From positions 1 through 56,698 of IMG/VR virus record IMGVR_UViG_3300021356_000020: a stretch of DNA of 56,698 nucleotides; one strand, 5' to 3'. The stretch comes from a virus. Every line of letters begins with the position of its first letter. Positions within the stretch are counted from its first letter, which is position 1. Below the pieces are notes generated by a model. That model saw nothing but the letters and a program-made list of their open reading frames with translations, ran no database searches and was not told where the DNA came from. Shown here piece after piece: positions 1 to 56,698 of this stretch. The position numbers and the translations under genes are program-made.

Positions 1-306
1 AAGATAAGATACGCACCTCTTGAGGTTATGCGTGGATCTACCTTCCATAATTCATATATGATTTTGGACGAGGCGCAAAACTGTACGTGGGAACAAATTA
101 AAATGTTTATCACTCGTATGGGTCAAGGTAGTAAGGTTATCATTAACGGTGACATACGACAAACTGACCTTAGCAGACAAAGTGGACTTGAACAAATAAT
201 TGAAAAGCTAGGAGAGATTGATGGCGTCGGACTTTGCCGACTAGGATACAGTGATATCCAAAGGAATGGGATTTTAGGACGAATACTTAACGCATTGGAG
301 AACTAA
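1..306 (+). CDS. phoH: PhoH-like ATPase, C-terminal part (5' end outside window)
   Basis: The frame is open to the first base of the window, so the ATG at 28 is internal and the gene is cut at its 5' end. The visible part reads APLEVMRGSTF, then the Walker B-like MILDEAQN, then KVIINGDIRQTDL, which is the typical order of the C-terminal half of PhoH-family P-loop ATPases (family motifs 'APL..MRGRT', 'ILDEAQN', 'GD..Q.DL'). The Walker A motif must lie upstream of the window. PhoH proteins are common in phages; their role is not settled and is usually given as phosphate-related or RNA-associated ATPase. The stop codon TAA shares one base with the ATG of the next gene at 306, so the two are translationally coupled. 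Confidence 0.9.
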   Translation, partial: KIRYAPLEVMRGSTFHNSYMILDEAQNCTWEQIKMFITRMGQGSKVIINGDIRQTDLSRQSGLEQIIEKLGEIDGVGLCRLGYSDIQRNGILGRILNALEN

Positions 307-659
307 TGCCTATTTATGATTATGAATGTAGAAACTGTGGAGCAGAAGTCAGTGATGTATTTCAGAAGGTTACAGATCCAGAATTGACAAAGTGCGATCA
401 TTGTAACACTGATTCTCTCTACAGAGTGCTTACTGGCGGCATCCACAGTTTCATGGCGGGAAGTAACACAATAGGAAGTGTAGCAGATAGAAATACGAAG
501 AAACACAAAAACCAGATTAATGAAATGGAAGCGATGAAACGTGAATCTCAGCCAGCGGTTGAAAAACCTTGGCATCATGAGCATACCACAAAGTCTATGA
601 AAGAGATTAATAAGATGACAAACGCTCAGAAAACAAAGTATATTATGGAGGGAAAATGA
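306..659 (+). CDS. FmdB-type zinc-ribbon protein
   Basis: The N-terminus MPIYDYECRNCG followed by KCDHC about 20 residues later is the signature of the FmdB/CxxC_CxxC_SSSS family of small zinc ribbons: two CxxC knuckles (C9-x2-C12 and C30-x2-C33) within the first 40 residues. The remaining 80 residues are charged and probably form a helical tail (KKHKNQINEMEAMKRES). The family is called putative regulatory protein, but a biochemical role has not been fixed; phages often carry a copy near replication or structural genes. The start at 306 overlaps the preceding PhoH stop. A DNA or RNA binding role is an inference. Confidence 0.8.
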   Translation: MPIYDYECRNCGAEVSDVFQKVTDPELTKCDHCNTDSLYRVLTGGIHSFMAGSNTIGSVADRNTKKHKNQINEMEAMKRESQPAVEKPWHHEHTTKSMKEINKMTNAQKTKYIMEGK

Positions 660-973
660 AATACGTGGAAACAAATGAAGAAAAACAAGAATTGAAAGAA
701 ACTAATTTTAATAAAAAAGGATTACAGGTAGCGGCAGCACAAGAGAAAATATTTGCTAAAATAGTATACTCCGAAGCAACACCTCAATACCTAATCAATA
801 CATATAACAATCAGATATACGATCCAATGGGATTAAATTCAAATAGAGAAAAATATCTAGACACAAAACTAAAGAAAGTATCAAAAGATACATTTGATTT
901 TTATTTAATTTACCTTCAAACAAATAATTCTATTTATTTAACTAGAGCCAACAGGAGATTTATAAATGAGTAA
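656..973 (+). CDS. Hypothetical protein (105 aa)
   Basis: I do not recognise this protein. It is short, highly charged and Asn/Lys-rich (an N-terminal stretch ETNEEKQELKETNFNKKG), with no Cys clusters, no signal peptide and no membrane segment. The ATG overlaps the previous stop by four bases (ATGA, 656-659) and is preceded by GGAGG at about 648, so the start is well supported. The C-terminal half has aromatic residues in a pattern compatible with a small folded domain (DTFDFYLIYLQTNNS). It overlaps the next gene by eight bases, which places it in the same transcription unit. Confidence 0.65.
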   Translation: MKYVETNEEKQELKETNFNKKGLQVAAAQEKIFAKIVYSEATPQYLINTYNNQIYDPMGLNSNREKYLDTKLKKVSKDTFDFYLIYLQTNNSIYLTRANRRFINE

Positions 974-1265
974 GCGAGGACCATTGAGCAAGATTGAGAA
1001 GTTTTACATTGAGCAAAATTTAGACTTAGGAGTGGAAAAGCTATCAACTGAACTAGATAGGGCGAAAAGCGTAGTTAAAGCATATGCCGCCAAATGCGAC
1101 CCACCCGTTCAGCAGAAAGAAACTCTAATTAGTAATAATATTGTAAGCAATAAAAGAGGCTCTACTGTCATGACGGAAACCGGATCTATGCTCTCAGACG
1201 ATTTTAGATCAAAAAGAACAGCGGTCGATACAAAAAGACCAGAATGTACAACCAATATCAGGTGA
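966..1265 (+). CDS. Hypothetical protein (99 aa), possible HTH
   Basis: Not recognised. The N-terminal 45 residues (MSKRGPLSKIEKFYIEQN, then LGVEKLSTELDRAKSVV) look like a small helix-turn-helix of the kind that opens many phage DNA-binding proteins: 'LSKIEKFYI' as the first helix and 'GVEKLSTEL' as the second. This is a pattern-based guess. The C-terminal half is polar and low in hydrophobic residues, ending in a basic segment. The ATG is preceded by GGAGATTTATAA. It lies between two other small unknown genes ahead of recA. Confidence 0.6.
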   Translation: MSKRGPLSKIEKFYIEQNLDLGVEKLSTELDRAKSVVKAYAAKCDPPVQQKETLISNNIVSNKRGSTVMTETGSMLSDDFRSKRTAVDTKRPECTTNIR

Positions 1266-1268
1266 CAC

Positions 1269-1685
1269 ATGGATCATAAGAAATTTTTAGTTAAATATAG
1301 ACAAAATAAATCGGCGGTTTGGATTAGAGGAAAACTAACAAACGACGAAGAATTTAACTATGACGACTTTAAGGATTGGACTAAGCTAAAAATAAGATGT
1401 GAAAAAGAGAACCTCTTTCTTAAAGAACTATATCTTCAGTTTAAATCTCATCAAGAAAAAATTGACTTAGACAATGTTGATGGTATATATCTAATTAGAT
1501 CGCTAAAAGGTGTCATTGGTCAAGAGCGTAACACCCACTACTATACCGTAGGAAAAGTGATCGGTGAAAAAGTTGAAAAACAAATGTGGATAACCCCAGA
1601 GTTAGTTGTAGAAAAAGAATATGAAGACAAAGTTGAAGAGTGTTTCCAAGAAGCAATCATTTATGACCAAAAGAAAAAGAACTGA
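1269..1685 (+). CDS. Hypothetical protein (138 aa)
   Basis: Not recognised. A lysine- and glutamate-rich soluble protein without signal peptide, membrane helix or Cys motif. The middle reads DLDNVDGIYLIRSLKGVI and the C-terminus ends in a charged helix. The start follows AGGTGACAC. The downstream gene overlaps its 3' end, so it is part of the same early operon. No function is proposed. Confidence 0.6.
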   Translation: MDHKKFLVKYRQNKSAVWIRGKLTNDEEFNYDDFKDWTKLKIRCEKENLFLKELYLQFKSHQEKIDLDNVDGIYLIRSLKGVIGQERNTHYYTVGKVIGEKVEKQMWITPELVVEKEYEDKVEECFQEAIIYDQKKKN

Positions 1686-2115
1686 GAAAAGCAAGTATAA
1701 GCATCAAAGCACAGGCGATCATTGCACCTGTGCCGCTTATCTTGCTGAGATGATGTGCCTACGTCTAGCTGAATATAAAAACGAAGGCAATCTAACTTTC
1801 AAATTCTGGAATAAACGCCCGTGGGACTGGACGTTTAAGCAACAAATGTTTGCCGCCACAGCTTTAATAAAAGAGTACGGAGAGAAAGCCGTAATAAGAG
1901 CTGTTAATGAGCAAAAATCTGTATTCTCTCTAAAGAATAAAAGAATCATACCAGAAATTAAAAGACAAGTAAAGCTGATTGAAGAAGAATCTAAAAGGAG
2001 TAGTCAAGAATTAGATGTAAAAAAAGAACCAACAAACAGAAAGAAATCATACGGTAAAAAATCTAGTTTAAATAAATTGAGAGGATTAGATGGCAAAAAA
2101 GAAAGCGAAAGCTAA
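1663..2115 (+). CDS. Hypothetical basic protein (150 aa)
   Basis: Not recognised. I place the start at the ATG at 1663, inside the end of the preceding gene; an in-frame ATG at 1621 would add 14 residues but has no better ribosome binding site. The protein begins with a very basic stretch (MTKRKRTEKSKYKHQ), then CTCAAYLAEMMCLRLAEY, then WNKRPWDWTFKQQ, and ends in a second Lys/Arg-rich tail. The middle resembles short phage proteins that link a Cys/His site to an aromatic helical core, and the charge suggests nucleic acid contact. Its 3' end overlaps recA by 26 bases. Confidence 0.6.
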   Translation: MTKRKRTEKSKYKHQSTGDHCTCAAYLAEMMCLRLAEYKNEGNLTFKFWNKRPWDWTFKQQMFAATALIKEYGEKAVIRAVNEQKSVFSLKNKRIIPEIKRQVKLIEEESKRSSQELDVKKEPTNRKKSYGKKSSLNKLRGLDGKKESES

Positions 2116-3196
2116 GTTTGATGATGATGTCGTAAGCAATCAAATAATTAGTAAGTATGGTGATATTGTAGAGCAGGGAACAAAGGTTCTTGCTGACCTT
2201 CAAAACTTTAGTACTATTGGTATATCACCAGCACTAGACCTAGCACTGGGCGGTGGTCTTAGAGAAGGCAGTGTTGTTGTCATGACGGGCGATCCAAAGA
2301 CCGGTAAGACGACGACATCGTTGTATTTTGCTGCGAAAGCGCAAGCAGCAGGTAAAAATGTATTCTACTTCAACACCGAAGGTAGACTTACTAAAGAAAA
2401 CTTTACTGGTATCAAAGGTCTAGATGCTAGTAAAATTAAAATCATTCAAGCGACCGACAATCAACCGGTCGTGTCTGCTGAAACGTTCTTGAACGCTATC
2501 GAAACATACGTTAAGAATACTCCAGATTTCGTGGCGATCATTGACTCTGTATCTAATATGGTTCCACAAGATGAACTCGACGGAGAAGTACGCGGCGGTG
2601 TCAGAGCGCAACTTCCTAGACTTCTATCCATGTTCTTTAAACGTATTAGTAATGATGTAGCAAGAACAAAAGCAATCCTTATTTTTATCACCCACAATAT
2701 TGCTAATACTGGTGGATCAAGATGGTCGCCCGCTAAACTTGCTGACTGCGGTAACATGCTTCAGTATCAGGCGGGAACCAATATGGTTATTACCCATCGA
2801 GGCAAGTGGGAAGAAACAGACGAGCAGGGTCATGATGTAGGTCAGGTTGCTAACTGGATCGTAAAAACTTCTGCTGCTGGTGGTAAACCTAACTCCAACG
2901 CTGTATCGTATATTAGATACGGCACAGGTATTGATGAGATCAGAGAGCTGTGCGAGATTGCCAACGAACTTACTTTCATCAAACAAGCAGGCGCTTGGTA
3001 CACAATCGCTTCAGCGATTGGATCTGACGACAAAAGAATCCAATCTTTGTTAAAGAAGAATGAAGTAGATGTCGATAACCCTGAAGCGGTAGAAAAGTTC
3101 TTCAAGTTTCAGGGCATGGCAAAACTCAGTGAGTTCATTGAAACAAATACCGAGATTCAAGAATTCCTTTATGATGAAATAAAGTCGGTATTATGA
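2090..3196 (+). CDS. recA: RecA-like recombinase
   Basis: A RecA/UvsX-type ATPase that would form filaments on single-stranded DNA for recombination-dependent replication and repair. Visible motifs: Walker A GDPKTGKT at residues 67-74, the catalytic Glu in YFNTEGRL near residue 97, Walker B FVAIIDS near 147-153, and the DNA-binding loop region around ELDGEVRGGVRAQLPR. At 368 residues it is the usual RecA length, with a basic N-terminus (MAKKKAKAKF). The start has GAGGATTAG just upstream and overlaps the previous gene. The stop overlaps the ATG of the next gene (ATGA). The sequence is divergent from bacterial RecA in the C-terminal third, as is common in phage RecA. Confidence 0.9.
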   Translation: MAKKKAKAKFDDDVVSNQIISKYGDIVEQGTKVLADLQNFSTIGISPALDLALGGGLREGSVVVMTGDPKTGKTTTSLYFAAKAQAAGKNVFYFNTEGRLTKENFTGIKGLDASKIKIIQATDNQPVVSAETFLNAIETYVKNTPDFVAIIDSVSNMVPQDELDGEVRGGVRAQLPRLLSMFFKRISNDVARTKAILIFITHNIANTGGSRWSPAKLADCGNMLQYQAGTNMVITHRGKWEETDEQGHDVGQVANWIVKTSAAGGKPNSNAVSYIRYGTGIDEIRELCEIANELTFIKQAGAWYTIASAIGSDDKRIQSLLKKNEVDVDNPEAVEKFFKFQGMAKLSEFIETNTEIQEFLYDEIKSVL

Positions 3197-3615
3197 AAGT
3201 CGTAGGATTAAACGGTCGTGAATATAATATAGATCTCAAGAAATATATTGTAAAAAATAATGACAAGACCGTTAAATCAAAGTATCATATAGCAGCGAGA
3301 GAACTTTTAGCAGAAATGTTTAAGGGTTATACAGTTCTGGAAGAAGTTAAACTTCCCGGTTCTCGTTGTCCAAGCAAAAAGTCTGCATTGTTCTTGGACT
3401 TCTTCATACCTAGTTTATCGCTGGGCATAGAAGTTCATGGACAGCAGCACTACGAATTCTGTAAATTCTTTCATAAAACAAAGGCGGGGTTCTTGACAGC
3501 AAAGAAAAGAGACTTTATAAAAGAAGACTGGTGCGAGTTAAATAGTATTGAGTTGATAGTTCTTAAATATTCAGACAGTATAGAACATTGGAGAAATCAA
3601 ATTGACAGCCGCTGA
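3193..3615 (+). CDS. Small PD-(D/E)XK endonuclease-like protein
   Basis: A 140-residue protein with the pattern of a Vsr/DUF559-type nuclease fold: FLDFFIP followed by a GIEVHGQQHY strand gives the D...E-x-x-G core, and the end (ELIVLKYSD) fits the last strand of the fold. Such stand-alone nucleases in phages serve in DNA processing or as homing-type enzymes. It directly follows recA with an ATGA overlap, which suggests a role with recombination. A second protein in this window (35524-36297) carries the same core. The active-site assignment is from pattern only. Confidence 0.6.
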   Translation: MKVVGLNGREYNIDLKKYIVKNNDKTVKSKYHIAARELLAEMFKGYTVLEEVKLPGSRCPSKKSALFLDFFIPSLSLGIEVHGQQHYEFCKFFHKTKAGFLTAKKRDFIKEDWCELNSIELIVLKYSDSIEHWRNQIDSR

Positions 3616-4066
3616 TAGACTAAAAGAATTCTTAGATGGTATTGACAGATATATCTCTGCTAAGAATGTAACACCTTCTAAATTTAATCCAGAGTTTGCA
3701 ATCGCAGAAACTCTATCTTTAGAAAATCTAGAAAACCTAACGCAAGACGAATGTTTTGGTCACGCATATCAACTTATGCAATACGTCGATCACGTTGGCA
3801 CAGAACGCGCCCAGTGCGAGAATGTTATTCGCTGGTGTGAGAACTCTTTACAGAGTATTATATCAGAATTACTAGCCAGTGGCGTGTGGGATCAGTACGC
3901 AAAGCACGAAACTAAGGTTGCTACAATCCTGAGAAATGATGACCTAGCAAATAAAATCAATGAATGGAAACTAACTGCTCAAGGAAGACTTGAAAATTTG
4001 AAGTCTAGAGAGTATAATATAAGAAGAAAGGCTGATATCCTATTTGAAAAAGGTAAGAGGAAATGA
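3602..4066 (+). CDS. Hypothetical protein (154 aa)
   Basis: Not recognised. The frame needs a TTG start at 3602: the first in-frame ATG is far inside, while GGAGAAATCAAATTG provides a well-spaced ribosome binding site. The protein is soluble, mostly helical in appearance and acidic, with a conserved-looking LTQDECFGHAYQLMQYVDH segment and a C-terminal charged helix (SREYNIRRKADILFEKGK) that could form a coiled coil. Overlaps of 14 bases upstream and four bases downstream tie it to the recA-helicase transcription unit. Confidence 0.6.
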   Translation: MTAADRLKEFLDGIDRYISAKNVTPSKFNPEFAIAETLSLENLENLTQDECFGHAYQLMQYVDHVGTERAQCENVIRWCENSLQSIISELLASGVWDQYAKHETKVATILRNDDLANKINEWKLTAQGRLENLKSREYNIRRKADILFEKGKRK

Positions 4067-4470
4067 TAGATAAAGACCTGCTTAAAAACTTAACTACAGA
4101 GCAAAAGCAAGCGTTGTTGGATCAACTAATGAATAGTTTATCTGAAGCGACGACGGAAGAAACAGAAGAAGTACAACAGGACGTTCCTGTGAAAAATGTT
4201 AATGAAGATTTTCGTGTTACAAAAAGTAAGACTCAACTAGAAAGAGGGAGAACTCCAGTGCGTGCCAGAAAAAACCGTTGGGAAGATACGGGAGAATTTC
4301 AATTAGAAGGTGAAGAAGAATGGTCTACCGGAAGAAAAAGAACCGCAAGATCTAGAGCCAAAGCAAAGAAAGTTCAACTAGAATGTAGTGTTTGCGGTAA
4401 AACTTATCTAGAACATCCGAGTTTAGTTTACGGAGAATACCACCGTTGTAATCGGTGCGGGGGCAAGTAA
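4063..4470 (+). CDS. Hypothetical protein with C-terminal zinc ribbon
   Basis: 135 residues in three parts: an acidic N-terminal helix (LTTEQKQALLDQLMNSL), a basic disordered middle rich in Arg/Lys (ARKNRWEDTGEF, RKRTARSRAKAKK), and a C-terminal zinc ribbon with CSVCG and CNRCGG knuckles. The ribbon and basic linker suggest nucleic-acid binding. Position directly ahead of the replicative helicase, sharing one base with its ATG, would fit a helicase-loader or accessory role, but this is inference from context only. Confidence 0.6.
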   Translation: MIDKDLLKNLTTEQKQALLDQLMNSLSEATTEETEEVQQDVPVKNVNEDFRVTKSKTQLERGRTPVRARKNRWEDTGEFQLEGEEEWSTGRKRTARSRAKAKKVQLECSVCGKTYLEHPSLVYGEYHRCNRCGGK

Positions 4471-5927
4471 TGGAATCCAAACTATTGGATTTAGGCGCTG
4501 AGAGAGCAGTTCTTGCTGGTCTGTTCTCTTATGGTCTAGAGTCATATGTTGAAATAAGTGACATAATTGATCACAATAGCTTTTGCCATCAGAACAATCA
4601 GCTTATATACAAATGTATTGAGAAGATTCTATCTAAAGAAGCCGAAGTTGACCTACCAACTCTTTTATCAGCGGCGGATCAGCTTGGGTTTTCTGAAACA
4701 ATCCAGACCAAGCAAGAGCTTGAATATATTAAATCCTTAATGGATTTTCCTGTCAAGAAAGAGAATATAATTCACTTTGCCGCACAGGTAAAGAAATTCG
4801 AGTTTGCTAGAAAAATTAGATCACTTGCCGATAAAATCGGAAGAGATATTCAGGAGATTAAAGGCGATGAAGACATAGATGAAATTATCGGAATTGTCGA
4901 GAACCCTATTACGGAGTTTCTAAGAGAAGATGACACAAGAGACAAACCAGAAAGAATTGGCGAAGATGTTGATGAGTATATTGATTTTCTGGTGGACAAT
5001 AAGTGTGATCAGATCGGTGTACCAAGTGGGTTTGATCGGTATGATGCCGCTATTGGTGGCGGTTTACGACGCAAATGTGTCGATCTGGTATCTGCTCGTC
5101 CTAAAGTGGGTAAGTCTGTATTTGGCGATAATGTTGCCATCAATGTTGCAAGAAAGGGAATTCCAGTCCTTATGCTCGATACAGAAATGAGCAAAGAGGA
5201 TCATCTCAATAGAATTCTAGCAAGTCTAAGTGGCGTTCCGATTAACGAAATAGCAAGTGGTAAATTTGCCGACGACGAAGAGAAATACATCGCAGTTCAA
5301 AAAGCGGTACAAGAAATTAAAGATATACCTTATACGTATGTTAGCGTAGCGGGAGCGCCATTTGAAAATATTCTTAACCATATTAAACGATGGGTTATTC
5401 AAGAGGTTGGAACAGATGAAAACGGAAGAACAAACGACTGCGTAGTTGTGTATGATTATTTGAAGTTGATGTCATCTTCTGGTATATCTGCAAACCTGCA
5501 AGAATATCAAGCGCTTGGTTTTCAGATTACAAACCTACATAATCTTGCAGTTAAGTATGACTTTGCTTGTCTTGCTTTTGTGCAGTTGAATAGAGATGGT
5601 ATCACAAAAGAGTCTACGGATGCTGTAAGCGGATCTGATAGACTTATTTGGTTGTGTACATCGTTCTCTATCTTTAAAGAAAAGTCCGCAGAGGAAACGG
5701 CGGAAGACGGTCCACGCGCAGGTAATAGAAAACTTGTACCTATTGTATCGCGTCATGGGCCGGGTATGCAGGATGGAAATTATATTAACATGAGAATGGA
5801 TGGATCGCACGCTCTATTAACAGAACTAAGAACGAGAGACGAATTTATTAAAGCTGGCGTTGACGATGCCATCGAAGGCGCTGAACTCCCATTCGAGGAA
5901 GACAATGAGTTACAAAGCAAAGTTTAA
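4470..5927 (+). CDS. dnaB: Replicative DnaB-type helicase
   Basis: A hexameric RecA-fold helicase that would unwind the replication fork. The N-terminal domain (residues ~1-110) matches DnaB-N style (LGAERAVLAGLF, then QNNQLIYKCI). The C-terminal domain has Walker A ARPKVGKS near residue 210, a LMLDTEMS stretch after it, and Walker B VVVYDYLKLM near 329. The ATG at 4470 overlaps the previous TAA; a GTG at 4455 would add only five residues. Its partner primase is encoded two genes downstream, a common phage arrangement. Length (485 aa) is normal for the family. Confidence 0.9.
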   Translation: MESKLLDLGAERAVLAGLFSYGLESYVEISDIIDHNSFCHQNNQLIYKCIEKILSKEAEVDLPTLLSAADQLGFSETIQTKQELEYIKSLMDFPVKKENIIHFAAQVKKFEFARKIRSLADKIGRDIQEIKGDEDIDEIIGIVENPITEFLREDDTRDKPERIGEDVDEYIDFLVDNKCDQIGVPSGFDRYDAAIGGGLRRKCVDLVSARPKVGKSVFGDNVAINVARKGIPVLMLDTEMSKEDHLNRILASLSGVPINEIASGKFADDEEKYIAVQKAVQEIKDIPYTYVSVAGAPFENILNHIKRWVIQEVGTDENGRTNDCVVVYDYLKLMSSSGISANLQEYQALGFQITNLHNLAVKYDFACLAFVQLNRDGITKESTDAVSGSDRLIWLCTSFSIFKEKSAEETAEDGPRAGNRKLVPIVSRHGPGMQDGNYINMRMDGSHALLTELRTRDEFIKAGVDDAIEGAELPFEEDNELQSKV

Positions 5928-6126
5928 TGGTGGTCCTTTACACGATCAAGAACTATCACTCCCAAAAAACCAAGACATATTAGAGTATACCAAAGTATAT
6001 GATAGTGGACTTACAACTAAAAGTAAGTATCTTCTTCGTAAAGTAAAAGATAATACTCTTTATTTTGATATAATGGAAGAAAGATTTCTTGATTATTCTA
6101 AACACTTGGAAAGGCATCCTAGATGA
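5905..6126 (+). CDS. Hypothetical small protein (73 aa)
   Basis: Not recognised. I start it at the ATG at 5905, which has GAGGAAG just upstream and overlaps the helicase stop; an earlier in-frame ATG at 5860 lies inside the helicase gene and has no ribosome binding site. The protein opens MSYKAKFNGGPLHDQELSL and is soluble with mixed charge. It sits between helicase and primase and overlaps the primase ATG by four bases. The 'NGGPLHDQ' opening is shared by small phage proteins of unknown role. Confidence 0.55.
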   Translation: MSYKAKFNGGPLHDQELSLPKNQDILEYTKVYDSGLTTKSKYLLRKVKDNTLYFDIMEERFLDYSKHLERHPR

Positions 6127-7139
6127 GTGCTACCAAACAAAAACTTGATTTAAACAAAGTTAAAGATGAGATATTCAATGATATAGACATACTTATGAAT
6201 AAGTTTAATCTTGAGTATCAAGTAAATAATAACAACCTTTTTATGCCGTGTCCTATTCACGGTGGGGATAATCCAAATGGTCTGTCAATATCACTCCAGC
6301 ATAAAAACTGGAGATGTTGGACTCATGGGTGTCACGAAGAGTTTGGTTCAGACATTTTTGGTTTCATTAGAGGTTATCGACAAGACCCGACATTTTCTGA
6401 TACGTTAAGGTTTATCTGTAGCACCTATGACATTAATAGAAAACATGCCTCAAAAAATAAACAGAAACCAGAAGTAGTAAAGAGCGATCTATACGAAATC
6501 GTAAAAATATTTGGAAAGAGCAATAACAATAATATGAATGAATACGTGCGTGATGTAGAGACTTTAAATAATTCATTTTATTTTGAAAAGCGAGGATTTT
6601 TACCTGACACATTAGAGCATTTTGGAGTAAAAGATTGTATAGACAAAACATCTAAGATGTGGAACAGGGCGATCATCCCAGTGAACTATCTTGGTAAAGA
6701 GATCGGTTACATTGCAAGGGCGGCAAAGGGGTTTATTGAACCTAAATACTTATTCTCTAGCGGGTTTAAAAAAACCGACTATCTCTATAATTATGATAAC
6801 GCTATGAAAGTTGCGCAAAAAACACATGCGATATTTTTAGTAGAAGGTCAAGGTGACGTATGGAGATTGTATGAGTCAGGAGTTGAAAATGCTGTTGGAT
6901 TGTTTGGTAAAGATATATCGGAGAAACAGAAAACACTGCTGATACAATCCGGCGTAACAGATTTAGTAGTCTTGACAGACAACGACCAAGCCGGTCGAGA
7001 AGGAAGAATGAAACTACAGCGTGAATTAAGTAGGATGTTTAATCTAATTTACCCGCCAATGTTAAAAAAAGATATTGGTGACACATCTGTAAAGAAAATA
7101 CAGAAACATATACTCCCCGAAGTTGAAGGACTTTATTAA
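6123..7139 (+). CDS. DNA primase, CHC2 zinc finger and Toprim
   Basis: A DnaG-type primase of 338 residues, shorter than bacterial DnaG (about 580). The zinc-binding domain has C43-x2-H46 and C65/H68/C70 (MPCPIHGG then WRCWTHGCHEEFG). The central part (AIIPVNYLGKEIGYIARA, then EPKYLFSSG) matches the polymerase core, and the Toprim fold shows VEGQGDVWRLYESG with E241 and VVLTDNDQAG with D286 and D288, the metal-binding residues. No C-terminal helicase-interaction domain of bacterial type is apparent. It would lay down RNA primers with the DnaB helicase encoded upstream. Confidence 0.88.
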   Translation: MSATKQKLDLNKVKDEIFNDIDILMNKFNLEYQVNNNNLFMPCPIHGGDNPNGLSISLQHKNWRCWTHGCHEEFGSDIFGFIRGYRQDPTFSDTLRFICSTYDINRKHASKNKQKPEVVKSDLYEIVKIFGKSNNNNMNEYVRDVETLNNSFYFEKRGFLPDTLEHFGVKDCIDKTSKMWNRAIIPVNYLGKEIGYIARAAKGFIEPKYLFSSGFKKTDYLYNYDNAMKVAQKTHAIFLVEGQGDVWRLYESGVENAVGLFGKDISEKQKTLLIQSGVTDLVVLTDNDQAGREGRMKLQRELSRMFNLIYPPMLKKDIGDTSVKKIQKHILPEVEGLY

Positions 7140-7885
7140 TGATTCTAGGAATTTCTGGCAAAAAACAAGCCGGTAAAACAACCATCGCTAATATTATTCA
7201 TGGAGAAATCTTACTCAAGAACAATATGGTTGGTGACTATAATGTTGATCAAAACGGTAAGCTACTTGTTAAAACTTATAATTCTCAGGGTAAAGAAGGC
7301 TGGGGGCAGTTTGATATAGAAAGAAAAGATGAGCAGTTCATAGAATATGCTCACTATAATATGTGGCCTCATGTAAAACTTTACAATTTTGCTGACTCGT
7401 TAAAAGATATGTGCATTAATTTGTTTGGGTTTACATACGAGCAGGCATATGGAACCAACGAACAAAAAGACCAAAAATTAAAACATTTACTGTGGAAGAA
7501 TATGCCGCGAGGCAAAGTGAGCAGAAAAGCACCAAAAGGTGAAATGTCCGCCCGTGAATTTATGCAGTTCTTTGGTACGGAAGTTATGCGAAAGATGCAC
7601 AGTGATGTATGGGCAAATGCTTGTTTAAACAAAATTATTAAAGAGGGCAGCGATTTCGCTATTATAGCAGATGTGAGATTCCCAAATGAAGTCGAGGCTA
7701 TCAATAAAGCCGGTGGTAAAGTATTAAGATTGGAAAGAAATGTTCATGACGATAAACATGACAGTGAAACTGCTCTAGATGCAGATAACTACGACCACGG
7801 CAATTTCTGGCATGTGCTTGATAATTCTAAAATAGATATTGGTCAAACCATTGTTGAAGTAAAATCCTTACTAGAGAGAGTATAA
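7139..7885 (+). CDS. Deoxynucleoside monophosphate kinase
   Basis: The first residues MILGISGKKQAGKTT carry a P-loop (GxxxxGKT) at positions 7-14, and the segment ADVRFPNEVEAINKAGGKV near the C-terminus is typical of phage dNMP kinases of the T4 gp1 type (family Deoxynucleotide monophosphate kinase). Between them lies NFADSLKDMCINLFG and SAREFMQFFGTEVMR, also family-like. The enzyme would phosphorylate dNMPs from host DNA breakdown to feed phage replication. The ATG overlaps the primase stop (TAATG). Confidence 0.85.
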   Translation: MILGISGKKQAGKTTIANIIHGEILLKNNMVGDYNVDQNGKLLVKTYNSQGKEGWGQFDIERKDEQFIEYAHYNMWPHVKLYNFADSLKDMCINLFGFTYEQAYGTNEQKDQKLKHLLWKNMPRGKVSRKAPKGEMSAREFMQFFGTEVMRKMHSDVWANACLNKIIKEGSDFAIIADVRFPNEVEAINKAGGKVLRLERNVHDDKHDSETALDADNYDHGNFWHVLDNSKIDIGQTIVEVKSLLERV

Positions 7886-8565
7886 TGGTAAAAGAATTAC
7901 TAATACCAAGAAAATACGAAGACAAAATAAGAATCGGAAGAAAAGAAGATAGTGGCTATGTCGTATCTAAAAACCACCTTGGGAAAAATCTTATATCTGT
8001 AGGATGTGAAAACAAAACAAGTTTTGAATCTGATTACTTAAATAAAAATCCAAACGCCAAGGTAACAATATTTGACAATGTTAGCGAGTGTAATCTTGCT
8101 GAAAACGACGAGAGAGTTACTTTTCATAGAAAATATATAACTTCGTTTTCAGAATTAAACATAACAGAGCCATGTATGATTCAAATGGATATCGAAGGGT
8201 CAGAGGTTGGTTTGTTTGGCAATACTGATTTATCTGGCATAGAGATGGTAGAACAAGTTGTTTTAGAATTTCATTTTCATAAAAGAATATGGCCCATCTT
8301 TCCGCAAAATGGTAAAGATGAAGATATAGAGAAGGCACTTAGAGTTCTAAACGATCATTTTACGCTTATTCATATTCATGTAAACAACTGCGGATTTGCA
8401 GACGGGTGGCCTATGTATAAAGATTTATACGACCCAATAGAGTTGACATATATCAAAAAAGACGATTCACTGCCGGTAGAAACAAGATCTTTTCCGATTG
8501 AGGGTTTAGATTTTCCAAATCGTCCCGGCGCTTTCGACCCCGTAATAGATTGGTGGATAAAATGA
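7885..8565 (+). CDS. FkbM-like SAM methyltransferase
   Basis: A 226-residue protein with the FkbM-type core: LISVGCENKTSFESDYL as motif I, KVTIFDNVS as the acidic strand, and CMIQMDIEGSEVGLF as the strongly conserved 'D-E-G-S/A-E' loop of this family. These enzymes usually O-methylate sugars. It lies inside the replication operon rather than in the glycan cluster, so the substrate is uncertain; a virion or host-surface sugar is the simplest guess. It shares a single base with the preceding stop and overlaps the next start (ATGA). Confidence 0.65.
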   Translation: MVKELLIPRKYEDKIRIGRKEDSGYVVSKNHLGKNLISVGCENKTSFESDYLNKNPNAKVTIFDNVSECNLAENDERVTFHRKYITSFSELNITEPCMIQMDIEGSEVGLFGNTDLSGIEMVEQVVLEFHFHKRIWPIFPQNGKDEDIEKALRVLNDHFTLIHIHVNNCGFADGWPMYKDLYDPIELTYIKKDDSLPVETRSFPIEGLDFPNRPGAFDPVIDWWIK

Positions 8566-9584
8566 TAGTTACTTATATTAGATCTTCTAGCTACAATGGT
8601 TATGATTATTGCCAGATGCAATATTTCTTAACTTATGTTTTAGGCCATAGATCAGACAGCGGAAAGAAAGCAGACCTTGGAACTATGGTTCATAAGGTTA
8701 TGGAAGTTCTTGCAGGACTAAAAAAATTCCAACAAGACAATCCTAGAAAAAAGTATCTCAACGTAGATGATGATGCGGTAGCAAAAGTTAGGATTCATAA
8801 AGACGAATTGCTAACAGATAAATGCGTAGAGGATTTAGTTGATTTAAGTTTTAATTCTTACAGAAAAGGATCAAAACACAAGTGGACGGCAGCCGACAGA
8901 AAGGAAGTTTCGAGACTTTCTTGGTTAGCTTTGAACTGGAATGAAGGTCAATTTGACCCAAGATACAGAGATGTTGTAGATCCAGAGCCGCATTTTGACA
9001 TTCCAATTGAAGAAGACTGGGCAAAATATGAATACGAAATGCCCAACGGAGAAGTTATTCAAGGAAGATTAGCAATAAAAGGAACAATCGACCTTGTAAC
9101 TAAAGTTGACGACGATACAATCGAGGTGATTGACTGGAAAACCGGTCGTAGATTAGATTGGGCAACGGGTCAGGAAAAAGATTTTAAGAAATTAACTACA
9201 GATGCGCAGTTATTATTGTATAATTATGCGATATCTAAACTATATCCAGATTATAAACAGGCAATTATGTCCATTTTCTTTATAAAAGATGGTGGACCAT
9301 TTAGTATGTGTTTTGATAAATCTGATCAAGAGAAGTTTCTTGAGATGTTAAAGAATAGATTTGAAGAGATAAAGGCGAATGTATCTCCTAAACCGTTGCG
9401 AGACGATAGGAGTCATTGGAAATGTACCAAGCTGTGCCACTTTTACAAGAATAATTGGAAGGGTACAGATACTCCAATGTGTATATATATAGGAGAGAAA
9501 CTTAAAAAAGAAGGTCTTGACAAGACCGTGAAAGACTGTACAAATAAAGGGTTCTCAATAGGTTACTACGAAGCTCCGGGTTAA
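8562..9584 (+). CDS. RecB/Cas4-like PD-(D/E)XK nuclease with Cys cluster
   Basis: Motifs in order: one Cys near the N-terminus (C17 in YDYCQMQYFL), GTMVHKVME with H44, GTIDLVTK with D177, VIDWKTGR with D191 and K193, and AQLLLYNYAIS (the QxxxY motif). Four more Cys are clustered at the C-terminus (KCTKLCHFY, TPMCIYIG, KDCTNKG). One N-terminal plus three or more C-terminal Cys around a RecB nuclease core is the pattern of [4Fe-4S] nucleases such as Cas4 and AddB. It probably trims DNA ends in recombination or packaging. I use the ATG at 8562, which overlaps the previous stop; an upstream TTG at 8550 is less likely. Confidence 0.8.
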   Translation: MIVTYIRSSSYNGYDYCQMQYFLTYVLGHRSDSGKKADLGTMVHKVMEVLAGLKKFQQDNPRKKYLNVDDDAVAKVRIHKDELLTDKCVEDLVDLSFNSYRKGSKHKWTAADRKEVSRLSWLALNWNEGQFDPRYRDVVDPEPHFDIPIEEDWAKYEYEMPNGEVIQGRLAIKGTIDLVTKVDDDTIEVIDWKTGRRLDWATGQEKDFKKLTTDAQLLLYNYAISKLYPDYKQAIMSIFFIKDGGPFSMCFDKSDQEKFLEMLKNRFEEIKANVSPKPLRDDRSHWKCTKLCHFYKNNWKGTDTPMCIYIGEKLKKEGLDKTVKDCTNKGFSIGYYEAPG

Positions 9585-9594
9585 GGAAAATAAC

Positions 9595-10869
9595 ATGTTT
9601 AATCATATTCATATTGGTCGTAGAGCATTTCTACAGACAAGTCTTTTCGCTGCTGCTGGTACTCAATTTGCACTTGGCGAGCAGAAATACTACGAAAGCA
9701 TTGAAGGTCAGGCAAAAAGCACGATCTTTATTTATCTTCCCGGCGGTATCTCTGCTCAAGAGTCATTTGACCCTAAAACTGTAGCGCCACTAGAATATCG
9801 CGGCTCTATGAGTGCGATCAATACAAATGTTGCTGGGATTCAGATTAACGAAAGATTCCCAAAAACTGCTCAGATTATGGATAAACTTACGATCATAAGG
9901 AGTATGACGCATGGAGAAGCTGCCCACGAACGAGGAACAAACAGTGTTTTCACTGGCTACAAACCTAGTCCTGCACTCAGCTACCCTTCTATTGGTTCCG
10001 TTGTTTCTCATGAGTTCGGTTCCCGGAATAATCTTCCAGCTTATATTTGCGTACCAGAACGACCCAATGAGTTTGCAGGAACAGGATATTTAAGTAACGC
10101 CTACGCGCCATTTGCGCTAGGTTCTGATCCAGCATCAGATAATTTTAAAGTTAGAGATTTGTCTATCAATATTACAGATGACCACTTTACAAGAAGAAGA
10201 AATCTGCTAGATATCGTAAATAAGAATATGACAGAGCGCGTAAACTCTGACGCTGTAAAAGCGATGAATAGTTTCTACGACAAGGCGTACGATCTTGTTG
10301 GCAGTCAAAAGGCACAAGATGCGTTCGACATCGAGAAAGAGAAACCAGAGGTTCGCGACAGATACGGACGGAACCAAGCAGGAGCAAGGATGCTCATGTC
10401 TAGGCGACTCGTAGAAGCGGGCGCTAGATTTGTAACAATGACCTACGGCGGTTGGGACATGCACCAAGATATCTTCAACGGTATCAACTCGCAGGTTCCA
10501 CCGTTCGACCAAGCGTTTGCTGCGCTTATTCAAGACCTAACAGAACGGGGTTTGCTAGACTCTACACTTGTATGTGTTATTTCTGAGTTTGGTAGAACTC
10601 CAAAGGTAAACAAGGATGCGGGTCGTGACCATTGGCCTAAAGTTTTCAGTTCTATTCTTGCCGGTGGCGGAATCAAGGGCGGAATGACTTACGGCACAAC
10701 CGATGCCACTGGCACAGAACCAGAAGATAATCCAGTGACCGTCCCACACTGGGCAACTACGATTTATCACCAAATGGGAATCAATGCCGACAAGGAACTT
10801 ATGGCTCCGGGCGATAGACCTATCGAGATTGTAGATTTTGGTGAAGTTATTCAGGATATTATCGCATGA
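9595..10869 (+). CDS. DUF1501 protein, Tat-exported
   Basis: A 424-residue DUF1501 protein, a family within the alkaline phosphatase/sulfatase-like superfamily that is abundant in Planctomycetes and Verrucomicrobia. The N-terminus GRRAFLQTSLFAAAG is a twin-arginine signal (RRxFL followed by a hydrophobic stretch), so folded export is expected. The family signature EFGRTPKVNKDAGRDHWPK is complete, as are the earlier LPGGISAQESFDPK and RSMTHGEAAHERGTNS segments. Its enzymatic activity is not established for the family. The gene looks higher in GC than its neighbours. It has AAGGAAAATAAC before the ATG and overlaps the second DUF1501 gene by four bases. Confidence 0.88.
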   Translation: MFNHIHIGRRAFLQTSLFAAAGTQFALGEQKYYESIEGQAKSTIFIYLPGGISAQESFDPKTVAPLEYRGSMSAINTNVAGIQINERFPKTAQIMDKLTIIRSMTHGEAAHERGTNSVFTGYKPSPALSYPSIGSVVSHEFGSRNNLPAYICVPERPNEFAGTGYLSNAYAPFALGSDPASDNFKVRDLSINITDDHFTRRRNLLDIVNKNMTERVNSDAVKAMNSFYDKAYDLVGSQKAQDAFDIEKEKPEVRDRYGRNQAGARMLMSRRLVEAGARFVTMTYGGWDMHQDIFNGINSQVPPFDQAFAALIQDLTERGLLDSTLVCVISEFGRTPKVNKDAGRDHWPKVFSSILAGGGIKGGMTYGTTDATGTEPEDNPVTVPHWATTIYHQMGINADKELMAPGDRPIEIVDFGEVIQDIIA

Positions 10870-12098
10870 TAAACAGAAGACATTTTATAGAACATGTTGG
10901 TGGGCTTGCCTCATTATCTACCGCCTCAACATTATTTGGTCAAAACATAATTGATAACAAGGATACCTTGGTCAAGAATGAAAAGGCCGCAATACTTATT
11001 TGGCTTGGCGGTGGTCCACCAACTATTGATATGTGGGATGTAAAGCAAGGTTCTGCTACTGGCGGACCTTCGCGAGCATTGTCCACGACTGGTGATTTCC
11101 AGATCAATGAACTTATGCCTAAACTCGCTAATATGGGTAAAGATTTCTCTCTTGTTAGAACTATGGCGACGAGAGAGGCAGACCACATGAGAGGATCGTA
11201 TTACATGCACACAGGATTTAAACCAAATCCTAATATGGCACATCCGTCAATGGGTTCTGTAATATCATACGAACTATCACAAGATAGAGATTATTTAGAA
11301 ATTCCTCCATTCTTTGCTATTAGCACTGGTAGTGTAGGCGGTGGATTTCTTGGATCTGCTTGGAATCCTTTTGTTGTAAGTTCAAATGGTCAAGTTAGAA
11401 ATCTTGGCGACAATGTAGACCTTCAAAGGATGCAGGCACTTGCCGCTATTGAAAGCGGATTTGTAAAATCAACTAATAGTGATATGGCAAAAAGTCATAT
11501 GAAAATGTTACAACAAACATTTAAACTAAATACAAGTCCGCAGATGAAAGCGCTAAAACCAGTTGGAGAACCGCAGGAAATTATTGATGCTTACGGCGAT
11601 ACTGGATTTGGTAGAAGCGCACTTATGGCAAGACGACTTGTTCAAACCGGCGTTCCATTTGTAGAGATTGGGTTTGGCGGTTGGGACTTACATCAAAATA
11701 CTCACGAAACACTTTCTACGAAACTTCCAGAGGTTGACGGGGTTGTATCTACACTGATGAATGACTTAAAACGTCTTAACATGTGGGATAATGTTGCCAT
11801 CGTCATGATGGGAGAGTTTGGCAGGACTCCAAGAATCAACCAAAATGCTGGTAGAGATCACTGGGCAAAAGTGTGGTCGGCATTTGTTTCTGGCGGTTTG
11901 ATTCAAGGTGGTCGCGCAATAGGATCGACAAACGCAGATGGTACAGATATCAAGGACGGGCTAACCTATTCATCAGAAGATTTAATGACCACTATTTGTC
12001 ATGCTCTTGGTATAGATATTAACAAGAGTTATACAGCAAAGAATGGTCGTCCGATGAAAATTGCCAACGGTGGCAAACTTATAGAAGGTTTAATTTAA
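10866..12098 (+). CDS. DUF1501 protein, second copy, Tat-exported
   Basis: A second DUF1501 protein (410 aa), clearly related to but distinct from the one upstream. It opens MINRRHFIEHVGGLASLSTAS, again a twin-arginine motif (RRxFI) with a short hydrophobic stretch. Family landmarks: WLGGGPPTIDMWDVK, RTMATREADHMRGSYYMHTG, HPSMGSVISYE and GEFGRTPRINQNAGRDHW. The pair may form a heterodimer or act on different substrates; nothing in the sequence decides this. Sugar-sulfate or phosphate ester chemistry is a guess from the superfamily. The ATGA overlap with the first copy supports joint expression. Confidence 0.87.
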   Translation: MINRRHFIEHVGGLASLSTASTLFGQNIIDNKDTLVKNEKAAILIWLGGGPPTIDMWDVKQGSATGGPSRALSTTGDFQINELMPKLANMGKDFSLVRTMATREADHMRGSYYMHTGFKPNPNMAHPSMGSVISYELSQDRDYLEIPPFFAISTGSVGGGFLGSAWNPFVVSSNGQVRNLGDNVDLQRMQALAAIESGFVKSTNSDMAKSHMKMLQQTFKLNTSPQMKALKPVGEPQEIIDAYGDTGFGRSALMARRLVQTGVPFVEIGFGGWDLHQNTHETLSTKLPEVDGVVSTLMNDLKRLNMWDNVAIVMMGEFGRTPRINQNAGRDHWAKVWSAFVSGGLIQGGRAIGSTNADGTDIKDGLTYSSEDLMTTICHALGIDINKSYTAKNGRPMKIANGGKLIEGLI

Positions 12099-12109
12099 GG
12101 AGATTAGAT

Positions 12110-12460
12110 ATGAAGAATGTACTTATTGCACTAGCACTTGTTTTTTCAACCACCGCATGTTTCGCACAAGAACGTGAGCATCGTGGTAGACCACAAGTAG
12201 AGCATAAAGAAAGAGATCATGGACCACAAAGGTATAATTCGCCTCATCGTGGACCTCAACATCACTGGCAGCATGGTCATCACCATCGTCCGCCAGTAGG
12301 ATTTAGACCAACTATCGGTTGGTTTCCTCAAGGTTTTCATCTTGGTATTGGTCCTATGACCGTAGGACCAGATCGCCGTCATGTTAGATTTGGAATCAGC
12401 GCTGGTTTCTACGGCCCACCAAGAGTTCACACGTTTAATTACTACGGTAGACATAGATGA
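12110..12460 (+). CDS. Secreted histidine-rich small protein
   Basis: 116 residues with an N-terminal signal peptide (MKNVLIALALVFSTTACFA, cleavage likely near residue 19-20 before QERE). The mature part is extremely rich in His, Arg, Pro and Gly (PHRGPQHHWQHGHHHRPPVG), then a Gly/aromatic region (PTIGWFPQGFHLGIGPMTVG). The His clusters suggest metal binding in the periplasm. A strong ribosome binding site (AAGGAG) precedes the ATG. Placed after two exported DUF1501 proteins, it could supply metal to or shield them, which is inference. A Cys at residue 17 could also make it a lipoprotein, although the lipobox is poor. Confidence 0.7.
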   Translation: MKNVLIALALVFSTTACFAQEREHRGRPQVEHKERDHGPQRYNSPHRGPQHHWQHGHHHRPPVGFRPTIGWFPQGFHLGIGPMTVGPDRRHVRFGISAGFYGPPRVHTFNYYGRHR

Positions 12461-13128
12461 GTTTTATCTCAGACGTAAACAAATCATTAGCAAATACTTT
12501 AGATTCCGTCAAGTATACAAGTAAACCTAAGACTTGGAAGGTATCTAAAATTATAACTATTGATTGGGAAGGGGTGTTGCCAGAACCCCCTTCTAACACT
12601 TCAAAAGAAACGAAGAAAGAATTACAGTACCTACAAGTACTTACAAACAATTTAAATAGTCAAGCAAAGAATTTAATACACTTGGTTGACAAAGAACCAT
12701 TAGATCTATATAAACCCATTTTTGATAAAGTTGGTCAACCAATGCCGGTCAAGGATTTCAAAAAAGCGTATAATATAATAGATCCAATACTAATGAATTT
12801 AAAACATAAGTTCAATAGACCTAGACCAAAACAACTTGGCGATCTAATGAACTACAATATACATGTAACGCAGACAGATACCCACCAAACGCCAGCATAT
12901 CCATCTGGACATACTGCTTATGCTGCAATAGCATCGTATCTTTTTGCCGACATGTATCCGCACAAATCATCAGAGTTTTTTCAGTTGGTAGGCGTTGCTG
13001 GTCACGCAAGGTGTTTACAGGGCGTACACTATCCATCTGATAACGAAGCGTCAATGGTTATAACTGGCGCAATATGGCAAGATATTAGATATAAACTATT
13101 CCCGAACCTAGAACCTTACAGGAGTTAG
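12457..13128 (+). CDS. PAP2-type acid phosphatase
   Basis: The three motifs of the PAP2/vanadium haloperoxidase-like phosphatase superfamily are all present: K116-x4-R121-P (KHKFNRPRP), PSGHT at 149-153 and R185-x5-H191-x3-D195 (HARCLQGVHYPSD). The predicted catalytic His are H152 and H191 with Asp195. There is no obvious signal peptide or run of membrane helices, so it is a soluble member acting on phosphate esters. It shares four bases with the His-rich gene and continues the same operon. Its link to the DUF1501 pair suggests a phosphate- or lipid-linked sugar role, unproven. Confidence 0.82.
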   Translation: MSFISDVNKSLANTLDSVKYTSKPKTWKVSKIITIDWEGVLPEPPSNTSKETKKELQYLQVLTNNLNSQAKNLIHLVDKEPLDLYKPIFDKVGQPMPVKDFKKAYNIIDPILMNLKHKFNRPRPKQLGDLMNYNIHVTQTDTHQTPAYPSGHTAYAAIASYLFADMYPHKSSEFFQLVGVAGHARCLQGVHYPSDNEASMVITGAIWQDIRYKLFPNLEPYRS

Positions 13129-13130
13129 AG

Positions 13131-13898
13131 ATGCCTATTCCATCAAAGAATAAGGACGAAGACAAAGGCAATTTCATGGGGCGTTGCATGAGTCAACTTG
13201 CAGATGAATATCCAGATGCCAAACAGAGAACTGCTATTTGCATGAGCAAAGCAACAGATGGTCTAGACTATGTTGAAGCAGGAGACTTTTCCCACTATTA
13301 CAATACTTATGGATATACAGAAGAAGTTACAGAAGATAACTTTTATGTACCAGAAGATTCTGAGTATGAAGACTGGGGCGAAGAAACAGAAGAGTGGGAC
13401 TGGGCAGCTGAACGTCCCGGTTTGTGGGAAAATATTCGTAGAAAGAAAGAACGCGAAGGTAAAAACTATAAACCTGCAAAGAAGGGTGACAAAGATCGTC
13501 CAGATCCAGATGCGTGGAAAAAAGCGCAATCTTCATTTAAATACGAAGACCCAAAAACCGGTCAGTTATATGAATATGAAAGAAAAGGTATTTACAAAAA
13601 AGACGGTCGCTTCTTAGTCTACAAGGGAAAAGCAGAACTTGACTATACCGAGTCCGCTGAGTACCAAGGGCGCAAAGTTAAGCTGGGTAAACCATTTAGA
13701 ACTCCGGGCGGCCCAAAGAAAAGCGCCGTCTATGTCAAGAATGGTAGCGGCAAGGTCGTCATCGTTCGCTTTGGTGATCCAAACATGAAAATTAAAAAGA
13801 GTGATCCCGGTCGTCGCAAGAATTTCAGAGCGCGACATAATTGCAGCAATCCGGGACCACGATGGAAGGCACGTTACTGGAGTTGTAGAGCATGGTAA
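13131..13898 (+). CDS. Conserved phage protein with RARHNC/ARYWSC tail
   Basis: Two conserved phage-type segments bracket an acidic linker. The N-terminus has FMGRCMSQLADEYPDAKQR followed by AICMSKA, a Cys-containing motif seen at the ends of many phage head proteins. The C-terminus has RRKNFRARHNCSNPGPRWK then ARYWSCRAW, a motif recurrent in viral proteins of unknown role. Between them lies an acidic, aromatic region (EDWGEETEEWDWAAE). Related modules often accompany prohead proteases or portal proteins, so a virion-assembly role is possible. AGGAG lies before the ATG. I would not go beyond 'conserved phage protein'. Confidence 0.6.
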   Translation: MPIPSKNKDEDKGNFMGRCMSQLADEYPDAKQRTAICMSKATDGLDYVEAGDFSHYYNTYGYTEEVTEDNFYVPEDSEYEDWGEETEEWDWAAERPGLWENIRRKKEREGKNYKPAKKGDKDRPDPDAWKKAQSSFKYEDPKTGQLYEYERKGIYKKDGRFLVYKGKAELDYTESAEYQGRKVKLGKPFRTPGGPKKSAVYVKNGSGKVVIVRFGDPNMKIKKSDPGRRKNFRARHNCSNPGPRWKARYWSCRAW

Positions 13899-13916
13899 TT
13901 CTTATGGAGGTGTCCT

Positions 13917-14216
13917 ATGTTAGAGGTTCAACCGGGGAGATTTTACAAAGTCGAGAACAAAAGTAAGAAGTCCTCTGCTAACGATCATTACAATATGATT
14001 GTGGTAGACAATAATTTGGGAGAACTTGAAGAACTCTTATTCACTGATTCCGACTTAATGAAAGCTGTAGTAAGAAGAAGAAAGAATAAGGAAGACATAC
14101 CGTCTTACAGGGTTAAAGTTAATAACGGTGGAATTATTTATCCGTTTTCGTTATTGATAGTCACTTTTTTAGGCGGTGCTATAGGATACTTTATAAAGAA
14201 TTCAGGACTATTTTAG
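13917..14216 (+). CDS. Small protein with one C-terminal membrane helix
   Basis: 99 residues: a soluble N-terminal domain (EVQPGRFYKVENK, then HYNMIVVDNNLGEL) and a C-terminal hydrophobic segment (IIYPFSLLIVTFLGGAIGY) that should span the membrane, leaving only a few residues outside. GGAGGTGTCCT provides a strong ribosome binding site. Tail-anchored small proteins near phage glycan genes could attach enzymes to the membrane, but no specific function is suggested. I do not recognise a family. Confidence 0.6.
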   Translation: MLEVQPGRFYKVENKSKKSSANDHYNMIVVDNNLGELEELLFTDSDLMKAVVRRRKNKEDIPSYRVKVNNGGIIYPFSLLIVTFLGGAIGYFIKNSGLF

Positions 14217-14220
14217 ATTA

Positions 14221-15330
14221 ATGAGCAAAGACGACTATCTAATTGTGGGCGCCGGTTTATTCGGCGCTACTTTTGCTAGGATTATGACTAACTATGGCTT
14301 TAGCTGTAAAGTTATAGACAAAAGACATCATATAGCAGGAAACTGCTACACTGAGAAAAAGTGCGGGATTCATATTCATAAATATGGCCCGCACATATTT
14401 CATACTAATAGTGATTACATCTGGCAGTTTGTAAATAATTTTGCAGATTTCAACAGATATACACATACAGTGAAAGCAAATTATAAGCATGAACTGTATT
14501 CTATGCCCATAAATCTAAATACAATATATAAATTGTGGGGCATCACTTCGCCGCAAATGGCGATGGAGAAAATAAAAGACAAACAAGTTAAAATAAGCAA
14601 CCCAAAAAATCTTGAAGAGTGGGCTTTGTCTCAGGTTGGTCAAGAGTTATACGATCTTTTGATTAGAGGTTACACGGAGAAACAATGGGGTAGGCATCCA
14701 GCGGAACTACCAGCGTCTATTATTAAAAGGCTGCCCATAAGATATAATTTTAACGATAACTATTTCAACGATATCTATCAAGGTATACCTATTGGTGGTT
14801 ATACCAAGATGGTTCAAAATATGTTAGATGGTATAGATGTAGAACTAAATACAGACTATATCAAAGACAGAGACTTATATGACCATAGGTTCAAGAAAAT
14901 TGTTTACACTGGACCGATTGACGAATTCTTTAGAAACTTTTACGGTAAACTAGAGTGGCGATCTCTACGATTTGAAGATAGGGTATTTAACATTGACGAC
15001 TACCAAGGAACATCTATTGTAAACTATACTCATAGAGATATACCATTTACCAGAATTATAGAACATAAGCATTTTGAAAATACGGTAGACGGCGTTACTG
15101 TCATAACTAAAGAATTTCCAGTGAATTATATTGATGGGATGGAAAAATACTATCCAGTAAACGATAAGAAAAATAATGATATATATTCACAATACACAAA
15201 ACATTATAATAAAAATAAATTTATATTTGGTGGTAGACTTGCTGAATACAAATATTATGATATGCATCAAGTCATTGGCTCCGCGATGAAAAAGGCTAAA
15301 AATGAACTTGAACAAATGTCAATGCTCTGA
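14221..15330 (+). CDS. glf: UDP-galactopyranose mutase
   Basis: A flavoenzyme that converts UDP-galactopyranose to UDP-galactofuranose, the donor for Galf-containing glycans. The N-terminus YLIVGAGLFGATFARIM is the FAD-binding Rossmann motif. The family signatures HKYGPHIFHTNSDYIW and GYTEKQWG are intact, as is the GGYTKMVQNML segment. At 369 residues the length matches bacterial Glf. It starts immediately after the previous gene and overlaps the next by 29 bases. It supplies a precursor for phage- or host-surface sugar chains, together with the glycosyltransferases found further along. Confidence 0.92.
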   Translation: MSKDDYLIVGAGLFGATFARIMTNYGFSCKVIDKRHHIAGNCYTEKKCGIHIHKYGPHIFHTNSDYIWQFVNNFADFNRYTHTVKANYKHELYSMPINLNTIYKLWGITSPQMAMEKIKDKQVKISNPKNLEEWALSQVGQELYDLLIRGYTEKQWGRHPAELPASIIKRLPIRYNFNDNYFNDIYQGIPIGGYTKMVQNMLDGIDVELNTDYIKDRDLYDHRFKKIVYTGPIDEFFRNFYGKLEWRSLRFEDRVFNIDDYQGTSIVNYTHRDIPFTRIIEHKHFENTVDGVTVITKEFPVNYIDGMEKYYPVNDKKNNDIYSQYTKHYNKNKFIFGGRLAEYKYYDMHQVIGSAMKKAKNELEQMSML

Positions 15331-16219
15331 ACCGGGATTATGCCCGCTTTACAGTAAAAAAATGGACAAAGCTGGTCACAACTGGTGTAAAACCACGACT
15401 AAAGAAAAAAGACAAAGCTATAAAAATAAATCAAGCAATATCAATCTAGAACATGAAAAGGTTGATATCATACACGCAGACTTATCTAAAGTCAATATAG
15501 CCTGTCTGGGTCATTGCAAAGAGCAGTTTGACACAATTGAAGACCAAGACTACATAAACAAGATTTACTTAGATGACCTAGACTTAGGTGTTTACAATAA
15601 GTTTCAAACTAACGCCTATTCAGAAACAAGGGCGTATCTATCTGATATATTTGATTACAGTAAATATGATTATGTAGGATGCACTACCGCTTCGTGGAAT
15701 ATGAAATATGTAAACAAGAGAAATAGAATAGACAGAGCTGGAAGATGGCTAGACTCAAAGAAACTAGACGATAAAAAAACAATCTATTGCGCAACTGTAA
15801 GCACAACCGAAAGCTGGGTAGAAGGAGAAAACTCCGTAATGAACTGGATGGGCACTCCCAAGAAATATCAACGAGAAATAATAAAGTATCACGAAGGACT
15901 TGGATTTAAGATAAATAATAAATTTGTTGGAAATCATAATCAAATCATATGCCATAAAGATCTATACAGAAAAATATCTGGATATTTTCAAGACACAATA
16001 AACGATCTAGCAAATCTTATTGAATCTTTTGATTTATCTAAATTTAATGAATTTGCTAGAGAAAGAACTTTGGGATATTTCTGTGAATTATCAACAATGA
16101 TACTTCTTTCTAATATTGATGTAAATTTCATTCCAGTGCAAGCAAATTATAAACATGACTGGTTTAAAGAAACAAGAATAATAAAAAGAAACGAGGGTCG
16201 ATACGATGATAATAGATAA
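15302..16219 (+). CDS. Unknown protein in glycan context, Cys-rich N-terminus
   Basis: 305 residues not assigned to a family with confidence. The N-terminus carries a Cys-rich segment (NKCQCSEPGLCPLYSKKMD then NWCK) that could bind zinc. The rest resembles a capsular-type glycosyltransferase in texture: KVNIACLGHCKEQFDTIED, a DYVGCTTASW strand and a conserved-looking FIPVQANYKHDWF C-terminus. It overlaps glf at 15302 and the sulfotransferase by 14 bases, so it is very likely part of the same sugar pathway. A nucleotide-sugar transferase is the best guess. Confidence 0.5.
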   Translation: MNLNKCQCSEPGLCPLYSKKMDKAGHNWCKTTTKEKRQSYKNKSSNINLEHEKVDIIHADLSKVNIACLGHCKEQFDTIEDQDYINKIYLDDLDLGVYNKFQTNAYSETRAYLSDIFDYSKYDYVGCTTASWNMKYVNKRNRIDRAGRWLDSKKLDDKKTIYCATVSTTESWVEGENSVMNWMGTPKKYQREIIKYHEGLGFKINNKFVGNHNQIICHKDLYRKISGYFQDTINDLANLIESFDLSKFNEFARERTLGYFCELSTMILLSNIDVNFIPVQANYKHDWFKETRIIKRNEGRYDDNR

Positions 16220-16919
16220 TGAGAATTTAGTTATTTTAATAGAGGTTATGAAAACAGGCACCACTTTCATTAGACGCAACGTAAAGAGCCTTGGGATTCC
16301 CAACGATATATTTATCAGTAGTAATATATCAGAAAGACATTTACCTTTATCGCATATATTTAATCACTCTGCACTAAAGTATGATCCTAAAAAATATGAT
16401 ATTTTTATGTTCACTCGTCATCCAGAAGATTTCTTTGTTTCAGAATTTTTTGAATATAAAAATAATAACATTATACCCTATCTAAACAATGCGCTTTTTA
16501 AAAACCCTCATACAGACGCAATGAAAAATTATATGAAAAAGTTACACTCTAGATATAAGTTTTTTAAAGAAGAAGATGCATTTGATTTAAATAAAAATTT
16601 ACATTCTCTTTTATCCGACGACAACTTTCAGCATTTTCCCAAACGTCTTGTGAATATAAAATCTATTTTTAAACATTATTTAGACGTAGAAATAGAAGAA
16701 AGTAAATTACACATCTGTAAATATGAAAATTTTAAAGATTCTATAGATAAATTTTTTAAAGCCATAAAAAAACCAATACCAAATATAAACAAAAGAGTCA
16801 ACGTCTCTCAAAAAAATCAAAAAATAAATAGAGAAAACAGAGCATTAATTAACGAAATATTTGACTACGACTTCAAAAAATATGGATACTTCAAAAGAAG
16901 CATTTATTCTACTATTTGA
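16206..16919 (+). CDS. Sulfotransferase family protein
   Basis: A PAPS-dependent sulfotransferase-like protein of 237 residues. The 5'-phosphosulfate-binding loop VMKTGTTFIRR (residues 14-24) and the 3'-phosphate-binding segment MFTRHPEDFFVSEFFEY (R71, S79) are the two hallmarks of the family. It would transfer sulfate to a sugar hydroxyl, adding a sulfated decoration to the glycan assembled by the neighbouring enzymes. The start overlaps the preceding gene and has GAGGG upstream. This gene is extremely AT-rich even for the window. Phage sulfotransferases are uncommon. Confidence 0.72.
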   Translation: MIIDNENLVILIEVMKTGTTFIRRNVKSLGIPNDIFISSNISERHLPLSHIFNHSALKYDPKKYDIFMFTRHPEDFFVSEFFEYKNNNIIPYLNNALFKNPHTDAMKNYMKKLHSRYKFFKEEDAFDLNKNLHSLLSDDNFQHFPKRLVNIKSIFKHYLDVEIEESKLHICKYENFKDSIDKFFKAIKKPIPNINKRVNVSQKNQKINRENRALINEIFDYDFKKYGYFKRSIYSTI

Positions 16920-16920
16920 T

Positions 16921-16949
16921 TTGTTTTTTTGCCAAGATTGATCTATAAT
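16921..16949 (+). promoter_or_regulatory. Sigma70-type promoter for the DNA polymerase operon
   Basis: TTGTTT at 16921-16926 and a perfect TATAAT at 16944-16949 are separated by exactly 17 bases, in the gap after the sulfotransferase stop. The ribosome binding site AAGGAG at 16968-16973 follows, then the ATG at 16980. This separates the polymerase operon from the glycan genes upstream. The match to host-type consensus suggests use of the host RNA polymerase. Confidence 0.7.
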
Positions 16950-16979
16950 ACATTGAAACCATATTGAAAGGAGAAATTG

Positions 16980-18617
16980 ATGACTTGGTTCCCGCTATGT
17001 AATTACACTCACTACTCGCTGCTTAAAGGGTTCTCTAAACCCAAAGAACTCGCTAAGAAATGTAAAGACAATGGATTTCGCGCTTGCGGTATCGCTGATT
17101 ACAAAACAATCTCTGGCGCGGTTGCTTTCTATCAGGCTTGTGTAGCAAATGACATTAAACCAATTATTGGCTGCTCGTTTGATAAATTTACGCTGTTTGC
17201 AAAGAATGAAGCAGGTTGGTTTGACTTAATTAAAATCGTTTCACTTCTAGATGACAACGGCGACTATAATAGTAGCGACCTATCTAAGATATGCAACAAG
17301 GGTAATCTGATTATTCTCGCTGAATCGAGCGCTGACTCGCCGGTGAAAGACGACTGGTACGATAAAACCAAATGTTTTCAAGATATGCATTACACGGAAA
17401 AAGAAGATGCAAATCTACATAGAATACTTTTGTGTTCAGAGATGAAAACTACTCTACCAAAAATGCGTAAAAAGTATCGCGCTGGCGAAGATTTTCCAAA
17501 CAAAAAGTTCTTTGACTTCTCTCATTTTTTTGTTCCAGACAAAACTGGGGCGACAGAGGTTATGCTAGAAGACGCAGGTGGTTTACAGATTCTAGACAAG
17601 ATCTATGAAGAGTGTGAAAATTATAACATTCTTAGTAAGCCAGTTCTCCCGAAGTTTGAGACTCCTAATGGAGAATCTGAGAAAGAATACCTGAGAACTT
17701 TAGCTAGACAGGGATGGAAGAAACTTCTTGCAGATAAAGTCACAGAAGAAGCCCATAGACAGATATACGGAGATAGATTCAACAAAGAGTTTGAAGTCAT
17801 TGAAGAAGCCGACCTATTTGGTTATTTCTTGATCGTTCGTGACATCATCAATTATGCTATAGAGCAAGGCTGGATGGTTGGTCCGGGTCGTGGGTCTGCC
17901 GCTGGTTGCTTGATCTCTTATTTGATTGGAATTACAGAAGTTGACCCAATTGAATTTGACTTATTGTTTGAGCGTTTCTATAATAGTGGTAGGAATACAA
18001 AAGATAACATATCACTTCCCGATATTGACATTGATATTCCGGGTAAGAAGCGTGACGAGATTATTGACTATATCAAATCGAAATACGGTCATGGTAATGT
18101 GAGTCAGATGGTTACGTTTGGTAGACTTCAAGGGCGTAGTGCAATTAAAGAAATCTTGCGCGTCAATGAAGCGTGTGGATTTAGCGTGATGAATGAAATC
18201 ACAAAATATATCCCAGACGAAGCTGCCATCTCTGACCAACTAGCAGAAATGGACGAAGAAGACAGATCCATTATCAGGTGGGCATTACAGAATAATAATA
18301 AAGAATTGTATGATTACTGTCATATAAATGATAATGGTAATCTTGAAGGTGACTATGCAGAATATTTTGAACAAGCTATTAAGATTGAAGGAACTCTCAA
18401 GACCCAAGGAAAACATGCAGCGGGTGTTGTTATCTCTGCAAATAAGTTAGCAGAAGTTTGCCCGATGGTAAACTCTAAGAGTAGTAAAGAAAAGATTGCG
18501 GGACTGGAAATGGCAGACCTAGAAGCTCTTGGTCACGTTAAATTTGACGTTCTTGCTATTAACCTTCTTGACAAACTTATGTATATAGATAAACTTGTAA
18601 AGGAACAAAATGAATAG
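16980..18617 (+). CDS. dnaE: DNA polymerase III alpha, N-terminal part (split DnaE)
   Basis: The N-terminal half of a C-family DNA polymerase. It begins with a PHP domain (THYSLLKGFS, then GIADYKTISGAVAFYQA, then DIKPIIGCSF) and contains the palm: GPGRGSAAG near residues 301-309 and the catalytic PDIDID near 347-352, followed by QMVTFGRLQGRSAIKEILR. It stops after LGHVKFDVLAINLL, where E. coli DnaE continues; the rest is encoded at 19265-20815. The metal-binding His of the PHP motifs are replaced (HxH by Y-T, DH by DY), so PHP proofreading is probably lost. I use ATG 16980 (AAGGAG six bases upstream). Confidence 0.88.
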   Translation: MTWFPLCNYTHYSLLKGFSKPKELAKKCKDNGFRACGIADYKTISGAVAFYQACVANDIKPIIGCSFDKFTLFAKNEAGWFDLIKIVSLLDDNGDYNSSDLSKICNKGNLIILAESSADSPVKDDWYDKTKCFQDMHYTEKEDANLHRILLCSEMKTTLPKMRKKYRAGEDFPNKKFFDFSHFFVPDKTGATEVMLEDAGGLQILDKIYEECENYNILSKPVLPKFETPNGESEKEYLRTLARQGWKKLLADKVTEEAHRQIYGDRFNKEFEVIEEADLFGYFLIVRDIINYAIEQGWMVGPGRGSAAGCLISYLIGITEVDPIEFDLLFERFYNSGRNTKDNISLPDIDIDIPGKKRDEIIDYIKSKYGHGNVSQMVTFGRLQGRSAIKEILRVNEACGFSVMNEITKYIPDEAAISDQLAEMDEEDRSIIRWALQNNNKELYDYCHINDNGNLEGDYAEYFEQAIKIEGTLKTQGKHAAGVVISANKLAEVCPMVNSKSSKEKIAGLEMADLEALGHVKFDVLAINLLDKLMYIDKLVKEQNE

Positions 18618-19284
18618 AGATATTATTGTCTTTGACTTTGAGACCGGCGGTAGAGATCCTAACACCTGTCAAGTAACCCAGCTCGCTGCCGTGGCTATTG
18701 ACGGAAGAGGATTCAATCTAAAGGGAACATTTAATAGTGAAGTTTGGGCAGAAACCGATGACGATAAAGCATTAAAGAAGGGTTTAGGTCCAATTGAAGA
18801 CGGTGCGCTAAAAGTTACAGGTAAAACCAGAGAGGGTATAGCCAAAGCCCCAAAACCAAAAGCGGTTTGGAAGAAGTTTTGTGCATTTGTGGATAAATAT
18901 AACTGGAAAGGTACACCATTTTTCGCACCTATCCCTGCGGGTTACAATATTCTAGGATATGATATGATTATTGTTGATAGACTGTGTAAAGAATATGGAC
19001 CTTGGGATGAGACAAGACAAAGGCAAAAACTCTTTCATCAGATTCACAAGATTGATATGATGGACAACTACTGGATGTGGACAGAGGGTGATCCAAGTAT
19101 TAAGAGTCGTAGTATGGACAGTATTCGTGAGCGAATGGGAATGTCGTCAGAGAACGCTCACGATGCGCTACAGGACGTTAAAGATACTGCTAATTTGATG
19201 ATTAAGTTCATGAAAACCCATAGAGCTGTTTATAGAAATTTGAAACTTGAAAAGGCATTTGCGAATGGAAACACCTATATTTAA
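18610..19284 (+). CDS. DnaQ-type 3'-5' proofreading exonuclease
   Basis: A DEDDh exonuclease of 224 residues: motif I IVFDFETGG (D9, E11), motif II NILGYDMIIVDRL (D118), motif III NAHDALQDVKDT (H184, D189). It would remove misincorporated nucleotides for the split polymerase on either side of it, which fits the loss of PHP metal ligands in the N-terminal polymerase half. The ATG overlaps the end of the N-terminal half by eight bases and the gene overlaps the C-terminal half by 20 bases, so the three are translated together. The usual phage order is exonuclease beside, not within, the polymerase gene. Confidence 0.85.
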   Translation: MNRDIIVFDFETGGRDPNTCQVTQLAAVAIDGRGFNLKGTFNSEVWAETDDDKALKKGLGPIEDGALKVTGKTREGIAKAPKPKAVWKKFCAFVDKYNWKGTPFFAPIPAGYNILGYDMIIVDRLCKEYGPWDETRQRQKLFHQIHKIDMMDNYWMWTEGDPSIKSRSMDSIRERMGMSSENAHDALQDVKDTANLMIKFMKTHRAVYRNLKLEKAFANGNTYI

Positions 19285-20815
19285 TTATGATGATGAGAAA
19301 ACTTGGAATCTTTTTAAAGAGGGTAGAACTAAGGGTATCTTTCAATTAGAAAGCAATCTTGGTCGCGCTTGGTCGAAAAGACTTCAACCAACTAATATTG
19401 AAGAACTATCTGCTCTTATTGCGTTGATTAGACCGGGATCGCTAAAAGCTATTAGCGATGGCAAGTCTATGACTCAGCACTATGTTGATAGAAAGAGTGG
19501 TCTTGATATAATTAAATATCTTCACATATCCTTGACAGATATCTTGGAGACAACCAAAGGTGTTTTGATTTACCAAGAACAGTCTATGCGTATTGCTCAG
19601 GATCTTGCTGGTTTCAATCTTAAAGAAGCGGATGTTCTTCGTAAAGCTATTGGTAAGAAAAAAGCAGATCTTATGGCAAAGGTTAAGAAAGACTTTCTTA
19701 TTGGCTGTGAAAAGGTCGGCAAGGTTGAGAAAGAAACAGCAGAAGAAATCTTTGGGTGGATCGAGAAGTCATCTCGTTATTCATTTAATAAATCTCATGC
19801 TGTATGCTATGCTATTAACTCTTACAAGAGCGCTTGGTATAAAGCAAATCATACTAAAGAATTCTTCTTGTCGTACCTAACGTATGCGAATGAAAAGCAA
19901 GATCCGCACCAAGAAGTTTACGAGTTAGTATCAGAGGCAAAGCTATTTGATATCGAGGTTAAACTTCCAAATCTAAATAAATGGAAAGAGAACTTCTTTA
20001 TTGAAAAGAGCAAGATCTACTTCGGTATTAAAGATATTAAATCTCTTACCGGTGTAAATGGCGATAAGGTTATAAAAGCAATCAGCGATGCTCCAGCCGT
20101 AAAAAACTGGATGGATATTTTGATTAACTTATCTCCAAATATGAACTCAACCGGGTTTAAAGCTCTTTGTTCTATTGGCTTTTTCTCAACGAGGAAAACA
20201 AATGTAACTAGAAATAAGGCTTTATATGAATATATGATTTTTAAGAACCTAACAAAAGCAGAATTAAAATGGGTTACTGAAAATTATAAGTCAAAGAAAT
20301 GGCAGACTCTTACGGAATGTTTTACAGATTTAGCGCCAACGAAGAAAGAGGGTGGCGGTACAAGTAAAGTAGACCGCAAACAAGTTATTGAAAATGAGAT
20401 TCATTTTTTAGAGAATCCTCCATACGACCTCTCTGACGATCCAGAGTGGATCATTGAACAGGAGAAAAAGTATCTTGGTTGTCCCGTGTCCCTATCTAGA
20501 GTAGAGTCGTCTGATACTTCTCATTCTAATACAACTTGTAAAGAAATTCTAGATGGTAAACATGGTAAAGATATTTGCATTGTAGCAAATGTCAGCAGGA
20601 TGCAAAAGCATAAATGCAAGAAAGGAAAGAGTGCTGGTAAGGAGATGTGCTTCTTAACACTGGAAGATGAAACATGCTCTATTGATAATGTTGTTGTATT
20701 TCCAGAGGCGACCGAGAAAAGTAAATATATATTAGACGAAGGTCTAAACTTATTGTTTTGTGGAGAAGTAGAGAAGAATGGATCTTTCATTATTAATAAA
20801 ATTCATGAAATATAA
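19265..20815 (+). CDS. dnaE: DNA polymerase III alpha, C-terminal part (split DnaE)
   Basis: Continues the polymerase exactly where the first half ends: NYDDEKTWNLFKEGRTKGI then FQLES corresponds to the 'DDKKSFDMLQ...VFQLES' region of E. coli DnaE. Later landmarks: IALIRPGSL, GVLIYQEQSMRIAQDLAGF, EADVLRKAIGKKK, the fingers segment YSFNKSHAVCYAINSYKSAW, a helix-hairpin-helix region (IKDIKSLTGVNGDKV) and a C-terminal OB fold (DICIVANVSRMQ, CFLTLEDETCSIDNVVVF). The tau/beta tail is short. There is no intein sequence at the junction. I choose ATG 19265 (AAAAGG upstream); earlier in-frame TTG codons lie deep inside the exonuclease gene. Confidence 0.87.
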   Translation: METPIFNYDDEKTWNLFKEGRTKGIFQLESNLGRAWSKRLQPTNIEELSALIALIRPGSLKAISDGKSMTQHYVDRKSGLDIIKYLHISLTDILETTKGVLIYQEQSMRIAQDLAGFNLKEADVLRKAIGKKKADLMAKVKKDFLIGCEKVGKVEKETAEEIFGWIEKSSRYSFNKSHAVCYAINSYKSAWYKANHTKEFFLSYLTYANEKQDPHQEVYELVSEAKLFDIEVKLPNLNKWKENFFIEKSKIYFGIKDIKSLTGVNGDKVIKAISDAPAVKNWMDILINLSPNMNSTGFKALCSIGFFSTRKTNVTRNKALYEYMIFKNLTKAELKWVTENYKSKKWQTLTECFTDLAPTKKEGGGTSKVDRKQVIENEIHFLENPPYDLSDDPEWIIEQEKKYLGCPVSLSRVESSDTSHSNTTCKEILDGKHGKDICIVANVSRMQKHKCKKGKSAGKEMCFLTLEDETCSIDNVVVFPEATEKSKYILDEGLNLLFCGEVEKNGSFIINKIHEI

Positions 20816-20844
20816 TTGACTTTCTTTGTTGTCTCAGCTATAAT
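20816..20844 (+). promoter_or_regulatory. Consensus sigma70 promoter ahead of RNA array A
   Basis: TTGACT at 20816-20821 and TATAAT at 20839-20844 with a 17-base spacer make this the best promoter in the window. Transcription would start near 20851, only a few bases before the first structured RNA unit, so the array forms the very 5' end of the transcript for ssb and the glycan operon. TTGACT begins directly after the dnaE stop codon. Confidence 0.8.
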
Positions 20845-20856
20845 AAGTAAACGATG

Positions 20857-20922
20857 CTTTTGTGGTTTGGTGGAACGTAACGGGCCGTAGTTACCGTAAA
20901 AACTACATACTTTTAAATCGGC
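20857..20922 (+). ncRNA. Structured RNA unit A1 (pseudoknot family)
   Basis: P1 pairs 20861-20868 (TGTGGTTT) with 20900-20907 (AAACTACA). P2 pairs 20875-20881 (ACGTAAC) with 20890-20897 (GTTAcCGT, one bulged C). The P2 loop GCCG at 20884-20887 pairs with CGGC at 20919-20922, outside P1, giving a pseudoknot. Flanking features conserved across the family are TTTT before P1, GTAG after the loop strand and AAAT before the 3' pseudoknot strand. First of three units 73 bases apart. Confidence 0.8.
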
Positions 20923-20929
20923 AACCCTG

Positions 20930-20995
20930 CTTTTACAGCTTGGCAGAACGTAACGAGCCGTAGTTAACGTAAAAGTTGTAAACACTTAAATCGGC
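20930..20995 (+). ncRNA. Structured RNA unit A2 (pseudoknot family)
   Basis: P1 pairs TTACAGCTT at 20933-20941 with AAGTTGTAA at 20973-20981 (one G-U), a different sequence from A1 but equally complementary. P2 pairs 20948-20954 with 20963-20970 (bulged A). The loop GCCG at 20957-20960 pairs with CGGC at 20992-20995. P2 begins exactly 73 bases after that of A1. The linker AACCCTGC ahead of it recurs before unit B2. Confidence 0.8.
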
Positions 20996-21002
20996 AACCA
21001 AG

Positions 21003-21069
21003 GTTTTATGACTCGCCAAAACGTAACGCCCTGTAGTTGCCGTAAGAGTCATAAGTTTTTAAATCAGGG
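21003..21069 (+). ncRNA. Structured RNA unit A3 (pseudoknot family)
   Basis: P1 pairs TTATGACTC at 21006-21014 with GAGTCATAA at 21046-21054, nine perfect pairs unlike A1 or A2. P2 pairs 21021-21027 with 21036-21043 (U-G pair and bulged C). The loop CCCTG at 21029-21033 pairs with CAGGG at 21065-21069, a compensatory change of the GCCG/CGGC pair in A1 and A2. P2 again lies exactly 73 bases after that of A2. A hairpin terminator follows directly, then the ssb ribosome binding site. Confidence 0.8.
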
Positions 21070-21073
21070 GATT

Positions 21074-21093
21074 AGTCGGCCTAACCGACTTTT
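21074..21093 (+). terminator. Terminator-like hairpin after array A
   Basis: AGTCGG at 21074-21079 pairs with CCGACT at 21085-21090 around the loop CCTAA, followed by TTTA. The U run is short, so it is weak or conditional. It lies four bases after the 3' pseudoknot strand of unit A3 and before the ssb ribosome binding site (AAGGAG near 21106). The arrangement resembles an attenuator controlled by RNA folding. The same CCTAA loop is found in the hairpins of arrays B and C. Confidence 0.5.
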
Positions 21094-21116
21094 ACTTGAA
21101 ATTATAAGGAGTATTG

Positions 21117-21437
21117 ATGAATAATTGTACATTTACTGGGTATCTTTTACATGACCCACAGATAGAAAGCGATGGCGATGGGCCATCTTGCTGCACTGTA
21201 AAAATGGTAACTTACGAGTATCGTAAGAACAAACGAGGCGAAAAGAAAAAAGTTCCTACAACTATTACCTTGCAAGCTTGGGCTAGCGGCGCAGAAACAA
21301 TTGCTAAACTTGGCAAAAAAGGAACTAAGATGACCGTATACGCTTCTGCTAGAAATGGCGTTATGAAAACAGACGCCACAGACGACGTTCTATTTAGAAT
21401 TAATGAATTTGACTTCGGTTGCTTAGATAAGGAATAA
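21117..21437 (+). CDS. ssb: Single-stranded DNA-binding protein
   Basis: A 106-residue OB-fold SSB: NNCTFTGYLLHDPQ as the first strand, CTVKMVTYEYRKNKRGEKKK as the loop-strand region, TTITLQAWASGAETIAKLGKKG and a final DVLFRINEFDFG. It lacks the acidic DDDIPF-like tail of bacterial SSB. It would coat single-stranded DNA at the fork. The start is ATG 21117 with TAAGGAG upstream; a TTG three bases earlier is possible. It is the first gene behind promoter and array A, so its expression may be set by the RNA leader. Confidence 0.8.
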   Translation: MNNCTFTGYLLHDPQIESDGDGPSCCTVKMVTYEYRKNKRGEKKKVPTTITLQAWASGAETIAKLGKKGTKMTVYASARNGVMKTDATDDVLFRINEFDFGCLDKE

Positions 21438-21438
21438 A

Positions 21439-23121
21439 ATGAGAAAGAAAAGAATTCTGTTTTGCAGTGAGGCTACCTTTCTAAACACGGGGTATGCAAC
21501 TTACACTAGAGAAATCTTAAACTACCTGCATAGCACAGGCAAGTACGAGATTGCAGAAATGGCAGCGTATGGAGAAAAAAATGATCCTCGCGCGGCAAAC
21601 ATTCCGTGGAAATATTACGGAGTATCTCCAAATCAAAATTGCGAGCCTAAAGCTTCTGAAGAAGAAATGCGGGCATATCAATCGAACCCGACAAACCAAT
21701 TTGGAGCTTGGGCATTTGAGCATGTATGTCTCGACTTCTTGCCGGATTTTGTGTGCGATATTCGTGACTTTTGGATGCTTGAATTTGCAGAACGTTCGCC
21801 ATTCAGACCTTATTTTAAATGGGTCGTAATGCCAACGGTTGATGCAAGACCTCAAGCAAGACAGTGGGTAGCAACATATGCTAGCGCTGATGCATGTTTG
21901 ACTTATTCAGATTGGGCTGGTGGCGTTTTACAAGATCAGTCTAAAGGAAAGATTAATTATCTTGGAAGTTCTCCACCTTCTGCTCATCCGGCCTACGCGC
22001 CAGTAGAAGATAGAAAAGCCCACAAGATTGCTATGGGTATCAATCCAGATTATAAGGTGATCGGAACTGTTATGCGTAACCAAAGACGTAAACTTTATCC
22101 AGACCTATTTGCGGCATTTAGAAAGTTCTTAGATAAATCCGAAAACAAGAACTATTATCTATATTGCCATACATCTTACCCAGACTTAGGCTGGGAGATA
22201 CCAGAATTATTACATGAATATAATTTATCATCTCATGTATTATTTACTTATGTTTGCCCAGAAACAAAGAAACCTTTCTGCTCAGTTTTTAAGGGTGCAA
22301 TCGCACAATCTCCTTATACTGGACGTTGGGGTTCTACTCTTTCAAATGTAAAGAATGGTCTTTCTTATGAAGATCTGGCAAAAGTTATGAATTGTTTTGA
22401 TCTTTATACTCAGTATGCAAACTGTGAAGGTTTTGGTTTGCCTCAAGTAGAAGCAGCGGCTTGTGGGGTTCCAGTCTGCGGAACTGATTACTCTGCTATG
22501 GAAAGTGTTTTAAGGAAGTTGGGTGGACACCCTATCAAGCCAGCAGCTCTCTACAAAGAATTAGAAACGGGATGTCTAAGAGCCGTGCCGGATAATGATG
22601 CCGCTTCTGAATTTTTCTTAGACTTCTTTAGTAAATCTGACGAAGAAAGAGAAGCTATCGGAAAACAGACTAGAGAAAACTTCAATAAATACTACCAGTG
22701 GGATCTTAGCGGTTCTGTTTGGGAAAAGTATTTCGACGAAACAGATCCGATTGATTTCAGAAACGGATGGGGTTCTAGACCAAGGATTATCAATCCAGCT
22801 GAGAAACCAAAAGATGTAGAAAAAACTCCTCATTCTCTCTTGACAAGTTGGTTGATTGACAATGTTTTGTGCGAACCAGATAAAAAGAATACTTTTTTAG
22901 CATCTAGGATGACAAGAGACTTGATCTATAAAACAAGCACCTCTTCGACTGGCGGCATGTACTATAACGAGTCAAGCGCTGCTTTTGACGGTATTAACCA
23001 AAGAAGCACATTTGATTTTAATATCGCATACGATCAGATGCGAGGCATGTGCGAAAGAAGGAACCAGTGGGAAAAGATGAGAGCTGAAAGAATCCAGCAG
23101 TTAATGGAGAGCCAACAATGA
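21439..23121 (+). CDS. GT-B glycosyltransferase (group 1, GT4-like)
   Basis: A 560-residue protein with a GT4 layout: N-terminal ILFCSEATFLNTGYATYTREIL (acceptor domain with GYATYT loop), KVIGTVMRNQRRKLYPDLF at the domain junction, and the donor-site signature NCEGFGLPQVEAAACGVPVC near residues 330-350, including the E-x7-E motif. The C-terminal 150 residues are extra and not recognised. It would transfer a sugar from a nucleotide donor. It begins two bases after ssb with GGAATAAA upstream and overlaps the next gene by four bases, opening the long glycan operon. Confidence 0.8.
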   Translation: MRKKRILFCSEATFLNTGYATYTREILNYLHSTGKYEIAEMAAYGEKNDPRAANIPWKYYGVSPNQNCEPKASEEEMRAYQSNPTNQFGAWAFEHVCLDFLPDFVCDIRDFWMLEFAERSPFRPYFKWVVMPTVDARPQARQWVATYASADACLTYSDWAGGVLQDQSKGKINYLGSSPPSAHPAYAPVEDRKAHKIAMGINPDYKVIGTVMRNQRRKLYPDLFAAFRKFLDKSENKNYYLYCHTSYPDLGWEIPELLHEYNLSSHVLFTYVCPETKKPFCSVFKGAIAQSPYTGRWGSTLSNVKNGLSYEDLAKVMNCFDLYTQYANCEGFGLPQVEAAACGVPVCGTDYSAMESVLRKLGGHPIKPAALYKELETGCLRAVPDNDAASEFFLDFFSKSDEEREAIGKQTRENFNKYYQWDLSGSVWEKYFDETDPIDFRNGWGSRPRIINPAEKPKDVEKTPHSLLTSWLIDNVLCEPDKKNTFLASRMTRDLIYKTSTSSTGGMYYNESSAAFDGINQRSTFDFNIAYDQMRGMCERRNQWEKMRAERIQQLMESQQ

Positions 23122-23849
23122 AAAGAGCTATAGCTATTTTAACAAGAGGTTACGACGAAATAGAAAGATATAAAGCTCTTTTAAATAGAAATCAAACCAT
23201 TGAAGAAAACGTAAATGAAAGTTATGATTATCTTATATTCCATGAAGGCAACATAACAAAAGACCAACAAAAGTATATTCAATCTAATACCAACTTACCT
23301 TTAGAATTTATTGAAATTCCAAGGTTCTTGGCGAGAGATCATGCTATTTTTCAGCCCACAGCACCTTGGGGTTGGAATTACCGGCATATGTGTAACTTTT
23401 GGTTTTCTGGATTTCTAGATTACGTCAAAGATTATGATCAGCTTCTTAGAATTGACGAAGACTGTACAATCTACTCTAATCTTGATCAAGTATTTGATAG
23501 TTTAGATAACAAAGTTTGTTCATATGCACGATGGGTTGACGACGACTGGTTCAATGTTTTTGGTCTTGATGAATTTTGTAAAAGGTTCTCAGATAAACCG
23601 AGAAAAGAAATTGGCGGCCCTTATACAAATCTAGTGGCTTGGGACTTAAATAAAGTTAGAGAAAGTACGATAGTAAATGATTTTATTCAAGCTGTAAACG
23701 AAAGTAACGGTATTTATGTTTACCGATGGGGAGATCATATGCTATGGGGAGAAGCGCTGCATTACGGATTTGAAGAATCTGATCACGTATTACTAAAAAC
23801 CGTTAAATACTACCACGCTAGCTGCCTAGCTAAAGTAAACTATGAATAG
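23118..23849 (+). CDS. GT-A glycosyltransferase, GT15/Kre2-like
   Basis: 243 residues resembling the GT15 (Kre2/Mnt1) alpha-mannosyltransferase fold normally found in fungi: WGWNYRHMCNFWFSGFLDY then DQLLRIDEDCTIYSNL, the latter matching the 'YYWRVEPDVKFFCDI' donor-metal region of that family, and an NGIYVYRWGDHMLWGEAL stretch with the later His/Asp. In phages and some bacteria, GT15-like proteins are rare. The acceptor is unknown; a surface glycan seems likely from the operon. It is coupled by ATGA to the preceding gene. Confidence 0.6.
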   Translation: MKRAIAILTRGYDEIERYKALLNRNQTIEENVNESYDYLIFHEGNITKDQQKYIQSNTNLPLEFIEIPRFLARDHAIFQPTAPWGWNYRHMCNFWFSGFLDYVKDYDQLLRIDEDCTIYSNLDQVFDSLDNKVCSYARWVDDDWFNVFGLDEFCKRFSDKPRKEIGGPYTNLVAWDLNKVRESTIVNDFIQAVNESNGIYVYRWGDHMLWGEALHYGFEESDHVLLKTVKYYHASCLAKVNYE

Positions 23850-23856
23850 GAATAAA

Positions 23857-24996
23857 ATGAAAGTATTATATATAGGACATTACAAGGAGTTTGGCGGCTG
23901 GTCACAGGCCGCTACAGACTATATCCTAGCTTTGGATAAGATTGGTGTTGATGTCGTTTGTAGAAATGTAACATTGACACAAGATAGATCTGACGTTGAG
24001 CCAAGACTCTTAGAACTTGAGCTAAAAGATACATCTGACTGCGATGTTTGTATTCAACACGTATTGCCCCATCACTTGATTGGAACGACCAACTTTAGAA
24101 AGAATATTGCTTTCTTAGCGTCGGAATCAACCAGTATTCAGCATTTGACATGGCTAGACCATCTAAAACAAATGGATGAAATATGGGTTCCAAATAGTCA
24201 ATCTAAAGAATTCTTGGAGAAAGATGGTGTTGGTATCCCAGTAAGTGTTGTGCCTCATACAACCAATATAAACAAGTACAAGAAGCAATTTAGAGAAATC
24301 AACATTGAGCAAGCTAGAGATAAGTTTAAATTCTATTACATTGGCGATTTTAATGATAGAAAAAATTTAGAATCAGTAATTACATGTTTCCACTCCGAGT
24401 TTGATAAAACTGACAGCGCGGTACTTGTCTTAAAGTTGAATAAGTTTGGAAAATCTCCACAAGAGATTACACAAACAATGGATGGATTAATAACAGAAAT
24501 TAAAACCAAGCTAAGAATTCACGAGAACCCACAAAGCTATTTAAAGGACATCATTATATCCGAGAAAATATCTAATGATGATATATTAGCACTACATAAT
24601 TATTGTGATTGCTTTATTTGTCCGTCTCATGGAGAGGCTTGGTCTATTCCTTCCTTTGACGCTATGGCTTTTGGCAACACGCCAATCTGTAGTAACTTTG
24701 GCGGACCAAAAGAGTTTATAAACAAAGCGGATTGGAGAACTGGACATTTAATCAATGGAGTTTACTCTTGTTGCAAGTGTTCAGACGCTGCGTTTCCAGA
24801 CTTGTTTACAGCGAAAGAATACTGGTTCCAGCCTTGCGAAATGCAAATCAAAGAAAGCATGAGAAAAGCATACGAATCTTGGAAAAAGAATCCAATTATG
24901 TACACCAATAGAAACCGTTCAGCTGGACTAAAACAAGCTGAGAAATTTTCTTACGACACAATTGGAAAACTAATGAAGGAGTTGATTAGTGAGTAG
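23857..24996 (+). CDS. GT-B glycosyltransferase (group 1)
   Basis: 379 residues in two Rossmann-like halves: MKVLYIGHYKEFGGWSQAATDYI at the N-terminus (GGWSQ donor-side loop) and FYYIGDFNDRKNLESVI as the inter-domain strand, then ICPSHGEAWSIPSFDAMAFG (the E-x7-E region, here E-A-W-S-I-P-S-F-D) and NTPICSNFGGPKEFI. An earlier ATG at 23842 would add five residues, but AGGAAT sits properly spaced before ATG 23857. A Cys pair (YSCCKCSD) near residue 300 is unusual and may bind metal. Confidence 0.75.
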   Translation: MKVLYIGHYKEFGGWSQAATDYILALDKIGVDVVCRNVTLTQDRSDVEPRLLELELKDTSDCDVCIQHVLPHHLIGTTNFRKNIAFLASESTSIQHLTWLDHLKQMDEIWVPNSQSKEFLEKDGVGIPVSVVPHTTNINKYKKQFREINIEQARDKFKFYYIGDFNDRKNLESVITCFHSEFDKTDSAVLVLKLNKFGKSPQEITQTMDGLITEIKTKLRIHENPQSYLKDIIISEKISNDDILALHNYCDCFICPSHGEAWSIPSFDAMAFGNTPICSNFGGPKEFINKADWRTGHLINGVYSCCKCSDAAFPDLFTAKEYWFQPCEMQIKESMRKAYESWKKNPIMYTNRNRSAGLKQAEKFSYDTIGKLMKELISE

Positions 24997-25975
24997 ACGA
25001 ACAAAAAGTATAATCTTGGATTCTATCTTACAAAAAGATAAGTATAATATCCTAACTTTTGATACACATGAGAGATACCAGACTCAGCTTGCAAAAACTG
25101 GTCACAATTTTTACTCCATTTCGTATCAGGGTGCTAAAGAGTGGGATTCTAGTTTTGCTAATAAGCCAAGCAATTACTACACTCTTCCGAAATCTGATTA
25201 CTTGCCAAGTATAGATTTTGACTTTATATTATCCCAAAGTAAGTTTGGTCAGTTTCAATTTTCTTCTCAGCTTAAAAGACAGCTAGGTGTTCCAGTGTTA
25301 TCGCTAGAACACACCCTGCCAATAGAAAGCTGGCCGGAACAGCAACTTCAAGCATTTAAGATGATGACCGGAGATGTAAACGTATTCATTTCAGAATATT
25401 CGGCTGGCGAATGGGCTATGAATTGCGACAACCTAATTGTCCATCATTCTGTTGACACAGAGCTTTTTTGTCCAGCAAGTGTTGAAAAAGATGGAAAGAT
25501 CCTTAGCGTAGCTAATGACTTTGAAAAGAGAGACTATTGTCTAAATTTTTCAGGTTGGAAAAGAATTACAGAGGGTATGCCGGTAAAGTTAGTCGGTGAC
25601 AATCCGGGTCTATCCAACCCAGCGAACGGCGTTGAGGACTTGGTTGAGAAGTATCAATCAGCTTCTATTTTTCTAAATACCTCTACTATTAGTCCGATAC
25701 CGACATCGTTGCTAGAGGCTATGTCATGTGGATGTCCAGTCGTTTCTACGGCAACGTGCATGATACCAGAAATTATTACAAACGGCGAGAATGGATTCAT
25801 ATCAAACGACGAAGAAGAACTAAAAGGTTACATCAAACAGTTGCTTGATGATCCATCGTTGGCAGCAAAGATGGGAGACGCTGCTAGAAAAACAGTAATC
25901 GAGAAATTCTCAGAAGAAAAATTCATTAATAACTGGAACGAAATATTTGACTTAACATACAGGATGAAGAAATGA
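24989..25975 (+). CDS. GT-B glycosyltransferase (group 1)
   Basis: 328 residues beginning with GTG at 24989 behind AAGGAG. The first half is shorter than usual. The second half has IFLNTSTISPIPTSLLEAMSC, with GCPVVSTATCMIPEIITNGE next, a complete GT4 donor-site motif, and the typical LLDDPSLAAKMGDAARKTVIEKFS end. It overlaps both neighbours, so it belongs to the same operon. It would add a sugar to the glycan; donor and acceptor are unknown. Confidence 0.78.
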   Translation: MSRRTKSIILDSILQKDKYNILTFDTHERYQTQLAKTGHNFYSISYQGAKEWDSSFANKPSNYYTLPKSDYLPSIDFDFILSQSKFGQFQFSSQLKRQLGVPVLSLEHTLPIESWPEQQLQAFKMMTGDVNVFISEYSAGEWAMNCDNLIVHHSVDTELFCPASVEKDGKILSVANDFEKRDYCLNFSGWKRITEGMPVKLVGDNPGLSNPANGVEDLVEKYQSASIFLNTSTISPIPTSLLEAMSCGCPVVSTATCMIPEIITNGENGFISNDEEELKGYIKQLLDDPSLAAKMGDAARKTVIEKFSEEKFINNWNEIFDLTYRMKK

Positions 25976-26388
25976 AATTACAAATAACTACAAATCAAAA
26001 AGACGAGATTCAAGGTTTTAATAGTTTTTCTCTATCTGACCTACATAGGGTGGACAGCGAAGTAACAGACAATGAGTGTGAAAACATTTTTATTAGTAAT
26101 AATGTTCTTAATTCAATTCCACCTCCTCAGATAGAGCCGTTCTTTAGATTGATTCAAACTAAACTTAGGATCGGAGGTACGGTAACTCTGAGTGCCATTG
26201 AGCCAATGGTAATGTCAAAGATGCTGGTAAACAACTCCTTAGACGAAATGCAGTTTAGCAATATTGTAGCCTCTGCAAACTCTATGCTACCGCTTGGCGC
26301 AGTAAAGAACATCTTGGGGTCAATGAATTTACAAGTTTTAACAACTTCTATCAACGGGATAAGCTATGAAATCACAGCAAGAAGATAA
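25972..26388 (+). CDS. Half-size methyltransferase-like protein
   Basis: 138 residues that look like the second half of a class I methyltransferase: ENIFISNNVLNSIPPPQIEPF corresponds to the post-motif II helix region and LIQTKLRIGGTVTLSA to the 'LkpGG.l.i' strand, ending with LQVLTTSINGISYEITARR. The SAM-binding glycine-rich loop (motif I) is missing, so it is either a truncated relic, a subunit, or a very short variant. It overlaps both neighbours and keeps a good reading frame, which argues against decay. Confidence 0.5.
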   Translation: MKLQITTNQKDEIQGFNSFSLSDLHRVDSEVTDNECENIFISNNVLNSIPPPQIEPFFRLIQTKLRIGGTVTLSAIEPMVMSKMLVNNSLDEMQFSNIVASANSMLPLGAVKNILGSMNLQVLTTSINGISYEITARR

Positions 26389-27112
26389 ACAAAGACAGAA
26401 AATAACGCTATGCTCTTCTTGCGCTTTTTACTCTGACGATTGCAAGTTTGGTAGACTGCAAAGATATAAAAATCTAAATAAAGTTCTCCCAAATTACGAA
26501 GAAGCTCCAGTTATTAACGAGCTATGTAATCTATGTAGAACAGCAGATTGGGCTGAATCTAAAGAAAACCCAATGGAAGAAGCCAGAAAGAGTGTTATGC
26601 CGTCGTTTGGTATAGCCGTTTTAGACATGGATAACGAAGGCTTAGAAAGCATTGTGTCAACATTGATGGATATAGATTATCCAGAAAACTTGATCAGGAT
26701 CATTTTCTATACCAATAACTCTAATATGCAAGAAAAGATTCCTTTGTTGCATAAGCTACAAACTAAATTTAAAAATTCTAAGATTTGTTTCGAGCTACAA
26801 GAGAGAGAAAAAGAAGAAATAGATTCAGAAGTATTCCAATACTTAGTAAATTCTGATTACTTTGTTAAGGTGTATCCATACTCAAATATATACAGTGATA
26901 TGTTCTTAATGATAGATGATATGCTTAACGAAAAACTAAGCGCATATGCCTGCTATGAGTTTGACCACAAAAACAAGAAATCTGGATCAATCATTCAGAA
27001 AAATATTGTCAGAAAGATATATCTTCAGTATCATGATTATGACAAGATGCAAGAAGATCTTTTCACTCAATCTAAACACTCTAAACTTTTTTGTAGAATA
27101 GATGAAAAATAA
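26366..27112 (+). CDS. GT-A-like protein with N-terminal Cys cluster
   Basis: 248 residues with four or five Cys in the first 60 (CSSCAFYSDDCKFGRL and LCNLCRTADW), likely a zinc or metal site. It is followed by a GT-A-like region: PSFGIAVLDMDNEGLESIVS, LMDIDYPENLIRIIFYTNNS and SDYFVKVYPYSNI. The metal-binding DxD of classical GT2 enzymes is not obvious. The fusion of a Cys cluster with a degenerate glycosyltransferase fold is unusual. It overlaps the preceding gene by 23 bases, and an alternative internal start is possible. Confidence 0.5.
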   Translation: MKSQQEDKQRQKITLCSSCAFYSDDCKFGRLQRYKNLNKVLPNYEEAPVINELCNLCRTADWAESKENPMEEARKSVMPSFGIAVLDMDNEGLESIVSTLMDIDYPENLIRIIFYTNNSNMQEKIPLLHKLQTKFKNSKICFELQEREKEEIDSEVFQYLVNSDYFVKVYPYSNIYSDMFLMIDDMLNEKLSAYACYEFDHKNKKSGSIIQKNIVRKIYLQYHDYDKMQEDLFTQSKHSKLFCRIDEK

Positions 27113-27869
27113 AAAATGTATCATAAAACCAAAAACAAATGAAAGAAAAGAGTTTTATACTCCTGAGTTTGTTACAATCATTCTGCTTTCAGAAAGTCAT
27201 GGATATAGAATGAAATCATACGGATCTATACCACTGGTAAAGATTCTAGACAAAACTTTAATACAGAAGCAAATAGAAGTTATTAAATCGTTTTTCCCAA
27301 ATTACGAAATTATTCTATGCTCTGGATTTGACGTAAAAAAAACAGTAGAATATGTAAAAGAAAACTTTCCGTCAGAGAATATTAGGGTCGTAGAAAATCA
27401 AGTTCATTTGAATTCTAATTGTTGCGAAAGTACAAGACTTTGCCTTAACAATACCACTAATCATAGAGTATTAATTTGCTCTGGTGGTATTCTCTTAACA
27501 GCCGACATGCTTTCTCAGATAAATTATAGAGCAGATTGCGTGTTGGTACAAGACGACAACCCGATGAAGAATTTTGAAGTTTCCGCTATGGAAAATGATT
27601 TTAATCTTCAGAATTTGTGTTTAGGTGAAAAGATAAATTTTTGGACAGAATGTTTATATCTGTCAAACGGCTCCTCTGTAAAAAAAATGTATGATATTAT
27701 CTCTAATCCAGATTTTAAAAACAAATTTATATTTGAGGCGATAAATGATCTAAGTAGGACCAATAGAATCAAAGTTGTAAAAAACACTTTGTCTCCGATA
27801 ACAAAGATAGATAACATAAAAACTTTAAAGGATATATCTTCTAATGAAAGTATTAATTCAAGACTATAG
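27102..27869 (+). CDS. Nucleotidyltransferase-like protein (sugar-nucleotide type)
   Basis: 255 residues resembling the nucleotidyltransferase fold of GlmU/RfbA-type enzymes: VTIILLSESHGYRMKSYG corresponds to the start of the fold, SIPLVKILDKTLIQKQIEVI to the 'KPL..v.gkpli' helix, NYEIILCSGF and HRVLICSGGILLTADM to later strands. The glycine-rich GxGxR signature is altered (SESHGYR), so catalysis is doubtful or atypical. It might activate or regulate a sugar nucleotide used in the operon. Overlaps of 11 and 26 bases with its neighbours. Confidence 0.5.
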   Translation: MKNKKCIIKPKTNERKEFYTPEFVTIILLSESHGYRMKSYGSIPLVKILDKTLIQKQIEVIKSFFPNYEIILCSGFDVKKTVEYVKENFPSENIRVVENQVHLNSNCCESTRLCLNNTTNHRVLICSGGILLTADMLSQINYRADCVLVQDDNPMKNFEVSAMENDFNLQNLCLGEKINFWTECLYLSNGSSVKKMYDIISNPDFKNKFIFEAINDLSRTNRIKVVKNTLSPITKIDNIKTLKDISSNESINSRL

Positions 27870-28746
27870 AGACAATAACAGCTCACGTTTTCAATACCTT
27901 CCCGGTATGCTAAGTATGATTGACGGCGTTGAAATATATAAGTGGGAAAGAAAAAATCTTTCAAAAGTATATGATACTTTTGACAGTATCAAGCCAGATT
28001 TAGTGATCATGCACTATCAATCTCTCAATCAGGACATTGTTAAGTATTTGAAGTCTTCAACAAATATTAGAATTGTTTTTGATGTAACAGATATTACTGA
28101 AACAAATATTAAAGAGCTAGAAGAAATTGTTAGCTCTAACAATATTAACTGTCCACTGGTTATCACTGAGCGTGGACCACAAAGCACAGTTTTAAAAACA
28201 TTAGTTGTACCTCCATGCGCAGATATCGTTACCCCGTCACCACTAGCTCCAACCTACGAGATAGAGACATTATTTGTATCCGAGACGGAGGACTATGATA
28301 AATCTTTATTGACAGCTTACGAAAGCTACCACACCTGCCTCGTTCCAACTGAAACTGTCATCCCTTTAGAACAGCCAGACTTTGTTCCAAACAATGGATT
28401 TGATTTCCTGTTAAATGTCAGTCACTTAAACCCGCTGTACAAAAATTACAAACAGGTTGTCATCCACGGCAGTCTAGAATACTGCACTTCGCAAATATTT
28501 TTTGAAGCGCTGATCCGGGCAAATAAAGTAATACTAAAGTATCCAGAATCAGAAAGAGACAACTTTTTAACATTCCTTGGTAAAACTTTTTCTGAGTCAG
28601 ATAAAGATCCAACAGAGGAACAAATCAAAGAGCAGATTAAAGCGAAGCATACATGCGTGTCTAGGTCTTTGGAGCTGTTGGTTGCTTTAGGTATGCAGCA
28701 AGAAGCGCAAATCTTGGTAAATAAAGTGGGAGCGGCGTCTGCATGA
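27844..28746 (+). CDS. GT-B-like glycan protein, unknown
   Basis: 300 residues without a family I can name. The first part, MKVLIQDYRDNNSSRFQYLPG, and DLVIMHYQSLNQDIVKYL resemble the N-terminal domain of GT-B enzymes, and LVVPPCADIVTPSPLAP lies where the second domain would begin, but the donor motif with paired glutamates is absent. The C-terminus is helical (SRSLELLVALGMQQEAQIL). It may be a non-catalytic partner of a transferase, or a diverged enzyme. Operon overlaps on both sides. Confidence 0.45.
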   Translation: MKVLIQDYRDNNSSRFQYLPGMLSMIDGVEIYKWERKNLSKVYDTFDSIKPDLVIMHYQSLNQDIVKYLKSSTNIRIVFDVTDITETNIKELEEIVSSNNINCPLVITERGPQSTVLKTLVVPPCADIVTPSPLAPTYEIETLFVSETEDYDKSLLTAYESYHTCLVPTETVIPLEQPDFVPNNGFDFLLNVSHLNPLYKNYKQVVIHGSLEYCTSQIFFEALIRANKVILKYPESERDNFLTFLGKTFSESDKDPTEEQIKEQIKAKHTCVSRSLELLVALGMQQEAQILVNKVGAASA

Positions 28747-29549
28747 TACAGGTTATAAACACAGAATGTGGAAATCTAAAGCTAGATGTTCCACGTAGAG
28801 TCTCCTTGATTAAGGATTATCCAAGATTAATTAATGACGACTCGTATAAGATTTACTGGGCGTGTGAACCAAAGGCTATGCTTATGGCTTGCGGCGGGCT
28901 TAGTAATCAGAATATCAAAGATGTTGCAGACAAGTTTGATGCGATTCTAACATATGACGAAGAGTTACTATCGCTACCAAACGCGCACAAATTTGTTTAC
29001 GGAACTTGTTGGCTAAGAGACAATATGTCTGGAGCAGACTATGAATATAGAGAAAAATCCTTTCAGATATCCCATCTTGTTGGCGGTAAAAACGCGGCGG
29101 AAGGACATCAAATAAGGCATCATATTTATGACAATCAACTTTCTATAAACAATCCTATTGACTTTTATATCAGCAATAGAATTCCAAGACCTAACACATT
29201 TAACAATAAGACTATAGGACAATTTAAATATGATCTATTTGACTCACAGTTTCACCTAGCCATAGAAAATTCAGTTCAAGCAAATTACTTTACAGAAAAA
29301 ATTATTGACTGCTTCTATGCTAAGACAATTCCTATATACTATGGATGTCCAAACATAGGAGACTACTTTGATACAGATGGTATTATAACTGTAAATTCCG
29401 CCAAAGAAGCTATTGATGTTTGTAACTCACTAGATGCTGAACTTTACAACTCAAAAATGGAGCATGTGGAAAAAAATTATGAATTGTGTCAACAATATGT
29501 TAATATCATACCTAGACTAGAAAAAACAATTATGGAGCTTGTTAAATGA
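28743..29549 (+). CDS. Fucosyltransferase-like protein, GT10
   Basis: The C-terminal half contains the GT10 (alpha-1,3/1,4-fucosyltransferase) signature: FHLAIENSVQANYFTEKII, then DCFYAKTIPIYYGCPNIGDYF, matching the family pattern 'F.L.FENS...DY.TEK...A...G.vPv..G'. The N-terminal half (YKIYWACEPKAML, AILTYDEELL) is also GT10-like. Donor would be GDP-fucose. GDP-L-fucose synthase is encoded 5 kb downstream at 34159-35094, so donor and transferase are in one operon. 268 residues, close to small bacterial members. Confidence 0.7.
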   Translation: MIQVINTECGNLKLDVPRRVSLIKDYPRLINDDSYKIYWACEPKAMLMACGGLSNQNIKDVADKFDAILTYDEELLSLPNAHKFVYGTCWLRDNMSGADYEYREKSFQISHLVGGKNAAEGHQIRHHIYDNQLSINNPIDFYISNRIPRPNTFNNKTIGQFKYDLFDSQFHLAIENSVQANYFTEKIIDCFYAKTIPIYYGCPNIGDYFDTDGIITVNSAKEAIDVCNSLDAELYNSKMEHVEKNYELCQQYVNIIPRLEKTIMELVK

Positions 29550-30190
29550 AATCGACCCTATGTATAACCTGCTGGACAAAAGACGTACATCTAGTAGATA
29601 GCTGTTTAGATTATTTTAAAACACAGACTAGAAAGCCAGATGAGATAATTGTAGTTGGTAATGGACTACGAGAAATTCCAACAAGGCATGATGTAAAAAC
29701 GTTTTGCTGCGAAGAGCCTCAATCAGTAAGCTGGTCTAGAAATAGAGCCGCTGAAATGGCAGAGGGTGATATCATCATCTACTTCGATGTAGACGATATT
29801 CCACATGACCAAAAAATAGAATTGATCATGAAAGCCTTTGAAGAAAATGAAGACATAGACGCTGTTGTTCATACGTTTTCAATGAATCACCTATATATGT
29901 TTTCATATGATGAACTGAAGGTGGCAAAAATAGAACGGCTTGTAAAAGATCACCTTACCGACGAAAGAAATAAATACTCAGTTTCTCATGGTCACATGTC
30001 TATTAAAAAAGATATAGTTAAAGAAATAAAATACGATGAATCGAAACGATGGGGCGAAGATGCAGATTTCTGTAGAAAGGTACTATCACAATACAATATT
30101 TATAGATTGAAACATAAATTGTTTGCCTATAAGCCAAGCTACAGAGATGGAAACCGCTCTTGGTACTATGTCCCAGAAGGGGTAGAATGA
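29546..30190 (+). CDS. GT2 glycosyltransferase
   Basis: A 214-residue GT-A enzyme of family 2: TLCITCWTKDVHLVDSCLDYF, EIIVVGNGLREI, SWSRNRAAEMAEGDIII then YFDVDDIPHD (the DxD metal site is the DVDD), and a later RWGEDADFCRKVL with the ED(x)D catalytic base pattern. All core motifs are in place. It overlaps the preceding stop (ATGA) and the next start. Sugar donor unknown. Length is short for the family, a catalytic domain only. Confidence 0.8.
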   Translation: MKSTLCITCWTKDVHLVDSCLDYFKTQTRKPDEIIVVGNGLREIPTRHDVKTFCCEEPQSVSWSRNRAAEMAEGDIIIYFDVDDIPHDQKIELIMKAFEENEDIDAVVHTFSMNHLYMFSYDELKVAKIERLVKDHLTDERNKYSVSHGHMSIKKDIVKEIKYDESKRWGEDADFCRKVLSQYNIYRLKHKLFAYKPSYRDGNRSWYYVPEGVE

Positions 30191-30903
30191 TGAAATTTTT
30201 AATGCAGTTTCCAACGGCATTTAGACCAAAGAAATTTACGGAATGTCTTTCTATTTACTTAGATACCTATAGTGGTAATCACCATCTACATTTCAATATT
30301 GTTTGCGATGCTGATGATGACTCTATGAACACGCCAGAAATCGTAAGTAAAATAGAACAAATGTTTAATGGAAAATCTAATTGCTCTTATGATCTATATT
30401 TTGACAAAGACACAACCAAGATTAGCGCTATTAACTCTCACATAAATGAGATTGTTGATAATTATGACATTGTGTATTGTGTGTCTGATGATATGATTCC
30501 ACAAGTAAATGACTGGGATGAAATTATTGTAAATGCTATGCAAGAAAATTTTCCAGAACTAGATGGTTGTATTCATATCAACACTGGAGACAGAGATTTT
30601 TGGACAGACTGGACAGAGGTAATTACGCTTTCTATACTTGGACGTGAGCTATATAAAGAATTTGGATATATTTATCATCCAGCATACAAATCTTTTTACT
30701 GTGATGACGAGTTTAGTGCTATCATGCATATGAAGGGAAAGATATTTAGAATAGACGAGAAGATCATCCGCCATGAACACTGTCAGCACAAAAACAATAG
30801 AAACTCTGGCACTGTTGATAAAGGCGTTGAAGTAAACAATAAAAACTGGTTCATTGATCAAGCGATGTTCAATAAAAGAAAAGCTCAGGGGTTTCCTAAA
30901 TGA
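30187..30903 (+). CDS. GT-A-type glycosyltransferase-like protein
   Basis: 238 residues: FLMQFPTAFRPKKFTECLSI, FNIVCDADDDSMNTPEI, ISAINSHINEIVDNYDIVYCVSDD (DIVYCVSDD carries the presumed metal-binding acidic pair), and FYCDDEFSAIMHMKGK plus IIRHEHCQHKNN toward the end. The pattern is GT2-like with an acidic SDD replacing DxD. I place the start at ATG 30187, which overlaps the previous stop; the track from 30160 would add nine unrelated residues. Another ATG follows at 30190. Confidence 0.65.
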   Translation: MMKFLMQFPTAFRPKKFTECLSIYLDTYSGNHHLHFNIVCDADDDSMNTPEIVSKIEQMFNGKSNCSYDLYFDKDTTKISAINSHINEIVDNYDIVYCVSDDMIPQVNDWDEIIVNAMQENFPELDGCIHINTGDRDFWTDWTEVITLSILGRELYKEFGYIYHPAYKSFYCDDEFSAIMHMKGKIFRIDEKIIRHEHCQHKNNRNSGTVDKGVEVNNKNWFIDQAMFNKRKAQGFPK

Positions 30904-31538
30904 ATGTAATATCCTTTAGCTTGTGGGGTAATATTGAAAGATATCACTTGGGAGTTTACGAAAACATAAAACTTGCAAAAGAGATATTTCCAAATTTTAA
31001 CATAGTAATATATTATGACGACAGCGTTTCAACGGATAGAATAAAAAATCTAGAAAATGAAGACGTTACATTGATAAACGCGACCCATATTCCATGCAAC
31101 TCTATGATGTGGAGATTTCTTGCGTCGGATACAGATGGAATATTCTTGTCAAGGGATTTAGATTCTAGATTAGGTTATAGAGAGAAATATGCAGTGGAAG
31201 AATGGTTAAATAGCGACAAAGACTTCCATATCATGAGAGATCATCCAGAACACGCCGTAAAAATTTTAGGAGGCATGTGGGGATCTAGAAATGGCATAAT
31301 GAAAAAGATACATGATATGATTTTTTCTTTTCCTGAAGTGGACCTGAGTGACCTGTATAAAGTGCAAGTTGATCAATCTTTTCTTGCAAAAGTTGTCTAC
31401 CCTATTGTAAAAGATAAATCTATGGTTCATGACGAATTCTTTGAAAGAAAACCTTTCCCACTTAAATCTCCAAAAAGAACCAGAACCTATTTTGTAGGTC
31501 AATCTTACGATGAAAATAATCAACCAATATATAGATAG
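30900..31538 (+). CDS. Glycosyltransferase with DLD motif (GT-A)
   Basis: 212 residues with a clear GT-A organisation: NFNIVIYYDDSVS, MMWRFLASDTDGIFLSRDLD and SRLGYREKYAVEEWL, where RDLDSR supplies a DxD-type metal site, then HIMRDHPEHAVKILGGMWG. This resembles the small capsular-type transferases of phage and marine bacterial clusters. Donor unknown. It starts inside the previous stop (ATGA). Confidence 0.65.
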   Translation: MNVISFSLWGNIERYHLGVYENIKLAKEIFPNFNIVIYYDDSVSTDRIKNLENEDVTLINATHIPCNSMMWRFLASDTDGIFLSRDLDSRLGYREKYAVEEWLNSDKDFHIMRDHPEHAVKILGGMWGSRNGIMKKIHDMIFSFPEVDLSDLYKVQVDQSFLAKVVYPIVKDKSMVHDEFFERKPFPLKSPKRTRTYFVGQSYDENNQPIYR

Positions 31539-31546
31539 GAGTTACT

Positions 31547-32158
31547 ATGTTTAGTCAATATGGAGAAGAAAGAGTTATCAATAATTTCTTTAGCGGTAAA
31601 ACGGGCGGACTGGTCGTAGACGTTGGGGCTATGGATGGAGAAACTTATTCTAACTCAAGAGATTTAATTATAAATTACAACTGGAAAGCAGTTTTGGTTG
31701 AGCCACATCCAGATTTTTTTTCAGCGTTAGAAAAACTCTATTCAAACAATGACGACGTTATCATAAAAAATTTAGCGTGTTATCATGAAGAAAAAGTGCT
31801 TGATTTCTATGTTTATTCAGACGGAAAAGAATCTTGCGTTTCAACCGTTTCGAGTGATTTTAAAGAGAGAGTTATAAAGGCACATGGCGATAAGTTCAAA
31901 GCAGAGTCAGTAAAAGTCCAGTCCGTAAGGCTAGAAAAAATACTATCAGAATGTGAAAAAATAGATTTTCTTTCTATTGACTGTGAAGGTGTAGATATGG
32001 AGGTTCTTAGCTCTAATAATTGGTCTAAATATAGACCGTCTCTGATTTGCATAGAACATAGCATGAGTCACGAAGAATTACACCAATTTATGTCAAAAAT
32101 TAATTACAGTGTATACGATAAAACCGCTGGTAATACATTTTTCAAAGAAAATAATTAA
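31547..32158 (+). CDS. FkbM family methyltransferase
   Basis: 203 residues, a textbook FkbM domain: FSQYGEERVINNFF, LVVDVGAMDGETYSNSRDL (SAM-binding motif I), KAVLVEPHPDFFSALEKLY (motif II) and IDFLSIDCEGVDMEVLSS (the D-C-E-G-V-D loop). FkbM enzymes O-methylate sugars or lipids; within this operon a sugar hydroxyl is most likely. AGGAG lies just before the ATG. The 3' end shares one base with the next gene. Confidence 0.82.
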   Translation: MFSQYGEERVINNFFSGKTGGLVVDVGAMDGETYSNSRDLIINYNWKAVLVEPHPDFFSALEKLYSNNDDVIIKNLACYHEEKVLDFYVYSDGKESCVSTVSSDFKERVIKAHGDKFKAESVKVQSVRLEKILSECEKIDFLSIDCEGVDMEVLSSNNWSKYRPSLICIEHSMSHEELHQFMSKINYSVYDKTAGNTFFKENN

Positions 32159-32997
32159 TGATGAAATTACTTTTTATACAAGAAAACGGAAGACACGACA
32201 AGAATAGAAACTTTAGAGAGTGTTTCTCTTTACAGCGTGCCACTATCCACAACGGTCATGAAGCAGATGTATGGGGCTTAAATCACTCTGGATGGGAAAA
32301 TGAACCAGACTGGGAATCTTATGATTTAATTATAAACTTAGAGAACTACGATTCTACCGGTTGGGTTCCAAATCTATCAAAGGTTCAGACCAAGAAATTT
32401 ATATGGTCGATAGACGCTCATGTTAGAGGTATAGATCCATATTTAAAAACAGCAAACGAAGGAAACTATGATTTAATATTACAATCTACACCTGAGTATG
32501 TAGATCAAAATAGCATATGGTTTCCTAACTGTTATGATGATGATTTAATAAAACCTTTAAACATTGAGAAAAAATACAATGTTGGGTTTTGCGCTAATAT
32601 TGCAAACAGAAGAGACGCAATTATTCATATGATCACAAAGCACCAGATGAAATTCGAGGAGATGGTAATTGGAGACGATATGGTAACTGCTATAAATTCT
32701 TATAAAATACACTGGAACCTAAACATTTCTAACGATATAAATTATAGGAATTTTGAAACGATGGGGTGTAGAACACTTCTATTAACATCTCATAATAAAC
32801 ATTATGGAAAACTAGGATTTATTGATAAAATTAATTATGTTGAATGGTCAGATATTAACGAAATTGATGATATTCTACTAGAATTATTATCCGATGAGAA
32901 CAAGATAAGAAAAATATCCGAAGCTGGATATGAATTAGCTAAGAATAATCATACATATAAACATAGAGTAGAAACAATATTGGAGAATATAATATGA
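32158..32997 (+). CDS. GT-B glycosyltransferase-like protein
   Basis: 279 residues: MMKLLFIQENGRHDKNRNF, YDLIINLENYDSTGWV, KKFIWSIDAHVRGIDPYL, YNVGFCANIANRRDAII, then NYRNFETMGCRTLLLTSHNK near the end, matching the donor-side 'R.fE.macG...i' motif of the glycosyl transferase 1_2 family. The C-terminus has the usual helical end. Starts with two ATG codons at the previous stop. Confidence 0.65.
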   Translation: MMKLLFIQENGRHDKNRNFRECFSLQRATIHNGHEADVWGLNHSGWENEPDWESYDLIINLENYDSTGWVPNLSKVQTKKFIWSIDAHVRGIDPYLKTANEGNYDLILQSTPEYVDQNSIWFPNCYDDDLIKPLNIEKKYNVGFCANIANRRDAIIHMITKHQMKFEEMVIGDDMVTAINSYKIHWNLNISNDINYRNFETMGCRTLLLTSHNKHYGKLGFIDKINYVEWSDINEIDDILLELLSDENKIRKISEAGYELAKNNHTYKHRVETILENII

Positions 32998-33515
32998 ATG
33001 GACAAACAAGATTTGTAATAGATAGCCTCAAAGATGAAAAAATTAAATCTGTGTTGAATATTGGATATAGAATTAGTAGCGATCACACAATTATGAACCA
33101 TGTAAAAACAATGAATAAAACTTGGACTATACTTGAGGTATGGAAAGAGAATTGTGATCATATGAAACAGAAAGGTTTAGACGTTATTGAAGAAGATGTT
33201 AGAAATATAAAGAATTTAAATAGAAGGTTCGACGCAGTAATTTGGCTTCATGGTCCAGAGCATATTACGTGGGACGAATTTAAACAAGTTAGAAGCGACA
33301 TCGAAGAGAAAAGTAATCATTTAACTATATATCAATGTCCAATAGGCGAATACCCACAGGGAGCTTTGTATAACAACCCGTATGAAAACCATGTATCTAC
33401 AATTACAGCTGAGATGTTTACTGATTTGGGATATGATACTATAGAACACGTTTACGGAAAAGACCCGTTCGCCCTAGATGGGGAAAAAACAGTTAGCGCT
33501 TTCATAAGGAAATAA
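32994..33515 (+). CDS. SAM-dependent methyltransferase-like protein
   Basis: 173 residues of class I methyltransferase type: IKSVLNIGYRISSDHTI in place of motif I, TWTILEVWKENCDHMKQKG (motif II region), VIEEDVRNIKNLNRRFDA then VIWLHGPEHITWDEF, a 'fD.vi..H.lEH' type motif. The glycine-rich loop is degenerate (NIGYRI). Its substrate is likely a sugar. Overlaps its neighbour by four bases; the next gene starts just after its stop. Confidence 0.6.
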   Translation: MNGQTRFVIDSLKDEKIKSVLNIGYRISSDHTIMNHVKTMNKTWTILEVWKENCDHMKQKGLDVIEEDVRNIKNLNRRFDAVIWLHGPEHITWDEFKQVRSDIEEKSNHLTIYQCPIGEYPQGALYNNPYENHVSTITAEMFTDLGYDTIEHVYGKDPFALDGEKTVSAFIRK

Positions 33516-33516
33516 A

Positions 33517-34155
33517 ATGAATAATTTAACAAATTTAGGATTAAAATATGGAACAGACAAGGTTGACCAATATCACACGTTCTTAGGTGAAACTTACACC
33601 GATATATATTATCGTTACCTAAATCACCTAAGAGACAAAGAATTTAACTTTCTTGAAATAGGTGTTAAGACGGGCTGCTCTATAAAAATGTGGTCAGAAT
33701 TTTTTCCAAAAGCAAAAGTTGTGGGGGTGGATATTGACCCAAGATGCAAACAATATGAAGGCGGTAATGTTGAAATTCATATCGGATCGCAAGAAGATCC
33801 AGATTTTTTAAACACTTTAATTGAAAAATATGGATCATTTAGAGTAATATTAGATGATGGAAGTCATATTAACTCGATGATAATGAAATCGTTTGAAGTT
33901 TTAAATCAATACGCAACTGAATTTTATATCGTTGAAGATTTAAGAAATAGTTACGAAAATTTAACGCCACATGTTCAGTCTTGGCCGGGGATGAATTTGA
34001 ATAAAGATCTAGATGCCGACAATTCTAAGACTAGACCAAGGTTTAATGATATGATTTTAGATCTAATTAAGCAAATGGATTACAGAACAGGGCAGTGGTC
34101 TGGATTCTGCTTCCATGCACAAATGTTAGTTATGCAAAAAATCTGTAAGGAGTAA
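33517..34155 (+). CDS. MycE/CmcI-type O-methyltransferase
   Basis: 212 residues with the pattern of sugar O-methyltransferases related to mycinamicin MycE: LGLKYGTDKVDQYHTFLGE, FLEIGVKTGCSIKMWSEFF (motif I), KVVGVDIDPRCKQYEGGNV, RVILDDGSHINSMIMKSFEV (the D-D-G-S-H metal site) and EFYIVEDLRNSYE. The DDGSH motif implies a metal-dependent enzyme. A third methylation activity in the operon, alongside FkbM and the short methyltransferase, suggests a heavily methylated glycan. Confidence 0.75.
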   Translation: MNNLTNLGLKYGTDKVDQYHTFLGETYTDIYYRYLNHLRDKEFNFLEIGVKTGCSIKMWSEFFPKAKVVGVDIDPRCKQYEGGNVEIHIGSQEDPDFLNTLIEKYGSFRVILDDGSHINSMIMKSFEVLNQYATEFYIVEDLRNSYENLTPHVQSWPGMNLNKDLDADNSKTRPRFNDMILDLIKQMDYRTGQWSGFCFHAQMLVMQKICKE

Positions 34156-34158
34156 GAC

Positions 34159-35094
34159 ATGAGGGTATTATTAACAGGAGCTACCGGGTTTCTTGGTAAA
34201 AACCTAGTAGAATATCTACCTAAATACTTAGGTGAACAATATAGAGTTTCTGGAATCGGATCTAAGCAATACGACCTAAGAAACCAACACGCATGTAGGA
34301 AAGCGCTAGAATACTTTAACCCTGATGTTATCGTACATGCTGCGGGATCTGTTGGCGGTATTGGTGCTAATCAAGAGAATCCCGGAAAGTTTATGTATGA
34401 TAATCTTATCATGGGTACAAACTTGATTGAAGAAGCCAGAGTAAAGAAAGTGCCAAAGTTTGTTTTGCTGGGTACGGTGTGCGCATATCCAAAACATTGC
34501 CCCGTTCCGTTTAACGAAGAAGAAATATGGGAAGGTTATCCAGAGGAAACCAATGCTCCATACGGCATCGCAAAGAAAACGTTGATGCGATTACTTCAAG
34601 CATACGGCGAACAGTACGGTATGCGAGGCGCAAATCTAATACCAGTTAATATGTATGGTCCTCACGACCACTTTAATCTCACTAGCAGTCATGTTATCCC
34701 TGCGCTCATACTTAAATTCTATAGCGCAATTAAAAATGGAGATCAGGTTGTTCCTATTTGGGGTACTGGCGAAGCGTCAAGAGAGTTTCTGTATGCTCCA
34801 GATTGCGCAGAGGCAATTGCGTTGGCAATCAAACATAACGTACCTCTAGATCCGATCAATATTGGAACCGGTAAGGAGATTAAGATTAAGGATCTTGTAC
34901 AAGAGATAGCAGATCAAATGGAGTATACGGGCGATATAGTTTACGAGACAGATAAACCAGACGGTCAACCTCGCCGCTGTCTTGATACAGGATTGGCAAA
35001 AGCACTCCTTGGTTTTGAGGCAAAAACAGATTTACAAACAGGACTAAAAGAAACCATCGAGTGGTTTTTAAACGATAATAATTGGGAGACTTAA
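34159..35094 (+). CDS. fcl: GDP-L-fucose synthase
   Basis: An NAD(P)-dependent short-chain epimerase/reductase of 311 residues that makes GDP-L-fucose from GDP-4-keto-6-deoxymannose. Motifs: GATGFLGKNL near residues 6-15, VIVHAAGSVGGIGANQENP, LLGTVCAYPKHCPVPF (catalytic Thr/Cys region; the family usually has SSCIYP) and NAPYGIAKKTLMRL with the Y-x3-K pair. GT10-type transfer would use the product (28743-29549). AGGAG precedes the ATG. No GDP-mannose dehydratase is seen in the window, so that step may come from the host. Confidence 0.88.
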   Translation: MRVLLTGATGFLGKNLVEYLPKYLGEQYRVSGIGSKQYDLRNQHACRKALEYFNPDVIVHAAGSVGGIGANQENPGKFMYDNLIMGTNLIEEARVKKVPKFVLLGTVCAYPKHCPVPFNEEEIWEGYPEETNAPYGIAKKTLMRLLQAYGEQYGMRGANLIPVNMYGPHDHFNLTSSHVIPALILKFYSAIKNGDQVVPIWGTGEASREFLYAPDCAEAIALAIKHNVPLDPINIGTGKEIKIKDLVQEIADQMEYTGDIVYETDKPDGQPRRCLDTGLAKALLGFEAKTDLQTGLKETIEWFLNDNNWET

Positions 35095-35095
35095 T

Positions 35096-35524
35096 ATGAA
35101 CGTAGGAGTATTTTTAAATTCACCAGATAGTTCAGAAATGAATGTAGAACTATTTAACAACCTTAATAAACACGTAGAAGATAGTACATTTCAAGATGTA
35201 TCAGTGTTCTATAATAATATTGCATTTAATCCAGTAACACCCAAGTTCGGAATGTTTAATTCAACAGACCTTTGGTACTATACTGGAAAACTATTGGTTA
35301 TCGGTTTTGAAATTCTATCATCAATAGATTCAATTGTAAACAAGTTCGACGCATCTATTCTTTATGACGGTACTAAAAATATCATGAAGATCATTGACGC
35401 TATGAGCCGATATAATGTTATATGTGTTAATAGGGATCACTACGACTATATCAAGCGAGTTACCAACAAAGAACCTATTCTTGTTGAGAGCTTTGATATG
35501 AAAGACTTTGCAGAGGTGCTATAA
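35096..35524 (+). CDS. Hypothetical protein (142 aa)
   Basis: Not recognised. Hydrophobic-core pattern suggests an alpha/beta protein: MNVGVFLNSPDSSEMNVELF, WYYTGKLLVIGFEILSSI, FDASILYDGTKNIMKII and RYNVICVNRDHYDYI. There is no signal peptide and no Cys motif. It lies at the end of the glycan operon, starting two bases after fcl and sharing one base with the endonuclease gene. A receiver-like or nucleotide-binding role cannot be judged from sequence. Confidence 0.55.
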   Translation: MNVGVFLNSPDSSEMNVELFNNLNKHVEDSTFQDVSVFYNNIAFNPVTPKFGMFNSTDLWYYTGKLLVIGFEILSSIDSIVNKFDASILYDGTKNIMKIIDAMSRYNVICVNRDHYDYIKRVTNKEPILVESFDMKDFAEVL

Positions 35525-36297
35525 TGGGAAAATCTTTAGAAGAAAAAATCATCCATATGTACAATGAAGAAAATAAGAGTACGTATGAGATTGCAGAAGT
35601 ACTAGAGACTTATCCTAATAAAATTAGAAGAACATTGAAGAAACATGGATATTCTTTAAAAAGCAAAAGCGATGCTCAAAAACTTGCTCTTGAAAGCGGC
35701 AGGATTGAACATCCCACAAAAGGAAAGAGTAGAACGCTAAAAGAAAGAATTAAAATTAGCTCTGGCCTTTCTTCACACTGGGATTCTATATCTGACGAAG
35801 AAAGAGAAAACAGGTCTAAGCAAGCAAAAGAAAGATGGGAAAAAATGGACGCTTCACAAAAAGCTAAAATGTCCGACCTAGCAATGAGTGCAATTAGAAA
35901 AGCTGGCAAAGAAGGATCTAAGTTAGAGAAATTCCTACTTGGAAAACTAAATCAAAGCGGATATACTGTAGAGGTTCATAATAAAAACTTAATTCCTACA
36001 GAAAAATTAGAAATTGACCTTTACATTCCTAAACTTAAAACTATAATTGAAGTGGACGGCCCGTCTCATTTCCTACCTATTTGGGGAGAAGAGAAGTTGC
36101 AGAAACAAATAAAAGCAGATTTACATAAATCAGGCTTGATTTTGAGTCGTGGGTTCGCTATAATTAGAGTAAAGGCGATGACAACTCCAAGTCTTAAACA
36201 AAAGGAGGAACTATCCCACAACGTTGTTAGCCTGTTAAAAGGCATTGAAAAGAAGTTTCCAGAAAAGACAGAAAGGTTTATAGAGGTTGATTTATAA
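35524..36297 (+). CDS. HTH / PD-(D/E)XK endonuclease, homing-type
   Basis: 257 residues in two parts. N-terminal helix-turn-helix-like repeats (IIHMYNEENKSTYEIAEVL then NKIRRTLKKHGYS, GKSRTLKERIKISSG then LSSHW, resembling NUMOD3-type DNA-binding). C-terminal nuclease: LEIDLYIPKLKTIIEVDGPS, with the D...E-V-D-G core of the Vsr/DUF559-like fold, then AIIRVKAM. Such proteins are site-specific mobile endonucleases in phages. It sits inside the operon with overlaps of one base each side, as homing genes often do. The host gene for its target cannot be inferred. Confidence 0.62.
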   Translation: MGKSLEEKIIHMYNEENKSTYEIAEVLETYPNKIRRTLKKHGYSLKSKSDAQKLALESGRIEHPTKGKSRTLKERIKISSGLSSHWDSISDEERENRSKQAKERWEKMDASQKAKMSDLAMSAIRKAGKEGSKLEKFLLGKLNQSGYTVEVHNKNLIPTEKLEIDLYIPKLKTIIEVDGPSHFLPIWGEEKLQKQIKADLHKSGLILSRGFAIIRVKAMTTPSLKQKEELSHNVVSLLKGIEKKFPEKTERFIEVDL

Positions 36298-37061
36298 TGA
36301 GTAAAGATAATGATTTGTTTGAAGATGTTGAACTGGCTACTCCTTCTAATACTCAGACCGGAGTTGTAGATGTTATTCAAGACGATAGACCAAAGACTAC
36401 AGATCCAGAGTGGAACGACTACGTTTTAAGTCTCTTTGATGATTCAGAGATGTATGATGGTCGCCCTCTTTGTCACGGTCTTCGTCGTGTCGCTGAACTT
36501 TTGTTTGGTGACATTATTTGTAGCAGACCTACCAAAGTATTTCCACCGCAGGATGATAATGGCATCGGTAGAGCCACGGTTATCTGGGAAATCGTGTTTG
36601 AGAATGGTCAATCGTTTAGTGACGTTGCTGATTGCTGGGAAGGCAATACAGACGACACATTTTGCGTCTTTAACACTGCTACAGCTGCAACGAGAGCAGA
36701 GGGTCGCGCTCTTAGAAAGGCGCTTAGATTGCGTGTTGTGGCGGCAGAAGAGATCACTAAGAAGAATACCGCAGAGATTGTCAAGAGTATTAGTCAAACT
36801 AATGCGATACAAAATACACAAGGAGAATATCAATCAACAGGTAGAATGACAGAGAACCAAGAACGGTTCATTGATGGTAAAAGTAAGCAGTTGGATATTC
36901 ATCCAGCAAAGCTATTTAAAGATGTATTCAATCTTTCTGTGTCAAAGAAGATTGATAAGAAACAAGCTAGTGATGCCATTGAAAGATTAAATGAGTATCA
37001 GCAAGACAAGAGTTCAATTCCAAGTTCAATTACTGGTTATCAACAAGATTGGAGAAGTTAA
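36297..37061 (+). CDS. Hypothetical DNA-annealing-like protein
   Basis: 254 residues. The central part has GIGRATVIWEIVFENG and FCVFNTATAATRAEGRALRK then ALRLRVV, reminiscent of the 'tRAegRALr.al' helix of Rad52/RecT-type annealing or replication proteins, and the C-terminal part, NQERFIDGKSKQLDIHPAKL then DKKQASDAIERLNEYQQ, is a helical domain frequently attached to such proteins. The N-terminus is acidic and disordered. This is a pattern-based guess, not a firm family assignment. It overlaps the next start (TAATG). Confidence 0.4.
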   Translation: MSKDNDLFEDVELATPSNTQTGVVDVIQDDRPKTTDPEWNDYVLSLFDDSEMYDGRPLCHGLRRVAELLFGDIICSRPTKVFPPQDDNGIGRATVIWEIVFENGQSFSDVADCWEGNTDDTFCVFNTATAATRAEGRALRKALRLRVVAAEEITKKNTAEIVKSISQTNAIQNTQGEYQSTGRMTENQERFIDGKSKQLDIHPAKLFKDVFNLSVSKKIDKKQASDAIERLNEYQQDKSSIPSSITGYQQDWRS

Positions 37062-37396
37062 TGAAGGTGAATTATCAAACCAGAAATGGTAGATTGAGTG
37101 TAGAGCTTAGTGGTGACGATCAAAAGGCAATCTTTGGCGAGATCGCTAAGTTCCAAGAGGTTTTTGAGGAAAGCGTTTGTGCCAAATGCGGATCTGATAA
37201 CATTCGGTTTGTTGTTAGAACTGTAGATGACAACGAATATTACGAACTACGATGTGCTGACTGTGGCGCACGTCTTTCATTCGGCGTAAACAAGAAGGGT
37301 GGAACACTCTTTCCGAAACGCAAAGACGCAGATGGAGGCTGGCTGCCAGATCGCGGCTGGGTCAAGTGGAACCCAAAAACTGAGCAGAATGAGTAA
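37061..37396 (+). CDS. Small zinc-ribbon protein
   Basis: 111 residues with two CxxC knuckles separated by a beta-hairpin: SVCAKCGSDNIRFVVR and ELRCADCGARLSFG, a classic zinc ribbon, followed by a Gly/Trp-rich C-terminus (DGGWLPDRGWVKWN). GGAGAAG precedes the ATG at 37061. A DNA- or RNA-binding or transcription role is likely but unspecific. It is the last gene before array B: the first RNA unit begins within a few bases of its stop. Confidence 0.6.
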   Translation: MKVNYQTRNGRLSVELSGDDQKAIFGEIAKFQEVFEESVCAKCGSDNIRFVVRTVDDNEYYELRCADCGARLSFGVNKKGGTLFPKRKDADGGWLPDRGWVKWNPKTEQNE

Positions 37397-37401
37397 CGAA
37401 G

Positions 37402-37467
37402 CTTTTGTGGTTTGGCATAACGTAACGAGCCGTAGTTAACGTAAAAACTACAGAAAAATAAATCGGC
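37402..37467 (+). ncRNA. Structured RNA unit B1 (pseudoknot family)
   Basis: P1 pairs TGTGGTTT at 37406-37413 with AAACTACA at 37445-37452. P2 pairs 37420-37426 (ACGTAAC) with 37435-37442 (GTTAaCGT). The loop GCCG at 37429-37432 pairs with CGGC at 37464-37467. It is nearly identical to A1, and the linker AACCCTGC to the next unit is also the same. It begins right after the zinc-ribbon gene with no separate promoter seen. Confidence 0.8.
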
Positions 37468-37474
37468 AACCCTG

Positions 37475-37541
37475 CTTTTACAGCTTGGCTAAATGTATCG
37501 CGCTGTAGATAACATAAAAGCTGTAGAATCATAAATCAGCG
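37475..37541 (+). ncRNA. Structured RNA unit B2 (pseudoknot family)
   Basis: The most informative copy for covariation. P2 is ATGTATC at 37493-37499 with GATAaCAT at 37508-37515, changed on both sides compared with ACGTAAC/GTTAnCGT. The loop CGCTG at 37501-37505 pairs with CAGCG at 37537-37541, again changed on both sides. P1 is TACAGCTT at 37479-37486 with AAGCTGTA at 37518-37525. P2 lies exactly 73 bases after that of B1. A hairpin with a CCTAA loop follows. Confidence 0.82.
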
Positions 37542-37545
37542 GACT

Positions 37546-37565
37546 GGCCGCCCTAAGCGGCCTTA
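37546..37565 (+). terminator. Terminator-like hairpin between B2 and B3
   Basis: GGCCGC at 37546-37551 pairs with GCGGCC at 37557-37562 around CCTAA, followed by only TTAAC. Strong stem, weak U run, so termination may be partial or conditional on the pseudoknot strand five bases upstream. An almost identical hairpin follows unit C1. It increases the spacing between B2 and B3 from 73 to 99 bases. Confidence 0.5.
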
Positions 37566-37572
37566 ACTAAGG

Positions 37573-37640
37573 TTTAATGGCTTGCCTATAAACGCAACGA
37601 TTTGTAGTTGACGTAAAAGTTATTAGAGAATAAATCAAAT
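37573..37640 (+). ncRNA. Structured RNA unit B3, leader of the TnpB-like gene
   Basis: P1 pairs AATGGCTT at 37576-37583 with AAGTTATT at 37617-37624 (two G-U pairs). P2 is ACGCAAC at 37592-37598 with GTTGaCGT at 37607-37614, a third variant with U-A replaced by C-G. The loop ATTTG at 37600-37604 pairs with CAAAT at 37636-37640, unlike all other copies. The 3' pseudoknot strand ends four bases before AAGGAG (37645-37650) and 15 bases before the ATG of the TnpB-like gene, close enough to affect translation. Confidence 0.8.
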
Positions 37641-37655
37641 TTTTAAGGAGAAAAT

Positions 37656-39077
37656 ATGTCTGATTATATTAGCGTAGATGAAACTAGGAAGCGTGGCTCT
37701 AAGATTATGATTCCTAAAAAAGTTTTATCCGAGGACTATGTTAAAGAGTATAGAAAAGATATGGAAAAAGCCGTTCCGGTATTATTTTCATATATAAAAA
37801 GTCTAATTGAAAAATGGGGCGTTGAAAACATCGACATAAAACCTCAACAAATTACAGTTAAGGATACTGACGTAAACGATAATACTTTTATCGGATTTGA
37901 TGGAAATACTTATGAATATAGCTATTCCGTTGAATCTAGAACCGGAGAGACAAATAGTAATGGAAATCCAAAATACTACTGGACTGGCGGAAAAGACAAA
38001 GATTATTCATCTTTAGAAGATACTGATGTCATCCGATTTAAGAAAATAAAAGATACGTATTTTATCAATATGCTAGAATCTGTATTGCCAAATACAAATA
38101 AGGCTTGGAGAACAGAGATTTTTGCGTATTATATGAAAATGTTAACATCTAGAAAACGTGGAAATAAGTTTAGTGGTACGGCCCTTAACGAGAAAATTCT
38201 TGAAATGAACAGGCCGCCACAGCTAAGAAAAAACACGTTGCAATTTAAAGGTAATATTAGAATTCATACGGAAAAAGGCACTATTAGTTTTCTAACGCGA
38301 AATAAAGATAAGGATGGAAACTCAGTTAGATTGACTGTTCCATATTCTAAAAACCTTTGCGTAAAAACCTACGATGGAAAAAGCGGCAGCGCTGTTGGTG
38401 GAAACCTTGTAATCACAGAAGGAAAACATAAAAAGAATAATGTATTCATTGTGTTTGAAGACAAGGTTCATGAGAAGTTAACTCCAGATGATCCTACAAA
38501 ATGGGTTGGATTCGATATTAACGTGAAGTCAGAAGACTGGCTTACATTTTGGGATTGTTTCACACAAACCTCTTTTAAGTGGTCTAGAGGCGAATATGCC
38601 CAAAGATTGATTGATAAATTGAAATCTGTAAATAAAGAAATTGATAATACCAATCGTGGAAGTATTACCTCTAGCACAAGAAGAAGTAAAAGACTAGAAG
38701 TGGTAAAATATATTCCCAGAAAGATGGATAGATATATTGCTAAGATATTTCCACCTTTGATTAAGACTCTACGATCTCAAGGAAAGGGTTTGGCTATTGA
38801 TAGCGCTCGATTTGGAGCGAGAACTGGAAATCATTTTCAGGAAAATATTAACCGTGTAGTTCCTGAGCTATGTGAAAAATATGGCGTTCCGTACCACATA
38901 GTTAACTCAGTGAATACTTCTAAAATGTGTTCAAGTTGTGGTCATGTCACAACTAAGACAAAAAATAAGAAGCATCATGAAGAAGGAATCTACGAGTGTT
39001 CAAAATGCGGAAACGTAATAGACGAGCCGGTAAATGCGGCTAAGAATATCGCACAAACCGCTTGTAGAGAAAACTAG
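37656..39077 (+). CDS. TnpB/Cas12-like RuvC protein
   Basis: A 473-residue protein with a TnpB-type C-terminal nuclease half. RuvC-I is WVGFDINVKSEDW with D287. RuvC-II corresponds to GLAIDSARFG, where Asp382 occupies the usual Glu. A zinc ribbon has C425-x2-C428 (MCSSCGH) and C448-x2-C451 (YECSKCG). RuvC-III is IDEPVNAAKNIA with D456. The N-terminal 280 residues do not match a family I know and are much longer than the wedge/REC part of small TnpB. No TnpA, inverted repeats or transposon ends are seen. Structured RNA units lie immediately before and after the gene, with AAGGAG behind unit B3. Possible roles: RNA-guided nuclease, RNA-guided repressor if RuvC is inactive, or a homing element. 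Confidence 0.82.
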   Translation: MSDYISVDETRKRGSKIMIPKKVLSEDYVKEYRKDMEKAVPVLFSYIKSLIEKWGVENIDIKPQQITVKDTDVNDNTFIGFDGNTYEYSYSVESRTGETNSNGNPKYYWTGGKDKDYSSLEDTDVIRFKKIKDTYFINMLESVLPNTNKAWRTEIFAYYMKMLTSRKRGNKFSGTALNEKILEMNRPPQLRKNTLQFKGNIRIHTEKGTISFLTRNKDKDGNSVRLTVPYSKNLCVKTYDGKSGSAVGGNLVITEGKHKKNNVFIVFEDKVHEKLTPDDPTKWVGFDINVKSEDWLTFWDCFTQTSFKWSRGEYAQRLIDKLKSVNKEIDNTNRGSITSSTRRSKRLEVVKYIPRKMDRYIAKIFPPLIKTLRSQGKGLAIDSARFGARTGNHFQENINRVVPELCEKYGVPYHIVNSVNTSKMCSSCGHVTTKTKNKKHHEEGIYECSKCGNVIDEPVNAAKNIAQTACREN

Positions 39078-39078
39078 G

Positions 39079-39145
39079 CTTGTGCAGCTTGGCGGAACGT
39101 ATCGCGCTGTAGATAACGTAAAAGCTGTAAGTTCCTAAATCAGCG
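39079..39145 (+). ncRNA. Structured RNA unit C1 (pseudoknot family)
   Basis: Begins directly after the stop codon of the TnpB-like gene. P1 pairs TGCAGCTT at 39083-39090 with AAGCTGTA at 39122-39129. P2 is ACGTATC at 39097-39103 with GATAaCGT at 39112-39119. The loop CGCTG at 39105-39109 pairs with CAGCG at 39141-39145. Together with the following hairpin it is a close copy of the B2 unit and hairpin on the other side of the gene, forming an imperfect direct repeat around it. Confidence 0.8.
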
Positions 39146-39149
39146 GACT

Positions 39150-39169
39150 GGCCGCCCTAAGCGGCCTTT
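39150..39169 (+). terminator. Terminator-like hairpin after C1
   Basis: GGCCGC at 39150-39155 pairs with GCGGCC at 39161-39166 around CCTAA, followed by TTTAAC. It matches the hairpin after B2 base for base in stem and loop. Confidence 0.5.
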
Positions 39170-39176
39170 AACCATC

Positions 39177-39242
39177 CTTTTACAGCTTGGGTAAACGTAA
39201 CAAGCCGTAGTTATCGTAAAAGCTGTAACACCTTAAATCGGC
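39177..39242 (+). ncRNA. Structured RNA unit C2 (pseudoknot family)
   Basis: P1 pairs TTACAGCTT at 39180-39188 with AAGCTGTAA at 39220-39228, nine perfect pairs. P2 pairs 39195-39201 (ACGTAAC) with 39210-39217 (GTTAtCGT, here with a bulged U). The loop GCCG at 39204-39207 pairs with CGGC at 39239-39242. The bulged base is A, C or U in different copies, always at the same position. P2 begins 98 bases after that of C1, and the final terminator abuts the pseudoknot. Confidence 0.82.
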
Positions 39243-39269
39243 TAGGGGGCATTACGCCCCCTATTTTTT
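39243..39269 (+). terminator. Strong rho-independent terminator
   Basis: TAGGGGGC at 39243-39250 pairs with GCCCCCTA at 39256-39263 around ATTAC, followed by TTTTTT. It ends the plus-strand transcription unit at the junction with the convergent minus-strand genes. On the minus strand the stem is not followed by a U run, so it works in the plus direction only. The stem begins directly after the 3' pseudoknot strand of C2. Confidence 0.85.
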
Positions 39270-39447
39270 AGAATAGAAATCTATCCCACCAGCCCTGAGA
39301 AGCTCCGAGGAAATAAACCCCGACCAAAATGCCACCCAAGAAAGCTGCTTTTCTGACTAATCTATTGCGTCTAATGAATCCGTGACATCTACATGTGCAT
39401 CTGTCTGTGCAAAGTTCGTCACATTTACATTTTCTAAAAAGTGGCAT
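39268..39447 (-). CDS. Cys-rich small membrane protein (59 aa)
   Basis: A microprotein not flagged by length-based gene calling. On the minus strand the ATG at 39447 has AAGGAG (39454-39459) at correct spacing, and the frame runs to a TAA at 39268. Residues 7-21 hold six Cys (CKCDELCTDRCTCRC, then His), a compact metal-binding or disulfide site, followed by a basic patch (FIRRNRLVRK) and one membrane helix (AAFLGGILVGVYFLGAS), ending with GWWDRFLF. The order suggests a cytoplasmic Cys domain anchored in the membrane. It is the last gene of the structural operon, where lysis or accessory genes are often found, but it is not holin-like. Confidence 0.7.
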   Translation of the reverse strand: MPLFRKCKCDELCTDRCTCRCHGFIRRNRLVRKAAFLGGILVGVYFLGASQGWWDRFLF

Positions 39448-39456
39448 GATTGCTCC

Positions 39457-40242
39457 TTATAGGTACTCTAGAGTGAAGTATAGTCCGTAATCTATTTTGC
39501 TTCCGATGGATTGAGGGCTAGCAGAAAGAGCTAGATACCAGTCGTGTTGCTTTGCTCTGTGAGTAGTTCCCTCTTTGGTGGTGAAATTATAATGGCTACC
39601 ATACTGGCTTACTTCTCCAACAAGCTCTTCCGAAGATGTATTAACACCACTGATTCCGGGACTCGAAGTAAGGTTCATGTCTGGTGGTGGGTCTCCAGCG
39701 GCTGGGTCAAAAGTAAACCAAGCGTGGTCAGCCAAAGCTGCATCTACAGGAGATTCTGGGTCAATATTGCTAGCTCTATGAGCCAATGCGATATTTTGAG
39801 TAGTAGTATTTCCGGGAGTCGGATGAGGATGTCTCACTTCGTAGACTTTGGTTTCAACACCAACAGCATGTACGTCAATATCATCTCTGTTAAAAATTCT
39901 TAATTTGCAGTTCTGAGTGGCAACGTCCTCAGTGTGCGTAAATCTAATATTCAGTGGCGCCCAATAGTTAGGAACCTCATCTAGATCGTATGAAGTTGAG
40001 CCATTATTGTGGGTCATGGTAGTTGCTGAACCATATTTTGTGTTCGATAGCTTGTAGCCATCTGAACTTGTTCCATCCCCATTAGTGACCCAAGTACTAT
40101 TTTGCCACTGATCAACGGGAACGGATAAACCAAAGCTATCGCCAAAAAAGCCTAGCCCAGATCCGTCATTGTGTGTTATTAGGTCTGCCTCGCCTACACC
40201 GGCGGCATCAAAACCGTTAGCATGAAAAGTAATTGTTGCCAT
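39457..40242 (-). CDS. Putative virion protein (261 aa)
   Basis: 261 residues, beta-rich, with no Cys except one and a Gly/Asn/Ser/Thr-rich composition typical of phage virion proteins: MATITFHANGFDAAGVGEAD, TTMTHNNGSTSYDLDEVP, DVHAVGVETKVYEVRHPH and KIDYGLYFTLEYL at the end. It has a good ribosome binding site (AAGGAGAATTTAAAA) and a 62-base gap upstream with a -10-like element, suggesting separate and perhaps strong expression. Homology to a named family is not apparent; a tail tube, fiber or decoration protein is possible. Confidence 0.55.
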   Translation of the reverse strand: MATITFHANGFDAAGVGEADLITHNDGSGLGFFGDSFGLSVPVDQWQNSTWVTNGDGTSSDGYKLSNTKYGSATTMTHNNGSTSYDLDEVPNYWAPLNIRFTHTEDVATQNCKLRIFNRDDIDVHAVGVETKVYEVRHPHPTPGNTTTQNIALAHRASNIDPESPVDAALADHAWFTFDPAAGDPPPDMNLTSSPGISGVNTSSEELVGEVSQYGSHYNFTTKEGTTHRAKQHDWYLALSASPQSIGSKIDYGLYFTLEYL

Positions 40243-40274
40243 TTTTAAATTCTCCTTTAAGAGTTTTTCATATT

Positions 40275-40280
40275 ATTATA
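40275..40280 (-). promoter_or_regulatory. Possible late promoter -10 element
   Basis: TATAAT on the minus strand in the only real intergenic gap of the structural block, 33 bases before the ATG of the 261-residue virion protein. There is no convincing -35 box (ATTAAA at 17 bases). A phage late promoter with only a -10-like element, recognised with a phage factor, is an option. Confidence 0.35.
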
Positions 40281-40304
40281 CACGAAAAAGTTGTTTTTTT
40301 AATA

Positions 40305-43300
40305 TTATCTACCACCGAATCCTCCACCAAGAGCAGAGTCGAACATTTCAAAACCGTTCATGAACCCTTGGAAGAACAAAGAATCTTCAAATTGATCAAT
40401 TTGATTTTGAGCATCAGCAAATATCTGTGAAGAAACTCCATCTGCGCCTTGATCTACAGCCGCTCCACCGCCACCGCCTAGATTTGTATTAATCTGCAAT
40501 TCTACCATTTGTTCAGTTGCCGCTGGAACATTAGTAGCACCTATTGCAACATGAGAAATATCATTTTGATAACGGAAAAATAGGTCATAGCTATTTCTTA
40601 CGTCAGGCTCTACAATATTGAAACTAAAAGCCTCATCCCCATTCATATTTACTGGTAGCTGAGGAGTAGAAAGTTTAATTATTTTCATATCTAGAGCTTC
40701 TTTTGGCTTACTATCTTCTAAAACCGTATCATCACCTATCGTACCCCTGATTACGTAAGCTGTAAATCCAGTACCTTTTGCCTCCGCTTCCGGGTCATCT
40801 GTATGTGGCTGTAAAGTTAAAGCGCTAAAAGTGGGAGCAGTTTCTTGACCTTCAGGCCAAACTATAGTTTCCTGAATCAAATTCGGACCAGTATCGTCAT
40901 AAGCCTTTAAGAAGTCAGAAACGCTATATCCAAATCCGTGATCTTTTTGTGATTTCATCGCCAAGTCTGTAACTTGACCAGAAGAACCTACAGCGGTTAT
41001 TTCTAAAACCGTTCCACCTCCAGTGCCTCCCTGTACCGTAAACTGTTCACCAACTGAGTATCCAGTCCCAATATCTGTAACAACGATGTCTGGAGCATTG
41101 ACAGAGCCAATATTTATAGTTTCTCCGGGCAGCATGTAATGAACATTAATATTATTATTTTGACCAATTTGTATAGTACTAAATCCATAAGAGAAAGGTA
41201 ATAATTGACCTCTTCTTATAGTATTAATATTCCAGTGTTCTCGCTGTCTCAGCCTTGCGCCATATTTCTCAGAATCTCCGTAAATCCTAGTGCCATTCAA
41301 CTGCCTTCCAGAAATCTGATCTACAGTTGTCGGAATTCTAAAATCTACACCGTATTCTGGCCTCTGCACAAAGAACCAGCCGGTTTGAGAGTACTCAAAT
41401 GGCATCTGTACTACAGCTGAAATCTCGTCAGCCGTTGAATCTACATACGGTTCACCCTCTAAAGCAACGCCGCTAGACATTGTGTAAATATCATCTACCA
41501 CTAATTCACTACCACCATGAAATCTAGTTTTAAATCCATTTCCCTCGTTAAAATGATGAACTACAAGGAATCTAGGATCAAACAATGTCTGTTCTCTAGG
41601 CCATTTTTGATAGCATCTCATGTACAAAGAGGTTGTATGAGGTTCTTTATAGGATTGAGACTTGGCTAGATCCATAGATCTAATCAATTCTTGTTGAACA
41701 AGCTCATTCCAGTAAGGGAGATGTCTATTTGTAACATTGAATTGAATTGTGTCTTTAGCTCTGAAACTCGCCACAGCGCCAATAATACCAATGCCGCCAG
41801 CAGCTTGCGGCTCACCAGCAATATCGGGATGATACCAGCTTGCATTATCTCCAGCGCCCCAGCTCCACCATAAGTATGGATACCCCTGAGCGGTGCCATC
41901 TTTTATCTCGTCTAAAAACTGTTTTGGAATGTCTTTAGCATATTTAAGGCCATATTTACCAATCAAAGAGCCATTTTCTGGTTTGTCGCTTTCCGATGGC
42001 CCATAAAGATGACCTTGATCTGGAGAAGCATTTCTGAATGTAGCCCAAGCAGACACGGGGGTATAAAAACCTTTAACGGTTTCAAATAATCTTTTTTGTT
42101 CAGAATTAGGATAGTTTGCACTACGAGTTTGATCTATCTTTGCGTATTCTCTGTCATAATTCACAATTTTTACAGGGTTTTTCTCTTGATACGCATCTGG
42201 AGTAGCGCTAGTTAAATGCGAATAAAGCTCTCTGGACAAAGGTCTGAACTGCAAAACATTCCATCGGTTTGGCTCTAAGTCCCAAGCAGAATCCGCTACA
42301 CCGCTAGTGACATATTGATCAGCAGCATGAGCGGGTTTATCATAAGCCCAAGAAAATCTTCTTTGATGTCTGAAGAAACCGGTTGCAAAAATATTTTCCA
42401 TTTTGGTGTCTAAAGTCGCAAGAGAATCGGTTATCCACTTTGGATCAAATATAGATATAGAGGATATAGGCGATCCCCATTTGCCACTTGGAGAAGCGTT
42501 TGTGGCTATATCAGCAGGAAGATGATTCAAAAGAGAGCTTCCTATAGAACCGTCCGAAGACTCATTCTGCTTAAACATGCCCAAGTTTTGATGACCGTCA
42601 AATTCTCCATTAAGAACACCCGTCACGTCGTTGGTATTATCTAAAATATGAGCATAATTAGCTGGTGTCATAAACGGAAACTGATCAGATGTTGAACTTT
42701 GTTTGTCTTCAAAATCATAAGCAACGGAGATAAACGATTTTTGATATCTCAATTCTCCCGATATGTCTTTCGACCTAGCTTCAATAACCTTGTCGATCAA
42801 ATCAGCTGTTTTGTACCCATCTGGAAATACACAGCCAAAGAAAGGATAAGTATTTCTAGTTTCAGTCTCGTAATTATTATCTTCAACGTCAAATGAATAT
42901 ACAGTATTTGATAGAGCGTTTCCATTATACCCTTCAGAATAAGGGCGGTAAGACATTTCAGACTCTCCGTCTATATACTTATTAGGTAAGTATGTTGTTC
43001 TCAAACCTCCCATATTACCTGCCATAAAATCCCAAGAAGTAACTTGGTAGTATTCATTATGTACTTGAGACTTTTCTATAAACGAAGAATCGTACCTGTT
43101 TTTATTATCTGGATGTATATTTGTTCTATCGTAATATTCTGCGTAAAAACCCTTTTCTATATCGTCAATATCTATATCTTCACCAGCTTTGTTCTTAAAC
43201 AAAAACTGAACATTTGTCATAAGATAAGTAAAGTTCCACTGCGGATCTATAGGCGTTAAAACCTCTTCTGTTGGCTGACCGGCACCAGCGATAACAAACC

Positions 43301-44519
43301 AAACACCTTCTATTCTATTTAAAATAACATATTGACCTCTGGCGTAACCAACGTTGCCTAGATTAGCTACCTTTATCTGAGACTTAGCGTAATTATTTGG
43401 CTCTCTGTGATGCTCGTAAAGATCGTAGTTTGGCGCCCACTGGAGCGGATTTCCATGTTGCATATGCAAAGGAATAGCAGAACCTCTGACTATTTCTTGT
43501 CCGTATTCAGGATCTAGTATTTCTTCTACACTTCTTTCTTCTAAAAAAGAAATATCAAGAGATTCAGCAGCAGGGAGATTTGTAGACAAAACTGCAACCA
43601 TCTGAGGGCTGCCAGATTCCCATTTACCAAGAAATTCTGTGTACTGCAAGTCTACTTCGCCAGCAACTTCATTGTGCGGATCTTGCGGATTAGTGATATT
43701 GTAGAAAGTTCCCGAATTACGCAATACAAATGGACCCGTATCGTAGAAAGATTTTTGTCCAACGTAATTAAGGTTTTTCAGAGTTACTCTTCTTTCAGAC
43801 TCTTTTTGGTCAGCAGGAGAAAAGAAATACATATCAAACTGAACGTATTCAGATTTCTCACCGCTTGAAACCAGCGTGTTCACCCCGCTTGTTGCATCTA
43901 TGCCTATGTTAGCAAAATTAATTTCTCCACTCCAGCTAATATGCCCATCTTTACTAGACATAATGTCGCTGAAAAATTCATTTCTAACTTTATCAGTTTT
44001 TGTAAGCGATTCGCTGCCAGCTATTTTACTATTTAAATCGTTATTCATGGCAATAAGTCTTCCTAAGAAGCTATCACCGTATAGTTCAGTATCTACAAAT
44101 TCATCAATATTTAGATCTGAGGATTTATAGGTCGTTATACCTTTATCAACCTCTGAGTAATTATCTTTAAATTCCCAACTAAAGAATTTTCTGATTGTTT
44201 CATAGTATCCGCTCTTGGCCTTGTTTCTCCAAGGATATACATTTAAATCTCTATCCTCATTGGTGCGCATTATTCTATTGAACGATTTCTCAGCAAGATA
44301 TTCTTTATTTTTAATTTCTCCGTCCGACCCAGAAGGTTGCGGACCATGCATAATTAGAATATTCTCCGATTGATTACACCACTCAAGAAGCCCGCTGGCT
44401 GTAAAGTTAGAAAGCCCCAACTTTTCCATAGTTTTATTTTTTGTAACTATGGTATGATATTCTACATTCTTATCATTTAAAGAGTGTCCTTGAAATAAAG
44501 TAGCTGTATTGTAAGCCAT
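40305..44519 (-). CDS. Giant putative tail protein (1404 aa)
   Basis: A 1404-residue protein with no catalytic motifs that I can see. Composition and local motifs (DIVVTDIGTGYSVGEQFTV then QGGTGGGTVLEITAVGSSGQ, similar to the 'GsGYt' repeats of tail fibers) point to a tail or adhesin protein. The N-terminus is MAYNTATLFQGHSLNDKNVE and the C-terminus is very Gly-rich (NTNLGGGGGAAVDQGADG and ALGGGFGGR). Long stretches are rich in aromatic residues, as in beta-helical or jelly-roll virion proteins. AGGAGG precedes the ATG. It lies between two other large structural proteins. Confidence 0.6.
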   Translation of the reverse strand: MAYNTATLFQGHSLNDKNVEYHTIVTKNKTMEKLGLSNFTASGLLEWCNQSENILIMHGPQPSGSDGEIKNKEYLAEKSFNRIMRTNEDRDLNVYPWRNKAKSGYYETIRKFFSWEFKDNYSEVDKGITTYKSSDLNIDEFVDTELYGDSFLGRLIAMNNDLNSKIAGSESLTKTDKVRNEFFSDIMSSKDGHISWSGEINFANIGIDATSGVNTLVSSGEKSEYVQFDMYFFSPADQKESERRVTLKNLNYVGQKSFYDTGPFVLRNSGTFYNITNPQDPHNEVAGEVDLQYTEFLGKWESGSPQMVAVLSTNLPAAESLDISFLEERSVEEILDPEYGQEIVRGSAIPLHMQHGNPLQWAPNYDLYEHHREPNNYAKSQIKVANLGNVGYARGQYVILNRIEGVWFVIAGAGQPTEEVLTPIDPQWNFTYLMTNVQFLFKNKAGEDIDIDDIEKGFYAEYYDRTNIHPDNKNRYDSSFIEKSQVHNEYYQVTSWDFMAGNMGGLRTTYLPNKYIDGESEMSYRPYSEGYNGNALSNTVYSFDVEDNNYETETRNTYPFFGCVFPDGYKTADLIDKVIEARSKDISGELRYQKSFISVAYDFEDKQSSTSDQFPFMTPANYAHILDNTNDVTGVLNGEFDGHQNLGMFKQNESSDGSIGSSLLNHLPADIATNASPSGKWGSPISSISIFDPKWITDSLATLDTKMENIFATGFFRHQRRFSWAYDKPAHAADQYVTSGVADSAWDLEPNRWNVLQFRPLSRELYSHLTSATPDAYQEKNPVKIVNYDREYAKIDQTRSANYPNSEQKRLFETVKGFYTPVSAWATFRNASPDQGHLYGPSESDKPENGSLIGKYGLKYAKDIPKQFLDEIKDGTAQGYPYLWWSWGAGDNASWYHPDIAGEPQAAGGIGIIGAVASFRAKDTIQFNVTNRHLPYWNELVQQELIRSMDLAKSQSYKEPHTTSLYMRCYQKWPREQTLFDPRFLVVHHFNEGNGFKTRFHGGSELVVDDIYTMSSGVALEGEPYVDSTADEISAVVQMPFEYSQTGWFFVQRPEYGVDFRIPTTVDQISGRQLNGTRIYGDSEKYGARLRQREHWNINTIRRGQLLPFSYGFSTIQIGQNNNINVHYMLPGETINIGSVNAPDIVVTDIGTGYSVGEQFTVQGGTGGGTVLEITAVGSSGQVTDLAMKSQKDHGFGYSVSDFLKAYDDTGPNLIQETIVWPEGQETAPTFSALTLQPHTDDPEAEAKGTGFTAYVIRGTIGDDTVLEDSKPKEALDMKIIKLSTPQLPVNMNGDEAFSFNIVEPDVRNSYDLFFRYQNDISHVAIGATNVPAATEQMVELQINTNLGGGGGAAVDQGADGVSSQIFADAQNQIDQFEDSLFFQGFMNGFEMFDSALGGGFGGR

Positions 44520-44528
44520 ATTTTCCTC

Positions 44529-47500
44529 CTAAAACCTCGTTCTTTTTTGTATAGCTGATTTTGGATTGTAGTCAACGTTTGGCATGAATGGGTTGTAAAC
44601 CGAATTATCAAACCCTATAAATATATTATTTAAACTATCCCCAGCCGTTCTCTGTCTTTTTAGATTCAAGTCATTAAAGCTATCAACGTTATCTTCTGCT
44701 TGTTCCAAGTACCCTTCGTGCTGAAGAGATACAGCAGAATAGTATTCTCTTTTCTCTTTAAGTGCGGCACCGCCCGTTTCCACTCCCGACTCTAAAACTT
44801 CAAAATCTTGCTCATCCGCACTAAACACTAAATTAGTATACACGGTATTTTTAGATTCAAGGCTATTTGCCTTTTGCGCCATAAAATTATCAAAATTATC
44901 TTGCAGTTTTTGGGCAGCGTCTCCAGCGCTAAAGTTTTCGGCGTAGTTCCTAGACTTTGCAATGCCCTTTCTCATCAAAGCATTTCTTTCATCAACTTGC
45001 TTTTGTCTATCTCTAGTTAATTTACTAAACGCTTCTTCTTGACTTTTTCTTAACTTTCCAAAACTGTTAGCATAAAGATCCATAGATATAGTTGTTTTTA
45101 TAGAATCAGAAATTGATACAGCAATAGATGTAACGAGTGGACCTGAACTTAATAAAGCTTGACCTATGTTTAAACCGAGTGGCGCATCTGGAATCGTAAA
45201 GCTGCCGCCCTCTGCGAATAGCAACAAGCTATTAGAAAAATTAGCCTTGAATAAAGCCGCAGTGTTAAGTTCTTCATATCCGCCGTAATTCCAAGGTGCC
45301 AAACCTTCGTCTTTAATAAATTCTACTTTACCGCCAATGTTTGGGAATCCTCCCGTAAACCCAGTGTCGCTATCGCCACTAATTGATCCAGCAGATATCC
45401 AAGGTCCGTATGTTCTTTCCATAGACATCATAGGTAGAACAACCAAATCTGGATAAACCGGAGACGGCGCTTGACTAGCCATCTTCATTTCTGGGTTAGC
45501 TAGACCAAATGCATTTTGCGGTTTTTCTCCAACTCTTAATTTAATTTTATTAACTTCGCTTATGAACGTAGCTGGAGGAGGAGACATCAATGAAGGTACG
45601 TATTTAACAGTGTCTTTATGTAAAAAGCTAGCTGTGAAAATAGGAGAATTTTGACCCTTTGCATTTTCAAGATAAAAAGCGTCTACGTTTGTAGATATAG
45701 CACCCGGAAGAGTAATCAAAGCGTAAACATGATCAGATCCTAAATATTTGTCTTCTGTTAAGATATTATTAGGAGCATCTCCAAAAGTATAACCAACTTT
45801 CGGTAATGGGTTTCCAAGTTTGTCGTAGAAGTCATATCTTTTAAAGTCATACATAGACTTTAATTTTTTGCCCTTATAACCACCCTGCTTATCTCTCCAA
45901 TTCTGAATATCACTTTTGCGAGCTGGTTTAAATAAATCTGGATTATATTCCGCTGGAGCTTTAGAGAAATCATAAAACTGTCTACATCCGGGATGAAATA
46001 CGTTAAGTATAGGAGCTTTAAGTTCAACCTTCATTTCTTGCTCTTGCTTCATATCGAAACCATTGAAATTTTCAGGCCAAATATAATCTTCTCCAAACAC
46101 TTTAATGCCAGCGTTATTTAAGCCCTTTTCTACAACAATCTGAGGAGGCATATATAGTTTTTCTTCAACTTCACATTTGATAAATGCAACAGCCGGTTTC
46201 TTGTCTTTTTGAATCTGAGCAGCTTGATCAGGAGGATATAAGTTTAAGAGGTCATATTCTCCAAGATTGTCTGTTTCGTTAATAAAGTCAGGAACTCTCC
46301 CTTTAGGGGTTTGAATTTCCTGTATAATGTCTTCAGATGGAATTTTCTCAAAGTTGTAAAACTGACTATTATCAACTCTAACAAAAGGAGATATTCTGCC
46401 GCCTGTAACAAACTTCGATGGTTCTTTTGGACATAATCCTAAGTCCGTGTAAGAAGAACTAGAGACATGTAGATCCCAGTCAAAGAAGCCGCCTTGAGGT
46501 TCTGGTTTATAATTATATTCCCAGAAATTGTCGAACAAGTTGTAGCTACATCTTAATGCGCCGTCTCTATATCTAAATTTCATCAATTCTTTTGGCGAAA
46601 TCTCATCAAGATAATGATGATATATTTCAGTGTCCATTTCGTGAATATCTGGAACCTGTCCGCCGTAATCTTTTAGGAATTTAAACCAACTAGCGCCAGT
46701 TTTTACTGGAGAAAAACCAAAAGGTCCAGAATCTACATAAGACCCATTACCAGCAACCAGCCCCTTTGGACTAATGAACATCTTGTAATTTAGATTAGAT
46801 TTCTTTGGTATTTTTACCAAGAATCTCTTGCCTAAGTTGTCTGCCGCTTTTTTAAGAAAATTGTAAACCTTTTGAGCATTTTTCATAGCCGCAAGTGACT
46901 TAACTTTAGCCTCAGTAAATGACGTAACATTTCTACTGCGCCAATCGTCGATAGCATTTACCTGCGCTCTTTTGGGGTCGGACTGACTATTTTTAAGATC
47001 AGTTATAATAGCCCCTACATTTATGATCTCTTTTCTGATTGCCTCTTTTATGGTTCTAGGTTTATCGGAAAAGCCGGAATCAGAATTAACCATATCACTA
47101 AGATTCTCGCCACCTCCAGATAGACCGTACTTTCTTCTTATGTCTGCTAATAATTTTTTCTTTAGCTTATCATAATCTCCACCAAAATTTTCTTCTAGGT
47201 CTTTTCTATATACGGTCAATGGGTCATTATCTACTTCTGCTTTTAACTTGTTTCTTCTAGAAGCCAAACTTTGAAAAGTTTTAGCAATGTCTACATATCC
47301 ACCACCTTCAACACCAAGCGCTTGTAGTCTTTTGTAGTATAGTGGATACCCGTAAGGAGGAGAGCATGGAGATGCCGGTAAGCCTTCGTCATTCATGTAA
47401 GGTTTATCAGAATTGAAAACACATCTTGGCACAATAACAGAAACTCTAGGATTGTCTCCAACCTGCTTCTCGAAAGAATACTGATCAGAAGACTGAAAAA

Positions 47501-49718
47501 GAATATCTTCCAGTGAAGCATACATTCTCTGCCCGTCATAAGGACTTTCATCAATTTCTATGTATCTTTCACTATAGAACTTTAAAAACTGTCTCCATGC
47601 ATCATACGATATTGAAACTGCTCTTAGCTCCGCTTCTGTTGCTACATAATAATTACCTACTCCAATAGCATCTAAACCAGTAGCGTCTAGCATAATCTGT
47701 TGATAAGAACCAAATCCAACAGGAATTGTAACGGCATTTTTACCAAGAAGTCCGTAGAATGGTAGTATCTGCTGCTTTAAAGATGTCTCAAGACTCCACT
47801 GCTCAGACATAGCTTTGAGATATCCGTTACTCTTACCGGACTTATATTTTAAAAATTCATTTTTCCCTCTATCTTTATTTGCCGAGAAAGCAACCATGTC
47901 AACTTTCTGTGCGCCAGCTATGAATCTGTCAGTAGTTTCATTAGATAGATTAAACCCGATATTTTGGTTTTCTAGCAGAACACCTCTTTTCTCTAAGGAA
48001 TCAATATAGTCTTTAACGGCCCCATAGTTCGGTTGCTTTGTTTTGTCAACAGCATCAACTCTAATTATACCAGTTATAACTTCGGAGTACTTACCTTGCC
48101 TCATTTTCTTCTGGTTATAATTATATAGAAATCTAGTTGATCTAGAGTCTATAATCGGCAATAATGAAATGTAATAATCATGACTGATTGCTTCTGTTAC
48201 TTCTTTTATAAAAGAGAGTAAATCCATCTGATTATATTCTAGAAAATAACCTACCGGAATTTTATCTACCGGTAAACCGCTAAGATCAACAACGTATTTA
48301 TATCCCCTGAAGTCTATAGGACCGCCAAAACCAGCGTTTTCATATTCATCTGGTAGAATACCATTATAAGAAAACAAAGCTTCTAGCGCTTGATAAACCC
48401 TGTAGAATGGTATGCCTTGTTCGCATCTTCTAGAGAAACCCTGACCAGTGATAGGAAACCAAGCTGGGCTTGATAGGTATGGAGGTGGATCTGGTATATT
48501 TATATCATCTGGCGTAGTGATAACAGGCGGCGTAAAGCGGTGCATATCTATACCAGAAGCAAAAACATGAGCGTTATTACCGCTAAATAAAGAAGAAAGA
48601 AAACTACCATCTTCTGGAACTCTATTTGGATTAGCGTCTCCAGCAAATATAAAACCATTCTTTTCTTCAACGTCAAACTTGTCATACTTAATTCCACCAA
48701 GAACACCAAATAGTGGGTTCTTCTGATTGCTGTCGGGTGGTAGAAACGGTCTGTCATCTCTGTATAATTTTGTTCTATCTAAATACCTAATATTTGTAAT
48801 ACCAAAAAGTGAGTTCTGAAGCGTTTCAGATGGGTCATACTCAAGAAATCCGTACACATTAATCATATTTTTATTATTAAAGGTCGTTTCTTGATAATCA
48901 TTGAGAATCAAGGTGACGTTACTTAGAATTTCTCTTGGGTCTGCTACTGAAACGCGAAATGTATTAGAGGTTCCTTTGGAATGATTAACACTGCTAAGAA
49001 TACCGCCAAATACAAAGTGATCCCAACCTCTAGTTTTATCTGCAAAAAGATCAGCCGCTCTAGCGCCTTTATATTTCCCGTCACTATATTTATCTGGAGA
49101 AAAACTACTCTTGTCTATAATAGTATATTCATCTTTTTCTTCGTATACGTCTTGGTCGTTTAAGACGGGGGCGTTTGGATCTGCTGGATCAATAACAACA
49201 TACTGATTTTCTTTTAGTTCTTTAAGCCCACCTTCTGCTGTTTCTGTTTTAGTTACTATATTCGGTAAATCAAAATCTCCATATGTATTGTAGTAAGTCT
49301 TTCTCCAAGCCTGATCTACAGTAGCATAATTCTTTCCAAACTTAAAGAACACTGGCGCACCAACTATTGGCGGATTGAATTGATCGCCCTGTCCACTATG
49401 ATAAACGTCATCGCCAGAACCAAGAAAAGTGCCATCAGCTAAGTTATATTCATCGTGAACAAGCTGTACATCAAGGGTCGTAGTGGTATCCCCAAATCCA
49501 GCGCTAATATTAAAACTAGATATACTGGCACCGAGAAATGTTTGCTGTTGAAAACCTTCGTTGCCCTTGGTCCATCCAGCAGCGGATATTTTACCTTGAA
49601 AACCAGCCGTTAAAACTGGATCAATCTGACCTTCATAAGTCGTTCCAGAAGGCCAAGTAGAACCTAATACGCCCGTTGTGCTAACTACGGAGTAATGATC
49701 TTGTGTTAAATCTGCCAT
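44529..49718 (-). CDS. Giant tail/baseplate-like protein (1729 aa)
   Basis: The largest gene of the window. The N-terminal 300 residues resemble a tail hub of the late control D/gp27 type: LGASISSFNISAGFGDTTTT then LDVQLVHDEYN, VGAPVFFKFG, HFVFGGILSSVNHSKGTSNT and VSVADPREILSNVTLIL. Later parts are long, beta-rich and unassigned. Residues ~880-1010 and the last 130 residues contain charged heptad-like stretches (RKSQEEAFSKLTRDRQKQVD) suggestive of coiled coils. The combination fits a baseplate hub fused to a trimeric or extended structural part, but this is a low-certainty assignment. It follows the 203-residue gene by nine bases with AAAGGA before its ATG. Confidence 0.55.
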   Translation of the reverse strand: MADLTQDHYSVVSTTGVLGSTWPSGTTYEGQIDPVLTAGFQGKISAAGWTKGNEGFQQQTFLGASISSFNISAGFGDTTTTLDVQLVHDEYNLADGTFLGSGDDVYHSGQGDQFNPPIVGAPVFFKFGKNYATVDQAWRKTYYNTYGDFDLPNIVTKTETAEGGLKELKENQYVVIDPADPNAPVLNDQDVYEEKDEYTIIDKSSFSPDKYSDGKYKGARAADLFADKTRGWDHFVFGGILSSVNHSKGTSNTFRVSVADPREILSNVTLILNDYQETTFNNKNMINVYGFLEYDPSETLQNSLFGITNIRYLDRTKLYRDDRPFLPPDSNQKNPLFGVLGGIKYDKFDVEEKNGFIFAGDANPNRVPEDGSFLSSLFSGNNAHVFASGIDMHRFTPPVITTPDDINIPDPPPYLSSPAWFPITGQGFSRRCEQGIPFYRVYQALEALFSYNGILPDEYENAGFGGPIDFRGYKYVVDLSGLPVDKIPVGYFLEYNQMDLLSFIKEVTEAISHDYYISLLPIIDSRSTRFLYNYNQKKMRQGKYSEVITGIIRVDAVDKTKQPNYGAVKDYIDSLEKRGVLLENQNIGFNLSNETTDRFIAGAQKVDMVAFSANKDRGKNEFLKYKSGKSNGYLKAMSEQWSLETSLKQQILPFYGLLGKNAVTIPVGFGSYQQIMLDATGLDAIGVGNYYVATEAELRAVSISYDAWRQFLKFYSERYIEIDESPYDGQRMYASLEDILFQSSDQYSFEKQVGDNPRVSVIVPRCVFNSDKPYMNDEGLPASPCSPPYGYPLYYKRLQALGVEGGGYVDIAKTFQSLASRRNKLKAEVDNDPLTVYRKDLEENFGGDYDKLKKKLLADIRRKYGLSGGGENLSDMVNSDSGFSDKPRTIKEAIRKEIINVGAIITDLKNSQSDPKRAQVNAIDDWRSRNVTSFTEAKVKSLAAMKNAQKVYNFLKKAADNLGKRFLVKIPKKSNLNYKMFISPKGLVAGNGSYVDSGPFGFSPVKTGASWFKFLKDYGGQVPDIHEMDTEIYHHYLDEISPKELMKFRYRDGALRCSYNLFDNFWEYNYKPEPQGGFFDWDLHVSSSSYTDLGLCPKEPSKFVTGGRISPFVRVDNSQFYNFEKIPSEDIIQEIQTPKGRVPDFINETDNLGEYDLLNLYPPDQAAQIQKDKKPAVAFIKCEVEEKLYMPPQIVVEKGLNNAGIKVFGEDYIWPENFNGFDMKQEQEMKVELKAPILNVFHPGCRQFYDFSKAPAEYNPDLFKPARKSDIQNWRDKQGGYKGKKLKSMYDFKRYDFYDKLGNPLPKVGYTFGDAPNNILTEDKYLGSDHVYALITLPGAISTNVDAFYLENAKGQNSPIFTASFLHKDTVKYVPSLMSPPPATFISEVNKIKLRVGEKPQNAFGLANPEMKMASQAPSPVYPDLVVLPMMSMERTYGPWISAGSISGDSDTGFTGGFPNIGGKVEFIKDEGLAPWNYGGYEELNTAALFKANFSNSLLLFAEGGSFTIPDAPLGLNIGQALLSSGPLVTSIAVSISDSIKTTISMDLYANSFGKLRKSQEEAFSKLTRDRQKQVDERNALMRKGIAKSRNYAENFSAGDAAQKLQDNFDNFMAQKANSLESKNTVYTNLVFSADEQDFEVLESGVETGGAALKEKREYYSAVSLQHEGYLEQAEDNVDSFNDLNLKRQRTAGDSLNNIFIGFDNSVYNPFMPNVDYNPKSAIQKRTRF

Positions 49719-49727
49719 TCCTTTTTC

Positions 49728-50339
49728 CTATTTTTTCTTGTAATAAGGACTCTGAGGGATAAAGCCTAATCCGAATGTATTCGTTACTGGATTTGTTGCC
49801 TGATTGCCATAATCAGAAAGATAATTAATATAAACACCCCTAAGATACTTTCCTTTTTCATTATTGATAAACATAGTCTCATCTGGAGAATAGTATATCA
49901 TTGGATTAAAATTTCCAATATCATCATTCTCTAAGACTCCGGGACCAAAAAACTGACCAGATATTGACCAGTCTTGTCTTTCTTTTCCTATTCCTCCGGG
50001 TCTTTTTGATCCAGCCCAAACATGATGCGCGTTAGAGAAGTTACCTTTTTCATTGTCGTAATGAAATATTCCAGATTCTCTAGTCTCGTCAAATGAGTAA
50101 TCATCAGGACCACTTGTTTGAAGCGTTCCCGAAGTTTCAAATGGAAAATCACTTGGATCAGGAAATTTATAATTTATACCAGATCCATCATTGTAACTAA
50201 AATCTTGTGCAAAGTCGAAAAAGTTAGAATCTCCAGAGGGCAAAAACTGGCCGCTAGAAATAACTTTATCTCCTGACGCTAAGTAGTAGTACTGTACGCC
50301 ATCCTCATCTACACCGCTAGATCTTGTATATTGCTTCAT
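49728..50339 (-). CDS. Hypothetical virion-associated protein (203 aa)
   Basis: Not recognised. Gly, Ser, Asp and aromatic rich with short beta-type stretches: SGVDEDGVQYYYLASGDKVI, DSNFFDFAQDFSYNDGSG and KYLRGVYINYLSDYG near the end. No Cys and no signal peptide. The SG-rich turns resemble those of its structural neighbours. Its ATG overlaps the preceding stop (ATGA), so it is co-translated with the 624-residue protein. Confidence 0.5.
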   Translation of the reverse strand: MKQYTRSSGVDEDGVQYYYLASGDKVISSGQFLPSGDSNFFDFAQDFSYNDGSGINYKFPDPSDFPFETSGTLQTSGPDDYSFDETRESGIFHYDNEKGNFSNAHHVWAGSKRPGGIGKERQDWSISGQFFGPGVLENDDIGNFNPMIYYSPDETMFINNEKGKYLRGVYINYLSDYGNQATNPVTNTFGLGFIPQSPYYKKK

Positions 50340-52210
50340 TTATCTAACTCGTATGTCCAAGAAAGATTAAAACTATATTGACCATTTTTTGGATTCCAAG
50401 TTTCTGACGGGGGTGCGCAAAAATATTTTCTAACTCCCGGCTCATTCGCTGGACTAAGCTCTGTTAATAGTTCGTGAAGCTGTCCTGCCATTGGTTGAAC
50501 CACACTTGGTTTTTTCAATAACAGTGGATTTCTACTGCTCCCATAAGGAACCTTGGTATAATCCAATGTAAGATTGATAGATACATCTCTTTTGTATTCT
50601 GTTCTATTTCCCATGTATTGTAAAACTGGGCCGGTTTGTCTACCGATAACCGGAATAGTTGCGAAGACATCTCCGGGATGAGTATCGTTAACCGTAATCT
50701 GCTCATTTAACACGCCAGAGATGATATTGGTTGGTCTATTGTCAAACTGAAGACTGTAGTTTAAGTCTCCGGTCTGTTGGTTAGAACCAATGGTTATAGA
50801 CTTAGGCTGAGAATTTAACTGAACGGCAACGGCATTGTTTACTCGTTTAAATACATCGCAACCTAATCCAAATTGACCATTGTTTGATATTTCGTTGTAT
50901 TTTTTAATTGCGTTGTGATATGCGGTGTGTTCTAATAGCGGATTGTCTGCTTGGTATGGATAATCATCTGTTGGTGCATAGCCGTATCCACTTGGGGTTA
51001 TTTGTGACAAGCCTTTAATCTGACCGTCTAAGTTTACACTTACAAACGGGGCGTCAATAGACGACGTAATATTTAAATTGAATGTTTCCAATGCGGTCCC
51101 ACTCGCAACAATCCAAGTCTCTGTGCAACTGTAAGTTCCATCATGTTCGCTGCACTGTTCGGTTCTGACGTGATTATAACCTTGATACTGTTCGATTAGA
51201 TTTAAACACCCGCTACCTATCGTACTAGGAATGTTTCGGTAGTTTTCTTTAAGTCCAGTAAATGGATCATCTACTTGTTTAGCTTGAACATATTTCTTTG
51301 CTTGCTCCCAAGCCTTTTGTTCTCCATCTGGTCCGTAGTGCGTTTTTCCGGTTGCAGATAGATTATGAGTAATTCTGTAAGTTCTAGGTAAAAATGCGTA
51401 AGGTTCATACGTACTAACTTTTTCTGATTGTTGTTCATCTACTTCTATAGACCAGCTTTCTGTACACTGCTGTAAAAATAAACCATTATAATCATCAATT
51501 AACTGAGATTCTGTAATTCTACTTGCTTGAACTTCTGTTACCGGTAGTTCGCCTTTGGTTGCGTCCGCAAACCTGCTTGTACCACTTGCTCTTATTAAAT
51601 CTGTAGACTCATGCTTCAAAAAAGCGGCGTGTAGTCCTTCGTGATCAACTTTATTATATTGATCAAGAAGAATATCTGCTTCTAATGTTATCGTATACTT
51701 ACATCTATTAATATAATATGTGTCATCTTCAAAATCTATAGAAGTGACCCTTGGATAACAAACTATACTAGCCGCATCGTCGTCCCAGTCTGTAATTTCT
51801 AGTCTCTGACCATCTCTATGAAACAAGGCGCGTAGAGCCTTTTGTTTGAATTGAATGGCTTGATATTCCGCCTGCTTCTCAACAAACTGAACGGGTGGCC
51901 TACCACCATTTGGCGCACCGTCATAATGACTAATATTATTATCGAAAGCGCCGTAAGGACCAACAAAAACAGGATCTTCTTGGTCTATATCTGGAGGTAA
52001 AAACCTAATCTTTCCGTCAATTTCATACGCTTCATCTCTAGCATATGGCGTACCTCTATCAGAGATTAAAGTCCCCTGAAGAGTGATTGAATAGGTAACG
52101 CCGTAAGCTTTTCCAGCCCCGTCTTTCTGAATGTTTGTAGATATAGTGTACACTGGAGATGGTCTCAGCGTACAATTATCTGAATTATTGTAGCTAACTC
52201 TAACAGGCAT
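50336..52210 (-). CDS. Putative baseplate/tail protein (624 aa)
   Basis: 624 residues, beta-rich. The opening MPVRVSYNNSDNCTLRPSPV then YGVTYSITLQGTLISDRGTP has the look of large-phage tail proteins ('sytlkltGtlls..G.p'), and the middle has RVTSIDFEDDTYYINRCKYT with ITLEADILL and a repeat of similar strand-turn units (SWSIEVDEQQSEKVST, TYRITHNLSATGKTHYG then GTYSCTETWIVASG). Several Cys occur in matched positions (C-x-n-C), possibly disulfides. No family assigned. The ATG shares one base with the stop of the giant protein upstream. Confidence 0.5.
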   Translation of the reverse strand: MPVRVSYNNSDNCTLRPSPVYTISTNIQKDGAGKAYGVTYSITLQGTLISDRGTPYARDEAYEIDGKIRFLPPDIDQEDPVFVGPYGAFDNNISHYDGAPNGGRPPVQFVEKQAEYQAIQFKQKALRALFHRDGQRLEITDWDDDAASIVCYPRVTSIDFEDDTYYINRCKYTITLEADILLDQYNKVDHEGLHAAFLKHESTDLIRASGTSRFADATKGELPVTEVQASRITESQLIDDYNGLFLQQCTESWSIEVDEQQSEKVSTYEPYAFLPRTYRITHNLSATGKTHYGPDGEQKAWEQAKKYVQAKQVDDPFTGLKENYRNIPSTIGSGCLNLIEQYQGYNHVRTEQCSEHDGTYSCTETWIVASGTALETFNLNITSSIDAPFVSVNLDGQIKGLSQITPSGYGYAPTDDYPYQADNPLLEHTAYHNAIKKYNEISNNGQFGLGCDVFKRVNNAVAVQLNSQPKSITIGSNQQTGDLNYSLQFDNRPTNIISGVLNEQITVNDTHPGDVFATIPVIGRQTGPVLQYMGNRTEYKRDVSINLTLDYTKVPYGSSRNPLLLKKPSVVQPMAGQLHELLTELSPANEPGVRKYFCAPPSETWNPKNGQYSFNLSWTYELDK

Positions 52211-55200
52211 TATTTACCCCTTATCCTTAGTTTTAGTTGCTCATTCATATCTAAATCGTGACCTTCAGTTAAAAAGCCCATAACGCCACTGGAGAATCCA
52301 TGACCAGAACCTAATAATTGGAACAAATTACCACTTGCTGAATATGCGTTTTCTGTAACAAATCCTATACTATTATACACGATTGCACTGTCTGCCCCAA
52401 GAATTGAGACGGGCATAATTGCGCTAGCTTCAACAGGTTTTCCTGCGGTAATAAGTCTGAGTGTATTTTCATCCTCCGTTCCAGATAATAATTCACCAAT
52501 AGCCGAGTGGATATAAGGTCTTTGTCCAACAAAACCTTGGTCAGAAGGATCGTATCCAGACACCTCTAAGAATAACTCTCCGTCCATATTTGCGTAGATA
52601 ATCCCGCTAACTCTGTAGGTAACAGAAGGACCAGTTTCATTCTGATAGAATACGCCGGATAAAATATCCTGCTCTTCGCCAACCTGCAATCCGTATAATC
52701 TAGGGGAGATATAACTACCCGGATTTGGAATATTATTAGGCTGTTTTCTTAACATCGCGTCATAAGTGTATGCCGCACCCGCTCCAGAAGCAGCAGAAGA
52801 AATATGGTTTCCGCTGGTTGGGAACTGGTGGTTAATAGCACCCACAACAGATGTGTAATCGCTGTCGCCACGTTTAGCTCTGTCAATCGCAACTGCATAT
52901 CCAAAGAAATCATTCTCAGTGCCACTACTGGTCGGAGACCCTTGTTTTCTTTGTTCATATCCCTGAGATACAATTTTTTGAGCAAACTCCCAATTCTTAG
53001 ATTGGTTTAAGATATTTTGATTCAAATGCTTAAAGGTGTAAGCAGCGCCGTGGTTAAGAACCATTGTGCCGCTTTGGTTATCAAATGTGTCAACTCTTGT
53101 TCCAGAAGGACCAAGGTCATAGAATTTATGATCAGGAATCTCAAATGACGAAGTAAATTCTTTTCTCAAGAAAGCTGAAGTTCCGCTATAGATATGCTCA
53201 TGAACAATCTCAAAATCATGACAAGGAGCGCCAACTATCAAAAAGTCAGAATCAATGGAAACAGAATGTCCAAACATGTCACCTCTATAGGCGTGATTAA
53301 GAGCAAAATCATCAGACAATCCATGATTGCCTTTAATAGCTGTAACGTCACCGCTAGTTGCGTCATCTATACCAATGTTTAAACTTTCTGTAGGTTTTAT
53401 TTTCTGCTTAAATTCCCAAGGTAGGAATTGTGACACAGCGTTAGTACCCCTTCCGGTTCTTTCGTAGTAGAATACTGCTCCAGCTCCACCTCTGCCGCTT
53501 AACTTCAGTGTAGAATCAAGGTTATTTTGATCGTAAGAGTCAGACACTCCCGACCAAGTTACCACATCTGAATCATTGAAGGCGTTGAATGGAGTACCAA
53601 CTACTAGCTTGTTTTCATGAATATCTAGAGACCAACCAAATAAATCTCCAACATAGCCAGATTCAAGAGCTTCAAAGTCAATATAGTCATAGCCTTTTTG
53701 CTCCATGAATTTAGAAATACCACCCTTGATATTTGTGTCTACATAATGATCAATGTCGCCCTTTTCTGGATTGTAGAAGTTACCACTGAATCTTGGATAA
53801 GTTCCAAATTCAGTCATGACATCTTCACCAAATTTTTCAATCTCTTGCTTGATCTTAGCAGCTTCTTTAGGTGTAAATCTTCTATAGACATCGTTTAAGA
53901 CATATGTATCTTCTTGATCCGTGTAGAGATCTAATTGGCCCGCATTTCCATTTAATCCAAACCTGTCTACTAAGTACTGATTACCTGAAGCGGCGAAGAA
54001 CTTAGCTGGACTTCCTTTTTCTGGCGCGCGCAACTTTTGCTTAAATTCAAACAAAGTACCCTTAGCTGATGGTTGCTCTCGATCAGAGTAACTAAGAATG
54101 TTCTCAGGTGTTGCAGGATAAAGACTTCTAATCAGTCTAACATTTGGGTCTTCAAACTTGCTTCTGTATTGATAGTTAAATCCTTGAACCATTGAAGAGT
54201 CTGTAATCAGAACAATTCTTGATCTTCTAGCACCAACGTCGAAATTGGTGAAATGTTCAAGCTCGTCAGCAACAATAACTGGACCATCTTCAACATCTAA
54301 ATCTTGACTTAATTCATCGCATATGTCAGCATTAGGGTTGCAATACTTAACATGATTAGTTGAAATAGGTCTAAATTTCGGTGGCACTTCAATGATTCTT
54401 TCGGGAGTTGACCAAGGTACACCAGAACATTCAGTAATGTAAATCTTCTTTTCTCTTTTTCTGGTATTAGTAATTAGCTCTTCTTCTATCGGCAGAAGAT
54501 AACCAGAGACAGCTAATACTCTTGGGGTAAGAGGTAAAGCGCCGTTTAGATCCTCATTCTTAATTACCCTCCATTCATTTGTATCAAGGGAGAATGATAT
54601 TGACTCTTTACCATCTTTCACCCTAACATCAAAGAAAGTTTGACTTGGGGCGAAGGTATTTGTTTTTTCAAGATACTTACTAGCAGCTTCACCAGCGAAA
54701 GAACTTTCTCCATCTGGCTCTGGAGATGGGATCGCAGTGCTAGTATCCAAGTCCATAGATATTCTATACTTTTCTTGGTCACTTTCTGATACCCATTTGA
54801 CAAAGATTCTGTAGCCAGAGTTTGCTATAGCTGGGAATGTTATATTAGATTGACCATCTATTCTCCATAAAGTATCTGGAGTTGACCAGAATGTTTCGTA
54901 GATAGGATCATTAAACGTAACAACCTTAGAGCTATCTTCATGTACGTTAATTGGTATATAAGCGTATTCGTTATACCCGTCACCAAATGGATCAAACTCA
55001 TTTAGGTCAAGACTTATCGGGCTAGCGGCTTCAGGAATCATTGAAAGTTTATCAATTTTTGTTGGCTTATTAATTGTAGATCCAACCCAAGTGTATCCTT
55101 CTGGACAACCTTTTATTACGTCATTTTCTTTGTTTAGAATTTGTGGTCTATCTTCTTCTGGTAAACCGTCACTAATTGGACAACAATCTGTAAGATTGGA

Positions 55201-56698
55201 ATCTTTAACAACCTCAGTAAACTGAACGTAATACTTACCTTCGCTTTCTACGTGATAAGGTTTAGTTTTTAATCCAAGTTTATCGCATGTGAGAGAAATT
55301 GCATGAGCAGAACTTTGCTTTCTGTCGTAAGTCATGACTATTTTCTTGTCTCCAAGACTTAGCCATTTTTTAATAACGCCAACTATATTATCTGGCATTT
55401 CTTCAACAGGGTTAGCTATCCATAGCAAACTAACATTTTCTGGAATGATTGTATCTTCTTCAATCTCCACGTTCGTTGTTACTACGTGTCCTTGATTTTC
55501 TAAAGCTCTTTTTATAACTGAATCTGAGAAAGCATCTTTGAACGATGTTCTACCAGTCCAACCACCAAGCTGATATATCTTAGCTCTCTCGTTACAGGAT
55601 GGCATAACCAAGTTATTGTAGAATACAATGTTCTGGTCTTTATTTCGAGGTTCTTTTGCTTGTTCTGGACTCAGGCCCATACTCCAAGCGTTTTCTGGAA
55701 CCAAAGATGCAATCAAGTAAACCAAAGATGTTTCTTCTTCCGAAAACTTTTCTTCAGATATGAATGGACTATCTGGATTTATAATTCTCTTCTCTTTCTT
55801 AGACTCTCCAGCGTAGTCAGTACCAACACCCTGCAAGAACCCGTCTCTACCATTTTCTAGGGTTGGGTTAGCAAAGCCGGTTTTCGTGAAGTCGTCAAAC
55901 ACGCCATTAATATTATTGTTCAAGTCTTGTATATTAAATACAACGTCTCCAACATGATCTTGTGCGAACTTGTAGCTTATCCAAGAACTTGTAAATGTCT
56001 CCGTGATAATACCAGATAAAGATGTTGTGCATTTCTCATCTTCTCCAGATGCCGCTGGAATGATTCTAGACTTCTGTGGTGCGTATTCCGCTGCCGTCAA
56101 AACAGGAGTAATTTCTTCATCCGGTCTAACAACATATGGTTTAACAATTTCTGGGTAGAAATCGCATTGTTGTCCCGGATTCTCAGTGTCGAAATGGAAC
56201 GCCCAGTTCTCATAATATTCAACTTTTGTTGCGCACTCCGCTTCCCACTCAGATCTTAGGTCGCCCATATGCTCAATAGGTGGTATACATCTGTCATATT
56301 TTTTAGGGTCGCAAGGTGAGTAAATCTTTAGATCTTCAAGACCAAGATCAGATAGATCAATTCTAATATCCGCAACACCACTAGCGTACATGTTTTCTCT
56401 AATGGCATCAGAATTATGCACGTATTGAGGAAGGTGCGCTGGCGTTACGTTATATTTACGTTCTAAGACTTGATCAGCTGGGACACCTTGATATAGGGAT
56501 TCTTCCCTACTTCTAGCTGGAACGATTCTCATTCTACAGCCAAGTTTCTTTAAAATCTTGTTTATGATTTCATTAGACTCTTGGTAAAGCCTGTTTTCTT
56601 TCCAAACTGGGTCGTTTCCAACTAAGACTAAAGTTCTGTCACCGAGAGCCAACCAAGACTTAATATTATCTATAATCTCGTCACTAGCGGCATCAATT
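52210..56698 (-). CDS. Giant structural protein with FG-GAP repeats (5' end outside window)
   Basis: The frame is open to the end of the window, so the apparent TTG start near 56652 is internal and the gene is cut (at least 1495 residues visible). The C-terminal third contains an FG-GAP/beta-propeller series: GDLFGWSLDIHENKLVVGTP near 53650, GDMFGHSVSIDSDFLIVGAP near 53275 and a third (DFFGYAVAID ... SVVGA) near 52905, each followed by a strand such as GAGAVFYYE or GAAYTFKH. These repeats form integrin-like propellers that bind ligands or cell surfaces. The N-terminal part (LVLVGNDPVWKENRLYQES, RIVLITDSSMVQG) is a different unassigned domain. It is most likely a tail adhesin or fiber. Confidence 0.7.
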   Translation of the reverse strand, partial: IDAASDEIIDNIKSWLALGDRTLVLVGNDPVWKENRLYQESNEIINKILKKLGCRMRIVPARSREESLYQGVPADQVLERKYNVTPAHLPQYVHNSDAIRENMYASGVADIRIDLSDLGLEDLKIYSPCDPKKYDRCIPPIEHMGDLRSEWEAECATKVEYYENWAFHFDTENPGQQCDFYPEIVKPYVVRPDEEITPVLTAAEYAPQKSRIIPAASGEDEKCTTSLSGIITETFTSSWISYKFAQDHVGDVVFNIQDLNNNINGVFDDFTKTGFANPTLENGRDGFLQGVGTDYAGESKKEKRIINPDSPFISEEKFSEEETSLVYLIASLVPENAWSMGLSPEQAKEPRNKDQNIVFYNNLVMPSCNERAKIYQLGGWTGRTSFKDAFSDSVIKRALENQGHVVTTNVEIEEDTIIPENVSLLWIANPVEEMPDNIVGVIKKWLSLGDKKIVMTYDRKQSSAHAISLTCDKLGLKTKPYHVESEGKYYVQFTEVVKDSNLTDCCPISDGLPEEDRPQILNKENDVIKGCPEGYTWVGSTINKPTKIDKLSMIPEAASPISLDLNEFDPFGDGYNEYAYIPINVHEDSSKVVTFNDPIYETFWSTPDTLWRIDGQSNITFPAIANSGYRIFVKWVSESDQEKYRISMDLDTSTAIPSPEPDGESSFAGEAASKYLEKTNTFAPSQTFFDVRVKDGKESISFSLDTNEWRVIKNEDLNGALPLTPRVLAVSGYLLPIEEELITNTRKREKKIYITECSGVPWSTPERIIEVPPKFRPISTNHVKYCNPNADICDELSQDLDVEDGPVIVADELEHFTNFDVGARRSRIVLITDSSMVQGFNYQYRSKFEDPNVRLIRSLYPATPENILSYSDREQPSAKGTLFEFKQKLRAPEKGSPAKFFAASGNQYLVDRFGLNGNAGQLDLYTDQEDTYVLNDVYRRFTPKEAAKIKQEIEKFGEDVMTEFGTYPRFSGNFYNPEKGDIDHYVDTNIKGGISKFMEQKGYDYIDFEALESGYVGDLFGWSLDIHENKLVVGTPFNAFNDSDVVTWSGVSDSYDQNNLDSTLKLSGRGGAGAVFYYERTGRGTNAVSQFLPWEFKQKIKPTESLNIGIDDATSGDVTAIKGNHGLSDDFALNHAYRGDMFGHSVSIDSDFLIVGAPCHDFEIVHEHIYSGTSAFLRKEFTSSFEIPDHKFYDLGPSGTRVDTFDNQSGTMVLNHGAAYTFKHLNQNILNQSKNWEFAQKIVSQGYEQRKQGSPTSSGTENDFFGYAVAIDRAKRGDSDYTSVVGAINHQFPTSGNHISSAASGAGAAYTYDAMLRKQPNNIPNPGSYISPRLYGLQVGEEQDILSGVFYQNETGPSVTYRVSGIIYANMDGELFLEVSGYDPSDQGFVGQRPYIHSAIGELLSGTEDENTLRLITAGKPVEASAIMPVSILGADSAIVYNSIGFVTENAYSASGNLFQLLGSGHGFSSGVMGFLTEGHDLDMNEQLKLRIRGK

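Follow-up and report, generated by a model that had tools for sequence, protein, structure and literature searches.

A phage family of predicted nuclease-dead TnpB/Cas12f-like proteins accompanied by pseudoknotted RNA units without a visible guide

Results

A TnpB-like gene lies between clusters of tandem RNA units

The stretch of DNA analysed here, referred to as the window, is a virus record of 56.7 kb. It contains a 473-residue ORF with the Cas12f1-like TNB zinc-ribbon domain (PF07282, E 8e-13). Among solved structures, chains of Cas12m, Cas12f and TnpB were the closest to the window protein, and its profile match to Cas12f reached 1.2e-13, in line with an earlier note, made from the letters alone, that had described a RuvC/zinc-ribbon protein of the TnpB/Cas12 type. 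Eight copies of a structured RNA, each 74-76 nt long, are arranged in three clusters (A1-A3, 20850-21069; B1-B3, 37395-37640; C1-C2, 39072-39243; Table 1). What the note had said about the layout was borne out as well: the gene is bracketed by units, with 15 nt separating the end of B3 from the ATG and with the start of C1 overlapping the stop codon, a third cluster (A) is located 16 kb upstream, and consecutive units abut, leaving no room for spacers. The 3' pseudoknot strand of B3 directly precedes the Shine-Dalgarno sequence AAGGAG of the TnpB-like gene. A CRISPR array was considered and ruled out, as the units are contiguous and free of spacers, and the two variable arms of P1 are complementary to one another.

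Table 1 Positions of the RNA units, the TnpB-like gene and the associated signals in the window.
Feature	Position	Strand	Basis or remark
Sigma-70-type promoter TTGACT-17-TATAAT	20816..20844	+	between polC and ssb; 11 of 12 consensus positions
RNA unit A1	20850..20923	+	alignment, covariation; first unit of cluster A
RNA unit A2	20923..20996	+	alignment, covariation
RNA unit A3	20996..21069	+	alignment, covariation
Terminator-like hairpin, CCUAA loop and short U-run	21074..21090	+	after cluster A, before ssb (21114-21437)
RNA unit B1	37395..37468	+	begins on the stop codon of ORF 37049-37396
RNA unit B2	37468..37541	+	alignment, covariation
Hairpin GGCCGC-CCUAA-GCGGCC	37546..37562	+	after B2; read from the sequence
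RNA unit B3	37565..37640	+	ends 15 nt before the ATG of the TnpB-like gene
TnpB/Cas12f-like protein, predicted nuclease-dead, 473 aa	37656..39077	+	ATG start; stop codon 39075-39077
RuvC-I D287	38514-38516	+	acidic residue kept
RuvC-II D382, replaces E	38799-38801	+	alignment with homologues
RuvC-III P458, replaces D	39027-39029	+	alignment with homologues
Zinc-ribbon Cys 425/428/448/451	in the 473-aa protein	+	four Cys invariant in the alignment
RNA unit C1	39072..39145	+	overlaps the stop codon of the TnpB-like gene (39075-39077)
Hairpin GGCCGC-CCUAA-GCGGCC, then UUU	39150..39166	+	after C1; identical to the hairpin after B2
RNA unit C2	39170..39243	+	alignment, covariation
Strong intrinsic terminator, then TTTTTT	39243..39263	+	cassette end, after C2

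The units share a covarying fold with two pseudoknots

Four helices make up each unit. P1 forms an outer stem of 10 bp, and P2 is a hairpin of 3 bp plus 4 bp whose 3' side carries a single bulged base. The loop of P2 pairs with the 3' tail, right after a conserved UAAAU, and P0 (3 bp) crosses P1 to form an H-type pseudoknot, so that the pseudoknotting already proposed for these RNAs is in fact double. In the alignment of all eight units, 97% of the positions over the 25 pairs of the four helices are standard pairs, and 16 pairs carry double-sided changes. Pairing and covariation as high as in the window units were reached by none of 500 column shuffles, and pairing fell to 26-43% when the partners were offset by 1-3 columns. 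Both measures were also computed with P0 left aside, and RNAalifold recovered P1 and P2 unaided. The sequence of A1 is similar to that of B1. A search of the whole window against Rfam gave no match at gathering scores, and a search of the region up to E 5 returned a single chance-level match.

The RuvC active site is degenerate throughout the family

The catalytic D-E-D triad of RuvC is absent from the window protein, which reads D, D, P at the three positions, and from its homologues, which read D, D, Q/H. None of the 12 aligned members retains the triad: the RuvC-I aspartate is invariant, RuvC-II holds D in place of E, and the RuvC-III aspartate is replaced by P, Q or H in every one. Most other phage TnpBs retain the E and the D, and the TnpBs of RM378, KE23 and Methanosarcina keep both. 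Since the triad is degenerate in every member, cutting by this protein family is unlikely on sequence grounds. The invariance of the RuvC-I and RuvC-II aspartates makes some residual metal-dependent activity conceivable.

An AlphaFold model of the window protein had a pLDDT of 53 and was confident in the RuvC part only and poor elsewhere; the TnpB fold is therefore argued from a homologue, L187, whose model reached a pLDDT of 84.6. This model aligned with TnpB of the TnpB-omegaRNA complex 8h1j (Z 17.8, 334 residues, residues 1-381) and with AsCas12f 7wju (Z 18.3, residues 1-394), and Foldseek matched it to Cas12f with an E of 8.5e-14. As modelled, the L187 homologue keeps the TnpB fold intact over nearly its full length. 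The window protein belongs to a previously uncharacterised phage family of TnpB/Cas12f-like proteins predicted to be nuclease-dead.

Homologues carry their own units

When the window protein alone was used as query, no close relatives were found in viral_contigs and only one weak match was obtained in INPHARED. Homologues were reached instead by way of phage relatives identified through RecA and PolC, whose whole records were then searched with PF07282, yielding G015 and G018; a profile built from three proteins subsequently retrieved 15 loci. In total, full-length homologues with 23-30% identity to the window protein are present in 15 other viral records, and the carriers of the gene family are some marine tailed phages. 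A search of genome_contigs returned just distant C-terminal TnpB matches, and so no link to a bacterial host was found there.

Reading of the flanks and a sequence-independent structure scanner revealed units of the same architecture (about 70-75 nt across families) next to every homologue, although their sequences differ between groups. The stricter version of the scanner requires an A in the upper stem and misses the G015 units, which the relaxed version finds. In every group, units lie directly upstream and downstream of the gene, and in most records one of them overlaps its 3' end (L187, L191, L193, L197 and L201 among them). Group I (L187-L193 and their records) has two to three tandem units before the gene, one over its 3' end and one further downstream. 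In group II (G015, G018 and G047-G050), units flank the gene on either side and are also found between tRNAs, with one over the gene's 3' end in G015 and G018. Covariation was pronounced in both: the 23 units of group I were 97% paired with 88 double-change cells, P0 included, and the 22 units of group II were 96% paired with 73 double-change cells. In alignment A7 (MAFFT), two P1 pairs were left out of the count.

Gene and units occur together

To survey co-occurrence, covariance models R1, R2 and R3 were run on whole records. Units were present in 16 of 16 gene-bearing records, the window included; as the models had been trained on the carriers' own units, the evidence for the carriers is that of the scanner and the covariation. 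Among 35 related records lacking the gene, 33 also lacked units, the exceptions being two short fragments (G001, 4.1 kb, and G019, 15.4 kb). Over all records this corresponds to a Fisher p of 2e-11, and for records of at least 30 kb, in which units were found in 10/10 with the gene versus 0/16 without it, to a p of 2e-7, both values being uncorrected for relatedness and duplicate records.

Scans for units outside the carriers agreed with this distribution. The stricter structure scan detected no unit in 1.1 Mb of the relatives' loci, and R2 and R3, applied to 98 of these loci, returned the G019 unit only. An RNA-first pattern scan for group II units in 2.9 million viral contigs found recognisable units in carriers only. 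A first, exact DNA pattern for the RNA had zero matches, a looser one matched L002, a fragment of a related phage, and two chance-type loci only, and a still looser RNA pattern returned 78 stretches, L002 being the only genuine one (best other match E 0.03). Control phage TnpB loci (Thermus TMA and YS40_Isch, Rhodothermus RM378, Salinibacter, Salmonella KE23) had no evident unit family; the two isolated scanner matches in YS40_Isch were at the level of shuffles.

A conserved partnership of the TnpB-like protein with the RNA units is thus well supported by comparison of the records. The survey of homologues was one of the checks that the earlier note had put forward, together with the suggestion of an RNA-guided system of unusual type or of an RNA that controls the protein, and its outcome favours the partnership. 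An unusual and conserved partnership is what we find; the notion of a guided nuclease is not supported, with the triad lost and no guide in sight.

Relatives show empty sites for the cassette and cluster A

In G002, the empty site measures 59 bp from the stop codon of the homologue of ORF 37049-37396 to the next homologous stretch, as against 2,060 bp in the window. We take 37397-39269 to be a compact cassette that a tailed phage has acquired by insertion. Cluster A lies between polC and ssb, a gap of only about 50-110 bp in the seven close or moderate relatives inspected, and the closest relatives keep the TTGACT-17-TATAAT promoter at this junction without units. Two units lie between the phoH-like and fmdB-like genes of L002, a position that is unoccupied in the window; this locus also holds a near-identical copy of the GGCCGC-CCUAA-GCGGCC hairpin.

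Units sit at putative transcript starts and at gene junctions and leave no room for a guide

Away from the neighbourhood of the gene, units occupy intergenic gaps on the coding strand and typically start between 25 nt before and 13 nt after the upstream stop codon. In G018 a unit begins 1 nt after a tRNA. Junctions of replication genes recur among these sites: the polC-ssb junction bears units in the window and in G048 (SSB, PF00436 1.6e-26), and units follow ssb in G044 and precede polC in G019. The RNA is also found far from the gene, in cluster A and as scattered units in G048 and G049, and might thus serve a purpose independent of the protein.

The guide of TnpB and Cas12 RNAs is directly preceded by a pseudoknot that the WED and RuvC domains grip (PMC10097598). 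The corresponding pseudoknot of the phage units is instead their last element. Its 3' strand leads into another unit or else into a U-tract, a terminator hairpin or a Shine-Dalgarno sequence; after group II units, the T fraction is 0.52 versus 0.29 genome-wide. On the sequences compared, no guide-like segment is seen 3' of the scaffold pseudoknot, nor would there be room for one.

These observations bear on a first alternative, in which the predicted nuclease-dead TnpB would act as a TldR-like repressor, using short guides, of a kind not recognised here, 3' of the tail pseudoknot to silence host or phage promoters via DNA binding. TldRs are nuclease-dead TnpBs that retain binding of RNA and DNA, some of them are encoded by phages, and guides of 6 nt suffice for them (PMC13418256). 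The homologue's fold, kept over almost its full length, and a unit that overlaps or abuts the 3' end of the gene as omegaRNA does would fit such a repressor. However, in tandem arrays the pseudoknot runs straight into the first base of another unit, in group II a U-tract comes after it and at other sites a terminator or a Shine-Dalgarno sequence, and within a phage group the bases past the pseudoknot are common to the members rather than variable, which makes this reading rather unlikely.

The units might, secondly, act in cis on their own account, as pseudoknot terminators, antiterminators or leader switches, and share a cassette with the gene without any direct protein-RNA partnership. A1 begins 6 nt past the -10 hexamer, and the units of cluster A are therefore expected to be the first thing transcribed. 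In three records (the window, G015 and G019), two or three tandem units are immediately preceded by a -10 box, giving the order promoter-unit-unit. This position at the start of a transcript is in keeping with the transcript control proposed below. Such an order, the U-tracts after the pseudoknot and the position of units just past stop codons and ahead of Shine-Dalgarno sequences would suit cis-acting elements as well, and phage RNAs that control RNA polymerase alone are known, e.g., HK022 putRNA (PMC9378689). Against it stand the co-occurrence with one protein family across strongly diverged phages, the fact that this gene specifically is flanked, and a pseudoknot of the type recognised by TnpB/Cas12 proteins (PMC10097598). 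We consider independent cis-acting elements unlikely.

Thirdly, the guide-less units could titrate or inhibit a protein, be it their own, in the manner of a type III toxin-antitoxin system, or a host TnpB/Cas12, and thus serve as decoy, antitoxin or anti-defence RNA. Phages do encode RNA anti-CRISPRs that mimic repeats, including ones against type V-A (PMC10651486), and tandem pseudoknotted units with a hairpin ahead of the gene resemble ToxIN-type loci (PMC8860590). Even so, we regard this as improbable for a protein with a TnpB fold rather than that of a ToxN-type RNase and for units dispersed at gene junctions rather than collected in one array. Finally, the clean empty sites for the cassette and cluster A and the related order of the clusters (A1 resembling B1) could hint at DNA-level mobility. 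An IS605-like element, along with non-autonomous derivatives of it, would then have the units as its single-strand hairpin ends, and covariation would reflect DNA hairpins. This is very improbable given that the neighbouring ORFs examined included no TnpA or resolvase, that a site can hold as many as three tandem copies, that the units always lie on the transcribed strand with a promoter at their exact start and terminators at their end, and they carry 3'-tail pseudoknots.

Discussion

TnpB is the ancestor of Cas12. To our knowledge, the characterised relatives of TnpB in the literature searched, TldR and Cas12m2 included, all keep a guide. The explanation that we favour, although we hold its chances to be no better than even, is that the window encodes a predicted nuclease-dead, phage-domesticated TnpB with guide-less omegaRNA-like units, which probably controls phage transcripts. 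The protein would bind the units in the way TnpB binds omegaRNA, and ribonucleoproteins would form on the phage's own transcripts, at their starts, at gene junctions and at tRNA ends. There, such a ribonucleoprotein may control termination, processing, stability or translation of the neighbouring genes, its own gene included. This regulatory role is deduced from unit placement only, and one regulatory mechanism does not easily account for units that lie variously in a 5' leader, at a 3' end and between tRNAs.

The lost cutting residues, together with the constant company of small knotted RNAs without a visible guide, suggest that a guide-free RNA-binding regulator arose from a guide-dependent cutter. 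More tentatively, and with somewhat less confidence than in the explanation above, we propose that, in phages, a lineage of RNA-guided nucleases has given up cutting as well as guiding, and that dispersed guide-less units and a dead TnpB now mark transcripts as a regulatory system. If true, the TnpB/Cas12 fold would here serve in a categorically new way, namely for guide-free, RNA-directed control of expression. A system that keeps the fold and the omegaRNA-type pseudoknot while dropping guide and catalysis would show what else the TnpB fold does. With some 60 examples, the units would add a new class of structured RNA, and a small RNA-protein pair that needs no guide could potentially be used for synthetic transcript control. 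In the full-text literature, from which subscription papers and most preprints fell outside coverage, no description of this protein-RNA combination was found.

Among known systems, TnpB-omegaRNA of IS200/IS605 and IS607 elements (ISDra2, ISFba1) shares with the phage system the protein fold, the zinc ribbon, an RNA at or over the 3' end of the gene and a pseudoknot between a hairpin loop and the RNA 3' tail. In contrast to it, the phage system has lost the triad, has no guide and has no TnpA among the neighbouring ORFs examined, and its units are about 70 nt long, stand in tandem, are dispersed over the genome and occur upstream of the gene as well. Type III toxin-antitoxin RNAs (ToxIN, CptIN) place tandem pseudoknotted repeats and a terminator ahead of a protein gene, and clusters A and B look similar to this; protein family, unit structure and dispersal over the genome differ, and the phage units also lie downstream of the gene and elsewhere. 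HK022 putRNA is, like the units after a promoter, a short structured phage RNA; it has no dedicated protein, whereas the units co-occur with a protein partner and are found at gene junctions too.

Cas12m and Cas12f provide the closest matches in sequence and fold, and the RuvC of Cas12m2 is non-canonical (HDD) and non-cleaving (PMC10442227); unlike these, the phage locus contains neither a CRISPR array nor spacers. TldR resembles the phage protein as a nuclease-dead derivative of TnpB, which the phage protein is predicted to be, with a role outside transposons and with some members in phages. While TldR silences promoters by means of a guide RNA, the phage system has no visible guide, places its RNAs at many sites of phage transcripts and carries the motifs D, D, P/Q/H. 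On the reading favoured here, the phage system would belong with the domesticated nuclease-dead TnpBs, its guide-less mode being the novel part.

Genes elsewhere in the window

DNA polymerase III alpha is made up of two ORFs, one encoding the PHP/NTPase part and the other the finger/OB part. They are separated by a 224-aa ORF, which appears exonuclease-like by eye, and all three ORFs are kept in related phages. A pair of homologous proteins encoded side by side in this tailed phage, 31% identical to each other and DUF1501/Tat-signal-like by eye, is kept in about one third of the relatives' loci. An extended series of ORFs encodes glycosyltransferase-like and related sugar-metabolism proteins; much of this run is absent from the relatives' loci compared.

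Features of the carrier phages

In two diverged phages carrying the TnpB-like gene (L108 and L109), a non-coding stretch of ~300 nt is kept, for which Rfam at gathering scores returned no match. Permuted tmRNA genes were called in three carriers, with the tags AKPSFALAA and AEETLALAA. The G015 call may be partly spurious, because RNA units lie inside the called span. In the carrier G049, the gene directly downstream of an RNA unit encodes a cytochrome-c-like protein. Its match to Planctomycete cytochrome C (PSCyt1) is a possible hint at the host.

Coordinates of features in the window, carrier phages and Thermus phages
Feature	Record or locus	Position	Remark
Homologous protein pair	window	9595-12098	
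Split DNA polymerase III alpha with 224-aa ORF	window	16977-20815	
Sugar-metabolism ORFs	window	21439-35524	
Conserved non-coding stretch	L108	2000-2390	3' of TnpB-like gene and tRNA-Leu
Conserved non-coding stretch	L109	2000-2340	3' of TnpB-like gene and tRNA-Leu
Permuted tmRNA	G015	53193-53622	ARAGORN
Permuted tmRNA	G047	about 60383-60704	ARAGORN
Permuted tmRNA	G050	about 27374-27697	ARAGORN
Cytochrome-c-like gene	L215 (G049)	16704-17459	
TnpB gene	L262 (Thermus phage TMA)	2638-4107	IS607 type, adjoining resolvase
TnpB gene	L266 (YS40_Isch)	2317-3783	

TnpB genes of Thermus phages

In the TnpBs of the Thermus phages TMA and YS40_Isch, the RuvC-III motif reads NAQ instead of NAD, a substitution suggesting that these proteins may likewise be nuclease-impaired.
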